NCBI RefSeq assembly: GCF_000318095.2
Contig: NZ_KB290718.1
Location: forward strand, 45,263 to 109,262
Reading direction: 5' to 3'
DNA from: Alloprevotella sp. oral taxon 473 str. F0040
Lineage (GTDB): Bacteria > Bacteroidota > Bacteroidia > Bacteroidales > Bacteroidaceae
Length of the DNA: 64,000 nucleotides
Positions 1 to 64,000 of the stretch are shown here, one piece after another. The notes below the pieces were generated by a model that was not told the origin of the DNA, ran no database searches, and worked only from the letters and a program-made list of their open reading frames with translations. The position numbers and the translations under genes were made by a program. Numbering within the stretch: the stretch's first letter is position 1; each line of letters begins with the position of its first letter.

Positions 1-770
1 TGACTCCATCGGATGAGAGCGCAATCGCATCACCGCTCACCAGTTTCCAAACTACGCTCTGGTTGGTAGCATTCTCAGGCATTGCAGTTGCCGTGAGCGT
101 GAAGGAATCACCAACGATGAGCTCTTTCTGCGTGGCATTAAGAGAAATAGATTGTACCAAACGAGGCTTCACTACTACTCTGCACTCTGCTGACACTCCG
201 CTACCATCTGCCGCTTCAGCACGAACGAGGGCTTCTCCCACTTTCTTCGCTTGGATGACTCCATCGGATGAGAGCGCAATCGCATCACCACTCACCAGTT
301 TCCAAACCACGTTGCGGTTGGTAGCATTCTCAGGAGAGAGTGTTGCCGTGAGCGTGAAGGAATCACCAACGATGAGCTCTTTCTGCGTGGCATTAAGAGA
401 AATAGATTGTACCAAACGAGGTTTCACCACCACTCTGCACTCTGCTGATACTCCGCTACCATCTGCCGCTTCAGCGCGAACGAGGGCTTCTCCTACTTTC
501 TTCGCTTGGATGCCTCCATCGGATGAGAGTGTAATCGCATCACCGCTCACCAGTTTCCAAACCACGTTGCGGTTGGTAGCATTCTCAGGAGAGAGTGTTG
601 CCGTGAGCGTGAAGGAATCACCAACGATGAGCTCTTTCTGCGTGGCATTGAGCGAAAGGGATTGCACCAAACGAGGTTTCACTACTACTTTGCACTCTGC
701 TGACACTCCGCTACCATCCACTGCTTCAGCGCGAATGAGGGCTTCACCCACTTGTTGAGCCGTGAATTGT
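1..770 (-). repeat. Tandem 255-bp units encoding 85-residue Ig-like domains
   Basis: The same DNA block recurs with exact 255-bp spacing: for example GAAGGAATCA starts at 101, 356 and 611. The units are in frame with the metalloprotease on the minus strand, each giving one 85-residue Big2-like domain. Nucleotide identity between units is very high, so recent unit duplication or gene conversion is likely. The array continues past the left edge. Confidence 0.9.
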
Positions 771-2761
771 CCAGCTCCAGCAGTTGGCTTCAATATATTC
801 TCAGGCGTGATTTTCCACTTCAGCGTAGCATTAGTAGCGTTCTCGGGCAATATTTTAGCCGCGATTTGCAACGATTCTCCCACAACAACCGAAGAGGCAG
901 AAGGAGTGAGTGTGATTTGTTGCACCTTCACTTCCTTTGGAGTTTCAGGAATTTCTGGAGTTTCTGCCGCTTCACGCTCAATGAACTGCTGTCCGCCATA
1001 TACTTCTCCGCCTTGTTGTACGCTCCACGTGCGAATGGTCATGTTGCCTTCTGTCTTCTCAGAAAAAGAGGGAACAACCGGAGTATTATTTACCTTCGCT
1101 GTGACTTGTGGAGCTGGAGGAAGTGGACCATCGGCAGCGAGTTTGAGGTAGTTATTTGTGGGAAGACCTTCAAAAGTAACCGGAGATTTCACCACCTCAA
1201 TCCCACCATCCACTAGCGCATTGTTACTGATATCGTAATACTGGAAGTCGTCGTCAATGGTTTCTAGGCGAATCAATCCCTTACCCGCAAACCAGATGTT
1301 GAAATAGGTGGAGAACTTCTCCATCAACTTTTGAGGAATGTACACCTCGCACTCCCCATCGTTGGCAGTGCTAGGCACCAGAACATGAGAGAAAGTTGCT
1401 CCAAAATCATCGGACATCACCACACGCACCTTGCTGTCTTCCTTAAAGAAGGTCTTATCCACCGACCATTTCAACGTGAGCTTCTGCCCCATGGCATATT
1501 GTGGCGCAATGTTGGAAGTAATCTTGAAAGGAGTGGCGTTGACTACTTTGACATTTGCGATGTAGCCATCATAGAGTGGGGCTTGTTTCTTCGCTATCGC
1601 CTCTTCCACAGGAAGTGCATCGCTCACGCTGAGCCAAAACCGATAGTTGCCCACAGGGATTTCGTCAGAATTGGCTATCATACTTGCTCCACCATAGCGA
1701 CGACCAAAAGAGAGCTTAGCATCGCGCTGCGGAGGAAAAACGGGGAATGTGGCAGGATTGCCGGAATGGCAGCCAAACTGATTGAAGGTATAGAGCAACG
1801 AAGTCTGCTCTGCATCGGTGGCATAGACGGGAATCGTGAAGAAGGTGCCTTTGGGGACACGATATTCCGCGCGCATCTTTGCGCGATCTATGCGCGGTGC
1901 AGTATTGGTGAGAGCAGTGTGCTTAGCCGCGGCTGGAAGTTTGTAGTCGCTTTCCATGGTGACTGGGTGCATCATACGCAGACTCTCCAGACTGATGAAG
2001 TCTTCCTTATAAGGATATCCATAACTCATCATGGATTGTCCTGATTTAGGTTCGGTGCAACGACCCACCAAACCTGCGCCACCGACAAAGGGATGGTCCG
2101 CTCCGAAAAGGTGACCAAGTTCGTGACCGATGGTAATCATTTCTTGCGAGTTGACAATTGCCCATCCTTTGCGTTCGTGATACTTCACTCCACCGGGACT
2201 AGCCAATCCTTGCAAAGCACCACCTTCTATATAATTCACTACAATGCCGATGTCGTAGGCATCAGATCCGATGGCTGCATTGATGAGTTTTGTGCCCGCG
2301 TCATAAGCATACGAGCTCTTATAAGACTTCTCAATAAGTCGCTCGTCTTGCACGATGGTGAAGCGCACCCCTAAATCGCGCACGTAGATATTGTTGAGAA
2401 AAGTCTCGAGTTCTTTCCAGAAGGCTTTGACTTTGGCAACGTCTTGGTTGAGTTGCTCCGATCGGAAGCCTTCATTGGCCATGTAGACTGCCAGGCGATA
2501 TTCGCGAAAAACACCATCACTAATCGTGGGGGCGGTGGTGGCATCGCTCACCCCACGCACGGCAAAGACGGAATGCGAGGTAGAAAAGCGTTGCTCCGCT
2601 GAATCATCGTTGGGAGTTGGAACATTTACCCCACAAAAGCAACGAGGCTGTTGCGAGGGGGGAGTAATTGTGCGATTCTGTGCCGTCACTGCAGAGGAGA
2701 ATCCGAGTGAGGTGAAAGCCACTCCGACACAAAACAAGGAGAATCTGGAAAACGAGTTCAT
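1..2761 (-). CDS. Secreted zinc metalloprotease with tandem Ig-like (Big2) repeats; C-terminus cut by window edge
   Basis: Reading leftwards from an ATG at 2761, an uninterrupted frame of 920 codons runs off the left edge, so the C-terminus is missing. Residues 1-27 form a signal peptide (hydrophobic core, ends TAQ). Residues about 60-330 are a metzincin-type peptidase: HELGHLFGADHP places zinc ligands H213, H217 and H223 with catalytic E214, and a downstream SMMSYGYP could supply the Met-turn. A middle region of beta-rich, Ig/FN3-like sequence follows. From about residue 610 there is one divergent and then three almost identical 85-residue Big2-type domains (VQSISLNATQKEL...). The predicted job is extracellular or surface-anchored proteolysis with the repeats as a stalk or adhesin. 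A T9SS or other sorting signal would lie outside the window. Substrate is unknown. Family assignment to the M12-like zincins is from the motif; the repeats are seen directly. Confidence 0.85.
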   Translation of the reverse strand, partial: MNSFSRFSLFCVGVAFTSLGFSSAVTAQNRTITPPSQQPRCFCGVNVPTPNDDSAEQRFSTSHSVFAVRGVSDATTAPTISDGVFREYRLAVYMANEGFRSEQLNQDVAKVKAFWKELETFLNNIYVRDLGVRFTIVQDERLIEKSYKSSYAYDAGTKLINAAIGSDAYDIGIVVNYIEGGALQGLASPGGVKYHERKGWAIVNSQEMITIGHELGHLFGADHPFVGGAGLVGRCTEPKSGQSMMSYGYPYKEDFISLESLRMMHPVTMESDYKLPAAAKHTALTNTAPRIDRAKMRAEYRVPKGTFFTIPVYATDAEQTSLLYTFNQFGCHSGNPATFPVFPPQRDAKLSFGRRYGGASMIANSDEIPVGNYRFWLSVSDALPVEEAIAKKQAPLYDGYIANVKVVNATPFKITSNIAPQYAMGQKLTLKWSVDKTFFKEDSKVRVVMSDDFGATFSHVLVPSTANDGECEVYIPQKLMEKFSTYFNIWFAGKGLIRLETIDDDFQYYDISNNALVDGGIEVVKSPVTFEGLPTNNYLKLAADGPLPPAPQVTAKVNNTPVVPSFSEKTEGNMTIRTWSVQQGGEVYGGQQFIEREAAETPEIPETPKEVKVQQITLTPSASSVVVGESLQIAAKILPENATNATLKWKITPENILKPTAGAGQFTAQQVGEALIRAEAVDGSGVSAECKVVVKPRLVQSLSLNATQKELIVGDSFTLTATLSPENATNRNVVWKLVSGDAITLSSDGGIQAKKVGEALVRAEAADGSGVSAECRVVVKPRLVQSISLNATQKELIVGDSFTLTATLSPENATNRNVVWKLVSGDAIALSSDGVIQAKKVGEALVRAEAADGSGVSAECRVVVKPRLVQSISLNATQKELIVGDSFTLTATAMPENATNQSVVWKLVSGDAIALSSDGV

Positions 2762-2783
2762 AGAAGAGATAGTTTATTAACCA

Positions 2784-2812
2784 CAAAGTTAGAAATTTCT
2801 CATGATGTACAA
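2784..2812 (-). promoter_or_regulatory. Bacteroidetes-type promoter of the metalloprotease gene
   Basis: On the minus strand a -7 element TAACTTTG (2791-2784) matches TAnnTTTG and a TTG lies 18 bases upstream (2812-2810). The start codon is at 2761, giving a very short leader. Spacing is slightly shorter than the roughly 20 bases seen elsewhere in this window. Confidence 0.5.
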
Positions 2813-3024
2813 GAGAATTGCATGATATATATGCAAAGAATAGAAGCATAATTGCGTATAAATTCGTAATTTAGCAGTCAGAATTAAATTCCTAACTCTG
2901 AGAAAACTGGCTTTGTCAATTGGTACTCTTTAATGGTCTACCATATCTTCTCTCCGTGGACTAAGAAAGAGCTACTCAAAACGATGATTTATAGGCCTAT
3001 TCTCAGATTATCTCATACTTCCTC

Positions 3025-6000
3025 ATGAAGCAAAAAACTTCTCTTCTTCCACAAACCCTTGGTCTGTTTACCCTGATTGGGGGCATGACAGCGGCACCAG
3101 CTATGGCTCAAACCGCCACCACTGATGCTAACTCTGTGATAGCGACGGTACAAAACGGCCAGCAGACTACAGCGACTCCTGATCGCTCAGGCAATAATCT
3201 ACTTTCTGCTCGCAAGATTAATGCCACGACCATAGAGTTGATGAATAGTCAGAAACAGCGCATCACACTCGACTTCTACGGCAATGGCATCTTCCGCCTA
3301 TATCTCGATCCTGCCGGTCGCGCTCCTCACAACCCTGAAGCGACTCCTGCTGCGGACATCCTCGTGGAAAAACCTCGTCGTGGGGTTAAGTCTCTTGATT
3401 TGAAGGGCGATGCTAAAAACTTCACAGTGACGACTTCTCACGTGACCCTAGTGTTCGACCGTGCCACAGGTGGTTTTGTGGTGAAAAAGGCGAATGGTGA
3501 TGTGGTATTCGAATTACTCACCGCTCCTACATTTGACAAAGATGGCACACATCTTACTCTTGCTAACCATGACGGGGAATATTTCTATGGTGGTGGCGTG
3601 CAGAATGGTCGTTTTTCTCACCGCGGACAAGTGATTGCTATCGAAAACACGAACAACTGGGTGGATGGTGGCGTGGCCTCTCCCACTCCTTTCTACTGGA
3701 GCACGAAGGGCTACGGCATGATGTGGCATACTTTCAAGCCTGGGCTTTACGACTTTGGCAACACGCAAGGTAATGTGGTGAAATTACGCCACGCTGAGCA
3801 ATATCTTGATGTGTTCTTCATGGTGGCAGATCGCCCCGAAGCGTTGTTGAGCAGCTTCTACCAACTCACTGGTCACCCTGTATTGCTCCCTAAATTTGGA
3901 TTCTACCAAGGTCACCTCAATGCTTACAACCGCGACTACTGGACAGAAGCGAAGGACGGCCGTGGCTTCATGAAGATGGAAGATGGCAAGACTTATAACG
4001 AGAGTCAGAAAGATAATGGTGGTGTGAAGGAGAGTTTGAATGGCGAACTCAACAACTATCAATTTTCGGCTCGCGCTGCGATCGACCGCTATCTGAACAA
4101 TGATATGCCCTTAGGTTGGTTCCTCCCCAACGATGGATATGGTGCGGGCTACGGACAAACACCAACGCTCGATGGCAACATTGAGAACCTCCGCCAATTT
4201 GGCGACTATGCTCGCAGCAAGGGTGTGGAAATCGGTCTGTGGACACAAAGCGATCTCCATCCCAAAGACAGCATCGAAGCTCTGCTTCAGCGCGACATCG
4301 TGAAAGAAGTGGGTACTGCTGGTGTGCGTGTGCTCAAAACTGACGTGGCCTGGGTAGGCTGGGGCTATAGCTTTGGTCTTAATGGCGTGGCAGACGTGGG
4401 TCGCATCATGCCTAAATATGGCAACAACGCGCGCCCCTTCATCATCTCCCTCGATGGATGGGCTGGCACTCAACGCTATGCGGGTATTTGGAGCGGTGAC
4501 CAAACTGGTGGTGACTGGGAATACATCCGTTTCCACATCCCTACTTTCATCGGTTCTGGACTTTCTGGACAACCCAACATCACCTCCGACGTAGACGGTA
4601 TCTTCGGGGGTAAGAATATTCCCGTGAATGTGCGCGAATTCCAATGGAAGACTTTCACTCCCATGGAATTGAATATGGACGGCTGGGGCAGCAATCCTAA
4701 ATATCCTCATGCACTCGGTGGCAAGAGCATCGCACTCAATCGCTGGTATCTCAAGCTCAAGAGCGAACTCTTGCCTTATGCCTACACGGCAGCTGCGGAA
4801 GCTGTGAACGGCAAACCGATGATTCGCCCCATGTTTATGGAAGAAACCAACGAGTTTACGCTGGGCAAGCGCACGCAATATCAATTTATGTATGGGGATG
4901 CGTTCCTCGTGGCTCCCGTTTACCAAAACACAGCAGCGGACGAAGAAGGTAATGACCGCCGCGATGGCATCTACCTCCCCAAGGGCAATTGGGTGGATTA
5001 TTTCACTGGCGATTGCTATGCTGGCGGACGTATCGTTAACCACTTTGACGCTCCGCTCTGGAAACTCCCCGTGCTGGTGAAGGCTGATGCCATTATCCCT
5101 ATGGCTAATCCCAACAACACGCCTGCAGAAATCAAGAAAGATCTTCGCATCTTTGAAATCTACGCAGAAAAAGGCACTACCGCTTTCTTGTATGACGACG
5201 ATGGCAAGACTCAAGCCTATCTTGAAGGTAAGCACGCCCAAACGCCGCTGAAGACTACGGTGAAGAAGCAGGTGCTGACGTTCGACATAGACCGCACCAC
5301 GGCAAGATTCCCTGAATTTGTCAAGATGCAACAAACAGAATTGCGCATCAACGTGTCTAAGACTCCTAAGAAACTCACGGCAATAATGGGGGGTGCGAAG
5401 GTGAAATTGGCGCAAGTGAACTCTCGCGAAGAGTTTGAAAAAGGCACCAACGTATGGTTCTACGATGCTAAGCCTAATCTCAACCGCTGGGTTCGAACTG
5501 GCGAAGAAAGCGTAGGCGAAGTATTTAAGAATCCTCAGGTGCTCGTGAAGCTCGCTGCTACTGATGTGACAGAAAATGCGGTGAGTGTGATGGTGAAAGG
5601 CTTTGAATTTAAGATGCCTAATCGCCAGCTCGTGCACCATGGCAAACTTGCAGCACCTCGATTCAATAAGCAGCAGAGCAAGGCTCAGGCGTACACGCTC
5701 CAACCTGCGTGGGATGCCGTGGAAAATGCCGACTACTACGAAGTGGAATATGATGGCCAACTCTACTCTACTATCCGCGATTTGAACTATCTCTTCGATG
5801 ATTTGTCTCCTGTCACGAACTATTCATTCCGTGTACGCGCTGTCAATGCCGATGGCGCAAGTGAATGGACTGACTTCCAACTGGCTACTGTGAAAGATCC
5901 TCTTGAATGGGCTGTGAAGGGTGTGAAGGCTACGACATCTGTACAGAACCAAGGTGGACAAGGTACAGACAAACTCTTCGATCGCGATTTGAAGACGGTT

Positions 6001-6921
6001 TGGCACACTTCATGGGGAAACAAACAAGCTACTCCCTTTGACATGATTGTGGACTTGAGAAGTGTTAATCAATTAGAGCGTTTTGAATACATTCCTCGCG
6101 AAGATGCGGGCAATGGTACTATCCTCTCTGGTTCGTATTCACTCTCTACCGACCGCCAAAACTGGTCTGCTCCTGTTGCATTCAACTGGGAAAAGGATGG
6201 TGAAACCAAGACTGTGAAGTTCGGCGACGGTGCTGCGGCACGCTACATCAAACTGAATGTGGAAGATGCTGTGGGTAACTTCGGTTCTGGTCGTGAAATG
6301 TATGTTTATCGTCGACCTGGTACGGAAGGTGTGATGCAAGGGGACATCAACCGAGACAAGCGCGTGGACGAAAACGACTTGACTTCGTACATGAACTACA
6401 CTGGTTTGCGTCGTGGCGATGGTGACTTTGACTACGTAGCTATCGGCGACATCAACAAGAACGGTTTGATTGATGCTTACGATATCTCTTGCGTAGGTGT
6501 GGAACTAGACGGCGGTGTGCGCAACTCTTCTGACAAGGTGCGCGGACAACTCGTGCTTACTCCCAACGTGAAGACGTTTAAGGCTGGCGACGTCGTGGAA
6601 ATCAAGGTTACAGGTAAGGATCTCCACTATGTGAATGCTCTATCCTTCGGCCTTCCCTACAAGGCTGATGAGTTGGAATACAAAGGTATCACGCTCAAAG
6701 GCATGAAGGACATGGTAAACCTCACCTACGACCGCTTGCACACTTCTGGACAGAAGGCACTCTATCCCACATTTGTCAACCGCGGTAACAACTTCTTGCT
6801 CGAAGACGGTAACCCTGAACTCTTTACCATAAAGTTCGTAGCTAAGAAAGCAGGTAAGTTCAACCTGAAAGCTGTAGACGGTCTGCTCATCGACCGCAAC
6901 CTCGGCACTGTTTCTTTCTAA
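3025..6921 (+). CDS. Secreted GH31 glycosidase, alpha-N-acetylgalactosaminidase-like, with FN3, F5/8C, dockerin and cohesin-like modules
   Basis: A 1298-residue exported enzyme. Residues 1-28 are a signal peptide ending AMAQ. Residues about 60-760 hold the GH31 N-terminal beta domain, TIM barrel and C-terminal beta domain. VLKTDVAW puts the probable nucleophile at D440 and WSGDQTGG the probable acid/base at D492. The stretches LGWFLPNDGYGAGYG and IGSGLSGQPN resemble the GH31 subgroup described as alpha-N-acetylgalactosaminidases rather than classical alpha-glucosidases; that substrate call is inference. An FN3-like module (about 885-965), a discoidin/F5-8C carbohydrate-binding module (about 970-1100), a type I dockerin-like pair of calcium loops (GDINRDKRVDENDL from about 1106, and GDINKNGLIDAYD) and a cohesin-like beta domain (about 1175-1298) follow. 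It likely removes GalNAc from mucin-type glycans at the cell surface or outside. It is monocistronic and convergent with rpsJ. Confidence 0.85.
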   Translation: MKQKTSLLPQTLGLFTLIGGMTAAPAMAQTATTDANSVIATVQNGQQTTATPDRSGNNLLSARKINATTIELMNSQKQRITLDFYGNGIFRLYLDPAGRAPHNPEATPAADILVEKPRRGVKSLDLKGDAKNFTVTTSHVTLVFDRATGGFVVKKANGDVVFELLTAPTFDKDGTHLTLANHDGEYFYGGGVQNGRFSHRGQVIAIENTNNWVDGGVASPTPFYWSTKGYGMMWHTFKPGLYDFGNTQGNVVKLRHAEQYLDVFFMVADRPEALLSSFYQLTGHPVLLPKFGFYQGHLNAYNRDYWTEAKDGRGFMKMEDGKTYNESQKDNGGVKESLNGELNNYQFSARAAIDRYLNNDMPLGWFLPNDGYGAGYGQTPTLDGNIENLRQFGDYARSKGVEIGLWTQSDLHPKDSIEALLQRDIVKEVGTAGVRVLKTDVAWVGWGYSFGLNGVADVGRIMPKYGNNARPFIISLDGWAGTQRYAGIWSGDQTGGDWEYIRFHIPTFIGSGLSGQPNITSDVDGIFGGKNIPVNVREFQWKTFTPMELNMDGWGSNPKYPHALGGKSIALNRWYLKLKSELLPYAYTAAAEAVNGKPMIRPMFMEETNEFTLGKRTQYQFMYGDAFLVAPVYQNTAADEEGNDRRDGIYLPKGNWVDYFTGDCYAGGRIVNHFDAPLWKLPVLVKADAIIPMANPNNTPAEIKKDLRIFEIYAEKGTTAFLYDDDGKTQAYLEGKHAQTPLKTTVKKQVLTFDIDRTTARFPEFVKMQQTELRINVSKTPKKLTAIMGGAKVKLAQVNSREEFEKGTNVWFYDAKPNLNRWVRTGEESVGEVFKNPQVLVKLAATDVTENAVSVMVKGFEFKMPNRQLVHHGKLAAPRFNKQQSKAQAYTLQPAWDAVENADYYEVEYDGQLYSTIRDLNYLFDDLSPVTNYSFRVRAVNADGASEWTDFQLATVKDPLEWAVKGVKATTSVQNQGGQGTDKLFDRDLKTVWHTSWGNKQATPFDMIVDLRSVNQLERFEYIPREDAGNGTILSGSYSLSTDRQNWSAPVAFNWEKDGETKTVKFGDGAAARYIKLNVEDAVGNFGSGREMYVYRRPGTEGVMQGDINRDKRVDENDLTSYMNYTGLRRGDGDFDYVAIGDINKNGLIDAYDISCVGVELDGGVRNSSDKVRGQLVLTPNVKTFKAGDVVEIKVTGKDLHYVNALSFGLPYKADELEYKGITLKGMKDMVNLTYDRLHTSGQKALYPTFVNRGNNFLLEDGNPELFTIKFVAKKAGKFNLKAVDGLLIDRNLGTVSF

Positions 6922-6935
6922 ACTCGTAAATATAA

Positions 6936-6971
6936 GCGGGTGTATCAAATTATGGTACACCCGCTTTATTT
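6936..6971 (+). terminator. Intrinsic terminator after the GH31 gene
   Basis: A perfect 9-bp stem, GCGGGTGTA (6936-6944) with TACACCCGC (6956-6964), is followed by TTTATTT. It lies 15 bases after the GH31 stop codon. Confidence 0.85.
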
Positions 6972-7133
6972 GTGCATTCAACACTGCTCTCCGGAAGATA
7001 ACAATCCAAGAAGATAACATCCACATTCAATCCAGACTCCTAAGGGTGTGATCATCTATGGGCATACCCTTTTGGGATGGTAATGAATTACAGACACTAC
7101 ATATTGCGGAATAGACCGCAGGGCTCTTAGGCG

Positions 7134-7310
7134 GAAAGAGGAAGAAAAGAAGAAGGAGGAGAAGAGAGAAGAAAAAGGAAAGAAAGAGAAGGAGAAGAAG
7201 AAAGAGAACGATAATAGGTAGCAGAAAGGAGAAGAATACAGAGAAAGAACAGAAAGGAAAGTGAGAGGAACAAGAGAGGAACAAGAGAGGGAAACATACA
7301 ATTAAGAAAG
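7134..7310 (+). other. Long polypurine tract in the convergent GH31/rpsJ interval
   Basis: About 175 bases are almost entirely A and G on the plus strand (mixtures of GAAGAA, GGAGAA, AAAGAG), with only a few pyrimidines near 7206-7235. The 6922-7393 interval otherwise holds only the GH31 terminator. The rest shows no credible gene: open frames on the minus strand here are Ser/Phe/Leu-rich by composition only. No clear rpsJ terminator hairpin was seen. Confidence 0.7.
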
Positions 7311-7393
7311 CATAGTGTTGCAATAAACTAAAAAAATCCGTAGCACCAAAGGAACTACGGATTTGCTTCATTGTTACAAGCTGAAGAGTAAAA

Positions 7394-7699
7394 CTACACC
7401 TTGATTTCAACTTCTACGCCGCAAGGAAGTTCGAGCTTCATAAGAGCATCGATGGTCTTGGGGTTAGAGCTGTAGATGTCGATGAGACGCTTGTAAGTGG
7501 AAACCTCGAATTGCTCGCGGCTCTTCTTGTTAACGAAGGTAGAGCGGTTCACCGTGATGATACGCTTGCGAGTGGGGAGAGGAATTGGACCGCTAACGAT
7601 TGCGCCAGTAGCTTTTACGTTAGAAACAATCTTCTCTGCAGACTTTTCTACGAGAGTGTGATCGTAGCTCTTGAGCTTGATGCGAATTTTTTGACTCAT
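7394..7699 (-). CDS. rpsJ: 30S ribosomal protein S10
   Basis: A 101-residue protein starting [14 protein letters not shown] with the S10 landmarks [10 protein letters not shown] and the tail [16 protein letters not shown]. The start at 7699 was chosen over an in-frame ATG 10 codons upstream because family members begin at this point. S10 sits in the 30S head and also partners NusB in antitermination. It is the last gene of the str operon here, 108 bases after fusA; the usual S10 operon genes (rplC onwards) do not follow, since the next gene is the convergent GH31 glycosidase. Confidence 0.95.
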
Positions 7700-7807
7700 T
7701 GCTGTATTGAATTTACTCCGAATCGGCAACGGTGGGATAAGAGTCGTTCGCTATCCCACCTGCCGAACGCGGAAAGTTTTTGTTTATTGGAAAATCCCTA
7801 TCAAAGA

Positions 7808-9928
7808 TTATTTGATGAGATCTACGCGACCCTTCATTTCTTCGAGTACAGCCTTAGCAATACCGCTAGAAACAGGAGCGTGGTGATCGTACTGCATAGA
7901 AGAAGTTGCACGACCTGAAGTGATAGTACGGAGCGCAGTCACGTAACCGAACATTTCACCGAGGGGCACAGTAGCCTTAACGATGCGAGCACCAGAACGG
8001 CTATTCTCCATACCTTCTACTTGACCACGACGCTTGTTCAAGTCACCAATCACATCACCCATGTTTTCTTCAGGAGTGATAACATCAAGCTTCATCATGG
8101 GCTCCATGAGCACAGGACCTGCTTGAGCGCAAGCGTTCTTGTAAGCTTGGATAGCAGCGATTTCGAAGGAGAGTTGGTCAGAGTCCACTGGGTGGAAAGA
8201 ACCGTCGAGGAGTTCTACCTTGAGGCTATCGAGAGGGAAGCCACCGAGGACACCGCTCTTCATAGCGTTCTCAAAGCCCTTCTGTACAGAGGGGATGAAT
8301 TCCTTAGGAATGTTACCACCAGTTACCTTGTTCACGAACTGGAGACCGCCTTCCTTGAAGTCCTCATCTACAGGACCTACGTTAACGATGATGTCAGCGA
8401 ACTTACCGCGACCACCAGATTGCTTCTTGTAAACTTCGCGGAGGTTTACAGTCTTAGTAATAGCTTCCTTGTAGTTTACTTGGGGCTTACCTTGGTTAAT
8501 CTCAACCTTAAACTCACGACGGAGACGGTCGATGATAATGTCGAGGTGAAGCTCACCCATACCAGAAATCACAGTTTGACCGCTTTGTTCATCAGTCTTC
8601 ACAGTGAAAGTGGGGTCTTCTTCAGCGAGCTTAGAAAGACCGGTAGAGAGCTTATCAAGATCCTTCTGAGTCTTAGGCTCTACTGCGATACCGATAACGG
8701 GATCGGGGAAGTCCATAGATTCGAGAATGATAGGAGCACCTTCTTCAGCGAGGGTGTCACCAGTGCGGATATCCTTAAAACCAACACCTGCGCCGATGTC
8801 ACCAGCACCAATCACTTCAACAGGGTTCTGCTTGTTAGAGTGCATTTGGAAGAGGCGAGACACACGCTCCTTCTTACCAGAACGTACGTTGTAAACGTAA
8901 GAACCAGCTTCTACCTTACCGGAGTAAACACGGAAGAAGGTGAGACGACCTACATAGGGGTCAGTAGCAATCTTAAACGCGAGAGCAGAAGTCTTTTCGT
9001 CTTCAGAAGGCTGGCGAGTTTCAGTTTCACCAGTGTCAGGGTTTACACCTTCGATAGCGGGAGTGTCAAGAGGAGAGGGGAGGAACATCACCACGTAGTC
9101 GAGGAGAGTTTGTACACCCTTGTTCTTGAACGAAGAACCGCAGGTCATAGGAACGATGTCGAGTGCGAGCGTACCCTTACGGATAGCAGCCACAACTTCT
9201 TCCTCTGTGAGGCTATCGGGATCGTCAAAGAACTTCTCCATAAGCGTCTCGTCTTGCTCTGCAGCAAGTTCGATCATCTTTTGGCGCCATTCGTTGCATT
9301 CGTCAACGAGTTCAGCGGGGATGTCTTCTACGTCATATTCAGCACCCATTGTCTCATCGTGCCAAAGAATAGCCTTCATGCGGATGAGGTCAACGATACC
9401 CTTGAACTTTTCTTCAGCACCAATGGGCACAGAGATAACGCAAGGAGTTGCACCGAGGACGTCCTTCATTTGGCGCACTACTTCGAAGAAGTTAGCACCA
9501 GAACGGTCCATCTTGTTCACATAACCGATACGAGGTACGTTGTACTTGTCAGCCTGACGCCATACAGTTTCAGACTGAGGTTCGACACCACCTACTGCGC
9601 AATAAGTAGCGACAGCACCATCGAGCACACGGAGTGAGCGTTCTACTTCAGCGGTGAAGTCTACGTGTCCCGGAGTGTCAATGAGGTTGAACTTATATTG
9701 AGTGCCGCGGAAGTTCCAGAAAGCGGTGGTAGCAGCAGAAGTGATAGTGATACCACGTTCTTGCTCTTGTTCCATCCAGTCCATGGTTGCGCCGCCTTCG
9801 TGCACTTCACCAATCTTGTGCGTCTTACCAGTGTAGAAGAGGATACGCTCAGAAGTGGTGGTTTTACCGGCATCGATGTGCGCCATGATACCGATGTTAC
9901 GCGTCAAATGGAGATCTTGCTTTGCCAT
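7808..9928 (-). CDS. fusA: Elongation factor G
   Basis: A 706-residue translational GTPase that moves tRNA and mRNA through the ribosome. The G1 loop AHIDAGKT is at residues 16-23, followed by DTPGHVDF (G3) and NKMD (G4), and by domains II-V including the [10 protein letters not shown] segment. Full length for the family. It begins 31 bases downstream of the rpsG stop and reads in the same direction, consistent with the str operon. Long open frames on the opposite strand (for example 8021-9637) are codon-bias shadows. Confidence 0.98.
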
Positions 9929-9959
9929 TTTGTATGTATGCTAATGTGCGATGTGCGAA

Positions 9960-10436
9960 TTAGAAGCGGAAGTGTGCGAATGCACGGTTAGCTTCAGCCA
10001 TACGGTGCATTTCTTCCTTACGTTTGAAAGCACCACCTTGTTCGTTGTAAGCGTCCATGATTTCAGCAGCGAGCTTGTCAGCCATAGTCTTACCACCACG
10101 CTTGCGAGCGAAAGTGATGAGATTCTTCATGGATACAGACTCCTTACGATCAGGACGGATTTCAGTAGGAACTTGGAAAGTAGCACCACCGATACGGCGG
10201 CTCTTTACTTCCACTTGAGGAGTAACCTTATCGAGAGCAATCTTCCAGATTTCGAGTGCGCTCTTTTCTTCACCGCTCATCTTTTCGCCTACGAGGTTAA
10301 GAGCAGAGTAGAAAATTTCGTAGCTCACGTTCTTCTTACCATCATACATGAGGTGGTTTACGAACTTAGACACTTTTTGGTCGCCAAACACGGGATCAGG
10401 AAGGATCAGGCGCTTCTTTGGTTTTGCTTTACGCAT
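9960..10436 (-). CDS. rpsG: 30S ribosomal protein S7
   Basis: A 158-residue protein starting [18 protein letters not shown], with the S7 core [16 protein letters not shown]. The start at 10436 is preferred to an in-frame ATG 16 codons upstream because that extension has no family counterpart. S7 nucleates assembly of the 30S head. It lies between rpsL and fusA in the usual str order. Confidence 0.96.
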
Positions 10437-10726
10437 GAGTTTTGTTTTTTGGTTTTGTAAGAGGCTGCAATGTGTCTTCAGCATCTTTCGGCATCTACAC
10501 TCATCTATATAAAATGAGTCTTACCAGATAAGAGCTTACTCAACCTTTGCCAACCAATACTTTGTTGTAAAATAAATACGATAAATGGTCACGAATTGAA
10601 AGCTTACGGCAACACAACGTATGAATATCATCGAGTGCTGCGCTGAATCAAGCAGTCCTTCATCGTTGTGGCTTAACTAAACGCGAACCACAACTGATTA
10701 CTCTTCGTGCCATCAATTAAGGCTGA
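10437..10726 (-). other. Unusually long rpsL-rpsG spacer
   Basis: About 290 bases separate rpsL from rpsG, although these two genes are usually close together. No open frame, tRNA, or obvious terminator was found in it. It may hold a leader or autoregulatory RNA structure, but no specific fold could be defined by eye. Confidence 0.45.
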
Positions 10727-11110
10727 TTATTTCTTAGCAGCCTTAGGACGCTTCGCACCATACTTGGAGCGGCGTTGAGTACGGTTTGCTACACCAGCAG
10801 TATCAAGAGTACCGCGAACGATGTGGTAGCGCACACCAGGAAGGTCTTTCACACGACCACCACGCACGAGAACGATGCTGTGCTCTTGGAGGTTGTGACC
10901 TTCACCTGGGATGTAGGAGTTAACTTCCTTACCATTGGTCAAGCGCACACGAGCTACCTTACGCATAGCAGAGTTAGGTTTCTTAGGTGTGGTTGTGTAA
11001 ACACGCACGCAAACACCACGACGCTGAGGGCAGTTTTCCAATGCTGGAGACTTAGATTGCTCGGCAGCTACTGAACGACCCTTGCGCACAAGTTGTTGAA
11101 TAGTAGGCAT
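10727..11110 (-). CDS. rpsL: 30S ribosomal protein S12
   Basis: A 127-residue S12 with the conserved [18 protein letters not shown] and [20 protein letters not shown] segments. The two lysines whose replacement gives streptomycin resistance in other bacteria (in KKPNS and in RVKDLPG) are both present, so the gene is wild type at those sites. It is the first gene of the str operon, with a good promoter about 107 bases upstream. Confidence 0.97.
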
Positions 11111-11216
11111 TTTGTTTGTTTTTAATTGTTTATATTGTTGATTTTGATGCGATTTTAAGAAGCAGCTAGCGCTGCTTTTTCACTAGACATTAGTGCATAC
11201 TATGCCCTTTGAGGTG

Positions 11217-11247
11217 CAAAGTTAGCGTTTTTTTCTGGCGCAGCCAA
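11217..11247 (-). promoter_or_regulatory. Promoter of the str operon (rpsL-rpsG-fusA-rpsJ)
   Basis: On the minus strand, TTG (11247-11245) is followed after 20 bases by TAACTTTG (11224-11217), an excellent fit to the Bacteroidetes vegetative promoter. It points at rpsL at 11110. Confidence 0.7.
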
Positions 11248-11363
11248 CAAATTACCTCCTTTTATTACATTAGACTGCTTCATATTTATGATTTCTGTAA
11301 GCTTTATATCTATTCTAAAGAGTAGACCTTACAATAATGACACATCACAACAGACTTCTTTAC

Positions 11364-11410
11364 ATACAAGAAAATGCGTGAGCACTGAACTAGTCAGCAC
11401 TCACGCATTA
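11364..11410 (-). terminator. Terminator of the LRR surface-protein gene
   Basis: ATGCGTGAG (11374-11382) pairs with CTCACGCAT (11401-11409), then two mismatches and a 4-bp inner stem. Read leftwards it is followed by a T-rich run. It lies about 35 bases past the stop codon at 11446. Confidence 0.75.
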
Positions 11411-11445
11411 GCTATTGATTTATCACTTCAATGAAGTTGTTCAAA

Positions 11446-14400
11446 TTAAGGAACGAGAACCGATTGAGAGAAGCGACTTTGAGTATTCTCAGCCTTCACT
11501 ACGTAGACTCCAGGCACATTCACTTGAACATTCTTGCGTGCGCCAGCAGCAAGTGTGAAACGAGCAAGAGATTTACCTGCAGCATCAACAATAATCACTT
11601 CTCCGCTCTCACTTGTTTCGTTGAGCACCTCAATGTTTCGAGTTGCATCAGCCATCACAGTGAAGCCTGCTTGATTTGCATTATCCAATGAAGCTCCCTT
11701 GCGAAGGATAGCGAAGCGTTGACGCTTATCATTGCGATTAGCTATAAAGCTATACTTATCACCATCATTGATTTTCGTCTCAGCACCAGTACGCTTATCG
11801 AGAAGCACGAACTCATCGCTAGCGTTGAAGCCATCGAGATGGAATTTGAGTTCGTAACGTTCGGCCTTATCAGCAGGGATGAAGCTCAAGTTGGCACGAG
11901 TCAAGTGATTTGTAGTGCTTACTTGCAAATTTTGTGCGCCTTCTACATAGAGTTGGGCAGCTCCTGCTGTGAGCATCTTCTCACCATCCAAACCATCATC
12001 GAAATTATCGGTAGCCTCTTCATGTTCCACGAGCCAGAGTCTGTCCATTGATTTTTCTGAAGCCACATCGACAGCCAGGGAAGCCACACGAGGAGCGACA
12101 TCCATGCGACGAGCCTTGTTTGCTGTCTCAACTTTCATCAAATCATCATAGAGATAATAGAGAGAAGCAGCACCCTTAGCCTGCACAGCAAATGAGCTGA
12201 GCGAAGGAATTTCTGTAGGCATACCTGGTAGATGTCCAACAAGATTTGCAGGGATAGCATCTGTATATTGCCCTGCAGCACTACCAGTGACATTTGCTCC
12301 ATTTTGAGCTAGCCAATTCTGACGAGAACCTGTATTAAACAGATAATAGGTTGCGACAATATTATTAGGGCTATTCTTTTTCTGAATCTTATCAATTTTC
12401 ATTGCCGCTGTGAAAGGATTGGCAAGAATATTGATATCGTTATAGTTATTTCCTACAGGAGCACCACCTAGCGTAAACTCAAACGCATCCTTACCATTCA
12501 CTGTCGTATTCTTGTATACTAGCGAACCCTTGAATTCATAACGTGAAGGAGTAGGTGTTGCGACTTCGTACCCCTTACCAGGTTCAATCAAGTCGTCATC
12601 ACTCAGAGCCTCCCACTTTTCGTCACTATTCGCAACAGAAAGCTCTCTATTGTATTTGCGCACTAGAGAAGAACCAAATACATTCGATTTCTTATTGTAA
12701 TCACCAGTTACAGGAGCTCCGAAATACTGCCAATTAGCCTGTTGAAGACCGCTTCCTTGTTCAGAGCTCTGCGCAAAGAGTTCTACAGTTGCCTTTACAG
12801 GAGTCTTAGATGCAACTAACAGAGTACCATTAGCCTTATTAACACCTCCAGCTTTCACTCGAAGCATCTCTGGATTATTCTCTCCAGTGAAGCCAGAGGC
12901 TCCATAAGCAGCATTTACAATTTTCAACTGATGTCCAGCCTGCACCACTAGAGACTTAGGAGTATAATTCTTTTTATTGATATAACGATGCACTACGCGA
13001 TCCTTATCCGTGTAAAGATCACGAATAGCATCAGAACCATACTGATTGATATTACTAATAGCAAACTCTACATCTGCCTCAGACTTATCACCTCCCAATG
13101 CATCATACTCTGCTTGAGTAGTCAGTGGAACATAACGCATCGTCCAGTTTTCAGCCTTACTCCAATCGTTGTCTACGAAACCATACCAATAGTTACCCTT
13201 CAAAGTAATAACATTGCTTCGATAGATACCGCAGTCACGGTCGCCATCTAAAGCATCTTCAATCTGAGACTTCAAGTAGAATTGATTGCCTTTATATGCA
13301 ATCATACCTACACTATCTTTCTCTGCAGCTAATTGAAGAGGGTAATTTACGCCAGAAGGCTGTTTCGTCGTAAAGGTATACCCATTAGTGTTATCCGTTC
13401 CCGCGTTTGCTTTCTCGAAGCTAGATAAACCAGCCGGAAGAGTTTCAGCAGTAGGATCTTTAGGATCTCTAAAAGGATTCTCAAATGCAGAATTAATAAG
13501 CTCTGCAAAGATTTTCATATCTCGTCCAAAACCACGCTTGAAGCGAGTCACCCCCATTGCATCAATCTCGTAATCACCGCTATTTGGGTCAATCTTTACA
13601 TATTTATCAGTAGAAGGCTCTATTTCTTTATACCAAAAAATCTCAGTTCTTCGGGCCGTACCATTTTGATCTAAAGCAGACATTTCGCGACTCAAGTCTA
13701 TATTCTCATTGAGACGATACTCTGTTTTATCAAATTCATAACGCTGTTGAGCAGCTACATTATATTTAGGACGTTTATAATTACCTTCAGCATCATGGGC
13801 ATTTTCCTTCTCAAGCACTCCAACTTTCAAACCTCTAGGAGCAGGAGGCAAAGTAGAAATCTTTAGTCTATTCACAGACAGATTGAGTTCTCCATCTACA
13901 CAAGCATAAAGTTCATCAGGAACATGGACTTCGTTACCATTCTTTAAATCATCATCATAAGCAGGCTTAAAATCCTTATTCCTCAAGCTACTAACATCAA
14001 AGATTTCTCCACAATTATTAAAAACAGGAGGCACCTTAATATTAACCAAACGGTTACCCTGCAAATTGAGCTGTACAATCTTACCCAACATACTGTAGTC
14101 CTCATTCACAAGGCCATTACCTACAGCAATCACATGTTTTAAAGAAGCAGCACCATTTGTAAGTTTCAGCTTCAGTAACTTATTATAAGATACATCCAGT
14201 TTCTCCAACTTCGGTAAATCGGCTGGTAGAGCAAAGCTACCAGAAATACTGCCCGTCCGAAGCTCATTGTTCGACATTTGGAGATAGTGCAGGGAAGGCG
14301 TATTCAGCTCTATACCAGAAATTTGCCCATTATTAGCATCAACAGTCCAAAGACCATCTTCACCAGCCACACTTACCGCATTCTTACCGGCAGCAATATC

Positions 14401-14736
14401 TATAGAAAACTGTTCTGGAAACGAAAGATTGCGCATTTCTTGCACTTCTTCTCCATTTGCATTAGTCCGTGTAATAAACACAATAGGCCAATGCTCACGC
14501 TCCACACGAGAGGGCAACTCTGGAGCCAAATACAAATTGAGGGTTCCTGCAGTTACTGCACGAGTCAGCTTTACTCTATTGAGCAAATTACTAGTAACCT
14601 TCTCAGAGTTCACTTTTCCTTGTACAGGCATATTGACAGCACTCATACCCAAGAGCAACATCACCACTAACGTCTGCAACGTCGCCTTTGCGCGTGAAGT
14701 GCACAACAGGAATAAAAAGGCCAAAGATTTATTCAT
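11446..14736 (-). CDS. Large secreted leucine-rich-repeat protein with probable type IX secretion C-terminal domain
   Basis: A 1096-residue protein, not assigned a specific function. The N-terminus is hydrophobic (residues about 18-40, ending MPVQG) and should act as a signal peptide. Residues about 140-235 contain LRR-like units (LHYLQMSNNEL, LEKLDVSYNKL, IVQLNLQGNRL). The long middle is beta-rich and contains phrases such as YWYGFVDNDWSKAENW typical of Bacteroidales surface proteins. The last 70 residues end GVYVVKAENTQSRFSQSVLV, which resembles a T9SS type A sorting domain (GxYxV then a basic/hydrophobic end). If so, it is carried across the outer membrane and anchored to LPS. Inference: adhesin or surface scaffold. 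It has its own promoter and terminator. Confidence 0.7.
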   Translation of the reverse strand: MNKSLAFLFLLCTSRAKATLQTLVVMLLLGMSAVNMPVQGKVNSEKVTSNLLNRVKLTRAVTAGTLNLYLAPELPSRVEREHWPIVFITRTNANGEEVQEMRNLSFPEQFSIDIAAGKNAVSVAGEDGLWTVDANNGQISGIELNTPSLHYLQMSNNELRTGSISGSFALPADLPKLEKLDVSYNKLLKLKLTNGAASLKHVIAVGNGLVNEDYSMLGKIVQLNLQGNRLVNIKVPPVFNNCGEIFDVSSLRNKDFKPAYDDDLKNGNEVHVPDELYACVDGELNLSVNRLKISTLPPAPRGLKVGVLEKENAHDAEGNYKRPKYNVAAQQRYEFDKTEYRLNENIDLSREMSALDQNGTARRTEIFWYKEIEPSTDKYVKIDPNSGDYEIDAMGVTRFKRGFGRDMKIFAELINSAFENPFRDPKDPTAETLPAGLSSFEKANAGTDNTNGYTFTTKQPSGVNYPLQLAAEKDSVGMIAYKGNQFYLKSQIEDALDGDRDCGIYRSNVITLKGNYWYGFVDNDWSKAENWTMRYVPLTTQAEYDALGGDKSEADVEFAISNINQYGSDAIRDLYTDKDRVVHRYINKKNYTPKSLVVQAGHQLKIVNAAYGASGFTGENNPEMLRVKAGGVNKANGTLLVASKTPVKATVELFAQSSEQGSGLQQANWQYFGAPVTGDYNKKSNVFGSSLVRKYNRELSVANSDEKWEALSDDDLIEPGKGYEVATPTPSRYEFKGSLVYKNTTVNGKDAFEFTLGGAPVGNNYNDINILANPFTAAMKIDKIQKKNSPNNIVATYYLFNTGSRQNWLAQNGANVTGSAAGQYTDAIPANLVGHLPGMPTEIPSLSSFAVQAKGAASLYYLYDDLMKVETANKARRMDVAPRVASLAVDVASEKSMDRLWLVEHEEATDNFDDGLDGEKMLTAGAAQLYVEGAQNLQVSTTNHLTRANLSFIPADKAERYELKFHLDGFNASDEFVLLDKRTGAETKINDGDKYSFIANRNDKRQRFAILRKGASLDNANQAGFTVMADATRNIEVLNETSESGEVIIVDAAGKSLARFTLAAGARKNVQVNVPGVYVVKAENTQSRFSQSVLVP

Positions 14737-14815
14737 TGATAGATAAGCTTTTTCAAATCGTCCTACATTCTGCTAATATAAAATGGCAGATTAACGACAA
14801 GTTATATTGCAACTG

Positions 14816-14846
14816 CAAAGTTAACAACTTTGCTGAGAATAGCAAA
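14816..14846 (-). promoter_or_regulatory. Promoter of the LRR surface-protein gene
   Basis: On the minus strand TTTG (14846-14843), 19 bases, then TAACTTTG (14823-14816). It lies 80 bases upstream of the start codon at 14736. Confidence 0.65.
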
Positions 14847-15399
14847 ATTTCTAAGCTATTCTCTACATGTTATCTGTAAAAAACTGGTTTTCAGGAGTGC
14901 AGTACTGCTATTTTCAAGATTATCGCCCACTCTACCATGCAGGTCATGACATACTCTTAATCTTTTGTGGGCATCAATCAACAGCACTACTTAAACTCAC
15001 CGTTCTCACTTACATGCAAGAGCTAAGAGCTATTTTTACACTATACATAGTTTTATAGCAAAAGAGTTCTCCTTCTATATTCCTATTAGTTCTTAACACA
15101 GTTTTATAAGAAGTATCAAAAACGAAGAAAAAGCAAAAGGTTTCGTACCTCCATTGACATGCGCAGCATACTTTGTCCTTCTTAATAATCACATCACCAT
15201 ACAGTTATCATGGACGAACAGTAAACTTATGCCACAACAATAGCATTACATCTTTATATATTTCCTTCGTCAACACGCCTCGCCACTGAGACTATACTCC
15301 TTATCGCTTCTCTCGATATACGCAGCCTAAAGTCCCTAAAGAGGGAAGAGGGGGATGACTAGAGACAAAATGCGCTTCTAGAGTAGTTATACATACACA
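14847..15399. other. Gene-free interval upstream of the LRR gene
   Basis: About 550 bases of AT-rich sequence between the LRR-gene promoter and the OmpA stop codon. Only short open frames with no recognisable content are present, and no tRNA or convincing hairpin with a T-run was found. No terminator for the OmpA gene could be identified with confidence. Confidence 0.4.
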
Positions 15400-16530
15400 T
15401 CAATCAACAATGGTGCATATTGCAACACTGTTCCATTCGGGTTCCAGAAATAAATCACCCACACCTTGTCCAGCAGCATCAATACGATCCTTCGAGATGC
15501 CATACTGTGCGATGAGCAAATTCTTGACAGCTTCAGCACGTAATTGTGCTATACGCTTATTAGTTGCAAAATTACCATTGGGGGAAGCATAACCACGCAC
15601 TACTACTCGGGCTCGGGGATGCTTATTCAAATAAATTGCCACTCGCTCCACATTGGGATACTGGGGAGCATCGACCACCATGCGACCTGCACCAAAACTA
15701 ATCACTGTTTCAAGTTGGCGACTCACCTTAGGAGCCGTGGTAGTAGCAGCCGCTACACGCTGAGCCAGCTGCGCTTCTAGCTGTGCAATCCGCTGATTCT
15801 GCTGGGAAATGGTAGCATCTCGATCAGCGACATCTTTGTGAAGAAAGCGCATGGCTTCAAGCAAATCATCATGCTGACTAGCAGACACAGTGACAGGTGG
15901 CTCAAAAATTGAGGGTTGCTTACGTGCTCCAAAACGATATGTCAGGCCTAACGAGATATCAAACTCAGCGCGGTTAGCATTAAAATTCTCATAATCAGAC
16001 TTTCCATCATTGCGCAAATCAAAACGCACACCTGGACGCACACCAATTCCCCATCTACGTCTTGAGCCAAAATTGTAAGTAAAATCTACTCCAAATTTAC
16101 TCACTAAATAATTAGCGTCTGCACCATTGCGTCGTGAAAGATTAAATATATGTCCCCAACCAGCAGAGGCTTTGGCTTCAACCTCGAAAGATTTAGGTTT
16201 GCCTTCATAGCCATAAAATAGATTCCCCAAATTCACACTACCCACAAGGTGTAGCTGGGTTCGCTCATAACGCGTTCGTGGGAGTTTACTATTCCAGGAA
16301 ATGTAATCTAAATCAAATCCAAGTGCAAAAGCAGAGGACAATTGCTTCTTTGCTCCTATCGTAAGGGTATGGGTGAGCAATTGAGCTTCGGGCTCGTAGA
16401 CCATAGGGTGAACGATGCCGCCTGCAACAGTGGCCGACCAATTGTCCGAAAACTTAGGAAAAGCAGTATACTGCGCGCGAGCTGCAAATAAAGTTGTTGC
16501 AGCAAGGCATGTAAATAGAAGTCTTTTCAT
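15400..16530 (-). CDS. OmpA-family outer-membrane protein
   Basis: A 376-residue protein with a signal peptide (1-19, ends ARAQ), an N-terminal beta-barrel-like region of about 190 residues with alternating aromatic strands, a short coiled segment (ISQQNQRIAQLEAQLAQRV, about 245-265) and a C-terminal OmpA domain (about 275-376). The OmpA signature is seen in VVVRGYASPNGN and NKRIAQLRAEAVKNLLIAQYG, which bind peptidoglycan in this family. It should link the outer membrane to the cell wall. It is transcribed alone, from a promoter about 225 bases upstream. Confidence 0.9.
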   Translation of the reverse strand: MKRLLFTCLAATTLFAARAQYTAFPKFSDNWSATVAGGIVHPMVYEPEAQLLTHTLTIGAKKQLSSAFALGFDLDYISWNSKLPRTRYERTQLHLVGSVNLGNLFYGYEGKPKSFEVEAKASAGWGHIFNLSRRNGADANYLVSKFGVDFTYNFGSRRRWGIGVRPGVRFDLRNDGKSDYENFNANRAEFDISLGLTYRFGARKQPSIFEPPVTVSASQHDDLLEAMRFLHKDVADRDATISQQNQRIAQLEAQLAQRVAAATTTAPKVSRQLETVISFGAGRMVVDAPQYPNVERVAIYLNKHPRARVVVRGYASPNGNFATNKRIAQLRAEAVKNLLIAQYGISKDRIDAAGQGVGDLFLEPEWNSVAICTIVD

Positions 16531-16752
16531 GTAGCAAAATCAATATAAAGCCTTTTGAGTAAGGCACAAATTGAAAAAAGAGCATGAGAGGCATGTAACA
16601 AGGAGTACACTTGATACACTTCTACAATCATTCAATGGAGTTGCAGTATCCCTACTTACTAAACAAAGAATGAATTTAAAATGCGCATCTCATCTCGCTA
16701 GAGGACAACTCATCATCTTCTATATTATTGAAGTGACATAATTCCTCAATTG

Positions 16753-16784
16753 CAAAATTACAGGCAAATTGAGAGAATTCCAAA
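16753..16784 (-). promoter_or_regulatory. Promoter of the OmpA-family gene
   Basis: On the minus strand TTTG (16784-16781), 20 bases, then TAATTTTG (16760-16753). It gives a leader of roughly 220 bases before the start at 16530. The 16531-16752 leader shows no gene. Confidence 0.6.
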
Positions 16785-16810
16785 TTATCACTGAAATTTC
16801 TTCTCCATCG

Positions 16811-16842
16811 TTTGTGTATTTCGGCCGTTAGTGCTATATTTG
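16811..16842 (+). promoter_or_regulatory. Upstream vegetative-type promoter of the DUF3467 gene
   Basis: TTTG (16811-16814), 20 bases, then TATATTTG (16835-16842) on the plus strand. It is back to back with the OmpA promoter and lies about 240 bases before the DUF3467 start codon. Confidence 0.6.
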
Positions 16843-16954
16843 CTTAAGAATGCGCTACAATTTGAGCCCTTTTCCACAACATAGGCAGAGTTTAATTCCT
16901 ATGTTATCCGTTATATTCCACAAGAGTTTCAAATTGCAAGTACATTTTAGCTAC

Positions 16955-16971
16955 TTGGCACATTAATTGCA
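16955..16971 (+). promoter_or_regulatory. Sigma-54 (RpoN)-type promoter of the DUF3467 gene
   Basis: TTGGCACATTAATTGCA matches the -24/-12 sigma-54 consensus (TGGCAC-N5-TTGC) at every key position, with GG and GC in the required spacing. Transcription would start near 16983, about 97 bases before the ATG at 17080. Such promoters need an NtrC-type activator, whose binding site was not identified. Confidence 0.7.
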
Positions 16972-17079
16972 ATTATTTTCGCAGAGCAATATGATGTTGC
17001 AAATCATGTGGCTCAATCTCTGGGGATCCCCCACTCTCACGCAATTCACATTTATCATTCCAAATAACTTGACCTTATT

Positions 17080-17421
17080 ATGGCACAAGAACAAGCTCCT
17101 CAACAGCTACAAATCGAGCTGACTCCAGAAGTAGCCAACGGCAACTACAGCAACTTGGCAATCATTAACCACAGCAACCAAGAGTTCGTAATCGACTTCG
17201 TTGCTGCTCTCCCTGGTCTGCCCCAAGCTCGCGTGAACAACCGTCAAATCCTCTCTCCCGAAAGTGCTAAGCGTTTGCTTTTCGCTCTCCAAGAGAATGT
17301 GGTGAACTTTGAACAACAATTTGGCACTATCCAACTTGGCGGTGCTCCTGAAGGTGCTCAATCGCCCGAAGGTATCGGCCGTACTGCTACTCCTTTCGGT
17401 CTGCCCGAAGGTAACGCATAA
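17080..17421 (+). CDS. DUF3467 family protein
   Basis: A 113-residue cytoplasmic protein. Residues about 8-88 match the DUF3467 family (ELTPEVANGNYSNLAIINHS, then FVIDFVAALPG and PESAKRLLFALQENV). The tail is rich in Gly, Pro and Glu and ends PFGLPEGNA. Family function is unknown. In other Bacteroidetes this gene is commonly near rpoC and rpsL; here it lies between them but on the opposite strand. It has two stacked promoters (vegetative and sigma-54 type) and its own terminator, so its expression is probably condition dependent. Confidence 0.9.
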   Translation: MAQEQAPQQLQIELTPEVANGNYSNLAIINHSNQEFVIDFVAALPGLPQARVNNRQILSPESAKRLLFALQENVVNFEQQFGTIQLGGAPEGAQSPEGIGRTATPFGLPEGNA

Positions 17422-17469
17422 TGAGCTGTTTCGACTGACTCAGCTTTGTGCTAAAAGCACGGAAATAGT

Positions 17470-17502
17470 TCCCACCCATCGCAAGATGAGTGGGATTTTT
17501 TA
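17470..17502 (+). terminator. Terminator of the DUF3467 gene
   Basis: TCCCACCCATC (17470-17480) pairs with GATGAGTGGGA (17485-17495) with one mismatch around a GCAA tetraloop, followed by a T-run. Confidence 0.85.
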
Positions 17503-17654
17503 TTGACAATGCGCTTGTCTGCACCTATTAACTCACCAAGATTATTTTTCAGAACCGACACGCGCACGATGTCCTCTCTTAGCTTACTATAAAGCATCAT
17601 CTATGGGCCTGCAACAAAAGTGCAAGACTACCTGAGCAACTCTGATGGAAAAAG

Positions 17655-18432
17655 AAAGAGAGGATTATCTCTGAGTTATTTCAAAAAAACTCTGAGAGTC
17701 AAGAAATAATCGTGGAGAATTCCCAAAGTATCTCGGAGAAAATAGTAAACTTCTCAGAGATTATTTGATAGAAATCGGAGACGACTTTAGAAACAACTGA
17801 AGATGACGAGATGCTCTTAACGCCGTACATAAAAGACAGACGGATGAGACCTAACCGAAAGCTGTCACTCTCATTCTGTTAAAAAGACTTACAACTCTCT
17901 TCTCACGCGCACATGCGCGCACGCATTACAGCAATTTGTGCCTTTTTGCTTTCACATCCTTCACAAAACTCTTCATAACAAATTCATATTCAATCAGTAA
18001 CACTCCATTTTCGGATATATTTTAACATTATTGCTTCTTGGGGTGGGATTGGGCAGCTATCTCTACACAGTTGAAGTTCGGATTTGCTCCCTTGAATGAG
18101 GTCTCATTTTAAGCAAACAAATAGGCCATTGTGAAGGTTGTGAAAGCAAAATACTCAAATTCCCAGGGAAGGTGCGCACGTCGCGCGCATGCGTGAGAAA
18201 ATCGGTTGCCGAAAACACCCTAAAATCTCTATCACCTTACGACCACCGATGAAGTGTGCACTGACAATGATTTAGCTAGTTGTAAACAAAGGTTATCATC
18301 TAGTACCTATCACTCGACAACTAGCTATTTTGAAAAGTTCGCATATCATTTTAGGTACTATCCAAAGAAAATAGTGCAGATTTCTGCGGATTTTTCACTC
18401 TTTGCCTACATATCTACCCATATACTTATAGG
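17655..18432. repeat. Composite intergenic repeat, copy A
   Basis: Non-coding, in the convergent gap between the DUF3467 and methyltransferase genes. Parts in order: a cluster of TCTCGGAGA/TCTCAGAGA-type hairpins (about 17655-17785); a link; the left GC arm (from TCTCACGCG at 17901); the inverted arm pair (17942-17964 and 18131-18151) around 166 bp; the right GC arm (to 18198); and a distal block (18362-18432) that matches the reverse complement of 46741-46810 at about 48 of 56 aligned positions by eye and ends with ACCCATATACTTATAG, also present at 60909-60924. No open frame of note lies inside. Confidence 0.8.
17901..18198. repeat. Inverted-arm core of repeat copy A
   Basis: Left: TCTCACGCGCACATGCGCGC then TACAGCAATT then CTTTTTGCTTTCACATCC/TTCAC. 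Right: GTGAAGGTTGTGAAAGCAAA, then a 30-base link, then GCGCGCATGCGTGAGA. The enclosed spacer is 17965-18130 (166 bp). One inner-arm base (T at 17957 region) is not matched in the opposite arm. Confidence 0.85.
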
Positions 18433-18455
18433 GAGCAATGGATAAAACACAACTC

Positions 18456-18487
18456 ACAAAAAAGTGAGGAAGCCGCGCTCCCCCACT
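18456..18487 (-). terminator. Terminator of the methyltransferase gene
   Basis: Read leftwards, GTGGGGGA pairs (two G-T wobbles) with TTCCTCAC around a GCGCGGC loop and is followed by TTTTTTG. It lies about 60 bases past the stop codon at 18547. Confidence 0.65.
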
Positions 18488-18546
18488 CTATCTTCTTTCA
18501 CGGCACTGAGCCAACACCATATACCTCCTCACCAGAGGACTTGCCC

Positions 18547-19272
18547 TCAACTCTTCGTGATGCGTGCCAAATAGGCAGTGCTGTCAACATCTTCGCGCAG
18601 CACTTCCACGCTATAACCATGGCGCGCAGCTGCTGCCACCAGTGTTTCACGATCAATGTAGAGCCAGTTGAAGGGATCACCTTGCACCGTCTTATAGCTC
18701 ATGCGATAATCTACCTCACCATAATAGCCTTCTACCCCAGTGAGGTCGAGAAAACCATTTTCATCTTCGTAGATGTAGGAGAGGTCGCAGGCATCGGTGA
18801 TGACACTACCACCAGGGGCGAGCAATTGATCTAAATGTGCGAAAAAGGCGGGGAGTTCGTTGAGTCCTCCACAGATGCCCAATCCATTCATGAGCATGAA
18901 AATCGTATCATAGTCTTTGCCAAACTCATCGGTGAAAAAGTCGGCCAGATGCACTTGTCGCAATCCTCGTTGGCGCATGGCTTCTACGCATCCGGGGCTT
19001 ACGTCTATGGAGACGACCTCAAGCCCTTGGGTTTGAAGAGCTAGAGCATGACATCCTGCTCCAGCTCCGACATCGAGCACCCGACCTCGAGCATAACCGA
19101 GTGCTGCACGCTCTAATGGTGGCATTTCAGCTGGCGTACGAAAAAGATGCGACACGGGGATTTCATCATCATCAAATATGGTGGAGTGTACCGCAATGGC
19201 TTCTGCCTGCCCATTTTGCAAATAGTCGAGCACGGCTTGTCCCATGGGGTCGCGTTGAGGAGAAAGGGTCAT
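18547..19272 (-). CDS. Class I SAM-dependent methyltransferase
   Basis: A 241-residue cytosolic protein. Motif I (VLDVGAGAGCHA, residues 65-76), an acidic motif II (VVSIDVSPGCVEAMRQRGL) and the motif IV-like stretch DTIFMLMNGLGICGG (about 120-134) give a Rossmann-fold methyltransferase. The substrate cannot be told from sequence. It lies downstream of rpoC in the same direction but after the rpoBC terminator, so it is probably transcribed separately. Confidence 0.85.
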   Translation of the reverse strand: MTLSPQRDPMGQAVLDYLQNGQAEAIAVHSTIFDDDEIPVSHLFRTPAEMPPLERAALGYARGRVLDVGAGAGCHALALQTQGLEVVSIDVSPGCVEAMRQRGLRQVHLADFFTDEFGKDYDTIFMLMNGLGICGGLNELPAFFAHLDQLLAPGGSVITDACDLSYIYEDENGFLDLTGVEGYYGEVDYRMSYKTVQGDPFNWLYIDRETLVAAAARHGYSVEVLREDVDSTAYLARITKS

Positions 19273-19449
19273 ATTGTGGTAAGTTGGTTATAAAGGGTCA
19301 TCTTTAGAGATTATCGTCTATGGGTAAACTATCACACTTCGCCTGTTACTGTCAACGAGTAGACTGCTGCGAAATAGTAGATAAGGATTCATGTGAGCAA
19401 AGACATCTTAATCGAAAGAACTTGAAGTGTAACCCATAGAAGGAGGGAA

Positions 19450-19492
19450 ACTAAAACACTCCCCACCAAGTGGAGAACTCAGTGGGGAGTGT
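19450..19492 (-). terminator. Terminator of the rpoBC transcription unit
   Basis: ACACTCCCCAC (19456-19466) and GTGGGGAGTGT (19482-19492) form an 11-bp perfect stem; leftwards it runs into TTTTAG. It lies 41 bases after the rpoC stop. Confidence 0.8.
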
Positions 19493-19532
19493 CGGAAAGT
19501 ATAGCCCACCACGGGGCGATATGTGAGAAATA

Positions 19533-22500
19533 TTAGTCTTCAGACTTCTCTTCAGAGGTTTGGTAGTCATCCATGTCACCCACAACGATGCGGTTGAACT
19601 CGCGAAGACCAGTACCAGCAGGAATGAGGTGACCGCAGATCACGTTTTCCTTCATACCTTCGAGGTAGTCTGTCTTACCAGAGATTGCAGCTTCGTTGAG
19701 CACCTTAGTGGTTTCTTGGAAGGATGCAGCTGACATGAAGGACTTGGTTTGAAGAGCAGCGCGTGTGATACCTTGCAGAATCTGAGTAGAAGTTGCAGGT
19801 ACTGCATCGCGGACTACAACGGGCTTGAGGTCACGGCGTTTGAGCTGTGAGTTTTCATCACGGAGCTTACGAGCCGTTACAATCATACCCTTCTTCATTG
19901 TCTCTGAATCACCTTCGTCTACAACGACTTTCTTACCCCAGATGCGATCGTTCTCTTCTGCAAAATCGTTCTTGTCGACGATTTGAGATTCGAGGAAGCG
20001 GGTGTCGCCAGCTTCGTTGATCTGCACCTTGCGCATCATTTGACGTACGATGACTTCGAAGTGTTTGTCGTTGATCTTTACACCTTGCAAACGATAAACG
20101 TCTTGCACCTCGTTAACAATGTATTCCTGAACGGCGGTAGGACCTTGGATGGCAAGGATGTCACCAGGAGTGATGCTACCATCAGAGAGAGGAGTTCCAG
20201 CGCGAACGTAGTCATTCTCCTGTACGAGGAGTTGCTTAGAGAGGGGCACAAGATACTTCTTGATTTCTCCGAGCTTAGACGTTACGATGACTTCACGATT
20301 ACCACGCTTGATGCTTCCCATGGTGACTTCACCATCAATTTCGGAAACAACAGCAGGGTTAGATGGATTGCGCGCCTCGAAGAGCTCAGTCACACGAGGC
20401 AGACCACCCGTGATGTCGCCTGCAGAACCTACAACACGAGGAATCTTAACGATTACATCACCCGCCTTAAGCACTTGTTGGTCTTCGACCGCCAAGTGAC
20501 CATTGATGGGGAAGTTGTAAGTGCGGAGGGTTTCACCACTCTCGCTCACAATGTGAGCAGTAGGCACTACGCCACGTTCCTTTGATTCGATGATGATACG
20601 TTCACGGAGACCAGTTGCTTCGTCTTCTTCGACACGATAGGTGACACCTTCACGCACATCTTCAAAGACGATGCGACCTGCCACTTCTGTAACGATGACT
20701 GCATTAAATGGATCCCACTTAGCAACCATGGTGCCCTTGGTGAGGCTTTGGCCATCGTTAACGAAGAGTTGTGAACCATAAGGCACATTCTGAGTGGAGA
20801 GAACGATACCAGTGTTTTCGTTGATGAAACGAGCTTCGGTGAGTCGAGACACTACCACCTTCCCTGGGGTGCCATCGTCGCCCATAACGTCTACGGTGCG
20901 GAGTTCGTCAAACTCTACGCGGCAATCGCTCTTAGCTACGATAGTTGCGTTAGCAGCTGCACCACCAGCGATACCACCGGCGTGGAACGTACGGAGCGTA
21001 AGCTGTGTACCAGGTTCACCGATAGATTGTGCAGCGATCACACCAACAGCTTCACCCTTCTGTACCATCTTAGAGGTAGAAAGGTTGCGACCATAACACT
21101 TCATGCAGACACCATGACGGCTTTCGCAAGTGAGAACGGAACGGATTTCCACTTCTTCGATACCTGCTGCCTCAATAGCCGCTGCGATGGCTTCAGTGAT
21201 TTCTTCGCCACTGTGCACGAGGATATGACCATCTTCGGGATGTGCGATGTCGTGAACAGACACACGACCGAGGATGCGCTCTGAGAGAGAAGAAACGATT
21301 TCTTCACCATTCTTCAACGCGCTGCAAACGAGTCCACGGAGTGTGCCGCAGTCTTCTTCGTTGATGATGACATCGTGCGACACGTCTACAAGACGACGAG
21401 TGAGGTAACCTGCGTCGGCAGTCTTCAAAGCGGTATCCGCAAGACCCTTACGCGCACCGTGGGTAGAGATAAAGTACTCCAACACGGACATACCTTCCTT
21501 AAAGTTAGAAAGGATGGGGTTTTCAATCGTAGAACGTGTGTCGGCACCTGCCTTTTGGGGCTTGGCCATCAAACCACGCATACCTGCGAGCTGTGCAATC
21601 TGATCGGCACTACCACGAGCACCAGAGTCAAGCATCATGAACACAGCGTTGAAACCTTGGTCAGCTTCTGTCATTTGCTTCATGAGGGTGCTCTTGATGT
21701 CGCTGTTCACCTTCGTCCAAGTGTCAATAACTTGGTTGTAACGCTCATTGTCGGTGATGAAACCCATACCATAGTCACCCATGATTTGCTCGATGCGATC
21801 GTTACCAGACTTAACAATCTCAGCCTTTTCCTTAGGAATGATGATGTCGTCGAGGTTGAACGAAAGTCCACCTTCGTATGCCTTGCGATAACCGAGGTTC
21901 TTGATACCATCGAGGAACTCGCAAGCGCGAGTCATACCGACACTCTTGATAACCTTGGTAATGATGTCACGGAGAGACTTCTTAGAGATGATGGTGTTGA
22001 CAAATCCGACTTCGCTAGGAATCACTTCGTTGACAATGACACGACCGACAGAGGTCTCTACCAAGTGACGGATGGGAAGACCATTCTCATTGATATCATC
22101 TACCAACACCTTTACAGGGGCGTGCATAGCCACCTTGCCTTCATTGTAGGCGATGATGGCTTCCTCAGGACCGTAGAAGGTGAGACCTGTACCCTTAGCA
22201 CCAGGACGGAGCTTGGAGATGTAGTAGAGACCGAGCACCATGTCCTGTGAAGGTACTGTGATTGGTGCTCCATTGGCGGGATTGAGGATGTTGTGACTCT
22301 GCAACATGAGCATCTGAGATTCCAAGATGGCTTCGTTGGAGAGGGGGAGGTGGACTGCCATTTGGTCACCGTCGAAGTCGGCGTTAAACGCAGTACATGC
22401 CAACGGGTGGAGCTGGATAGCTTTACCCTCAATCATCTTAGGCTGGAAGGCCTGGATAGAGAGACGGTGAAGTGATGGAGCACGGTTGAGGAACACAGGG

Positions 22501-23789
22501 TGTCCTTTCATGACGAGTTCAAGGATGTCCCAAATGATGGGGTCACGACGATCGACAATCTTCTTTGCACTCTTCACAGTCTTCACGATACCGCGCTCAA
22601 TGAGCTTACGGATGACAAAAGGCTTATAAAGCTCTGCTGCCATGAGTTTGGGAAGACCGCATTCTCCCATCTTGAGCTCTGGGCCTACGACGATAACCGA
22701 ACGACCAGAGTAGTCGACACGCTTACCGAGGAGGTTTTGACGGAAGCGACCTTGCTTACCCTTCAAAGAGTCAGAGAGTGACTTGAGGGGACGATTGCTT
22801 TCGCTCTTCACAGCACTGCTCTTGCGGCTGTTATCGAAGAGGCTATCCACTGCTTCTTGAAGCATACGCTTTTCGTTGCGGAGGATGACTTCAGGAGCCT
22901 TGATTTCGAGCAATCGCTTGAGGCGGTTGTTACGAATGAGCACGCGACGATAGAGGTCGTTCAAGTCGGAAGTGGCGAAGCGGCCACCATCGAGTGGAAC
23001 GAGAGGACGCAACTCAGGAGGTGTAACAGGGATAATCTTCATGATCATCCACTCGGGTTTGTTACGATCCTTGGAAGCGCGGAATGATTCTACTACTTGA
23101 AGACGCTTGAGTGCATCGTTCTTCTTCGCTACAGAACCATCATTGTTGGCGCGGTCGCGGAGCTCGTAAGAGAGGCTATCGAGATCGATGCGTTGCAAGA
23201 GTTCAAGAATAGCCTCTGCACCCATCTTAGCGATGAACTTATTGGGATCTGTATCCTCGAGATACTGATTCTCACGAGGAAGCTTATCCAAAGCATCAAG
23301 GTACTCATCTTCGGTGAGGAGATCATTTACTGCGAACTCATCGGCGAGGGCACCTGGCTGAACAACAACATAGCGTTCGTAGTAAATGATTTGATCGAGC
23401 TTCTTTGTGGGAATACCCAAAAGATAGCCCATTTTGTTGGGGAGTGAACGGAAATACCAGATGTGTGCTACAGGCACTACAAGCTGGATGTGGCCAGCGC
23501 GCTCACGACGCACCTTCTTCTCGGTCACTTCAACACCACAACGGTCGCAGACGATGCCTTTATAACGGATACGCTTATACTTTCCACAGTGGCATTCGTA
23601 GTCTTTAGTAGGACCAAAGATGCGCTCGCAGAAGAGGCCATCGCGTTCAGGCTTATATGTGCGGTAGTTGATGGTTTCGGGTTTCAATACTTCACCATAG
23701 GAGTTCTCCTGAATTTCTTCAGGAGAGGCCAAGCCTATGGTAATCTTGGTGAAGTTAGTTTTTATCTTTCTGTCTGTCTTGAAAGCCAT
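19533..23789 (-). CDS. rpoC: RNA polymerase subunit beta-prime
   Basis: A 1418-residue protein starting [20 protein letters not shown]. The N-terminal zinc finger ([20 protein letters not shown]), the catalytic magnesium loop [16 protein letters not shown], and the second zinc cluster ([14 protein letters not shown]) are all intact. With beta it forms the active cleft of RNA polymerase. It starts 37 bases after the rpoB stop in the same operon. Confidence 0.98.
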
Positions 23790-23825
23790 AACTGAAATAT
23801 ATGTGGGTGAGAAAGATGCTTGTGA

Positions 23826-26800
23826 TTAGTCGAGCGAGATGCTGAGACCGAGACCACGGAGCTCATGGAGCAATACGTTGAGAGATTCGGGGATGCCTGG
23901 AGTTGGCATGGGATCTCCCTTAACAATTGCTTCGTAAGCCTTGGAACGGCCAGTGACATCGTCGGACTTGATGGTGAGGATTTCTTGAAGCACGTGGCTG
24001 GCACCGAAGGCTTCGATTGCCCAGACTTCCATCTCTCCGAAACGCTGACCACCAAATTGAGCTTTACCACCAAGAGGTTGTTGAGTGATGAGAGAGTATG
24101 GTCCAATGGAACGTGCGTGCATCTTATCTTCTACCATGTGACCGAGCTTCAGCATGTAGGTGACACCTACAGTTGCCTTTTGGTCGAACTCTTCACCGGT
24201 TGCACCATCGTAGAGCTGCGTTGCACAGTAGCGGGGAAGGCCTGCTTTGTCTGTCCATTCACAAAGATCCTCGAGGTGAGCACCATCAAAGATGGGGGTA
24301 GCAAACTTGAGACCGAGCTTCTTACCAGCGTAACCAAGTACTGCTTCAAACACCTGTCCGATGTTCATACGAGAAGGCACACCGAGAGGATTGAGCACGA
24401 TGTCTACAGGAGTACCATCTGCAAGGAAAGGCATGTCTTCTTGGCGTACAATCTTGGAAACAATACCCTTGTTACCGTGACGACCTGCCATCTTATCACC
24501 TACGCCAATCTTACGTTTCTTGGCAATATAAACTTTCGCCATCTGGATGATGCCACTGGGAAGTTCATCACCGATGGTGATGGCATACTTCTCACGCATG
24601 CGCTTAGCATCCATCTCATTAAACTTGCGGAGATAGTTGATGATAAGTTCGCGAATCATGCCATCGATGCGAGCATCACCAGTCCAGTTCTCTAACTCGA
24701 GAGCTGTAAAGTCAAGTGTTGCAAAGAGGCTCTTGGAGAATTTAGCTCCCTTGGCGATAACTTCAGCACCGATGTTGTCTTTGACACCGAGAGAAGTGAA
24801 GTCCTTGGTAAGCGCAACGAGCTTATCAAGCATGATGCCCTTGAGATCGTTGGTTTCGCTTTCAAACTTACTATCGATTTTCTCAAGACGCTCTTTATCC
24901 TTGAGCTTTTCAGCACGAGAGAGCTTGTGAACGCGACTGAAGAGTCGCTTGTTGATAACAACACCTGAAAGTGAAGGATTGGCTTTCAATGAAGCATCTT
25001 TCACATCACCTGCTTTCTCACCGAAGATAGCACGGAGGAGCTTTTCTTCAGGTGTAGGATCGCTCTCACCCTTAGGAGTGATCTTACCAATGAGAATATC
25101 ACCAGGAACAATGCGTGCACCGACACGAACGATACCGTTCTCGTCTAGATCCTTGGTGGCATCTTCTGACACGTTGGGGATGTCGTTGGTGAGTTGCTCC
25201 ATACCACGCTTGGTTTCGCGCACTTCGAGGGAGTACTCATCGACGTGTACAGAAGTGAGGATATCTTCGCGCACCATACGTTCGTTGAGCACGATAGCAT
25301 CTTCATAGTTGTATCCCTTCCAAGGCATATAAGCTACAAGGAGGTTACGACCAAGTGCGAGTTCACCATCTTCAGTAGCATAACCTTCTGTAAGGATATC
25401 TCCTGCCTTGACACGTTGTCCTTTGTCGCAGATAGGACGAAGGTCAATGGTCATGTTTTGGTTCGTACGGCGGAACTTAGGAATATTATATTCTACGGTA
25501 GCAGATTCGAAGGCTACGAATTCCTCGTCCTCTGTGCGGTCGTAGGTGATAACAATCTTAGTTGCATCTACATAATCGATAACTCCATCACGTTCTGCCG
25601 TAATCATTGTACGGCTATTCTCGCAGACTTGCTTCTCGATACCAGTACCTACGATTGGGGCTTCTGAACGAATGAGAGGTACAGCTTGGCGCATCATGTT
25701 AGATCCCATGAGTGCACGGTGAGCATCATCATGTTCCAAGAAAGGAATCAATGCTGCTGCGATAGAGGCAATCTGCTGAGGAGCTACGTCCATAAGTTGT
25801 ACTTCTGAAGGAGGCACAACAGGATAGTCAGCATCTTGACGGCTCTTTACAGTCTTACGAATGAAGCTACCATCTTCGTTCAAGGGTGCGTTACCTTGAC
25901 CGATTATCTTGCCTTCTTCTTCCTCAGCACTGAGATACACTGCGGTGCTGTTATCAAGATTTACTTTATAGATATCATTGCCTTCAGCATCCTTCTCACC
26001 GCTATTTTCGATAATGCGATAAGGAGTTTCGATGAAGCCGAGGTCATTGATTTTAGCATATACGCAGAGTGAAGAGATCAAACCAATGTTTGGTCCTTCA
26101 GGGCTTTCAATAGGACAAAGACGACCGTAGTGAGTGTAGTGTACGTCACGAACTTCGAAGCCCGCACGTTCACGAGACAATCCTCCAGGACCAAGTGCAG
26201 AGAGACGACGTTTGTGCGTTACCTCAGCCAAGGGGTTGGTTTGGTCCATGAATTGTGACAAGGCATTCGTACCGAAGAACGAATTGATCACACTGGAAAT
26301 GGTCTTGGCATTGATGAGTTCTACGGGAGTAAAGACTTCGTTATCACGAACATTCATACGCTCGCGAATGGTACGGCTCATTCGTGCCAAACCAATAGAG
26401 AACTGGTTTGAGAGCTGCTCGCCCACAGTGCGAACACGACGATTAGACAGGTGGTCAATATCGTCTACTTGCGCCTTAGAATTGATGAGTTCAACAAGAT
26501 ACTTGATAATCTCGATGATATCTTCACGTGTCAATACACGAACATCGAAGTCTGTGTCGAGTCCCAACTTCTTATTGATACGATAGCGACCTACTTCACC
26601 TAAATCATAACGCTTTTCTGAGAAGAAAAGATTGTTGATGACTTCGCGCGCGCTTGCTTCATCAGCTGGATCTGAGTTACGAAGCTGACGATAGATGTAC
26701 ATCACCGCTTCACGCTCAGAGTTTGTAGCGTCCTTCTGAAGTGTATTGAAAATGATAGAATAGTCGCTATTAGACGCTTCTTCGTGGTGGAGCAGGATTG

Positions 26801-27671
26801 TATCTACACCAGATTCGATGATATCAACGATATTGTCTTCATCCAAGGTGGTCTCGCGATCAACAATGATCTCTGAACGCTCAATAGATACAACCTCGCC
26901 AGTGCCTTCATCAACAAGGTCTTCAACCCAAGTACGAACTACACGGCCTGCCACTTTGCGACCTAAAACTTTCTTGAGATTGGTCTTGTTGACCTTGACT
27001 TCTTCTGCAAGATTAAAAAGCAACAGAATGTCCTTGTCATTGGCATATCCGATGGCACGAAGCAAAGTCGTTACAGGCAGCTTCTTCTTACGATCGATAT
27101 ATGCATACATGACACTATTGATGTCAGTTGCAAATTCAATCCAGCTACCCTTAAAAGGAATAATACGCGCACTATAAAGCTGAGAACCGTTAGCATGCAC
27201 GCTCGAGCCAAAAAATACACCTGGAGAACGATGTAACTGAGAAACAACTACACGCTCAGCACCATTGATGATGAACGTACCATTCTCAGTCATATAAGGA
27301 ATAGGACCAAGGAATACGCTTTGTTCAACAGTTTCAAACTCTTCATGATCTGGATCTGTGCAGAACAATTTGAGTTTTGCACGAAGAGGCACACTATAGG
27401 TGAGACCACGTTCTAAGCACTCTTCGATGCTATAACGAGGAGCATCAATGTAATAGTCCAAAAACTCAAGGACGAAGTTGTTACGAGTATCTGCAATGGG
27501 GAAGTTCTCTGCAAATACTTTATACAAGCCATCGTTCTTGCGCTTTTCAAAAGGAGTATCCAACTGAAGGAATTCCTTAAATGATTTCAACTGGACGTCG
27601 AGGAAATCGGGGTACGGCATCGGATTATTAACCGACGCGAAGTTGACACGATTATTGATTACTTGCGACAT
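23826..27671 (-). CDS. rpoB: RNA polymerase subunit beta
   Basis: A 1281-residue subunit starting [16 protein letters not shown]. The rifampicin pocket ([20 protein letters not shown] followed by [14 protein letters not shown]) has the usual Asp, His and Ser residues, so no known resistance substitution is seen there. The C-terminal [18 protein letters not shown] is typical. It is separated from rplL by a hairpin with a T-run that may adjust polymerase subunit supply relative to ribosomal proteins. Confidence 0.98.
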
Positions 27672-27830
27672 TCTGTAGTCTTTATCTATAAATTATAATT
27701 GGTGACCTCAAGCAGGTATCAGCCACTTGAGACCTTGTCTTGCAAACCTTACAGTTAATCAGCAATTCTCATTGTGCTAGATGAAGAGCACTAAAACAGA
27801 AAGCAAAGTAAACTGTAGTTCACGTTAAGA

Positions 27831-27871
27831 CACAAAAAGGTTAAGAACCCTCTACCAGAGGATCCTTAACC
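27831..27871 (-). terminator. Attenuator-like terminator between rplL and rpoB
   Basis: Read leftwards, GGTTAAG and CTTAACC form the outer stem and CCTCT/AGAGG the inner stem, followed by TTTTTG. It sits in the 229-base rplL-rpoB gap. A partial terminator at this place is common in bacteria. Confidence 0.75.
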
Positions 27872-27900
27872 ATATTCCCTAGTGGGAAGTGGGACTTGAA

Positions 27901-28275
27901 TTAAGCAAGTTCTACTTCAGCACCAGCTTCTTCGAGAGCCTTCTTGAGAGCTTCAGCTTCTTCCTTGCCTACGCCTTCCTTAACCTTGCTAGGTACAGCG
28001 TCTACGAGGTCCTTAGCTTCCTTCAAACCGAGGCCACAAGCTTCCTTAACTGCCTTTACTACTTGGAGCTTAGCAGCACCTGCGCTCTTGAGAACAACAT
28101 CGAAAGAGCTCTTCTCTTCAGCAGCAGCAGCACCAGCTGCACCAGGAGCAGCAACAGCAACAGCTGCAGCAGCGGGTTCAATACCGTACTCTTCCTTGAG
28201 GACAGTTGCAAGTTCGTTTACTTCTTTTACAGTAAGATTTACAAGTTCTTCTGCAAGGGCTTTGATATCTGCCAT
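27901..28275 (-). CDS. rplL: 50S ribosomal protein L7/L12
   Basis: A 124-residue stalk protein with an N-terminal dimerisation part ([20 protein letters not shown]), an Ala-rich hinge (about 36-52) and the C-terminal factor-binding domain ([20 protein letters not shown]). It recruits EF-Tu and EF-G. Cotranscribed with rplJ 130 bases upstream. Confidence 0.97.
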
Positions 28276-28405
28276 AATTGTATGTATTTATTGATTTGAG
28301 TTTTGATTGGATTCTCACTATCTTCACCTAACATCGTGATTCCTCACTTAGCTGTAAGAAAGACGTGAGTTAATTTGTGCTACAGCAATTCGCTAAGCGC
28401 AAGAA

Positions 28406-28927
28406 TTAAGCATTCTTCTTGCCAATGGTTTCAAGCACACCGTGAATTGTAGAACCTGCGCTGGTGAGTGCAGAAATAACGTTCTTTGCGGGGCTTTGAA
28501 GAAGAGTGATAACCTCTGCGATAACTTCGTTCTTGCTCTTGATTGCGCAAAGAACATCGAGTTGGTTAGCACCTACATAGAAACCTTCTTCTGCGTAAGC
28601 AGCCTTAAGTGCAGGAATACCTGTTGCCTTACCAGCTTCTTTGATAAGCTTAGCAGGAACATTCGCAGTATTGCAGAACATCACAGCAGTCGTTCCTTTA
28701 AGTACGGGAACGAGAGGACTGTAGTCTACCTCTGCCTTATCGAAAGTCTTTTCGAGAAGTGTATTCTTAACTACTACCATTTTGATGCCTTCAGCAAAGC
28801 ACTTGCGACGCAAGTTGCTTGTTGCTTCTGCATTCAAACCCGTTACGTCAACGAGGTAGAAGTGTGCATATTCTTTAAGTTGTTCACCGAGACGCTCGAT
28901 GATAAGGGCTTTATCTTCTTTTCTCAT
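28406..28927 (-). CDS. rplJ: 50S ribosomal protein L10
   Basis: A 173-residue protein (MRKEDKALIIERLGEQLKEY) that anchors L7/L12 dimers to the 23S rRNA; the L10 core TSNLRRKCFAEGIKMVVVKN is present. It starts 14 bases after the rplA stop. Confidence 0.96.
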   Translation of the reverse strand: MRKEDKALIIERLGEQLKEYAHFYLVDVTGLNAEATSNLRRKCFAEGIKMVVVKNTLLEKTFDKAEVDYSPLVPVLKGTTAVMFCNTANVPAKLIKEAGKATGIPALKAAYAEEGFYVGANQLDVLCAIKSKNEVIAEVITLLQSPAKNVISALTSAGSTIHGVLETIGKKNA

Positions 28928-28941
28928 GATGCGATAACAAA

Positions 28942-29640
28942 TTAGGCTTCTTCAACTGACTTGGGGTCAATCTTGACACCCTTGCTCATGGTGGAAGAAA
29001 GATAAATACTCTTTACATATGTACCCTTAGCAGCAGCAGGCTTCAACTTAATGATAGCAGAAATAAATTCTTTGGCATTGCCAATCATTTTCTCTGTATC
29101 AAATGAAACCTTACCGATAGACGCGTGGATGATACCAGCCTTGTCCACCTTGAAGTCGATCTTACCAGACTTAACTTCGCGAACAGCCTTAGCAACGTCC
29201 ATGGTTACAGTACCACTCTTGGGGTTAGGCATGAGGCCACGGGGGCCGAGAACACGGCCGAGTGCACCAATCTTACCCATGATGGCAGGCATCGTGATGA
29301 TAACATCGATGTCAGTCCAGCCACCCTTGATTTTCTCAATATACTCGTCAAGACCTACGTAGTCAGCACCAGCTTCCTTAGCAGCAGCTTCCTGATCAGG
29401 AGTGCAAAGGCAGAGGACACGTACAGACTTACCAGTACCATGAGGAAGGGCAACTACGCCACGAACCATTTGGTTAGCTTTACGAGGGTCTACACCGAGA
29501 CGAACGTCGATATCGAGGGATGCGTCGAACTTGGTAGTAGTAATTTCCTTAACCAAGCTGCAAGCTTCAGCGAGTGAATACGCTTTACCTGCTTCAACCT
29601 TCCCTGCTACCAACTTTTGATTTTTAGTAAGTTTACTCAT
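28942..29640 (-). CDS. rplA: 50S ribosomal protein L1
   Basis: A 232-residue L1 with the signature [20 protein letters not shown] (about 126-145). It forms the L1 stalk next to the E site and, in other bacteria, represses its own operon by binding its mRNA. It lies 25 bases after the rplK stop. Confidence 0.97.
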
Positions 29641-29665
29641 TGTTCAGAAATTGGATTGTTATAAA

Positions 29666-30103
29666 TTAAGCGGGGAAGTCACCCTTAACTGTGATACCCA
29701 TGCTTCGTGCAGTACCTGCAACGAGGCGCATAGCAGCCTCAACAGTAAAGCAGTTGAGGTCGGGCATTTTATCTTCTGCAATAGCCTTAACCTGATCCCA
29801 AGTAATTTCAGCGATCTTATTACGGTTAGGCTGAGCGGAACCACTCTTCTTTTTGGCAGCTTCCAACAATTGAATTGCCACGGGAGGAGTCTTTACGATG
29901 AAAGTGAAGCTCTTATCTGTGTAATAGGTGATTACAACAGGAAGAACCTTACCAGCCTTCTCCTGAGTACGGGCGTTGAACTGCTTGCAGAAGTCCATAA
30001 TGTTGATACCCTTGGAACCGAGAGCGGGACCTACGGGAGGACTTGGATTCGCAGCACCACCTTTAATTTGGAGCTTGATTTGTCCAGCAATTTCTTTTGC
30101 CAT
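29666..30103 (-). CDS. rplK: 50S ribosomal protein L11
   Basis: A 145-residue L11 with [20 protein letters not shown] near the N-terminus (thiopeptide-binding region) and the C-terminal RNA-binding part ending [13 protein letters not shown]. It forms the GTPase-associated centre with 23S rRNA. It follows nusG by 60 bases. Confidence 0.97.
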
Positions 30104-30163
30104 TGTGATTATACTTATTGATGATTGAGTTTGAGAGGGGCAAGATTTGCGTAACCGAATCTA

Positions 30164-30706
30164 TTATTCCTTCTCGACTTGCATAAAACCAAGTGTCAGC
30201 GGTTGTGCACGGCCGAACACCATAACGGACACCGTAACAGTCTTTTTCTCTTTGTTGACTTCTTGGACAACACCAGAGAATCCACTGAAAGGACCGTCCT
30301 TCACCTTCACGCTATCGTTTACTTCGTAAGGGATGACCATCTCAGCCGGTTCGGTTTCGAGTTCATCTGCTTTACCGAGGATACGATTTACTTCACTTGG
30401 ACGAAGAGGTTCAGGATTATCCGTTCCTCCTAGGAATCCAAGGCAGTTGGGAGTGCTTCTGAGGATATGAGCAATTTCGCCCACCAGGTGTGCTTCTACA
30501 AGCACATAACCCGGCAGATAGTTTCTTTCCTTCACAACGCGTTTAGAGCCTTGCATCTGGTAAACCTTCTCTGTCGGGATCATTACCTGCGCCACGAAAC
30601 CACCGAGCTGACCATTTTTAATTTCAGCATCGATGTACTCCTTCACCTTGGCTTCCTTTCCACTTACGGCACGCATAACGTACCATTTGAATTTTTCGTC
30701 AGCCAT
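30164..30706 (-). CDS. nusG: Transcription termination/antitermination factor NusG
   Basis: A 180-residue protein with the NGN domain (KWYVMRAVSGKEAKVKEYI) and a C-terminal KOW motif (VNDSVKVKDGPFSGFSGVVQ, about 127-146). It binds RNA polymerase and couples it to ribosomes or Rho. It lies 9 bases downstream of secE and before rplK. Confidence 0.96.
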   Translation of the reverse strand: MADEKFKWYVMRAVSGKEAKVKEYIDAEIKNGQLGGFVAQVMIPTEKVYQMQGSKRVVKERNYLPGYVLVEAHLVGEIAHILRSTPNCLGFLGGTDNPEPLRPSEVNRILGKADELETEPAEMVIPYEVNDSVKVKDGPFSGFSGVVQEVNKEKKTVTVSVMVFGRAQPLTLGFMQVEKE

Positions 30707-30715
30707 AAGATGAGT

Positions 30716-30907
30716 TTAATTTCGTTGGTAGACAAAGTTCATAATCGTCTCAAAAAGCGAATCTTCCGCAAAGACCACAATTGCAATGATTATGGAAGCA
30801 ACGAGCACTACAATTGCACTGTGCGTCAACTCCCGGCGTGTGGGCCAAGTGGTATTATGCGCTAATTCTGAATACGAATCTTTGCAGTATTTGATAATCC
30901 GATTCAT
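30716..30907 (-). CDS. secE: Preprotein translocase subunit SecE
   Basis: A 63-residue single-span membrane protein (MNRIIKYCKDSYSELAHNTT), with the conserved TTWPTRREL before a membrane segment (about 27-48). The ATG at 30907 is used; an in-frame ATG at 30952 would place 15 codons inside the tRNA-Trp gene and is rejected. SecE clamps SecY in the protein-export channel. Confidence 0.93.
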   Translation of the reverse strand: MNRIIKYCKDSYSELAHNTTWPTRRELTHSAIVVLVASIIIAIVVFAEDSLFETIMNFVYQRN

Positions 30908-30922
30908 TTTTCTTTTTATTTG

Positions 30923-30995
30923 CACGGGAAGAGAGGCTCGAACTCCCGACACCTGGTTTTGGAGACCAGTGCTCTACCAACTGAGCTATTCCCGT
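30923..30995 (-). tRNA. tRNA-Trp (anticodon CCA)
   Basis: A cloverleaf with acceptor ACGGGAA/TTCCCGT, D arm AGCTCAGTTGGTAGAGC, anticodon arm CTGGT-CTCCAAA-ACCAG and T arm GTTCGAG. No CCA is encoded. It sits between tuf and secE, as in many Bacteroidetes. Confidence 0.96.
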
Positions 30996-30998
30996 AGG

Positions 30999-31030
30999 AA
31001 GGTCTCCAGCTCCGAAGAACCGGAGACCTT
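30999..31030 (-). other. Hairpin between tuf and tRNA-Trp
   Basis: AAGGTCTCC (30999-31007) and GGAGACCTT (31022-31030) form a perfect 9-bp stem directly before the tRNA-Trp gene, with no T-run. A processing signal separating the tuf mRNA from the tRNA is more likely than a terminator. Confidence 0.55.
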
Positions 31031-31067
31031 ATTATAATATGACTAAGCTAGCTAGGCTAGGCTTGTA

Positions 31068-32249
31068 TTAGTCAAGGATTTCGGTGATTTGACCAGAACC
31101 TACTGTGCGACCACCTTCACGGATAGCGAAGCGGAGACCTACGTTGAGTGCTACAGCGTAGATGAGGTGTACAGTGATTTCCACGTTGTCACCAGGCATT
31201 ACCATTTCAACGCCTTCGGGGAGAATAATCTCACCGGTGCAGTCCATGGTACGGAGGTAGAACTGAGGACGGTACTTGTTACCGAATGGAGTGTGACGAC
31301 CACCTTCTTCCTTCTTGAGGACGTAGATAGAAGCCTTGAAAGTAGTGTGGGGCTTGATAACACCGGGGTGGGTGATAACCATACCACGCTTAATTTCTTG
31401 CTTGTCGATACCACGGAGGAGGAGACCAACGTTGTCACCAGCTTCACCTTGATCGAGGAGCTTACGGAACATTTCCACACCAGTTACAACAGACTTCTTG
31501 TCTTCACCGAGACCGAGGATTTGAACTTCGTCACCAACCTTAACGATACCAGTTTCTACACGACCTGTAGCAACAGTACCACGACCAGTGATAGAGAACA
31601 CGTCTTCAACAGGCATCAAGAAGGGCTTATCGCGATCGCGAGGAGGCTCTTGAATCCATTCGTCAACAGCATTCATGAGGTTCATTACGCTTTCAACACC
31701 CTTAGGATCACCATTGAGTGCACCGAGTGCAGTACCACGGATGATAGGAGTATCTTCTTCGAATTCGTATTGACTGAGGAGGTCTTGCATATCCATTTCA
31801 ACGAGCTCGAGCATTTCTTCGTCTTCAACGAGGTCGCACTTGTTGAGGAATACAACAAGACGGGGAACGTTTACCTGACGAGCAAGGAGGATGTGCTCAC
31901 GAGTCTGAGGCATAGGACCGTCAGTTGCAGCAACTACAATGATAGCACCGTCCATTTGCGCAGCACCAGTTACCATGTTCTTCACATAGTCGGCGTGACC
32001 TGGGCAGTCTACGTGTGCGTAGTGACGCTTCGCAGTTTCGTATTCAACGTGAGCAGTGTTAATAGTGATACCACGTTCCTTTTCTTCAGGAGCGTTGTCG
32101 ATTTGGTCGAAAGACTTAGCTTCAGAAAGACCAGCATCAGCAAGCACCTTAGTGATAGCAGCAGTAAGAGTAGTCTTACCGTGGTCAACGTGACCGATAG
32201 TACCAATGTTCACGTGCGGCTTGGTACGCTCGAAATGTTCTTTTGCCAT
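31068..32249 (-). CDS. tuf: Elongation factor Tu
   Basis: A 393-residue GTPase delivering aminoacyl-tRNA to the ribosome. [19 protein letters not shown] leads into the P-loop GHVDHGKT (19-26), followed by DCPGHADYV and NKCD. The start at 32249 matches all EF-Tu proteins; an upstream in-frame ATG adds 26 unrelated residues. The gene is embedded among tRNAs: Tyr, Gly and Thr upstream, Trp downstream. Confidence 0.98.
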
Positions 32250-32334
32250 TGTAGTTATTGTTAGATTGTTAGAAATCAGATACTGAAAAAGACTGGAGAA
32301 AAAGAGCAGAACCCTCCCCAATCTCACTCTAGAG

Positions 32335-32406
<72 letters not shown>

Positions 32407-32422
32407 ATTCTCTTAATATTAG

Positions 32423-32495
32423 AGCGGAAAACGGGGCTCAAACCCGCAACCCCCAGCTTGGAAGGCTAGTGCTCTATCAATTGAGCTATTTCCGC
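32423..32495 (-). tRNA. tRNA-Gly (anticodon TCC)
   Basis: Acceptor GCGGAAA/TTTCCGC, anticodon loop CTTCCAA with TCC, T-loop TTTGAGC. It is 16 bases from tRNA-Thr in the same transcript. Confidence 0.96.
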
Positions 32496-32515
32496 AGAAC
32501 CTATACAAATAGGAG

Positions 32516-32598
32516 TGGGTAGTGATGGATTCGAACCACCGAAGGCGTAAGCCAGCAGATTTACAGTCTGCCCCATTTGGCCACTCTGGTAACTACCC
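32516..32598 (-). tRNA. tRNA-Tyr (anticodon GTA)
   Basis: An 83-base class II tRNA: acceptor GGGTAGT/ACTACCC, anticodon loop CTGTAAA, and a long variable arm (GCTTACGCCTTCGG). It is the first gene of the tRNA-tuf transcript. Confidence 0.96.
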
Positions 32599-32651
32599 AG
32601 TCGAAATCAAGATTACAAACGCTCATCGGAGTGCCATCCCGATTTCGAGTG

Positions 32652-32682
32652 CAAAGGTAGGCATAAATTTGAAACCTACAAA
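32652..32682 (-). promoter_or_regulatory. Promoter of the tRNA-Tyr/Gly/Thr-tuf-tRNA-Trp-secE-nusG transcript
   Basis: On the minus strand TTTG (32682-32679), 19 bases, then TACCTTTG (32659-32652). It lies 54 bases before tRNA-Tyr and is the only clear promoter found between hpf and tuf. Confidence 0.7.
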
Positions 32683-32705
32683 TTTTTCTGCGATTTTTTT
32701 TCGCA

Positions 32706-32996
32706 TCAGCTATGATTTTCCTTGTTTTCTGCCAACTCACGACGAGCCACATCAACACAAAGATCCACGGCCTCTTCAAACGTATCGGCTATCTTCTCCG
32801 CATGAATGGTACGCCCCGCAACAACAACATTGAGACGAGCCTCTTTGTTCTTTGATGTTTCGGGCTTCACAACCTCGAGAGTCAACTCCACTCGCTGCAC
32901 AGCATCATGCTTTTCGAGTTTTGCAACTTTTTTCTCTACATACGCCACGAGCTTATCAGTGGCCGTAAACTTATTTGTCTTAAGTTTGAATTCCAT
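32706..32996 (-). CDS. hpf: Ribosome hibernation promoting factor, short form
   Basis: A 96-residue protein of the HPF/RaiA (sigma-54 modulation) family: MEFKLKTNKFTATDKLVAYV and the middle ARLNVVVAGRTIHAEK. It covers only the S30AE domain, so it lacks the dimerising tail of long HPF. In stationary phase such proteins block the decoding centre of idle ribosomes. It lies between xerC and the tRNA-tuf unit, same strand. Confidence 0.88.
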   Translation of the reverse strand: MEFKLKTNKFTATDKLVAYVEKKVAKLEKHDAVQRVELTLEVVKPETSKNKEARLNVVVAGRTIHAEKIADTFEEAVDLCVDVARRELAENKENHS

Positions 32997-33146
32997 GGTG
33001 TCCTCCTTTTCTTTATAGGTGAATGGACTTAGATCTTAGATAGGTAAGTAGGATTACCTCTTTCTTCATCAGCGAATATAACAACTTTCTCGTAAACTGC
33101 CAAACTTTTCCATCACTTTTTCTACCCCTGCAACTTTACAACCACA

Positions 33147-34073
33147 TCATCGTGACTGATCACGACGCGGATGCGCCTGTGCATACTGCTGTTTCAACTC
33201 CGCCAATGTAGTATGAGTATAAATTGCGGTAGTAGCAACACTCTCATGACCAAGCAGTTGCTGAATAGCTTCTAGCCTAGCTCCATTCGCAAGCATAGCC
33301 GTTGCAAAACTATGTCTCAACACGTGCGGCGTTTTCTTAGTTTGCGTGGTAACCGCAGACAAAGTCTGATGCACCATTTTGCGCAAGGACGCATAAGTAT
33401 AGGCTCTCCCTTGCAAATTGAGAAACAATTGTGGAACATGAGGAGTATCGGAAAAATAAAGTGATCGCTCTTCAAGATAGATCGCCAAAGCCTCCGAAAG
33501 TTCCTCACCAAAAGGAACCATACGCTGCTTATTCCCTTTTCCTGTAATACGCAGTTGTTTCTTTTGCAAATCTACATCGCACGGGCAAAGTGCAAGCAAC
33601 TCTGATGCGCGCAAACCAGTGTGGTACAGCAACAAGAGCAACGTTCTATCACGACAACCGACATAATCATCTGAGAAAGGATAATACTCGAACAACCGAT
33701 TCATCTCACTCTCCTTTACAAAAGTAGGCAGTCTCTTACCCTTTTTCATACTCTTAACGAGACGAGCTGGATCCACTTCTATTCTTTCTTCTCTCAGGAG
33801 GTATTTAAAAAATGACCGCAAAGCAGAAAGAGATTTATTGATTGTATTAGCTGAATACTTTCGCTCTGCCATATTACCAACCCAATGACGCACATGCTCT
33901 GTCTTCACCTCTCGCCAGCTCGTGAAAGAATAAAAGGCTGACAAGAAGCGACAAGCATCACTCAAGGCTATCTCGTAAGTAATTAGGGTACGTGGAGAAC
34001 AGCCTCGTTGCGCCTGCATGTAATGGAGAAAATCATTCATCCACTGCAGCATTTCATCAATTTGGGACATCAC
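33147..34073 (-). CDS. xerC: Tyrosine recombinase, XerC type
   Basis: A 308-residue site-specific recombinase. The N-terminal SAM-like core-binding domain (about 10-95) is followed by the catalytic domain with R155 (HTGLRASELL), K179 (TGKGNK), H250 and R253 (HVLRHSFA), H276 (LLGHES) and nucleophile Y285 (TAIYTH). All catalytic residues are present. Length and location next to rpsU, hpf and tuf fit the housekeeping chromosome-dimer resolvase rather than a phage integrase. An ATG one codon downstream (34070) is equally possible as the start. Confidence 0.88.
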   Translation of the reverse strand: MMSQIDEMLQWMNDFLHYMQAQRGCSPRTLITYEIALSDACRFLSAFYSFTSWREVKTEHVRHWVGNMAERKYSANTINKSLSALRSFFKYLLREERIEVDPARLVKSMKKGKRLPTFVKESEMNRLFEYYPFSDDYVGCRDRTLLLLLYHTGLRASELLALCPCDVDLQKKQLRITGKGNKQRMVPFGEELSEALAIYLEERSLYFSDTPHVPQLFLNLQGRAYTYASLRKMVHQTLSAVTTQTKKTPHVLRHSFATAMLANGARLEAIQQLLGHESVATTAIYTHTTLAELKQQYAQAHPRRDQSR

Positions 34074-34204
34074 AATAAGTATTTGACAAATATATTCATC
34101 AACATTTCCTCAGCTCCGACTCAAAAACAACAACTTTCAAAGCCTGATTCACCCTCTAAAAAACATCACTAAGACAGGGGAAACTAGAGGAGCTAGAGGC
34201 CAGC

Positions 34205-34248
34205 GTAAAATAAAGAAACGCGTTATCTCACCAATTGAGACAACGCGT
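34205..34248 (-). terminator. Terminator of rpsU
   Basis: ACGCGTTATCTCA (34218-34230) pairs with TGAGACAACGCGT (34236-34248) with one mismatch; leftwards it is followed by TTTCTTTATTTT. It lies 22 bases after the rpsU stop. Confidence 0.85.
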
Positions 34249-34270
34249 ATTTTACAGAAGCAAAAGAGGA

Positions 34271-34462
34271 TTAGTCCTCGTTGCGGTGCAATTGTTGCAC
34301 ATAAACTGCATGCTCCATAGCCAAACGCTTACGAACACTGGGCTTATCGAACTGCTGACGACGACGGAGTTCCTTGATTACTCCAGTTCTTTCAAACTTT
34401 CTCTTAAACTTCTTGAGGGCGCGTTCAATGTTTTCGCCTTCCTTAACGGGTACTACAATCAT
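34271..34462 (-). CDS. rpsU: 30S ribosomal protein S21
   Basis: A 63-residue basic protein (MIVVPVKEGENIERALKKFK; RKFERTGVIKELRRRQQFDK) typical of S21, which sits near the anti-Shine-Dalgarno end of 16S rRNA. It has its own terminator. Confidence 0.95.
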   Translation of the reverse strand: MIVVPVKEGENIERALKKFKRKFERTGVIKELRRRQQFDKPSVRKRLAMEHAVYVQQLHRNED

Positions 34463-34515
34463 TGTTGTGGTGTATTATTATTATTGATTTTATGATTTGC
34501 ACAAGTTACGGGGTG

Positions 34516-34545
34516 CAAATGTACAGATTATTTCTGAGTTACGAA
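34516..34545 (-). promoter_or_regulatory. Possible promoter of rpsU
   Basis: On the minus strand TACATTTG (34523-34516) fits TAnnTTTG, but the upstream element is only TTTC about 19 bases away. The rest of the 34463-34805 interval shows no gene and no other clear signal. Confidence 0.4.
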
Positions 34546-34805
34546 ACTTTCTCGCTGGAGTTTTTAATACTTTGACTCAGAATTAGCTAGTTTTGTTCGT
34601 ATCACACGGCAAAACAAGCATAAAACAACTTTAAATGAATGATGATTGTAAAGATATGAAGAATATCTAACAGTACGCCAGCAAGATATTAACATAATAA
34701 CTATCTAACCACGATACTGTAAAGATCTCATATTTAGGAACGAACCCTCCTTTCTATATTTCCAAGCATGCTCTATTCGCTATGCTAGTAAGAAGTTATT
34801 GATAA

Positions 34806-35474
34806 TTATTGAACAATACGACGCGCTCCGACATAGCGGCGACTATAATACGCATCGGTAGAAGAATCTACTTTAATACCTGATGAAATGCTGGCATGAA
34901 TAAACTTAAAACTTCCAGCTTCACGATTCACTTCAGTCACAATACCTACGTGTCCCACGCCACCACGACGACCACGGCCGCCAAAAAAAACGAGGTCCCC
35001 CTTTCGAAGATCACTCACTACAGCGATAGGCTCACCTTCAGTAAATTGACTACGAGAAGAACGAGTTAGGCTAAGGTTATTCTGTTTGTACACAAAGCTT
35101 GTAAACCCACTGCAATCAAAGCCATTAGGGCCACTTTGTCCACTACGATAACGCACACCCAAATAACTATAAGCTGTATTGAGCAGACGATCTACGATAC
35201 TCTGAGAATCACCAGCTTTAGCATTATCTACAGGAGCACTCACAGCCAAATTCTCCTTACGGAAATGCTGAATAGCCTTAGATAAATCTATAATGCTCTG
35301 ACGTGGACTAGCTTTCTCCATTCTAGCTTGTAGCGGTAGAGTATCTCCAGCTACTACAGCTTCATAGTCAGCAACATCCTGCTCATATTTCGCTTGTACA
35401 CCATTTATTTGCGAAGATGCCAACCAGCCAGTCAGCACAACAGCAATCGAGGCGATAAGATGTTTAGATCTCAC
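34806..35474 (-). CDS. Secreted NlpC/P60 cell-wall peptidase
   Basis: A 222-residue exported protein with a signal peptide (1-28, ends VQA). Residues about 90-222 are an NlpC/P60 cysteine peptidase: C121 in GFDCSGFTSFVY, H175 in GHVGIV and H193 in FIHAS form the expected triad. The family cleaves the D-glutamyl-diaminopimelate bond of peptidoglycan stem peptides. It has its own promoter and is probably a periplasmic wall hydrolase in growth or division. Confidence 0.92.
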   Translation of the reverse strand: MRSKHLIASIAVVLTGWLASSQINGVQAKYEQDVADYEAVVAGDTLPLQARMEKASPRQSIIDLSKAIQHFRKENLAVSAPVDNAKAGDSQSIVDRLLNTAYSYLGVRYRSGQSGPNGFDCSGFTSFVYKQNNLSLTRSSRSQFTEGEPIAVVSDLRKGDLVFFGGRGRRGGVGHVGIVTEVNREAGSFKFIHASISSGIKVDSSTDAYYSRRYVGARRIVQ

Positions 35475-35575
35475 TGTGTTCCTTTCTTTTTGGGGTTACA
35501 CATGCATTCGGAGAAAATATTTAGCCTCTAACTCAATCATCTAGAGCCAAAAAGCCCATTCCTACACGAACGGGG

Positions 35576-35606
35576 CAAAGATAGCATTTTCTGACGACTT
35601 AACCAA
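35576..35606 (-). promoter_or_regulatory. Promoter of the NlpC/P60 gene
   Basis: On the minus strand TTG (35606-35604), 20 bases, then TATCTTTG (35583-35576), a close match to the consensus. The leader is about 95 bases. The rest of 35475-35890 shows no gene. Confidence 0.65.
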
Positions 35607-35888
35607 GCATTTCAAGAAGTATCTAAAAGCTTTTTTCTAGAAATTAAGTCCAAAAACGCTCTTTATCGGATACTAGACATTCAACATGAAAATAGAAGCA
35701 ACACTTTTCAGAGGCCCTCTAAATGATATAAGACTCTCTTAAAATACAATGCTACACAAGACCTCAAAACTCAAATCTGGCATCAGCAGAAAGAAAAGGC
35801 TCTTCATTGGCATCTAGCCCTTGCCCTACTCACGACACGCCTTCCACCTTCTGAGCAGCATTAAAGCTATCATCTCAAACACACTTAA

Positions 35889-35931
35889 GCTAAAAAGGTG
35901 ACACAAAGCTTCTTGGCTTTGTGTCACCTTT
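35889..35931 (-). terminator. Terminator of the sulfatase gene
   Basis: AAAGGTGACACAAAGC (35894-35909) and its perfect complement (35916-35931) form a 16-bp stem; leftwards it ends in TTTTT. It lies 20 bases after the stop codon. Confidence 0.9.
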
Positions 35932-35951
35932 CGTATTATTTCAACTCTCGA

Positions 35952-37484
35952 TTAGAGCTTCTGCTGAAATCGGATGCTGTCATCATACTGTTTTTGCAAA
36001 CGAAGCAGTTCCTTTTTCATTTGCTTTGTTACGTTCTTCATTTTAGGATCCCCATAAAGATTATGCATCTCAGTAGGATCATTTTGGAGGTCATAGAGTT
36101 CCCATGCATCATTATCATTGTAGAAATGCATGAGCTTATACCGTTCACCTCTCACCCCATAATGACGACGCACGCTATGCTCCGCAGGGAATTCATAGAA
36201 ATGATAATACACACTCTTGCGCCAGTTTTTAGGATGCTGCCCTTTCAGCAAAGGAACGAGAGAGACACCTTGGATATCATTAGGAATAGCAGCTCCTGCG
36301 AGTTCTAAGAAAGTAGGCGCGTAGTCAATATTCTGTACCATTTCATTGATTTCACCACGAGCTGATAGTCCTTTTGGTAGATGCATGAGCAGAGGCGTAT
36401 TCAAAGACTCCTCATACATGAATCGCTTATCAAACCAGCCATGTTCCCCCATATAGAACCCTTGATCGGAAGTATAGACCACTAGTGTATTATCCAACAA
36501 ACCTTTAGCTTTGAGATGATCTAGCAAGCGTCCTACATTGTCATCGAGAGACTTCACCACCTTAGCATAGTCACGCATATAGCGTTGGAATTTATACTCT
36601 ACGAGAGCTTTTCCTGTAAGGTTGCGCTTATGAAAATCAACACTGATACTATCGTAGAAATAATCATACTTAGCACGATCTTGCGTATTGAGACGATCAA
36701 GGAAACCTAAATAAGAAGGCAACAAATGAGATCCTTTGCCATCTCTGGGCATGATTTTGCAATCATAGTCGAGCGTCATGTGTTTGCCTATTTCCATCTC
36801 TGTCTTACCAGCAGCCTCACGACCAGCATAATCATCATAGAAGTTGGCAGGAAGAGGGAAATTTACATCCTCATACTCATGGAGATACTTGAGTTCTGGC
36901 AGCCAGTCGCGGTGACAAGCCTTGTGATGCACAAAGAGTGCGAAGGGCTTATTGGGATCACGCTCCTCATCTAGCCAATGTATAGCCTTGTCAGTTACAA
37001 TGTTTGTAAGATACCCCTTTACTTTGTACGATCCTTTTTCATTATAAAAGTCAGGATCATAATAATTACCCTGTCCGGGCAAAATATCCCAGTGATCAAA
37101 GCCCGTAGGACGACTTACCAGATGCCACTTTCCCACGATGGACGTTTGATACCCAGCTTTTTGCAGTAGCTTAGGCATTGTTTGCTGTTCTCCATCGAAG
37201 ATACCATGCTCATTATTAGTAAATCCATTTTTATGTGAGTGCTTACCAGTGAGCATACAGGCGCGAGAAGGCCCACTGAGCGAATTAGCCACGAAGGAAC
37301 GCGTAAACTTCACCCCATCCTGAGCTATACGATCAAGATTAGGCGTCTGAATATTGCGACTATCATAAGCCGAAAGCATTTGCGCTGTATGGTCGTCTGT
37401 CATGATATAGACGATGTTGTACCGCTGTTGAGCAGCAGCACAGAGTGGCAGCAAAGCTGCAAGAGGAAGAAGATTTTTCTTCAT
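35952..37484 (-). CDS. Secreted sulfatase (S1 family, serine type)
   Basis: A 510-residue exported enzyme with a signal peptide (1-18, ends CAAAQ). IVYIMTDDHTAQM gives the N-terminal calcium aspartates. The sulfatase signature S70-G-P-S-R74 followed by ACMLTGKHSHKNG carries the residue converted to formylglycine; because it is serine, activation would need an anaerobic sulfatase-maturating radical SAM enzyme, which is not in this window. The C-terminal half (GEHGWFDKRFMYEESLNTPL; SVYYHFYEFPAEHSVRRHYG) resembles enzymes acting on sulfated N-acetylglucosamine in mucin or glycosaminoglycans; that substrate is inference. It lies 224 bases downstream of glmM, same strand. Confidence 0.9.
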   Translation of the reverse strand: MKKNLLPLAALLPLCAAAQQRYNIVYIMTDDHTAQMLSAYDSRNIQTPNLDRIAQDGVKFTRSFVANSLSGPSRACMLTGKHSHKNGFTNNEHGIFDGEQQTMPKLLQKAGYQTSIVGKWHLVSRPTGFDHWDILPGQGNYYDPDFYNEKGSYKVKGYLTNIVTDKAIHWLDEERDPNKPFALFVHHKACHRDWLPELKYLHEYEDVNFPLPANFYDDYAGREAAGKTEMEIGKHMTLDYDCKIMPRDGKGSHLLPSYLGFLDRLNTQDRAKYDYFYDSISVDFHKRNLTGKALVEYKFQRYMRDYAKVVKSLDDNVGRLLDHLKAKGLLDNTLVVYTSDQGFYMGEHGWFDKRFMYEESLNTPLLMHLPKGLSARGEINEMVQNIDYAPTFLELAGAAIPNDIQGVSLVPLLKGQHPKNWRKSVYYHFYEFPAEHSVRRHYGVRGERYKLMHFYNDNDAWELYDLQNDPTEMHNLYGDPKMKNVTKQMKKELLRLQKQYDDSIRFQQKL

Positions 37485-37708
37485 GGTTGTTTGAATATTC
37501 CTTGATTGGAAGTAAGGTAATTTTAAAGAAGTTGCCCCTCTCCCTCAAAGCGAGGCAGAGGGACAACACTTATTTAAGACCGAAGACTAGATTTAGAAAT
37601 ACAGAGCACTATGGTTGATATTAGTCTAATGATTGCATATTCCTTCACAACAATGATGTAGTTGCAACACATTATCCGCCCTCTCTAACTATCTTCGATG
37701 TCTACATT

Positions 37709-39103
37709 CTATTGTTGAGTCATCGTATAGACCATGTCTACGATTTGTTGAGCCAAAGCATCAGCCTCTTCACGAGTATGTGCTTCAGCATAAACACGAA
37801 TGATAGGTTCGGTGTTAGACTTACGAAGATGCACCCACTTATCCGCAAAATCAATTTTTACACCATCAATATCAGTGATTTGCTCATTCTTATAGATTTC
37901 CTTAATCTTTTGAAGCAAAGCAAAGATATCAGTAGTAGGTGAAAGATCAATGCGATTCTTAGAGATGTAATACTGAGGTAGGCTATCACGAAGTTCTGAA
38001 GTCTTGCAACCAAGTTTTGCAAGGTGAGTCAAGATAAGCGCAATACCCACTAACGCATCACGACCTGAGTGAGCCGCAGGATAGATGACCCCACCATTAC
38101 CTTCACCGCCGATCACAGCCCCAGTTTCTTTCATCTTGGTCACCACATTCACTTCACCAACAGCAGCTGGAGTATAGTTGCAACCATGCTTTTCGGTCAC
38201 ATCACGAAGACCGCGAGTCGAAGAGAGATTGCTCACAGTATTACCAGGAGTATGTTGAAGCACATAGTCAGCCACAGCCACGAGGGTATTTTCCTCACCA
38301 AACATCGTACCATCTTCGCAAATCAGCGCAAGACGGTCTGCATCAGGATCCACCACGAAACCAATGTCGTGACGTCCCTTACGCATGAGATTACGAATTT
38401 CAGTCAGATGCTCCTTCAGAGGCTCAGGATTATGAGCAAAATCCCCTGTAGGTTCGCAGTTCAACTGAGTCACCTGCGTAACTCCAAGTTGTCCCAAGAG
38501 TTTAGGAATAATAACTCCTCCCACAGAGTTCACAGCATCTAACGCAACCGTGAAGTGAGCACGGCGTATAGCCTCTACGTCCACCAACTCAAGTTGTTTA
38601 ACCATCTCAATGTGGCGTTGATCGTAGCTATAGTTTTGAATGTCACAGCCAAGATTGTCCACATCGGCAAACTCATAGGCATCAGCATTCGCACAACGAA
38701 CTACTTCGCTAGCTTCCGCAGGTGGAAGGAATTCTCCATGTTCATTAAGGAACTTGAGCGCGTTCCATTGACGAGGGTTGTGAGATGCTGTGATAATAAT
38801 ACCACCGCAAGCACTCTCGAGAGTAACCGCCAGTTCTGTGGTAGGAGTTGATGCCAAACCAATGTTGACAACATCGAAACCCATGCTCATCAAGGTGCCA
38901 CACACAACGTGAGTAACCATTTCACCTGAGATGCGCGCATCACGCCCCACCACAATCTTGCGGCGGTATTTACGGCTCACCACTTTTTCACGCAAACTAG
39001 CGTAAGCAGCGACAGATTTAGCAATGTCAACGGGGTTAAGGGTATCTCCGACGCGACCTCCAATGGTGCCACGGAATCCGGAGATGGATTTAATGAGAGT
39101 CAT
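37709..39103 (-). CDS. glmM: Phosphoglucosamine mutase (alpha-D-phosphohexomutase family)
   Basis: A 464-residue cytosolic enzyme. The phosphoserine loop TASHNP has S107; the metal loop DPDADR is at 252-257; GGEGNGG (331-337) is the sugar-binding loop; the C-terminal phosphate-binding RKSNTEPIIRVYAEA is intact. Length and the start MTLIKSISGFRGTIGG fit the Bacteroidetes GlmM group, which makes glucosamine-1-phosphate for peptidoglycan and LPS. A phosphomannomutase role cannot be excluded. Confidence 0.82.
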   Translation of the reverse strand: MTLIKSISGFRGTIGGRVGDTLNPVDIAKSVAAYASLREKVVSRKYRRKIVVGRDARISGEMVTHVVCGTLMSMGFDVVNIGLASTPTTELAVTLESACGGIIITASHNPRQWNALKFLNEHGEFLPPAEASEVVRCANADAYEFADVDNLGCDIQNYSYDQRHIEMVKQLELVDVEAIRRAHFTVALDAVNSVGGVIIPKLLGQLGVTQVTQLNCEPTGDFAHNPEPLKEHLTEIRNLMRKGRHDIGFVVDPDADRLALICEDGTMFGEENTLVAVADYVLQHTPGNTVSNLSSTRGLRDVTEKHGCNYTPAAVGEVNVVTKMKETGAVIGGEGNGGVIYPAAHSGRDALVGIALILTHLAKLGCKTSELRDSLPQYYISKNRIDLSPTTDIFALLQKIKEIYKNEQITDIDGVKIDFADKWVHLRKSNTEPIIRVYAEAHTREEADALAQQIVDMVYTMTQQ

Positions 39104-39138
39104 AGTATGGATATAGCTATATAGGAGAAGAGGGGAGA

Positions 39139-39188
39139 AGCAAAAATAAAAACATGCACCTTTTGCACTAAATATTCAGTGCAAAAGG
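39139..39188 (-). terminator. Terminator of the YbjN-like gene
   Basis: CCTTTTGCACT (39159-39169) and AGTGCAAAAGG (39178-39188) form a perfect 11-bp stem; leftwards TGCATG is followed by TTTTTATTTTT. It separates this gene from glmM. Confidence 0.85.
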
Positions 39189-39303
39189 GCTATATTTAAG
39201 AGGCAGACAATACAGCCTCACTTTTCACCACTGATGAATTGCTTCGTCTCGACCCTTATCTAGAAGAAAGGATCCAAGTTTCAGCGATTTACACCTTATT
39301 ATA

Positions 39304-39735
39304 TTATTTCTTCTCTGCTTGTTGAGCAGCTTCAATGGCAGCCTTACCAGAAGGAGTCTCAGCATAAGCATGATAGAAGACATCACGGTAGTACTTCATC
39401 ATGTTGAGGGCACGAGGAACGATATCGCCGAGATCATAAGTCTCAGAGAGAAGCATTTCCACACCTACCCAAACAGCGTTATTGAAACGTACGCTTGACT
39501 TTGCCACCTTCACTTCAGTGTTTGCCTTGTCAATAGCTACAAGGACATCTTGACGATTTTCTTCAGTCACTTCAAAGATTTGTGGGAAGAAGAGATTGAG
39601 GAAAAGTTCGTCTTGATCATCACGGAAGCTCAAAAAGTCGAGATTTTCAGACTTGAATTGAAGACCGAATTCAGTCATTTCGGGCAAGTAACCTTCTTTC
39701 TTGAGATATTCTTCTAGTTTTTCGATAAAAGCCAT
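39304..39735 (-). CDS. Small YbjN-like (secretion-chaperone fold) protein
   Basis: A 143-residue cytosolic protein (MAFIEKLEEYLKKEGYLPEM). The alternating strand pattern (LQFKSENLDFLSFRDDQDEL, then EVKVAKSSVRFNNAVWVGVE) resembles the YbjN/type III chaperone-like fold, a widespread family of uncertain role. The tail is Ala/Glu/Lys-rich. It has its own promoter and terminator and is divergent from clpB. Function is unknown. Confidence 0.7.
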   Translation of the reverse strand: MAFIEKLEEYLKKEGYLPEMTEFGLQFKSENLDFLSFRDDQDELFLNLFFPQIFEVTEENRQDVLVAIDKANTEVKVAKSSVRFNNAVWVGVEMLLSETYDLGDIVPRALNMMKYYRDVFYHAYAETPSGKAAIEAAQQAEKK

Positions 39736-39868
39736 AGTAAATGAGGGATAATAATGTGATACATTGGCCTACTCCCCTCTTCCCCTGTCCATCTCAAATT
39801 ATAGAATCGCTCTATAAATCATGGAGCTACTTAGGGTAGAGTGTAAAGAACTAGGCCGTTTTCCACTG

Positions 39869-39900
39869 CAAAAGTAATATCTAGTTAGCAATTTACCAAA
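39869..39900 (-). promoter_or_regulatory. Promoter of the YbjN-like gene
   Basis: On the minus strand TTTG (39900-39897), 20 bases, then TACTTTTG (39876-39869). Confidence 0.65.
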
Positions 39901-40079
39901 TAAAGTTTGAATTTTCGCGAGAAAATCTTGAGTATTTTATAAGTTTCTTGCGATACTCCCTATCAAAAACCTGCTATTTTGTCACACAATCCATTTATAT
40001 ACAACGGTTTACAGACAAAATAGCAGAAATTTCGCGTCAAAACGACACACTACCTCAATTAAAAGTAAGTATGGGGAGT

Positions 40080-40096
40080 TTGGCAGAAGAATTGCA
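40080..40096 (+). promoter_or_regulatory. Sigma-54 (RpoN)-type promoter upstream of clpB
   Basis: TTGGCAGAAGAATTGCA has GG and GC at the -24/-12 spacing of sigma-54 promoters; only the C of TGGCAC is replaced (G). Transcription would start near 40108, giving a leader of about 134 bases to the ATG at 40242. No clear TAnnTTTG promoter was found on this strand in 39901-40241. Confidence 0.55.
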
Positions 40097-40241
40097 TTTA
40101 TGGAGGCAACAATGATAGCTCCAAAGTGTGATGAGGGTATTCCCAGAAAACTCACACCCTAACCCTTAACAAGAACACATGGGAGATTCTTAGGGCAGGA
40201 TCATCGAGCACATTTTTCACGAACTAAACAACAATAATAAT

Positions 40242-42932
40242 ATGACATTCGACAATTTCACAATTAGAGCACAAGAAGCCTTGCAACATGCAGTGCAACG
40301 TGCTTCGGAATTGCGCCAACAAAGCATCACTCCAGCCCACTTGCTGCATGGCCTTATGGAAGTGGGTGAGAACATTACACAATTTCTCTTCGGCAAGACG
40401 GGAGTCAATGCACAATTACTCGCTTCAACCCTGGAACGTCACTTGCAGAGCCTCCCTCGCGTGGAAGGTGGCGAACCTTATCTTGACAACGACAGCAACA
40501 AGGTGCTCAATACAGCTCAAGAGATAGCTCGCAAAGAAGGTGATCAATTCACTGGACTCGAGCCCATTCTTTTGGCTTTACTCAACACACCGAGCGTGGT
40601 TGCCCAGATGCTGAAGGATGCTGGTATGACTGCTGCTGGACTTACCGCGGCTATTAAAGAACTGCGAGGAGGTAAGAAGGTGGATTCAGCTTCTGCAGAA
40701 GACACTTACCAAGCCCTCAGCAAATATGCACGTGACTTGGTGTCTGAGGCAAGAGATGGCAAACTCGACCCTGTGATTGGTCGCGACGATGAAATTCGCC
40801 GTGTACTTCAGATTCTTTCACGCCGAACAAAAAACAATCCCATCCTTATTGGTGAACCAGGCACAGGTAAAACGGCCATTGTAGAAGGATTAGCACAACG
40901 CATTGTCCGCGGCGATGTCCCTGAAAACCTGCGCAACAAGCGTCTATTCTCTCTGGATATGGGTGCCCTCGTTGCTGGTGCTAAATACAAGGGTGAGTTT
41001 GAGGAACGCCTCAAAAGTGTAGTCAACGAAGTCACCGCTGCCAATGGCGAGATTATTCTCTTCATCGACGAAATCCACACACTTGTCGGTGCTGGCAAGG
41101 GAGAAGGTGCCATGGACGCTGCCAACATCCTGAAACCTGCGCTCGCTCGTGGTGAACTCCGCAGTATCGGTGCCACTACGCTTGAGGAATACCAAAAGTA
41201 TTTCGAGAAAGACAAAGCTTTAGAACGTCGTTTCCAGACAGTGCTTGTTGATGAACCCACACCCGAAGATGCCATCTCCATTCTTCGTGGTTTGAAAGAG
41301 CGTTATGAGAATCACCACCACGTGCGCATCCAAGACGATGCTTTGATTGCTGCCGTGACACTCTCTCACCGCTACATCAGCGACCGCTTCTTGCCCGACA
41401 AAGCCATTGACTTGATGGACGAGGCTGCGGCAAAACTCCGCATGGAACGCGACTCTCAACCTGAACAGCTAGACGAAATCTCACGCCGTTTGCGACAACT
41501 CGAAATCGAACGTGAAGCGATTCGCCATGAAGTTGAGGTGGCCGCACAAAATACTCCCACCACCAATGGAAATGTAGCATCGACCGACCCAACTCATAAT
41601 GCCAAACTCACGGCTCTCAACCAAGAGATTCAATCGCTCGAGGAAGAAGAACACGAGTTGAAAGGCAAGTGGGAAGGCGAACGCGAGTTGCTGGCTAAGA
41701 TTCAAGCCCACAAACAACAAATCGAAGACCTCAAATACGAGGCAGAACGCGCCGAGCGTGAAGGAGACTATGGCAAGGTTGCCGAGATTCGCTATGGCAA
41801 GTTGCAACAGCTCGAAACAGAAATCGCAGAGATTCATCAACAGCTCCAACAACGCCAAGGCGCAGAAGCCATGGTCAAAGAGGAAGTCACCGCCGATGAC
41901 ATTGCGGATGTGGTAAGCCGTTGGACGGGTATTCCTGTGACACGCATGCTTCAAAGCGAACGCGAGAAGCTGTTGCATCTCGAAGATGAATTGCATGCTC
42001 GTGTCATCGGACAAGATGAAGCCATCACAGCCGTAGCCGATGCCGTACGCCGTAGTCGCGCTGGTTTGCAAGACCCCAAACGTCCCATTGGTTCGTTCAT
42101 CTTCCTTGGTGCAACGGGTGTAGGTAAGACGGAGTTGGCAAAAGCACTGGCCGAATGCCTCTTTGACGACGAAAACATGATGACCCGCATCGACATGAGC
42201 GAGTATCAGGAGAAATTCTCCGCCACCCGTTTGATTGGTGCCCCTCCAGGATACGTAGGTTACGACGAAGGCGGTCAACTCACAGAAGCAGTGCGCCGCA
42301 AACCCTATTCAGTCGTACTCTTCGACGAGATAGAGAAGGCACATCCCGACGTGTTCAACATCCTCTTGCAAGTGCTTGATGATGGTCGCCTCACCGACAA
42401 CAAGGGGCGCACGGTGAACTTCAAAAACACCATCATCATCATGACGTCCAACTTGCTCACAGGCAAGGAAACGGAAGTCTTCGGCACGAATGCTCAAGAC
42501 GATCACCATATTTCGGAAGCCACTCGGGAGAAACTGGTGAATCAGCTCACCCAACCTCGATTGTCCACCAACGGCACACCTATCCCAGGACTTCGCCCAG
42601 AGTTTGTCAATCGCATCGACGACATCCTCATGTTCCACGCCCTATCACGCAGTGAAATCGAGCAGATTGTGCGCATCCACATCAAGACCATCGCCCAGCG
42701 TTTGGAAGAACAAGGTATCACTCTTCGTGTGAACAATGATGCTGTAACTTTCCTCGCAGAAGAAGGCTACGATCCTGATTTTGGTGCTCGTCCTGTGAAG
42801 CGCGCCTTGCAGCAATATCTCCTCAACGATTTGTCACGCGCCATCTTGGGTGGCACTGTTTCTTCCGCACACCCCATTTTAGTGGAAAAGGAAGAACATG
42901 GCTTGGTGTTTAAAAACGACATCCTAAATTAA
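40242..42932 (+). CDS. clpB: ATP-dependent disaggregase ClpB
   Basis: An 896-residue Hsp100 protein. The Clp N domain (about 1-145), AAA-1 with Walker A GEPGTGKT at 204-211 and Walker [10 protein letters not shown], a long coiled-coil middle domain (about 405-560, rich in Glu/Gln/Arg), and AAA-2 with GATGVGKT at 623-630 are complete. The middle domain distinguishes ClpB from ClpA/ClpC; no ClpP-binding tripeptide loop was recognised. It rescues aggregated proteins with DnaK. Slightly longer than the usual 860 residues because of insertions in the middle domain. Monocistronic, with a strong terminator and a sigma-54-like promoter. Confidence 0.95.
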
Positions 42933-42995
42933 AGTGTGAACATCATGATGTGAATATACATCATTCCGATATTCAATATCGCTACCCCTACCCCA

Positions 42996-43032
42996 CTCCC
43001 CCGCATTCTCTCAGATGCGGGGGAGTATTTTT
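42996..43032 (+). terminator. Terminator of clpB
   Basis: CTCCCCCGCAT (42996-43006) and ATGCGGGGGAG (43015-43025) form a perfect 11-bp GC-rich stem followed by TATTTTTT. Confidence 0.92.
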
Positions 43033-43046
43033 TATGTTCACCCGAC

Positions 43047-43076
43047 TTGAATATACTTTTTTGACTTGTAGTTTTG
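43047..43076 (+). promoter_or_regulatory. Distal promoter candidate of pflB
   Basis: TTG (43047-43049), 19 bases, then TAGTTTTG (43069-43076). It lies about 470 bases before pflB and would give a long leader. Confidence 0.45.
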
Positions 43077-43309
43077 CAAAAGTGCAACTTTTTTGGGGTA
43101 GGCATCCTTCAGAACAAAATTGTAATGATTACAATCTCAAAATTATTCACCCAAAATTTACCTACATTTTGCAAAGTCTAGATATTACAATTCGTAGTTT
43201 TAAGAAAATGTCGCCTGCGTCAGATTGCACAAATCACCCTATTTTGCGCAATCGCAAAGGCAATCCCAGCCATTAACACTCTTTTTATTGCAGTTTCTTT
43301 GCGAAATAC

Positions 43310-43341
43310 TTGCAAGATATAAAGATAATATCGTATTTTTG
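43310..43341 (+). promoter_or_regulatory. Proximal promoter of pflB
   Basis: TTG (43310-43312), 21 bases, then TATTTTTG (43334-43341), giving a leader of about 200 bases. An imperfect dyad, TTGCG...TTGCAA (43299-43315), overlaps the upstream element and could be an operator; that is speculative. No gene is seen in 43077-43549. Confidence 0.6.
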
Positions 43342-43549
43342 TGTCGTCTGAGATAAATAACCCGCGACAAATCTCCATCAGCAATGGAAAAGCAGACAAC
43401 ACGACAGTGCAAAAATGCAGAAATTACTGCATATTTTCAAAGTCGCAGCAGTTCTTCTAAATCTGCAGCAACCTTCTCACTGTCACCCAACCCATTTCCA
43501 CTACTGAGGGAGGTTTCCTCAACAAACAATCATTCAAACAACAACCATC

Positions 43550-45787
43550 ATGAAACTGACCGATATTGCAGGTAGCTTCGAAGGTAACATCTGGAAGCGC
43601 GAAGTAAATGTACGCGACTTCATCCAGTACAACTACACTCCTTATGAAGGCGATGACAGCTTCCTCGCCCCTGCCACTGACAACACGCTCGCCCTTTGGG
43701 ACAAATTGAGCGAAATGTTCAAGGTAGAACGTGAGAAGGGTCTCTACGACGTAGAAACTCGTCTTCCCCAAAGTGTCACCACTTATGGTGCTGGCTACAT
43801 CGACAAGGACAAGGAAGTCGTAGTAGGTCTCCAAACTGACGCTCCCCTCAAGCGCGGTATCTTCCCCAAGGGCGGTGTGCGCATGGTAGAAAATGCCCTC
43901 AATGCTTATGGCTATGAGTTGGATCCATGGACTAAAGAAATCTTCACCAAGTATCGCAAGACTCACAACGAAGGTGTGTTCTCGGCTTACACTTCCGACA
44001 TCCGTCGCTGCCGCAACAGCCATGTCATCACTGGTTTGCCCGATGCTTATGGTCGCGGTCGCATCATCGGTGACTATCGCCGTGTTGCCCTCTATGGTGT
44101 AGACAACCTCATCGCTGACAAGCAAGCTTATCTCAATCGTCTTGAAATCCAAGAGATGAACGACAAGACGATTCAACTCCGCGAAGAGACTACCGAGCAA
44201 ATTAATGCTTTGAAAGAGCTCATCAAGCTCGGTGAAGCTTATGGTTTCGATCTCTCTCGTCCTGCTGAGAACGCTCGCGAAGCAGTACAATACGTATACC
44301 TCGCTTACCTCGCAGCCATCAAAGACCAAGATGGTGCTGCTATGTCTATCGGTCGTGTGTCTACTTTCTTGGACATTTACATCGAACGTGACATCAAGGC
44401 TGGTAAGCTCTCTGAAGTAGAAGCTCAAGAACTCATCGACCAGTTCGTGATGAAGCTCCGTATCGTGCGCTTCCTCCGCACTCCTGAGTACAACGCTCTC
44501 TTCTCTGGTGACCCTGTTTGGGTGACTGAATCTATCGGTGGTATGGGTATGGACGGCCGCACTATGGTAACGAAGACCAGCTTCCGTATCCTCCACACCC
44601 TCACCAACCTCGGCCCTGCGCCCGAACCCAACCTCACTGTGCTTTGGTCTACTCGTCTTCCTGAAAACTGGAAGAAGTACTGCGCTAAGATGTCTATCGC
44701 TACCTCTGCTATCCAGTATGAGAACGATGACCTCATGCGTCCTGACTACGGTGATGACTACGGTATCGCATGCTGCGTATCTCCTATGCGCATCGGTAAG
44801 CAAATGCAGTTCTTCGGTGCTCGCGCCAACCTCGCTAAGTGTCTTCTCTATGCCATCAACGGTGGTGTCGATGAACTCAACGGTAAGCAAATCTCTCCCC
44901 TCTTCCCTGCTATCACAAGCGAATACCTCGATTTCGATGAGGTAATGGCTAAGTTCGAGCAAATGATGAGCTGGTTGGCTCGCGTTTATTGCAACGCCCT
45001 CCGCATCATCCACTACATGCACGACAAGTATAGCTACGAAGCTCTCGAAATGGCTCTTCACGACGGCGACATCATTCGCACTCGCGCTAGCGGTATCGCT
45101 GGTATCTCCATCGTGGCAGACTCTCTCGCAGCAATCAAGTTTGGCAAGGTGCGCGTGATCCGCGACGAGCGTGGCCTCGCTGTTGGTTTCGAACAAGAAG
45201 GTTCTTACGTGCCTTTCGGTAACAACGACGATGCTACTGACGAACTCGCTGTAATGATCACTGAGAAGTTCATGAACTACATGCGTCAGCACGACACCTA
45301 CCGCGACTCTATTGCTACTCAGTCCTTGCTCACCATCACTTCTAACGTGGTCTACGGTAAGCACACTGGTGCTACTCCTTGCGGTCGTCCTTCTGGCGTG
45401 CCTTTCGCTCCTGGTGCTAACCCCATGAACGGTCGTGACACCAAGGGTGCTGTAGCTTCTCTCGCTTCTGTGGCGAAGTTGCCTTTCCAACACTCTCACG
45501 ACGGTATCTCTTACACTTGGGCCATCTCTCCTGCTACCCTCGGTAAGGACGAAGTGAGCCGCGAGACTAACCTCGTAAACCTCATGGATGGATACTTCAC
45601 TCCCGATGGTGGTCAACACCTCAACGTGAACGTATTTGACCGCGATCTTCTCTATGATGCAATGGAGCATCCTGAGAAGTATCCTCAGCTCACCATCCGC
45701 GTTTCGGGTTACGCTGTGAACTTCATCAAGCTCACTCGCGAACAACAGCTCGACGTGATTTCTCGTACCATTAGCTCTAGCTGCTAA
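43550..45787 (+). CDS. pflB: Formate C-acetyltransferase (pyruvate formate-lyase)
   Basis: A 745-residue glycyl radical enzyme that splits pyruvate with CoA into acetyl-CoA and formate in anaerobic metabolism. The adjacent catalytic cysteines C408-C409 lie in [12 protein letters not shown] and the radical glycine G720 in RVSGYAVNF near the C-terminus, as in the E. coli enzyme. The start [20 protein letters not shown] is used. Highly biased codon use suggests strong expression and produces a 788-codon open frame on the other strand. The activase gene follows 118 bases downstream. Confidence 0.97.
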
Positions 45788-45814
45788 TCTAGCATCGAGA
45801 CATCCTTTCTCATC

Positions 45815-45868
45815 GCAAGACACTCATCGCTGCGGATAGCCCCGGCCTTGGGTGTCTTGCCCTTTCTT
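45815..45868 (+). terminator. Hairpin between pflB and pflA
   Basis: GCAAGACAC (45815-45823) and GTGTCTTGC (45852-45860) form a 9-bp stem with a structured 28-base loop, followed by CCTTTCTTT. The weak T-run suggests partial termination, which would lower pflA relative to pflB. Confidence 0.6.
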
Positions 45869-45905
45869 TAAGCTCTACAGCTATTTTTATTATCCTCTCC
45901 TCATC

Positions 45906-46655
45906 ATGAGCACTCCCTCTCCACTCGTTGGTCGCATCCATTCCCTTGAATCCATGGGCACAGTCGATGGCCCTGGCATCCGTTTTGTCACCTTCTTGCA
46001 AGGCTGTCCCATGCGCTGCCAGTTTTGCCACAATCCCGACACCTGGGATTTGAAGGGTAAAACCCAATATGAGCTGACTCCAGAAGAACTGATGCGCGAG
46101 GTGCGCAAATACAAGAACTTCATCCGATCGGGTGGTGTCACTTGCACAGGTGGAGAACCCTTGGTGCAAGCGGAGTTTGTAGAGGCATTTTTCAAACTTT
46201 GCCACGAAGAAGGTCTTCACACCGCTCTAGACACTGCAGGATCCGTGTGGAATGAAGCAGCCCGCCGCGCTGCAGCAGAAGCCGACCTCATCCTCTTCGA
46301 TGTGAAGACTGTGGACGACGACATCCACAAGGATTATATCGGTGTGACACGCCAAAACAATGCTCGCTTCTTGGACTATCTCCAAGAGATAGGCAAACCT
46401 GTTTGGTTACGTCATGTGGTGGTGCCTGGCATCACCGATAGAGACGACCGTCTGCATGCCGTGGCAGAATATCTAAAGCCCTATTCAGTGATTGAGCGTG
46501 TGGAAGTGCTGCCCTATCACATCATGGGGTCGTACAAGTATCAAGAGTTGGGCCTTCAATACCCACTCGAAGGGGTAGACCCACTCTCTAAAGAGCGCAA
46601 AGAGAATGCACAACGCATCTTTGCCGAACATCTACCCAATATCAAAATTCTTTAA
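45906..46655 (+). CDS. pflA: Pyruvate formate-lyase activating enzyme (radical SAM)
   Basis: A 249-residue radical SAM enzyme. The 4Fe-4S ligands C34, C38 and C41 are in GCPMRCQFCHNPDTW, followed by the SAM-binding GGVTCTGGEPL. It makes the glycyl radical on G720 of the neighbouring PflB. The start at 45906 (MSTPSPLVGRIHSLESMGT) is chosen; an upstream in-frame ATG lies inside the intergenic hairpin. Confidence 0.96.
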   Translation: MSTPSPLVGRIHSLESMGTVDGPGIRFVTFLQGCPMRCQFCHNPDTWDLKGKTQYELTPEELMREVRKYKNFIRSGGVTCTGGEPLVQAEFVEAFFKLCHEEGLHTALDTAGSVWNEAARRAAAEADLILFDVKTVDDDIHKDYIGVTRQNNARFLDYLQEIGKPVWLRHVVVPGITDRDDRLHAVAEYLKPYSVIERVEVLPYHIMGSYKYQELGLQYPLEGVDPLSKERKENAQRIFAEHLPNIKIL

Positions 46656-46698
46656 ACATGGGTTTTGGTTGAAAGCACACTTTCAGCAATCTCAATTT

Positions 46699-46734
46699 AG
46701 CTGCGCAGTCCTTACGGGCTTCGCAGCTTTTTTG
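46699..46734 (+). terminator. Terminator of pflBA
   Basis: AGCTGCG (46699-46705) and CGCAGCT (46722-46728) form the stem, followed by TTTTTT. It lies about 45 bases after the pflA stop. Confidence 0.85.
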
Positions 46735-46737
46735 TGC

Positions 46738-47420
46738 CCTCACTTATATAGGGATAGATATAAGGGCAAAGAGTGAAAAATACGAAGAAAACTGCACTTT
46801 TTTCTTTGCGCTACCACATTTATGCAATTTACACATTACAAAATAGAGATTTGAAGTAGTGTAAAGGTAATCTGCTAAAGTACTAAGTACCTAATAGAAT
46901 TCAGACTCTTCAACTTGGGTACTTGGGATGGCAAGAAATGGGGAAGCATAACAACAAAGTTTCCTCGTACACGCGCGCGCATTCCCTGCGATTTTATGCA
47001 TTTTGCTTTCACAACCTTCACCAAGCTAGGTAGCGTTTCCTAAAACTGCGGTGTTTTTAGGGCTACACAACTCATCATTTTTAGGGTAGCACATTGCAAA
47101 ATTATCTTCTATATGAAGATTCATAACTAAACACTGTTCCTAATACCCTAGTACACTCCTTATATTCAACATGCTACAATGATTTCTGTGAAGGTTGTGA
47201 AAGCAAAAAGTGCAAAAATTGCTGTAGTGCGCGCGTACGCGCGCACGCGAGAGCGACGGAATATTGAAAGATACACACAAGAAAAGAAAACTTTAAGTTT
47301 GCCTACAGCTTGCTCGGAGAAGACAAAGAAAAAGTCGGAGATGATGATCAATCTCTCCGACTTTCTTCCCACTAAATCGGAGAGATTCTCTATCAACTCC
47401 GACATAATCTTTCACGCTCT
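46738..47420. repeat. Composite intergenic repeat, copy B (inverted relative to copy A)
   Basis: In the 46735-47549 gap between the convergent pflA and HhH genes. From left: the distal block (46741-46810, reverse complement of 18362-18432); a link with TAAGTACCTAATAG that recalls the TAGGTACTA of copy A; the GC arm (46970-46981); inner arm 47001-47021; 166-bp spacer; inner arm 47188-47210; GC arm to 47253; and hairpins AGTCGGAGA/TCTCCGACT (47333-47341 with 47354-47362) plus further TCGGAGA units to about 47403. No gene is encoded. The remaining 47421-47549 shows nothing recognisable. Confidence 0.8.
46970..47253. repeat. Inverted-arm core of repeat copy B
   Basis: Left: CACGCGCGCGCATTCCCTGC, a link, and TTTTGCTTTCACAACC/TTCAC ending at 47021. 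Right: GTGAAGGTTGTGAAAGCAAA from 47188, a link with AATTGCTGTAG, then GCGCGCGTACGCGCGCACGC ending near 47253. Inner arms are perfectly complementary over 21 bp. The spacer is 47022-47187 (166 bp). Confidence 0.87.
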
Positions 47421-47549
47421 AACATGATATGAACCGCTTCACTAAATCTCTCCCTAAACAGAATTATTTCTTTGGGGTAACCAATCGGTGGGCATTTCTA
47501 CTACTACCTGTGGTCCCTTGCTTCATCAGAAAAGTTAAGTGGCCATGAC

Positions 47550-49610
47550 TCAAAAACGATAACGCACCCTAAGCCCCAATCGCAAGGAATAGTCAGAGGA
47601 TTCTTCAACTGCCGCAGCGTTAGAGGCATGCGGACGATTCCAACGATGCATCATGGCTATGCGAGTGGACAGAGACCACGCTCGAGAGGGATTCCAGTTC
47701 ACCACAGCGACTCCCGAACAACCTGTGCCATAAAAAACAGGAAAAGCTCCCGTACCAGGTAGCTGGGGCTGGTAGGTATATAGGCGAGTGTCGAAACTAT
47801 CGGTGGAGAAGAGATTCAGAGCCCCCGAAACCTCCCAAGGAGAAGAGGGAGCATAGCGTAGACGTAGAGAAGCCATGGCTCCATACTGCTGCTTTCCCCG
47901 CAGCTGTTGCTTATTCATAGCTACATCTAAGCTGGTTTGGCACATCCAGGCTCCTGAAGTACGCCGAACGCTCAGGCGCAGCGACTGACGTGCCACCCAC
48001 TGCAACCATGGCGCGTGCTGAGGGATGGTCTGTTGCTGCGACGTGAGACGATAGCGCAGCGACCACTGCACTGCACGATAAGGAACGTAGGTGATGAGTG
48101 ATTGGGCCGCGACACCCGACGAAGGGGCAGCTGCTCGCCATGTGGGCAAGGGATGATGATAGACATGAACAAAACTTTGCCAATGCAGTTTGCGCCAGCG
48201 CGAGGTTTCGTAACCCAGGAGTGCCCCCATCTCATTTTGCACCTTCGTGCCCCGCTGGAAGGTACGTGCCATCGGTGCGATGTTACGACCACTCAAGTGG
48301 CGAAGCTGAAGCAGAAGAATGTCGGATGAGGAAAGTTGATAGCGCAGAAAACTGGCGAAGGCTGTTCCTCCAGAAAGATTCACCGTGCCTTCACCTTGCA
48401 CGCTCCAATGGCGGGCATAGTGAGCAAAGTCTACACTCACTCCCAAGGCATCACTCCCTACCATAGGAGCAGGCACACCGCGCTTGGTTGGACTTGACGG
48501 GAAGGGACGAGAAAAGTGATTGCCTAAAAAGCCTATACCCCACTCTGTTTGGACATTTTTCCAAGCACCGTGCGCTCCGAAGAGGAAATGACCTAAGGTG
48601 GCACGATGTGAGAGTTCAAGACGAGAGCGATGCAGGCCATTTGAATAGACAGACTTCACCTCACCATCTTGAAAACTGGCATCTAAGGTGCGATAACTCG
48701 CAAAGGCTGTCCATTGCCAACGACCTTGTTGCTGTTGCCAGGCTGCTCCGCGCAAATAATGCGCCTCATCGGTGGAGGTGTTGGGGGTGATGCGCGTGAG
48801 ATGTCGAGGAAGACTTAAAAAATAGGGTTGTACGAAAGTGCCGAAACGATGACCGATGAGGAGACCTTGGGCAAACTGGGCATGATAATCACCCAAAATG
48901 AGTTGGCGTTGCTTCTTAAGGTTGTGCTTTTCGACGAAAAAGGAGGCATGATCGAAAGGTACATTACGATAGGCCGCTAGCGGTTCTCCAATGTCGTGAT
49001 CCAGGGTGAGCCCTGCTCTCCATGATTGGTGCGACTGCACGCGATATCGCAAGGTGTTGCTCCAAGGGAGTCCGAGAAAACGGTGTTTCTCATCGACTGG
49101 ATGCTGAGAATTTCCACCAAAGAATGGCGAACTAGGAAGGGGCAATTGTGCGCGATATTCGAGACTATGACGAGCTGAGATCCACTGATGCCGAAAATCA
49201 CTAGGGGATTGGAGGGTGTCGCCCGCTTCGACAAAAAGGCTGAGCCACTTGAGTTGCTGCGCTTCCAAACCATGCACCATCATGAGATCGGACGGAGAGG
49301 AGAAAGCACGCAATCGACTGCGATAGGCGAGCAAAGAATCGACCTGAGAAGCAGAAAGCAAGGAAAGTTCGAGGAGTTGTTGACGAGTGGCGATGTTAAG
49401 ATTCAATGGATGTTGATACAGATTTTCTAAATAATCAAGAGTCGTGCCTCCACGATCTATGGGGGAGGGGCTATCATCATCAACTTCTCGGCTCTGAAGA
49501 TACTCTTCCACAAAATCATCCCAGGAGATGAGGGGCTTTCCGCGTACGATAGTCTGTGCAGGAAGTAGAAGTGTACACCAAAACCCTAGGATAAGAAGGA
49601 GGTTTCTCAT
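47550..49610 (-). CDS. Helix-hairpin-helix domain outer-membrane beta-barrel protein
   Basis: A 686-residue exported protein. The start at 49610 (MRNLLLILGFWCTLLLPAQ) gives a clean signal peptide; the in-frame extension to 49721 does not. Residues about 60-140 resemble paired helix-hairpin-helix motifs (LNLNIATRQQLLELSLLSAS; FSSPSDLMMVHGLEAQQL), as in ComEA-like proteins. The remaining about 480 residues show alternating aromatic beta strands ending in aromatic Phe (RVRYRF), typical of an outer-membrane barrel. The family is common in Bacteroidetes but its function is unknown; DNA handling at the surface is a possibility. It is followed by no clear terminator. Confidence 0.72.
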   Translation of the reverse strand: MRNLLLILGFWCTLLLPAQTIVRGKPLISWDDFVEEYLQSREVDDDSPSPIDRGGTTLDYLENLYQHPLNLNIATRQQLLELSLLSASQVDSLLAYRSRLRAFSSPSDLMMVHGLEAQQLKWLSLFVEAGDTLQSPSDFRHQWISARHSLEYRAQLPLPSSPFFGGNSQHPVDEKHRFLGLPWSNTLRYRVQSHQSWRAGLTLDHDIGEPLAAYRNVPFDHASFFVEKHNLKKQRQLILGDYHAQFAQGLLIGHRFGTFVQPYFLSLPRHLTRITPNTSTDEAHYLRGAAWQQQQGRWQWTAFASYRTLDASFQDGEVKSVYSNGLHRSRLELSHRATLGHFLFGAHGAWKNVQTEWGIGFLGNHFSRPFPSSPTKRGVPAPMVGSDALGVSVDFAHYARHWSVQGEGTVNLSGGTAFASFLRYQLSSSDILLLQLRHLSGRNIAPMARTFQRGTKVQNEMGALLGYETSRWRKLHWQSFVHVYHHPLPTWRAAAPSSGVAAQSLITYVPYRAVQWSLRYRLTSQQQTIPQHAPWLQWVARQSLRLSVRRTSGAWMCQTSLDVAMNKQQLRGKQQYGAMASLRLRYAPSSPWEVSGALNLFSTDSFDTRLYTYQPQLPGTGAFPVFYGTGCSGVAVVNWNPSRAWSLSTRIAMMHRWNRPHASNAAAVEESSDYSLRLGLRVRYRF

Positions 49611-49689
49611 AGTCAGATCGGTTGTTGTAAGGGAGAAGGTATTAGGAGTAAGGTGAAGGTTCGATTGATGCGGATCAGAAGAAGAGGAG

Positions 49690-49746
49690 GAAACAAAGCA
49701 GCGCATCCTTCTTTCGCGCAATAAGGAGCGAAAAAGAAGGATGCGC
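49690..49746 (-). terminator. Terminator of the small beta-barrel gene
   Basis: CGCATCCTTCTTT-CGC (49702-49717) pairs with GCG-AAAAAGAAGGATGCG (49728-49745) with a two-base bulge; leftwards a T-containing stretch follows. It lies about 30 bases past the stop. Confidence 0.65.
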
Positions 49747-49775
49747 GAAGCAATGTTTAGGAGGTTGGTAAGAGC

Positions 49776-50309
49776 TTAGAATTTAGCTACGATACCGAAA
49801 GAGAGATTAGCTTGTGAGTAGTTGCCTGAAAGCACTTGTTGGCGTACCTCAGCATTCACAAATACATTTTCAGAAAGGAAGTATTGCACACCACCACCGA
49901 AGTTGGCTCCTAATGAACCTGTGTGGGTGTAGACTGTGGTATTCTCAAGGGTGCCGAGCTTCAAACCCCAGTTGGAGAAAGAGAAACCTGCGAGGGGATA
50001 CACGGCAAACTTAGGAGAAAGACGGAATACGTAGTGAGCATTGGCATTGATGTCCCAAGCGTACAAACCGTTGGAGGGGAAATAGTAGCCGAAAGAGCCT
50101 TCAAGACGTACGTTGTTCGTCACAAAGTGCTGGTACTTGGCCCCGATACCGATGTTGTTGTTGTAGCTACCAAAGAGGAGGTTTAAACCTAAGGCTTTGG
50201 TATTGGTGTTGTCGTTAGCTACAATGAAAGCCTGTGCTTGGGGTTGGGTTTGTGCTTGGCTTTGCACCGCAAAAGCAAGCATAGCCGCAAAGAAAAGAGT
50301 TTTTTTCAT
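49776..50309 (-). CDS. Small outer-membrane beta-barrel protein (opacity/porin-like)
   Basis: A 177-residue protein with a signal peptide (1-20, MKKTLFFAAMLAFAVQSQAQ) and a barrel of about eight alternating strands (IGIGAKYQHFVTNNVRLEGS; NANAHYVFRLSPKFAVYPLA), ending with F. Such proteins are abundant outer-membrane components in Bacteroidetes. The start at 50309 is preferred over an in-frame ATG 14 codons upstream because of the signal peptide. A TATTTTTG element (50385-50378) could be its promoter, but no clear upstream element accompanies it. Confidence 0.8.
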   Translation of the reverse strand: MKKTLFFAAMLAFAVQSQAQTQPQAQAFIVANDNTNTKALGLNLLFGSYNNNIGIGAKYQHFVTNNVRLEGSFGYYFPSNGLYAWDINANAHYVFRLSPKFAVYPLAGFSFSNWGLKLGTLENTTVYTHTGSLGANFGGGVQYFLSENVFVNAEVRQQVLSGNYSQANLSFGIVAKF

Positions 50310-50444
50310 CTGATGATTGTGTTGGATGATGCGAAATAAAAGAGCACCCACCTCAACAATAAAGGAAGTGGATGCTGCAAAAATAGTAAATCTTTTTGAA
50401 TATCACGTGACTCTGCACTGATAATCTGCCTTTCTGCTGAAGAA

Positions 50445-51062
50445 TTAGCCGATTTCGATGATGCGCGCTCCATCGGGAAGAGGGAAATGTGCATCGTGAC
50501 TAACGACGACAATGGCACGATGCTGGTGCTGCTCCAAGAGGGTTTCGTAGAGTTCATGACGTGTTGCGGTGTCGAGGTGGGTATCTGGCTCATCGAGAAG
50601 CAACAACTGCGGAGAACTTACAAGTGCACGAGCCAAAAGAGTGCGTTGCCACTGTCCTCCACTGAGGGAGTCGATGGGACGTTCTGCAAGTTCTGACAGA
50701 TTGAGCATCTCGAGAGTGGCCATCGTAGTAGCGCGCTCTGATACTCCAAAAGGTTTCCACCACGGCATGGAGCATTGCAGGCCGCTACGCACGGTCTGGA
50801 ACACCGTGATGGGAAATTGACGATCGATGCTGCGATGCTGGGGCAAATAGCCAACAGTGAGTCCTTCTGCTCGTTGGATGGTGCCACTTGTGGGAGTAAG
50901 AAGCCCGCTGATGACTTTTAGTAGAGAGGTTTTGCCACCGCCATTTTTGCCACGCAACACGATGAAATCTCGCTCTTCGATGGAGAGCGAGAAGTGCGAG
51001 AGAATGTCGCGACGATGATCGTAGGAGAAACTGACGTCGCTAAGGGTGATGAGGGTGGACAT
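50445..51062 (-). CDS. znuC: Zinc/manganese-type ABC transporter ATPase
   Basis: A 205-residue ATPase. Walker A RGKNGGGKTS (38-45 core), signature LSGGQ (133-137), Walker B LLLLDEPD (to 160) and the switch H189 are present. Its ATG overlaps the stop of the binding-protein gene (TAATG), so the two are translationally coupled. That pairing suggests metal import, most likely zinc. No permease gene lies downstream, which is unusual. The start MSTLITLSDV is chosen because of the overlap and family fit. Confidence 0.85.
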   Translation of the reverse strand: MSTLITLSDVSFSYDHRRDILSHFSLSIEERDFIVLRGKNGGGKTSLLKVISGLLTPTSGTIQRAEGLTVGYLPQHRSIDRQFPITVFQTVRSGLQCSMPWWKPFGVSERATTMATLEMLNLSELAERPIDSLSGGQWQRTLLARALVSSPQLLLLDEPDTHLDTATRHELYETLLEQHQHRAIVVVSHDAHFPLPDGARIIEIG

Positions 51063-51934
51063 TACTGGGGAGACTGTACGAGGGTTCGGGCGATGTGGAG
51101 CATTTGCTTGTCCCATGCCACAGAAAGTGGGGCGATGCTGACGATGCGGGCTCCAGTGCTCTCGGCGATGCGACGTGCGGCACGGCCTGCATGCTCTTCT
51201 TGGATGAAAACGACTTGCACATTGTTGTGCTTGGCTTGGAGGATAAGCTGCTGCATACGATCGGCAGAGGGTTCACGACCGTCTTGTTCTACTGCTATCT
51301 GCTGAAGTCCATAGTCACGAGCGAAGTATCCCAAAGCGGGATGGTAGATCATGAAGGTGCGATGGACAAGGGGGCGGAGGATTTGGCGGATTTCTCCATC
51401 GAGCGAATCTATGTGCTGTACCAAACTATCATGGCGTTGTTGATAAAAAGCGGCATTGGCACTGTCTACTTGACAAAGTCCACGGAGCACATTGCGAGCG
51501 ATTTGCTTGCCTGATGTGGTGGAAAGCCAAGTGTGAAGATCGATGCCTTCTATATGTTGGTGCTGCTGATCGTGAACATGATTATCTTCGAGCAATACAA
51601 TGCTATCGGAGCTATTAACCACCAGAAGATTGGGAGCATTCTCGGTGAGTTTCCTCAAGCGTTCTTGTTCAAAACCTAAGGTGCCAACACAGAAATAAGC
51701 GCGGCTGTCGGTGGTTTGCACCACTTGTTGAGGGGTGAGTTCGTAGGTTTCTGGGCTTGCTCCTGCGGGAACGAGCGTATTGACCTGAAAACGATCACCT
51801 CCAATGGCTTCCACAAAGTAGCGCAGGGGTTCGATACTCACTGTCACGATGGGACGATGATCGACTACATCGCGACATGATCCCAAGAAGAAGGGAAGCA
51901 ATAAGAACAAGATAAACTGAAATCTTGAAAGCAT
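51062..51934 (-). CDS. znuA: Zinc ABC transporter substrate-binding lipoprotein
   Basis: A 290-residue lipoprotein; FLGSC gives a lipobox with acylated C20. The cluster A-I fold is recognised by VTVSIEPLRYFVEAIGGDRF and VPAGASPETYELTPQQV, with a His/Asp-rich loop HVHDQQHQHIEGIDLHTW (119-136) of the kind found in zinc-specific ZnuA proteins. It captures metal in the periplasm for the coupled ATPase. Confidence 0.88.
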   Translation of the reverse strand: MLSRFQFILFLLLPFFLGSCRDVVDHRPIVTVSIEPLRYFVEAIGGDRFQVNTLVPAGASPETYELTPQQVVQTTDSRAYFCVGTLGFEQERLRKLTENAPNLLVVNSSDSIVLLEDNHVHDQQHQHIEGIDLHTWLSTTSGKQIARNVLRGLCQVDSANAAFYQQRHDSLVQHIDSLDGEIRQILRPLVHRTFMIYHPALGYFARDYGLQQIAVEQDGREPSADRMQQLILQAKHNNVQVVFIQEEHAGRAARRIAESTGARIVSIAPLSVAWDKQMLHIARTLVQSPQ

Positions 51935-51952
51935 AAGTCAAGTTATGGGAAA

Positions 51953-52414
51953 TTACAAAAAGGATTGCACCTCTTGTGTAGCTAGCACCACAAAGCAATA
52001 GCGAACGAACTTGCCTATGATGAGCATAAGAACTGTGAGTGGAAGGTTGACTCTCAAATATCCCAAAGCAATTGTGATAAGCGAACCTAGGATGGGTATC
52101 CAAGAAAGCAGCCCTCCCCAAAAGCCAAATTTATGCACATAGCGTTTTCCTCGTTCTAAAGCTTGGGGATTGACACGAAGATAACGCTCTATCATGTCTT
52201 CACGTCCTAAACGTCCGATGCCATAGTTGGTGGCTGATCCTAAGGTGTTGCCAATGGTGCCGACCACAAGGAGTTCTAAAGGTGCTACACCGGCAGCGAC
52301 TAAAGCGGATAATACGACTTCAGAAGCCAAAGGAAGGATGCTGCCTGCAAAAAAAGCGGCGATAAACATGCCCCAGAGGCCGTGTTCTATTAAAAATTGG
52401 ATAATAACGTCCAT
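51953..52414 (-). CDS. DedA/YqaA-family membrane protein
   Basis: A 153-residue integral membrane protein of the SNARE-associated/DedA-like YqaA group: GLWGMFIAAFFAGSILPLAS with the conserved Glu, VVGTIGNTLGSATNYGIGRL, and a C-terminal span. Relatives affect membrane lipid transport and envelope homeostasis. It overlaps the upstream membrane-protein gene by 25 bases and ends 19 bases before znuA, so it is probably in one operon with them. Confidence 0.82.
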   Translation of the reverse strand: MDVIIQFLIEHGLWGMFIAAFFAGSILPLASEVVLSALVAAGVAPLELLVVGTIGNTLGSATNYGIGRLGREDMIERYLRVNPQALERGKRYVHKFGFWGGLLSWIPILGSLITIALGYLRVNLPLTVLMLIIGKFVRYCFVVLATQEVQSFL

Positions 52415-53340
52415 AAATCAAAGTAGTTGGCTACGCCAAGAAGAAGGAAGAGCAACATCCAAAGGATGAACCAGGCATTCATGCCGCGGCCTTTGGCAAG
52501 CGCAAAGTAGTGACCAATAAAAGGTACGAGCGTTACAAGACATAAAGGCAGCGTGGTGGCAAAAAACTGCGGGAGGGCAAAATGGAGAAAGGTAAGGGGA
52601 AGCACTTGTAGCAGGAGAAGATAATGATATTGTCGCGTGCGAATCTTGTCGTTATAAGCAGTTCTCAAGAAATGCACGACACTCACTATGCTGATGAGGA
52701 AGACTAGCCCACCACCCATCCACTGCGAGGGTGGAACGTGAGTAAACTGCATCGGTTGCCAGAGCCTTTCTAGTTGCCACAAACTGATATAAGGCTGCAA
52801 CACCTCGCGTGCGAAAAGGAAAACTGGGAGCAGGATCCAATAGGGAAGCGACAATCCCAGAAGAGCTGCCATAGCCGACTTGCCCGTGAGCGCACGAAGA
52901 TGACGTTCAGAAGAGAAGAGGAGGAACGGCACTAGGAGCAGCAGCGGAGGAAAGGCTATACTTCCTACACCGATGAGAAAGAAAGCATGAAAAAAATAGC
53001 CTTGGGGTGCATAAACTCCATAAGTGCGAAAGAGCAGGAAGTAGGCACCAAGCAAACAACAGGCAGGGAAAAGATGCCAACCTAGGAGATGCAGCTGCGG
53101 AAAAATGAGAAAAAGAAAAAGGAAAGTGAGACTATTCATGCGAGAACGCACGCGAATGAGCTGGTATTGCGTGTTCCAAGCCATCATGAAATAAGTCATC
53201 ACTCCAACCAAAGCCCATCCTCCCCACAACGCTAGGTTCTGGATGTCAGGCATCATCCAGATGATGGAAGCAAGTATCACCAATATGGGTAGTGAAATCA
53301 TGCTTTCAGAAACGCGGTTGCGAAAGGGTTGTGAACGCAT
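52390..53340 (-). CDS. Polytopic membrane protein of unknown function
   Basis: A 316-residue protein with eight to ten hydrophobic segments (for example ISLPILVILASIIWMM, MNSLTFLFLFLIFPQL, GVGSIAFPPLLLLVPFLLFS, LLLLGVANYFDLW). No family could be named; no catalytic motif stands out. The start overlaps nothing upstream, and its end overlaps the DedA-like gene by 25 bases. Position between purD and the DedA-like gene is the only functional hint. Confidence 0.75.
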   Translation of the reverse strand: MRSQPFRNRVSESMISLPILVILASIIWMMPDIQNLALWGGWALVGVMTYFMMAWNTQYQLIRVRSRMNSLTFLFLFLIFPQLHLLGWHLFPACCLLGAYFLLFRTYGVYAPQGYFFHAFFLIGVGSIAFPPLLLLVPFLLFSSERHLRALTGKSAMAALLGLSLPYWILLPVFLFAREVLQPYISLWQLERLWQPMQFTHVPPSQWMGGGLVFLISIVSVVHFLRTAYNDKIRTRQYHYLLLLQVLPLTFLHFALPQFFATTLPLCLVTLVPFIGHYFALAKGRGMNAWFILWMLLFLLLGVANYFDLWTLLSNF

Positions 53341-53508
53341 GGGGAGGATGGCTGTGGAGTTGTCAATAGATGATTAAGACATTTTAGGGACATCATGAAT
53401 GTTGTCAAAAATCATCACAAATCATAGGGTCATATCGCAGAACGCTTCACTCGTTCTCGTAGAAGATTTCGAGATTCCTAATGAAGATCTCACACGATGA
53501 AAACAGAT

Positions 53509-54774
53509 TTACAAATCAAATCCGATGTCTCGACGGAAATACTTCTTCTCAAACTGGATTTGTTCGGCACCACGCATTGATTTTTCTAGTGCTTCTTCAC
53601 GAGTGACTCCATAAGAGCTCACGGCGATGACACGACCTCCGGCAGTGACGAGCTGTCCATCCTTGAGTGTCGTTCCAGCATGGAAGACTACACTACCCTC
53701 TACTTCAGCGTTTGAGATGGAGAACCCTTTGTCGTAAGCCTCTGGATAGCCTCCGCTCACACACATCACGCAGACAGCTGCGCGTTCATCAAATGTGATG
53801 GTGCGCTGATCGAGGTTACCTTCCGCCACACCTTCGAGAAGATCTACCAAATCGCTCTTGATACGAAGCATCACACTTTCGGTCTCGGGATCCCCCATAC
53901 GGCAGTTGTATTCAATCACCTTAGGTTGCCCATCGCAGTTGATGAGTCCGAAGAAGATGAAGCCTTTGTACACAATGCCTTCAGAGCGCAAACCTTCTAC
54001 AGTGGGACGAATAATTTCGCGCTCCACTCGGGCCATCCACTCTGGCGTAGCGAAGGGAACGGGAGTCACTGAACCCATGCCACCGGTATTGAGTCCAGTA
54101 TCGCCTTCTCCGATGCGCTTGTAGTCTTTTGCCTCGGGGAGGATCTTATAATGCTCTCCGTCAGTGAGCACAAAGACAGAACACTCGATGCCTGACAAGA
54201 ACTCTTCTATCACCACGCGACTAGAAGCATTGCCAAACTGACCTCCCAGCATTTCTCTCAATGCTTTTTGCGCTTCTTCGAGAGTTGGGAGAATGAGCAC
54301 CCCCTTTCCTGCGCAGAGACCATCGGCTTTCAGTACATAGGGAGCGGAGAGGGTTGCCAAAAACTCGCACCCTTCTTCCACCTGCGTGCCATCGAAAGTT
54401 TGATAAGCTGCGGTGGGAATGCCGTGACGTTGCATGAAGGCTTTGGCAAAGTCTTTAGAACCTTCCAGCACTGCGCCTGCCTTTGAAGGCCCAATGACTG
54501 GGATATGCGCTGTAGCCGAGCGAGAGAGGAAATCATCGTAGATTCCCTTCACCAATGGATCTTCGGGGCCAACAACGACCATGTCTACTTGCTGCTTCAC
54601 GACGAAGTCTGCAAGCGCATCAAAGTCGGTGGCAGCGATGTCCACGTTTTCGCCTACACTGGACGTGCCAGCATTGCCTGGTGCTATGAAAAGTTGCTCA
54701 ACTTTAGGACTTTGGGCGATTTTCCAGGCCAGTGCGTGTTCGCGACCGCCAGAACCAAGGAGAAGAATCTTCAT
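53509..54774 (-). CDS. purD: Phosphoribosylamine-glycine ligase
   Basis: A 421-residue ATP-grasp enzyme of de novo purine synthesis joining phosphoribosylamine and glycine. [20 protein letters not shown], the ATP-grasp segment [18 protein letters not shown] and the metal-binding [16 protein letters not shown] are all intact and the length is standard. It follows the S41 protease gene by 55 bases in the same direction. Confidence 0.97.
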
Positions 54775-54829
54775 GAGAGGAGGGGGTGTTGTGAGATGAA
54801 TGTATAATTAGAAGTCAAAAACTCTACAT

Positions 54830-56503
54830 TTATTTGCGGAGCAACTTGTGATAGCGTTCTTTATCGAGCAGTATCTCTGTGGAGAGCTGCAACTCTTTAT
54901 CGTTGCGGATCTTGTAAGCATAAGCTCCTTCATGTCCATAGCGCGAGGAAACGATAGCATATTCCAAGAGTTCGCGCACCTCTTTCTGCCAGCGGCGCAA
55001 GTCTCCTGCCACATTGGGAGCGAGTTTTGTGGCTAAAGCTGTCATTTCAGTCTGTATGCTATCGCTATATCCTTCATAGTCAGCCCACTTCTTCAGATAA
55101 TCCAGCATACGCTTCGTCTGGGTGTGGTAGGTGAAGGAACTTTTTTCCATAAAGGAGAGGAAATCTTGGAAATCCACATCAGAGATATGGAACGAATCTG
55201 CGGGTGCCAACTCATGATGGGTGTTGAGATACTTCACAGTGTAATCAAAGAACTGTTCAGACAGAGCGAGTTCTTCCAACATATCGGGCAATGAGTCAGG
55301 CTCCATCACCACATCGGGCGTGATGCCACCGCCATCTTTCACCAGGCGTCCGTTGCTCGTCTTAAATACTTTGCAAAGAGAGTCGGGCAAATGCTTCGGT
55401 TGTCCATCCGCTCCGCGATTTTTGAAATCATAAGCCTGCACACAACGCCCCGAAGGAATATAATACTTCGCCGTCGTCAGTTTGAGCATCGTGTTGTAAG
55501 GCAATTCTCGTTGCGATTGCACAAGCCCCTTACCATAAGTGCGCTGTCCCACCACAACTGCACGATCATAGTCTTGCAGCGTGCCAGAAGTAATTTCTGC
55601 TGCCGACGCTGTGCTATAATTCACCAGCACCACCATCGGGATATCGTCATCGAGAGGAGCTTGTTTTGTTTTGAATATAGCATTCTGTTCGGGATCCTTT
55701 CCGCGCACCTCTAGCACCTTTTTCCCTTTGGGAATGAAGAGATTCACCACTTGCACAGCTTCATTCATCAATCCACCACCATTACCGCGCAGATCTAGCA
55801 CCAGACGTTGTGCTCCCTTCGCTTTGAGTTGTTCAATAGCTTGGCGCAAATCGTGAGTAGTATCATCACGATAACCCGTCATCACCACATACCCCACATG
55901 GTTAGGTAAGAGTCTTGCAAAAGGCACCGAAGGCTGCTTGATCACCTGTCGCTTCAATCGAAAGCGCAACAACTTCTCATGCATCGGACGCTTCACCGTA
56001 AGGGTAAACGAGGTCCCAGCTTCTCCCCGCAATTGGTTGGAGATTTTGCTAGAATAGTCTGCTTTCGCTTGTTTTCCACAGACACCCACATACTTGTCAT
56101 TGATTTTCATGATGATGTCTCCCGTGCGCACCCCAGCAGCTTGCGCCGGCATGCCCATATACGGCCCGTCAAACACACAGCGGTCGCTCCCTTTGTGATA
56201 GCGAATGGGCGATCCTATACCCGCATACTTGCCAGTGGTCAGTGTCTTTAGTTCATCCGTCCGTGAGGCTTTGTAAAACTCAGTGTAAGGGTCCAAACGA
56301 TTGAGCATATAACGGATAGCATCACCCGTCACCTTCTCAGCATCAAGTGTATCAACGTAATTTAGTTCTAGTTCTTCATATAGCGCATTGAAAATATCCA
56401 AAGCCTTGGTGGTTTTGAAATTATCAGACTCCTGTGCTTGGAGCGTTATCTGCGCTCCCACACCGAAGAGAAATGCTATAAAGAGGAAAAATCTTTTTAT
56501 CAT
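54830..56503 (-). CDS. S41 carboxyl-terminal processing protease with PDZ domain
   Basis: A 557-residue exported protease. A signal peptide (1-23, MIKRFFLFIAFLFGVGAQIT) leads to an N-terminal helical part, a PDZ domain (about 95-180; GMPAQAAGVRTGDIIMKIND) and the S41 catalytic core with S300 in STASAAEI and K325 in TYGKGLVQ, 25 residues apart as in CtpB. C-terminal helical region from about 430. It degrades or trims periplasmic proteins. The start at 56503 is chosen for the signal peptide. A TAACTTTG element (56581-56574) may be its promoter. Confidence 0.92.
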   Translation of the reverse strand: MIKRFFLFIAFLFGVGAQITLQAQESDNFKTTKALDIFNALYEELELNYVDTLDAEKVTGDAIRYMLNRLDPYTEFYKASRTDELKTLTTGKYAGIGSPIRYHKGSDRCVFDGPYMGMPAQAAGVRTGDIIMKINDKYVGVCGKQAKADYSSKISNQLRGEAGTSFTLTVKRPMHEKLLRFRLKRQVIKQPSVPFARLLPNHVGYVVMTGYRDDTTHDLRQAIEQLKAKGAQRLVLDLRGNGGGLMNEAVQVVNLFIPKGKKVLEVRGKDPEQNAIFKTKQAPLDDDIPMVVLVNYSTASAAEITSGTLQDYDRAVVVGQRTYGKGLVQSQRELPYNTMLKLTTAKYYIPSGRCVQAYDFKNRGADGQPKHLPDSLCKVFKTSNGRLVKDGGGITPDVVMEPDSLPDMLEELALSEQFFDYTVKYLNTHHELAPADSFHISDVDFQDFLSFMEKSSFTYHTQTKRMLDYLKKWADYEGYSDSIQTEMTALATKLAPNVAGDLRRWQKEVRELLEYAIVSSRYGHEGAYAYKIRNDKELQLSTEILLDKERYHKLLRK

Positions 56504-56660
56504 GTATGTCATAAGCTCTACATCCTCGTCCACATCATCGTGTCCTTGCACACATACGTGCAGGTGGGTACTACAAAGTTACGGCCTTTTTGAGAAATAG
56601 CTGTGCACAGAGGCTTTGAAATTCATCAAAACGCATCTCTATCATCTGTACTTGCTACTT

Positions 56661-57632
56661 CTATGCTCTGTTTTGGCGCAATTCTACCCACGTTTCGGCA
56701 GAGAGTTGAGTTCCCATCACTTGAATCACAGCAGCAGCGCAACGCGCGCCCATCTGTAAACACTCTTCCAGCGAAGCTCCTTGTGCATGCTCATAAAGGA
56801 ATCCTCCAGCAAAGAAATCGCCCGCTCCAGTGGTGTCTTCCACTTGCTTCACTCGCTCAGCAGCGACCCTCACCTTCTTGTCGCCCGAAACAGCCACAGC
56901 CCCTTCGGCTCCACATTTCACCACGGCAATTGGACAGATACGCGCCAACCACTCTGCGGCAGCTTCACCCATCGTCCCTGTCATGGCTTGCGCTTCTTCT
57001 TCATTAGCAAAAACGATGTCTATCTTAGGTAACAATTCCGCGAAGAATGCACGCTCTTCTTTCACAATGTTCCAAGATGCCAAATCCAAACACACCTTCA
57101 CGCCATTGCGTTGTGCTAATTCCACCGCGCGCAAGACAAGTCCATGATTTTGCACCAAATAGCCTTCAATAAACATATAGTCAGCCACAGCAAAGTCCAC
57201 TTCGTGCAAGTCCTCAGCACTCACGGTTGCCGCTGCCCCAAGATAGGTGGCAAAGGTGCGACGACCATCGGGGAGAATAAAAGTAGTCGCCACCCCAGTC
57301 GGTATGTCTTCTGAAATGGTAGTGAGCGGTTTCACTCCAGCTTGCTCACACGATTTGGCGTAAAACTTTCCATGCTCATCCCTTCCAGTCCGACCTATAA
57401 AACTAGCATCGCCGCCTAGTGCCGCCACACAATGCACCGCATTGCTCGCCGAACCTCCTGTGCGACACTCGAATGGCACATTTTTGAGACGTTCCACGAT
57501 TTTTTTTCTTCGTTCAGCATCTATCAGCGTCATGCCGTCTATCGAAATCCCTAATTCTCTGATTATATTCTCGTTATCTATCTTATAGAGGGCATCTACC
57601 AGGGCATTCCCAACGCCTAAAATTTTCTTCAT
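56661..57632 (-). CDS. PfkB-family carbohydrate kinase (adenosine/ribokinase-like)
   Basis: A 323-residue kinase starting MKKILGVGNALVDALYKID. The PfkB signatures GGSASNAVHCVAALGG and DTTGAGDFFAGGFLYEH are present, with catalytic D272. The N-terminal GNALVDA and overall layout fit the adenosine kinase-like subgroup; the exact sugar or nucleoside is not certain. The 33 extra codons to an upstream ATG at 57731 cover the promoter region (TATCTTTG at 57666-57659) and are rejected. Confidence 0.87.
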   Translation of the reverse strand: MKKILGVGNALVDALYKIDNENIIRELGISIDGMTLIDAERRKKIVERLKNVPFECRTGGSASNAVHCVAALGGDASFIGRTGRDEHGKFYAKSCEQAGVKPLTTISEDIPTGVATTFILPDGRRTFATYLGAAATVSAEDLHEVDFAVADYMFIEGYLVQNHGLVLRAVELAQRNGVKVCLDLASWNIVKEERAFFAELLPKIDIVFANEEEAQAMTGTMGEAAAEWLARICPIAVVKCGAEGAVAVSGDKKVRVAAERVKQVEDTTGAGDFFAGGFLYEHAQGASLEECLQMGARCAAAVIQVMGTQLSAETWVELRQNRA

Positions 57633-57776
57633 GTAATTTTTTCTTGAAATTTTCTCTGCAAAGATAGTGCTTAATTCGAAATAAAGTACTACTTTTGCAC
57701 TGCAAACGAGGAACAAGGACGTACTTTTCAAGGTTTTCCACCAACAAAAGTTCTTCTTTCTCCTACAAAAAGACCT

Positions 57777-57854
57777 GCTTCAGTAGCTCAGTTGGTTATA
57801 GAGCACCTCTGACTGTTAATCAGGGGGTCGTTGGTTCAAGCCCATCCTGAAGCG
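57777..57854 (+). tRNA. tRNA-Asn (anticodon GTT), copy 1, enlarged D-loop
   Basis: Acceptor GCTTCAG/CTGAAGC, anticodon arm TCTGA-CTGTTAA-TCAGG and T-loop TTCAAGC. It differs from copy 2 by two extra bases in the D-loop (GGTTATAGAGC against GGTTAGAGC). No CCA is encoded. A TACTTTTG element at 57690-57697 could be its promoter. It may be functional or decaying. Confidence 0.82.
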
Positions 57855-57893
57855 CAACTACCAAGTCTGCGGTAGTAAAATAAAAAGACACCT

Positions 57894-57969
57894 GCTTCAG
57901 TAGCTCAGTTGGTTAGAGCACCTCTGACTGTTAATCAGGGGGTCGTTGGTTCAAGCCCATCCTGAAGCG
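57894..57969 (+). tRNA. tRNA-Asn (anticodon GTT), copy 2
   Basis: A complete cloverleaf of 76 bases with a normal D-loop; anticodon loop CTGTTAA. Its anticodon-loop to 3' part is the start of a long direct repeat found again at 59835, the pattern left by integration at a tRNA 3' end. Confidence 0.93.
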
Positions 57970-58212
57970 CAACGCGCAACATTCGAAAGAGTGTTGCGCG
58001 TTTTGTTCTCTATAATCCCCAAGATACAACAGTATCAAGATAAGTTTAGCGTGCTCGCCTAATAAGTCCTTACGGATTATACACTTGCCACTCAAGAGGC
58101 TACAGAATACCTCCGTCAGTTCTTTACTCAGAGATGAAACCTTAGCCTTCTCAATCCAGTTTCAACAAACCCTCTCTCTTTTCGGCTAGATAGTTGGCAA
58201 AGATGGTGCAGA
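57928..58212 (+). repeat. Direct repeat 1: tRNA-Asn 3' half plus downstream 240 bp (attachment-site scar)
   Basis: From the anticodon loop of tRNA-Asn copy 2 (CTGTTAATCAGGGGG) through the terminator to AGATGGTGCAGA. The same block, about 90 percent alike by eye, is at 59835-60122. The repeat encloses about 1.6 kb of accessory DNA. Confidence 0.85.
57972..58008 (+). terminator. Terminator of the tRNA-Asn genes
   Basis: ACGCGCAACA (57972-57981) and TGTTGCGCGT (57992-58001) form a perfect 10-bp stem followed by TTTGTTCT. An identical copy occurs at 59879-59915 inside the second direct repeat. Confidence 0.85.
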
Positions 58213-58267
58213 GGGTGGTTTTACCGACACCGCCCTTTTGATTGGCCAAGGAAATTATTGTAGACAT
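58151..58267 (-). pseudogene. Truncated ParA/TraA-type ATPase remnant
   Basis: An ATG at 58267 opens a 38-codon frame, MSTIISLANQKGGVGKTTLC followed by TIFANYLAEK, then RE and an early stop (58151-58153). It keeps the deviant Walker A KGGVGKTT of ParA/MinD ATPases but nothing downstream. Its N-terminal sequence resembles the ParA-like TraA proteins of Bacteroides conjugative elements. It is probably a relic of an integrated conjugative element beside the tRNA-Asn attachment site. Confidence 0.8.
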
Positions 58268-58269
58268 TG

Positions 58270-58685
58270 CTATTCTGAGAGCAAAAGAGGATTTTCCAAA
58301 GGCTTCACCAAATCAACGGCTGGATTCCCGATTGTTACTGTAAGAGAGTTAAGTAGTAGGTCGGCCAAATTAACTCGCTTGGATAGAATCTGGATATTAT
58401 TATAATATCCTTTGACTTGAACAAAGCAATCCAAAGTCTTACCTGACATGTTCATATAGGATATATTGCAGCCATGAGCTGTAGGAAGAGTGGTAATAGT
58501 GATTGGACTATTAAATATATCTGGTCTAGAAATCCCTAATACTTTGACAGAAACCCCAGCAAACTCTCTTTGAGGTTGGTCTTCGCAGTTGCTACGATAG
58601 AATCTGCATATTGTGCAAAAGCAGGAGAGCATTTTTGAGCATCGTACAATGCAGTAACATCAAGGGCGGAAGATAAGGCGTCCAC
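58270..58685 (-). pseudogene. Frameshifted remnant of an unknown gene
   Basis: Two overlapping minus-strand frames both look protein-like: 58685-58536 gives 49 codons (VDALSSALDVTALYDAQKCS and so on, ending in a stop) and 58632-58270 gives 120 codons whose second half (FAGVSVKVLGISRPDIFNSP; MSGKTLDCFVQVKGYYNNIQ) continues the sequence in another frame. A one-frame shift near 58565-58600 would join them. It starts 3 bases from the ParA stub. No family was recognised. It may instead be a short real gene beginning near 58632. Confidence 0.45.
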
Positions 58686-58895
58686 CTTTGTTTCGAATTT
58701 TAGTTTTCCTCCAGATTAAACTCTGGAACTTCGGCGCAAAAGTAAATAAGTCTCCTCATACAGCCAAATCCTGTGACTTACTATTGCCTCGCAATAGACC
58801 AAACGACTCCCCTCATAAACACAAGGAAAGTCGCTGCTCGTAAATAAAGCTTATATAAACACCTATATAAATCAAATAGAGCTTTAAAAGCTTTT

Positions 58896-58912
58896 CGCGT
58901 GCGCGCGTGAGA
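58896..58912. repeat. Solo GC arm resembling the outer arm of the composite repeat
   Basis: CGCGTGCGCGCGTGAGA matches the outer-arm end (GCGCGC...GAGA) of copies A-C, but no GTGAAGGTTGTG inner arm is nearby. It is followed by a hairpin CCTTTTGT/ACAAAAGG (58918-58939) that could be a terminator for the PH-domain gene. Confidence 0.5.
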
Positions 58913-58949
58913 ATCTTCCTTTTGTTTTTAGACAAAAGGAAAACTAAGG

Positions 58950-59507
58950 CTAGAGATAGGTGTACTCCGTGTATCCTTTATCGCTTTTGCAACGCTCAGC
59001 ACGCTGTCGGATGACAGCGAGTAGAGGGAAGTCGGTTGGTATTCCTTTTACCTCTATTCGCAGGTAACCTTTATCTGAACAGGTTACCAGAATCGTCTTT
59101 AGCCCTAGCAAGCGCTGAAGCCAGCTTTGCTGCTCATAGTATCCTGTAACTCTGCGAAGTTCAAAATAGACAGTAGATGCAGAGAATACACCGCGCTTTT
59201 GACTGACTATTTCTGCTCCTATTATCCAGCTTGAAGAATAAAGATAGAACAAGCGGTAGAGGGTCAAAGGTATAAGTACAAAAAGCGGAAGTAAGCAGAA
59301 AGCAAAAGCGAGGGGCATGTCATGGCGATAGCACAGCAGCAAAAGCAAGCCGATAGGTAGAAACCGCCATACGAAACCATACAAAACACAGAGATACTGT
59401 TTGAGAGAAGGACGAATTGCAATATCAGATAATACGTCATTCTGAGCAGGCTTGGTTTCAGTGGCTTGCTGTATCGTGATATTTGAATAGGTAGTTGTCA
59501 TCATCAT
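58950..59507 (-). CDS. Membrane protein with bacterial PH (YdbS-like) domain
   Basis: A 185-residue protein. Two close membrane segments (about 37-62 and 66-90: FVWRFLPIGLLLLLCYR; FAFCLLPLFVLIPLTLYRLF) are followed by a bPH2-type domain (about 95-165; GAEIVSQKRGVFSASTVYFE, then LLGLKTILVTCSDKGYLRIE). Such proteins are thought to organise membrane complexes; function is unknown. It lies between the direct repeats with a good promoter, so it may be cargo of the integrated element. Confidence 0.75.
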   Translation of the reverse strand: MMMTTTYSNITIQQATETKPAQNDVLSDIAIRPSLKQYLCVLYGFVWRFLPIGLLLLLCYRHDMPLAFAFCLLPLFVLIPLTLYRLFYLYSSSWIIGAEIVSQKRGVFSASTVYFELRRVTGYYEQQSWLQRLLGLKTILVTCSDKGYLRIEVKGIPTDFPLLAVIRQRAERCKSDKGYTEYTYL

Positions 59508-59578
59508 TGAGCATAGTGACTAGAGATATAAGGAATTGATTAAATCTGAGTCAATTGGGAAAACATTTCTGTATATTG

Positions 59579-59609
59579 CAAATATACTAACTTCTTTAGT
59601 GAGGAACAA
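59579..59609 (-). promoter_or_regulatory. Promoter of the PH-domain gene
   Basis: On the minus strand TTG (59609-59607), 20 bases, then TATATTTG (59586-59579), 72 bases before the start codon. The rest of 59610-59834 shows no credible gene. Confidence 0.65.
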
Positions 59610-59834
59610 TCCATATTGTGTTTTTCTTAGTTTGTATTTGACAATTTCCCTAAATGGGATCAAGAAATCCATTTTAACGCAATCATCCTTTTCATTGTTC
59701 CTTGAATTTTCAGCAAAAAAGAATTCGTTTTTCCCGTATCACCTTCTGCAAAGGAAATACTGTTCATACTTCCCCTTTAGCTATTTTTTGAGTTTCATGA
59801 AATCAAGCTTCAATGAAACATAAAGGCGCTAAAT

Positions 59835-60122
59835 CTGTTAATCAGGGGGTCGTTGGTTCAAGCTCATCCTGAAGCGCAACGCGCAACATTCGAAAGAGTG
59901 TTGCGCGTTTTGTTCTCTATAATCCCCAAGATACAACAGTATCAAGATAAGTTTAGCGTGCTCGCCTAATAAGTCCTTACGGATTATACACTTGCCACTC
60001 AAAAGGCAGCAGAACACATCTGTCAGTCCTTTATTTCTCAGAGATGAAACTTTAGCCTTTTCAATCCAGTTTCAACAAACTCTCTCTCTTTTCGGCTAGA
60101 TAGTTGGCAAAGATGGTACAGA
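59835..60122 (+). repeat. Direct repeat 2: orphan tRNA-Asn 3' half and downstream block
   Basis: Begins CTGTTAATCAGGGGG in the anticodon loop, so there is no 5' half and no functional tRNA, and carries the same terminator and downstream sequence as 57928-58212 up to AGATGGTACAGA. It has a 3-base insertion near 60036 and scattered substitutions. This is the far attachment-site copy. Downstream, 60123-60328 holds nothing recognisable. Confidence 0.85.
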
Positions 60123-60328
60123 CGATGTTTGATCGATACTAACTTGTTGGCTAGAAAAGCGGACAAGAGTTGCTGAACAACACAGTTCAACTACTTTGCT
60201 TCGTACAAATTCTCTACCCTACGGATGTCCTTGTTGAAATTTCCTAGAGATAGATCTAGTACAGATAGATTGGACTCTACCTCCAGAAACCTCCTAGATT
60301 TCTGCCAATCATCTCCAACACTTTCATA

Positions 60329-60930
60329 AAAAACTCCGAGATTCTTCAGCAAATGTCGGAGTTTTTCTTTCTTCCATCAGAGAAAATTTTGCAATGCTCC
60401 TTTGGTTCTGAAACAGTGCGTAAGAAAGAGACCGAAAGCCTACTCTCACGCGCGCGCGTAACAGGAGTTTTTATCTTTTTGCATTCACAACCTTCACAAA
60501 ATTTTCCATAAACAAATGATACACAACGAATCAGGAAGGTAACAGGAACGATGTTCATAAAGAAAAAATAGAAGTGCATCGAAAATAAACGAAAGGACAA
60601 CACAAAATAAAGAAAAACAACCAGCAGAAAAAGCATGCCATTTATGAAAACTCTAAGCAATGCTGTGAAGGTTGTGAAAGCAAAAAGATAGGAATTGCTG
60701 TGATGCGCGCGCGTACGCGAGAAAACTCAAACACAACATCACCCCCCTTTGGGATGCGACTTTCATCGCAAAACATCGACCTTAAAGCAATCAACCTTCA
60801 AAGCCATATCCTAAGCACTCTCAGCCCTCCAAAATCCTAAAAAGAGTAACAAATTGGAATTATCCAACATCTTTTAAACTCATAACCCTCTGAAATTAAC
60901 ATCTAGCAACCCATATACTTATAGAGGCCT
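60329..60930. repeat. Composite intergenic repeat, copy C
   Basis: Parts in the order of copy A: the hairpin ACTCCGA/TCGGAGT (60333-60339 with 60356-60362, flanked by A and T runs); GC arm from TCTCACGCG at 60444; inner arm 60475-60497; 167-bp spacer; inner arm 60665-60687; GC arm to about 60722; and the distal end ACCCATATACTTATAG (60909-60924). The interval between tRNA-Leu and direct repeat 2 holds nothing else. Confidence 0.78.
60444..60722. repeat. Inverted-arm core of repeat copy C
   Basis: Left: TCTCACGCGCGCGCGTAACA, a link, then CTTTTTGCATTCACAACC/TTCAC ending at 60497. Right: GTGAAGGTTGTGAAAGCAAA from 60665, a link with AATTGCTGTGA, then TGCGCGCGCGTACGCGAGA. One inner-arm mismatch (GCATTC on the left against the complement of GAAAGC). 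The spacer is 60498-60664 (167 bp). Confidence 0.85.
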
Positions 60931-60943
60931 TCGCTCAACGGCA

Positions 60944-60982
60944 CAAAAAAACCACTCTACAACTTGCGTTGAAGAGTGGTTT
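60944..60982 (-). terminator. Terminator of tRNA-Leu
   Basis: Read leftwards AAACCACTCT and AGAGTGGTTT form a 10-bp stem followed by TTTTT. It lies immediately after the tRNA-Leu gene. Confidence 0.88.
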
Positions 60983-60986
60983 ATCG

Positions 60987-61068
60987 TACTCCGAGCCGGG
61001 GTCGAACCGGCACAGGTTTCCCTATCGGTGTTTGAGACCGACGCGTCTACCGATTCCGCCATCGGAGC
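60987..61068 (-). tRNA. tRNA-Leu (anticodon CAA)
   Basis: A class II tRNA of 82 bases: acceptor GCTCCGA/TCGGAGT (G1-T72 wobble), anticodon arm TCGGT-CTCAAAC-ACCGA, a variable arm TAGGGAAACCTG and T-loop TTCGACC. No CCA is encoded. Confidence 0.93.
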
Positions 61069-61236
61069 ATCATTCATCACTTGTGGTGCGAACGTGATGC
61101 AAAAGTACTACTTTTTTATCTTTCCACCAAACCTTTCCTTGAAAATATTCATACCCTCATGTATTTCTCCACCATTCTCTTCGCCATATCATGCATTATC
61201 GTTATATTCGCTGTAAGTAAATTATACCCTTTATCC

Positions 61237-62307
61237 ATGAGAACTCACGATTATTGCATCATATTGGCCGGCGGACAAGGTCGCCGCTTATGGCCTGTGA
61301 GCCGTGCACAACACCCCAAGCAATTCATTGATTTCTTCGGTGTGGGAAGAACACTGCTACAGCTCACTTTCGATCGCTTATCCCGCTTCATTCCCCTTCA
61401 AAATATCTACGTTTCAACCTTCACGGACTATGTGCCACTGGTAAAAAATCAACTCCCCGAACTGCAAGACGCTCAAATCTTGGCCGAGCCAGCCCAGTTG
61501 TCCACGGCTCCTGCTGCAGCTTGGGCTTCGTGGTACATCAGTCAGCGCGACCCAGAGGCATGTATTGTGGCTTCGCCTGCCGACCAGTTCATCACCAACG
61601 AGGCAGCCTTCGAGCAGGAACTATCGCAGGGCTTGGACTATGTGCGTGAGCACCCTCAATTCTTGGCGATGAGCGTCAAAGCTTCCACCCCCAACACTGC
61701 TTATGGCTATCTGCAAAAGGGGAAGAGCATAGACGAGAAACGCTTCATGCGCAAATCCTTCACAGAGAAACCTCCGATAGAGTTTGCAAAAACATTTGTA
61801 TCTAGCGGCGAGTTCTTATGGAACACGGGGCTTTTCCTGTGGCATGTGCAGACCATGGCCAGCTATGTGCCTCAACTTTTGCCTGGCATCGGGATTAGCG
61901 CCGTGGAGTTTTCAGAAGAAGAGGCGCAACTAGCCCTCCAACGCTACTACCCTGCTGCAGAATACAACAGCATAGATGCCGTATTGCTCGATCGCGACTG
62001 GCCGACTGTAGTGCAGGAATGCTCATTTGGATGGCGCGACGTGGGCTCTTGGCCTGTGATGAAAGAAGTGCACGAGACAGATGCCGACGGCAATGCCACT
62101 GTGGGCGGTGCTGGGGTCATCTTCCAAGGCACTCGCCAGACTTTGGTGCACTTACCCCAAGGCATTGGGGCGGTGATTCGCGGACTCGATGGCTATGTGG
62201 TAGCTCTTGAGGGCAACATGCTTATGATCACCCCCACCGATGAGCCTGCACACACGCGCCAACTGGCCAATACGGCTCAGCTCCGACTTGGACAGGAGTT
62301 TGGTTAA
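61237..62307 (+). CDS. manC: Mannose-1-phosphate guanylyltransferase
   Basis: A 356-residue nucleotidyltransferase making GDP-mannose from mannose-1-phosphate and GTP. The N-terminal ILAGGQGRRLWPVSR (9-23), the FVEKP-equivalent FTEKPPIEFA, and the substrate loop WNTGLFLWHV are all present; it lacks the extra isomerase domain of longer ManC proteins. The start at 61237 (MRTHDYCIILAGG) is used; the 52 upstream codons have no family match. GDP-mannose would feed surface polysaccharide, fucose or glycoprotein synthesis. Confidence 0.92.
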   Translation: MRTHDYCIILAGGQGRRLWPVSRAQHPKQFIDFFGVGRTLLQLTFDRLSRFIPLQNIYVSTFTDYVPLVKNQLPELQDAQILAEPAQLSTAPAAAWASWYISQRDPEACIVASPADQFITNEAAFEQELSQGLDYVREHPQFLAMSVKASTPNTAYGYLQKGKSIDEKRFMRKSFTEKPPIEFAKTFVSSGEFLWNTGLFLWHVQTMASYVPQLLPGIGISAVEFSEEEAQLALQRYYPAAEYNSIDAVLLDRDWPTVVQECSFGWRDVGSWPVMKEVHETDADGNATVGGAGVIFQGTRQTLVHLPQGIGAVIRGLDGYVVALEGNMLMITPTDEPAHTRQLANTAQLRLGQEFG

Positions 62308-62395
62308 GACTGCACATCCTAAACAATCATCGCAACGCTAGCTCTCGCCATCGGCTTTGGGCAGAGGAAAGAGTACACATTCCTCACAACAATAA

Positions 62396-62435
62396 AAAGT
62401 GGCCGCTGAAACTCTTGTGTTTCAGCGGCCACTTT
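62396..62435. terminator. Bidirectional terminator between manC and the topoisomerase gene
   Basis: AAAGTGGCCGCTGAAAC (62396-62412) and its perfect complement (62419-62435) form a 17-bp stem around TCTTGT. It lies between convergent genes and its A/T ends can serve both directions. Confidence 0.88.
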
Positions 62436-62454
62436 GGATAGTAAATGCTAATGA

Positions 62455-64000
62455 TTAGAATCCCAACTTGAGTTGTCCGGTCAAATCATCCATGAGGTCA
62501 GACTCCGTTTGAGCAGGCGAGGGTGTATCTTGCTGGAGAGCATCCTCCTCTTCTTCAGAGCTATCGGAAATATCCTCAGATGGTTCTGGGAAACGCGTGG
62601 GTTCTAATTCTTCAACCTTGTCCACATTGAGCGTAGTAATGCGCTTTCCCTTAGCTTTAAAGCCTTTCACTCCGATAAATTCCTCTGCATCAATGACAAG
62701 AGGCTCACGGAAATCGTCGGGAGCAGCAAAACTCACTTGGAAGCGTGGGAAAGCCTGGTCGGTGAGCGCAACAAACTTGCATTGCTCATTCTCACCCATG
62801 AAGTTTTGGTGACGAGTTTGCGAGGCTCGCTCAAAACAGAATCGCTTGATGTAGAGATTATTGTCATTGTCGGCATCATAGAGTATAGCCGTCCACACTT
62901 TAGTTTCATCAAACTTCTCTACACGCATGAGGCCTGTGCTCTCGTAGTGATTATTGGGATCAAAGTTGGTGGTGTAGAAATCACCATTATCCAAAACCAC
63001 AAGCACCATGTCATCGCTGTGGAATTCTCCAAGATAGTCGCCTCGCTCATCGAAATTGAGACGTTGCACATCGTGATCAAACCACACCTTGCGACCTCCT
63101 AAGGTAGAAGCACCATGAGATTTAAGCGTGATTTTGTGGACGTCAAGACGTGTGAGGAGGTTACCACGAGAGCCACGACCTTTCACTGCCAATTCACTGA
63201 AGCTCTTCTCAAAGAAGATGCGACGTAACTTGGGGTTGGGCTTCAAAGTCACCTTGATTACTTCGGCTTCTCCATTTGGATTGGCCGTAAAATAATGGAT
63301 TTTAGAACCTGGTGTGCCTTGCGTGACATCATACTCGCGATCGTGGGTGATGCTCGTCACATTAAATCGCTTGACATAGTAGGCACCGTCTTTTCCATCG
63401 CGATAAGCCACATTGTAAACAGTGCGCTGGTCATTCTTCTTGAAGACAGCGATGTGCACTATCTCAGCTTTCTTCTTCTCTGCTTTAGAACGCTCTGTCT
63501 CCCCGATGTACACCTTTTCCGCTACACGAGTCACCTTGTAAGTTCCGTCGCGATAGAAGATGATGACATCGTCGATGTTGGAACAGTTCTCCACAAACTC
63601 ATCTTTCTTTAAAGATGTTCCCATGAAGCCGTCGGCACGGTTCACATACAATTTTTCATTGGCTTCCACCACTTTGGCAGCTTCGATGGTGTCGAACGAA
63701 CGAATCTCTGTGCGACGTGGGTGCTCGGCTGCATAGCGGTCGTAGATGGTGGTGAACCAGTCAATGGTGACCTCAGTGAGATGCGCGAGGTCATGCTCTA
63801 TTTGCGCCAGTTCGGCCTTGATGCGGGCAATGAGTTCGTCGGCCTTGGCTTTGTTGAACTTGAGGATGCGGGCCATCTTGATTTCCAAGAGGCGCAGCAA
63901 GTCTTCGCGCACAACTTCGCGCACAAAGTCTGCCTTAAAGGGTTCGAGACGGCTGTCGATATGCGTTAAAGCAACGTCTATATTAGCAGCATTCTCATAG
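62455..64000 (-). CDS. DNA topoisomerase IV/gyrase subunit A-like protein, C-terminal part; N-terminus beyond window
   Basis: The minus-strand frame is open to the right edge, so only the last 515 codons are visible (it begins YENAANIDVALTHIDSRLEP at the edge). The segment LLEIKMARILKFNKAKADEL, followed by a coiled region, matches the distal part of the breakage-reunion domain of type IIA topoisomerase A subunits in Bacteroidetes. The C-terminal half is a beta-propeller-like region (repeated YxxGRxG-poor blades such as VVLDNGDFYTTNFDPNNHYE) with an acidic tail (SEDISDSSEEEEDALQQ). No GyrA-box was seen, favouring a ParC-like subunit. The active tyrosine lies outside the window. Confidence 0.82.
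   Translation of the reverse strand, partial: YENAANIDVALTHIDSRLEPFKADFVREVVREDLLRLLEIKMARILKFNKAKADELIARIKAELAQIEHDLAHLTEVTIDWFTTIYDRYAAEHPRRTEIRSFDTIEAAKVVEANEKLYVNRADGFMGTSLKKDEFVENCSNIDDVIIFYRDGTYKVTRVAEKVYIGETERSKAEKKKAEIVHIAVFKKNDQRTVYNVAYRDGKDGAYYVKRFNVTSITHDREYDVTQGTPGSKIHYFTANPNGEAEVIKVTLKPNPKLRRIFFEKSFSELAVKGRGSRGNLLTRLDVHKITLKSHGASTLGGRKVWFDHDVQRLNFDERGDYLGEFHSDDMVLVVLDNGDFYTTNFDPNNHYESTGLMRVEKFDETKVWTAILYDADNDNNLYIKRFCFERASQTRHQNFMGENEQCKFVALTDQAFPRFQVSFAAPDDFREPLVIDAEEFIGVKGFKAKGKRITTLNVDKVEELEPTRFPEPSEDISDSSEEEEDALQQDTPSPAQTESDLMDDLTGQLKLGF

Follow-up and report, generated by a model that had tools for sequence, protein, structure and literature searches.

REPINs, which go with the RAYT transposase, consist of two inverted ends at a preferred distance of 71 or 110 bp (Bertels and Rainey 2011, PMC3116915), and the BrickBuilt MITEs of Porphyromonas gingivalis (PMC4596501) form an intergenic family in the Bacteroidales. 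Dispersed sites of another kind are bound in nucleoid occlusion by Noc (about 70 NBS) and SlmA (24-52 SBS) and are under-represented in the terminus region (PMC4726725); a limited literature search found no known nucleoid-occlusion or macrodomain DNA sites for Bacteroidota. Here we describe a family of paired inverted sites with three copies, A, B and C, in a window of 64,000 nt, the whole stretch analyzed, from Alloprevotella sp. oral taxon 473 str. F0040 (contig NZ_KB290718.1; positions are those of the window). We tentatively read each copy as a two-site chromosomal DNA element bridged by a putative protein, to which we give a probability of roughly 45%. The positions of the three copies and their inner distances of 166, 166 and 167 bp, as reported in an earlier note, were verified directly in the sequence, and so were the single arm mismatches of copies A and C, whose right arms are unchanged. 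The features were read from the sequence, together with a family-wide test for the left tract of copy A and a module comparison for its spacer:

17904..17926, no strand: copy A, left alternating purine-pyrimidine tract, 23 nt
17948..17964, minus strand: copy A, left arm core GCTTTCACATCCTTCAC, one mismatch
17965..18130, plus strand: copy A, 166-bp spacer
17965-18027: copy A, class I module, inside the spacer, with TTTCGGATATATTTTAACA at 18009-18027
18131..18147, plus strand: copy A, right arm core GTGAAGGTTGTGAAAGC
18172..18195, no strand: copy A, right alternating tract, one break
46966..46982, no strand: copy B, left alternating tract
47005..47021, minus strand: copy B, left arm core
47022..47187, minus strand: copy B, 166-bp spacer; class II module adjoining the right arm, motif at 47129-47145
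47188..47204, plus strand: copy B, right arm core
47227..47249, no strand: copy B, right alternating tract, 23 nt
60447..60460, no strand: copy C, left alternating tract
60481..60497, minus strand: copy C, left arm core GCATTCACAACCTTCAC, one mismatch
60498..60664, plus strand: copy C, 167-bp spacer; class II module adjoining the left arm, motif at 60540-60556
60665..60681, plus strand: copy C, right arm core
60703..60719, no strand: copy C, right alternating tract

A 19-mer arm pattern, allowing up to three mismatches, has 47+46 matches in the 2.55-Mb genome of this strain (24 contigs) versus 1+2 for the reversed control, so the three copies are not a chance occurrence. The stretches around each match yield 44 clean pairs and two with a decayed arm, about 46 in all, and the sister genome LT608321.1 ('Prevotellaceae bacterium Marseille-P2826'; G033) holds 43 arm pairs in the sequence examined, with no true unpaired arm among these 43 elements. 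Runs of 20 N, probably scaffold joins at repeats, fall in or beside arms of our strain's contigs (e.g. L013, L022, L025, L026, L028, L032, L038), making some of its arms uncertain. Across 84,980 species genomes the arm pattern has, beyond the two sister species, only two single matches in unrelated bacteria; the family was found nowhere else. By a test gene the two species are about 88% identical, while every other genome of the genus reaches at most 75%. A 400-kb sample of one congener (G004) contains no analogous elements, and another (G062) carries a different paired repeat of continuous spacer length whose neighbors lie 0.8-2.6 kb apart. A phage or plasmid origin was rejected, as viral contigs contain no arm and plasmid and phage records show no similarity, and the sole literature match to the arm sequence is an unrelated nematode paper.

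Several other repeats were seen along the way. The G062 inverted pair (L201-L214) has arm CTAATGGGGGCGACGCGTCYCGCGTCGGG and a 66-111 bp spacer, with more than 12 copies in 280 kb, some less than 3 kb apart, and in G004 (L181-L200) short inverted pairs have a 9-bp minisatellite, GAAGTTAAC/GAAGTTATC, close by in intergenic DNA. Many intergenic regions in 1.2 Mb of the sister (L101-L160) and in our strain's loci L009-L054 hold arrays of TTAGACG, a 7-bp unit, with none in the window and none in G004; TTAGACGTTAGA occurs 112 times in 1.2 Mb of the sister and 30 times in 371 kb of our strain's loci. TCGGAGA/TCTCCGA units cluster just outside copies A (17733-17781) and B (47314-47383), with single matches at 20266, 24034, 35508, 39045 and 54107; they recur within long spacers elsewhere in the family and resemble an intergenic minisatellite with a unit of 21-22 bp.

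From outside to inside, each element is ordered as a CG-rich alternating purine-pyrimidine tract, a variable linker, the 22-bp core TTTTTGCTTTCACAACCTTCAC with its direct repeat TTCAC-AACC-TTCAC and, on the head side, a conserved module. Ten of 17 arm-core positions are invariant over 166 arms, and between orthologs the 22-bp core diverges by 1.9%, compared with 22.6% for the adjoining outside stretch and 15.4% for alignable spacers (p = 4e-49). The module, about 62 bp long, adjoins one arm, the head, at a fixed offset, with a second conserved motif 42-45 bp from the core. In class I (39 arms; copy A), which follows AGAttTCtnTgtAA....cT.......cAa....TtAC.......TTTCGGACAtatTTTAACA, 44-45 bp separate core and motif. 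The related class II motif TATTAGGAACGGTGTTC (21 arms; copies B and C) and class III motif TTATAACATCCTTTTAGA (11 arms) have almost the same offset, the class III copies being neighboring loci clustered next to the presumed origin. At up to three mismatches, module I does not occur outside elements in 1.2 Mb. Just outside the core, head arms read ACAGCAATTTT and tail arms CTTCCCTGGGATTTT, and the element therefore has a direction. In long spacers, TCGGAGA or TCGGACATTTT marks tandem units of 21-22 bp, which are absent from the interiors of copies A, B and C, and no element contains coding sequence.

The alternating tracts, most commonly 23 nt long, average 17.7 nt versus 6.1 nt in random sequence, and these elements contain 32 of all 33 CG-rich alternating tracts that reach at least 18 nt in 1.2 Mb. 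With the tract picked on one of the two sequences, orthologous tracts differ by 78 transitions and 6 transversions, and spacers by 221 and 205, respectively (ts/tv 13 vs 1.08, p = 7e-14). Alternation thus appears to be kept in the tracts despite sequence change, though mutation bias at CpG could yield the same pattern with no selection for alternation.

The earlier note had held the distance between arms to be fixed at 166-167 bp and had named a broad distance distribution as evidence against selection on it. Tabulated over all copies in both species, 165-168 bp is indeed the commonest class (33 of 87 copies), but the length is not universal and ranges from 95 to 652 bp, so that the distribution is in part as broad as that objection foresaw and a single distance of about 16 helical turns is not supported as stated. 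Pooled lengths fall into classes near 95, 114-119, 144, 155, 166.6 (33 copies), 178, 188 and 212 bp, followed by 250, 271, 292, 314, 336 bp and more; the longest reach 652 bp where the 21-22 bp minisatellite has expanded, and a rigid distance is thus not required everywhere. The 144/155/166/178/188 ladder and the 21-22 bp steps fit helical phasing, which is suggestive only: counting each length class a single time leaves a weak signal (P 0.006-0.49 by subset, with the best period at about 11.3-11.5), and the internal minisatellite accounts for the 21-22 bp steps. Likewise, the spacers are unconserved in that most interiors are unrelated, but this does not extend to the module of about 62 bp beside one arm or to the many orthologous spacers that are 80-95% identical.

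Selection on distance itself is borne out by the 35 loci that could be paired between the two species. In 23 ortholog pairs both spacers are shorter than 240 bp, and their lengths differ by 0-2 bp in 22 and by 21 bp in one, compared with a median length difference of 37 bp for unalignable outer intergenic stretches (MWU p = 4e-7). In 12 pairs spacer identity is near the level of shuffled sequence, yet length is kept within 2 bp in 11 of them (P = 1.5e-4 with partners shuffled), and rare, locus-specific lengths are kept as well (189/187, 179/179, 119/118, 154/155). Alignable spacers also have 3.5-fold fewer gaps per mismatch than the sequence outside (6 per 226 vs 69 per 732, p = 0.0013). Length agreement and suppressed indels, with sequence left free, indicate that distance is selected locus by locus, and the two-species comparison thus offers a way to tell selection on distance from selection on sequence. 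Not all equal lengths need reflect drift, however, and some may be due to sequence exchange among common-class copies: the module class of L049 differs from that of its ortholog, and L049 has a spacer in common with L053.

The complementary arms, together with the lack of an Rfam match, which leaves room for a new family, might suggest a structured RNA in which the two arms form a long stem. We consider this very improbable and largely refuted, as arm covariation tabulated over all copies in the two species reveals no compensatory change, with no compensated core change among the 44 + 43 elements, and as similarity between left and right arms is lower within an element than across elements (0.569 vs 0.601 in our strain, 0.595 vs 0.630 in the sister). 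The uncompensated arm changes thus favor DNA recognition over RNA pairing, as the earlier note had proposed from the mismatches in copies A and C. Invertons in Bacteroidales usually have inverted arms around about 170 bp, and the inverted arms, similar distance and asymmetric interior seen here would suit an invertible promoter flipped by a site-specific recombinase. That reading is hardly credible: spacer orientation relative to the flanks is constant at every ortholog with alignable flank and spacer, and the segment was not found in both orientations at any testable ortholog.

GC skew from sampled and tiled sister sequence, on which the origin position rests, places the origin at about 1.69 Mb and the terminus at about 0.33 Mb. 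Of the 43 sister elements, 35 fall in the half of the chromosome centered on the skew minimum, no further than a quarter genome from the origin (p = 4e-5; 34-37 with the origin moved by 50-90 kb). The minimum gap between sister elements, 11.5 kb, was never reached in 20,000 random draws from long intergenic regions (mean minimum gap about 2.4 kb); gaps in our strain have a minimum of 9.7 kb and a median of 20.6 kb, and since loci are shared the two distributions are not independent. Neighboring genes are convergent, divergent or codirectional and the head points either way, leaving no rule of gene orientation, and the sister element table shows no clear bias of head orientation relative to replication direction. 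The mixed orientations of genes and heads weigh against a promoter, attenuator or terminator cassette acting on neighboring genes, a reading to which the intergenic location, the asymmetric head module and the promoter activity reported for BrickBuilt elements (PMC4596501) lend some appeal; as gene distances are often 300-600 bp or more, and regular spacing and origin bias would go unexplained, we regard it as improbable.

At L047, L041 and L032 the sister lacks both the element and the surrounding intergenic DNA, and because some loci are thus empty, no single copy is indispensable; the whole intergenic region at these three empty sites is unalignable, which limits the check for target-site duplications. 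The segment between copies B and C (47205-60480), bounded by an element on either side, has the opposite orientation in the sister, and the elements therefore also recombine. Near the presumed origin, several rearrangement junctions separate 54-110 kb of our strain's contig C14 (L020-L022) from 1.67-1.74 Mb of the sister; they coincide with elements in our strain, and the sister has none there.

The main rival, ranked below the bridged two-site reading and in our judgment rather unlikely, is a non-autonomous MITE-like element whose transposase needs both ends at a suitable distance, whose insertion near an existing copy is discouraged by target immunity, as in Tn3, Mu and Tn7 relatives, and whose old copies drift between the ends. 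It would account for copy number, for some 45 dispersed intergenic copies with inverted ends and for presence or absence differing between species; target immunity would also yield a minimum spacing, G062 has a clearly MITE- or REP-like paired repeat, and certain loci have spacers in common (L049/L053, r1204345/r1215808, r1153509/r707532). However, we found no transposase-bearing parent with these ends: all arm pairs are 95-652 bp apart and none encloses a transposase, with the qualification that some arms are interrupted by gaps in our strain's assembly. In a single recent family the interiors should be shared, whereas here copies have the module and a few spacers in common and most interiors are unrelated; dead ends should decay like interiors, whereas the core is 8-fold more conserved. 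Shared interiors moreover occur mostly at loci already holding an element, pointing to exchange rather than insertion, and immunity does not explain the origin bias. The two readings could also both hold, for a mobile element later domesticated.

We return to the bridged two-site reading, for which the sequences show the anatomy, conservation, length constraint and distribution of the elements, while a protein, its bridging of the arms, Z-DNA and the chromosomal role are what we infer from them. The confinement of the family to two sister species, the empty loci, the long spacers and the weak helical phasing count against this reading. The putative protein would bind the arm core at both ends and bring the two inverted sites together, which would place the length between the arms, and hardly its sequence, under selection; one arm, the head, is followed by the second conserved motif, and the framing alternating tracts could flip to Z-DNA under negative supercoiling. 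A chromosome-scale role, such as domain boundary, anchoring, segregation or division timing, would fit better than regulation of single genes, as the roughly 45 copies are separated by no less than 9.7 kb and found mostly in the origin-proximal half and independent of neighboring gene direction. More doubtful still is the idea of an organizing system unlike matS, parS, Noc or SlmA sites, in which guarded inverted pairs with Z-DNA-forming frames might form small loops at least about 10 kb apart in the origin half and set supercoiling or segregation domains. Beyond the earlier note, the analysis adds the Z-DNA-like flanking tracts, the fixed-offset module, the separation of at least 9.7 kb and the crowding in the origin half. 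With about 45 natural two-site elements of guarded spacing in two comparable species, a single DNA bait could fish out the putative binding protein, and the purpose of regular placement along the chromosome could be tested.

How, then, does the family compare with the described systems? It resembles REPINs in its dispersed, intergenic, conserved inverted doublets at a preferred distance around a less conserved spacer. Nevertheless, REPIN/RAYT membership was ruled out: Y1_Tnp (PF01797) searches gave no match in either genome while controls did, and compensatory changes, common in REPINs (PMC3116915), are absent here, which removes the hairpin. The arm core, moreover, is not a REP palindrome, and chromosomal spacing is over-dispersed here and random in REPINs. 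With BrickBuilt (PMC4596501) the family shares intergenic location in Bacteroidales, tandem-unit length variation in part of the copies and a unit spanning roughly two helical turns (23 nt in BrickBuilt, 21-22 bp in this family). BrickBuilt was rejected, as its ends are GAGACCTTTGCA of IS5 type rather than TTTTTGCTTTCACAACCTTCAC, no insertion sequence with matching ends was seen, and the 166-bp class, copies A, B and C included, lacks the tandem units that every full BrickBuilt copy holds as 23-nt bricks. Noc and SlmA sites are likewise tens of dispersed short sites thinned toward the terminus, matching the 35 of 43 elements in the origin half. A Noc-type ParB site was rejected because each of the two genomes has a single ParB_N gene and hence no Noc-like ParB paralog, and Noc and SlmA sites are single palindromes, whereas each element here consists of two inverted sites at a guarded distance, flanked by alternating tracts.
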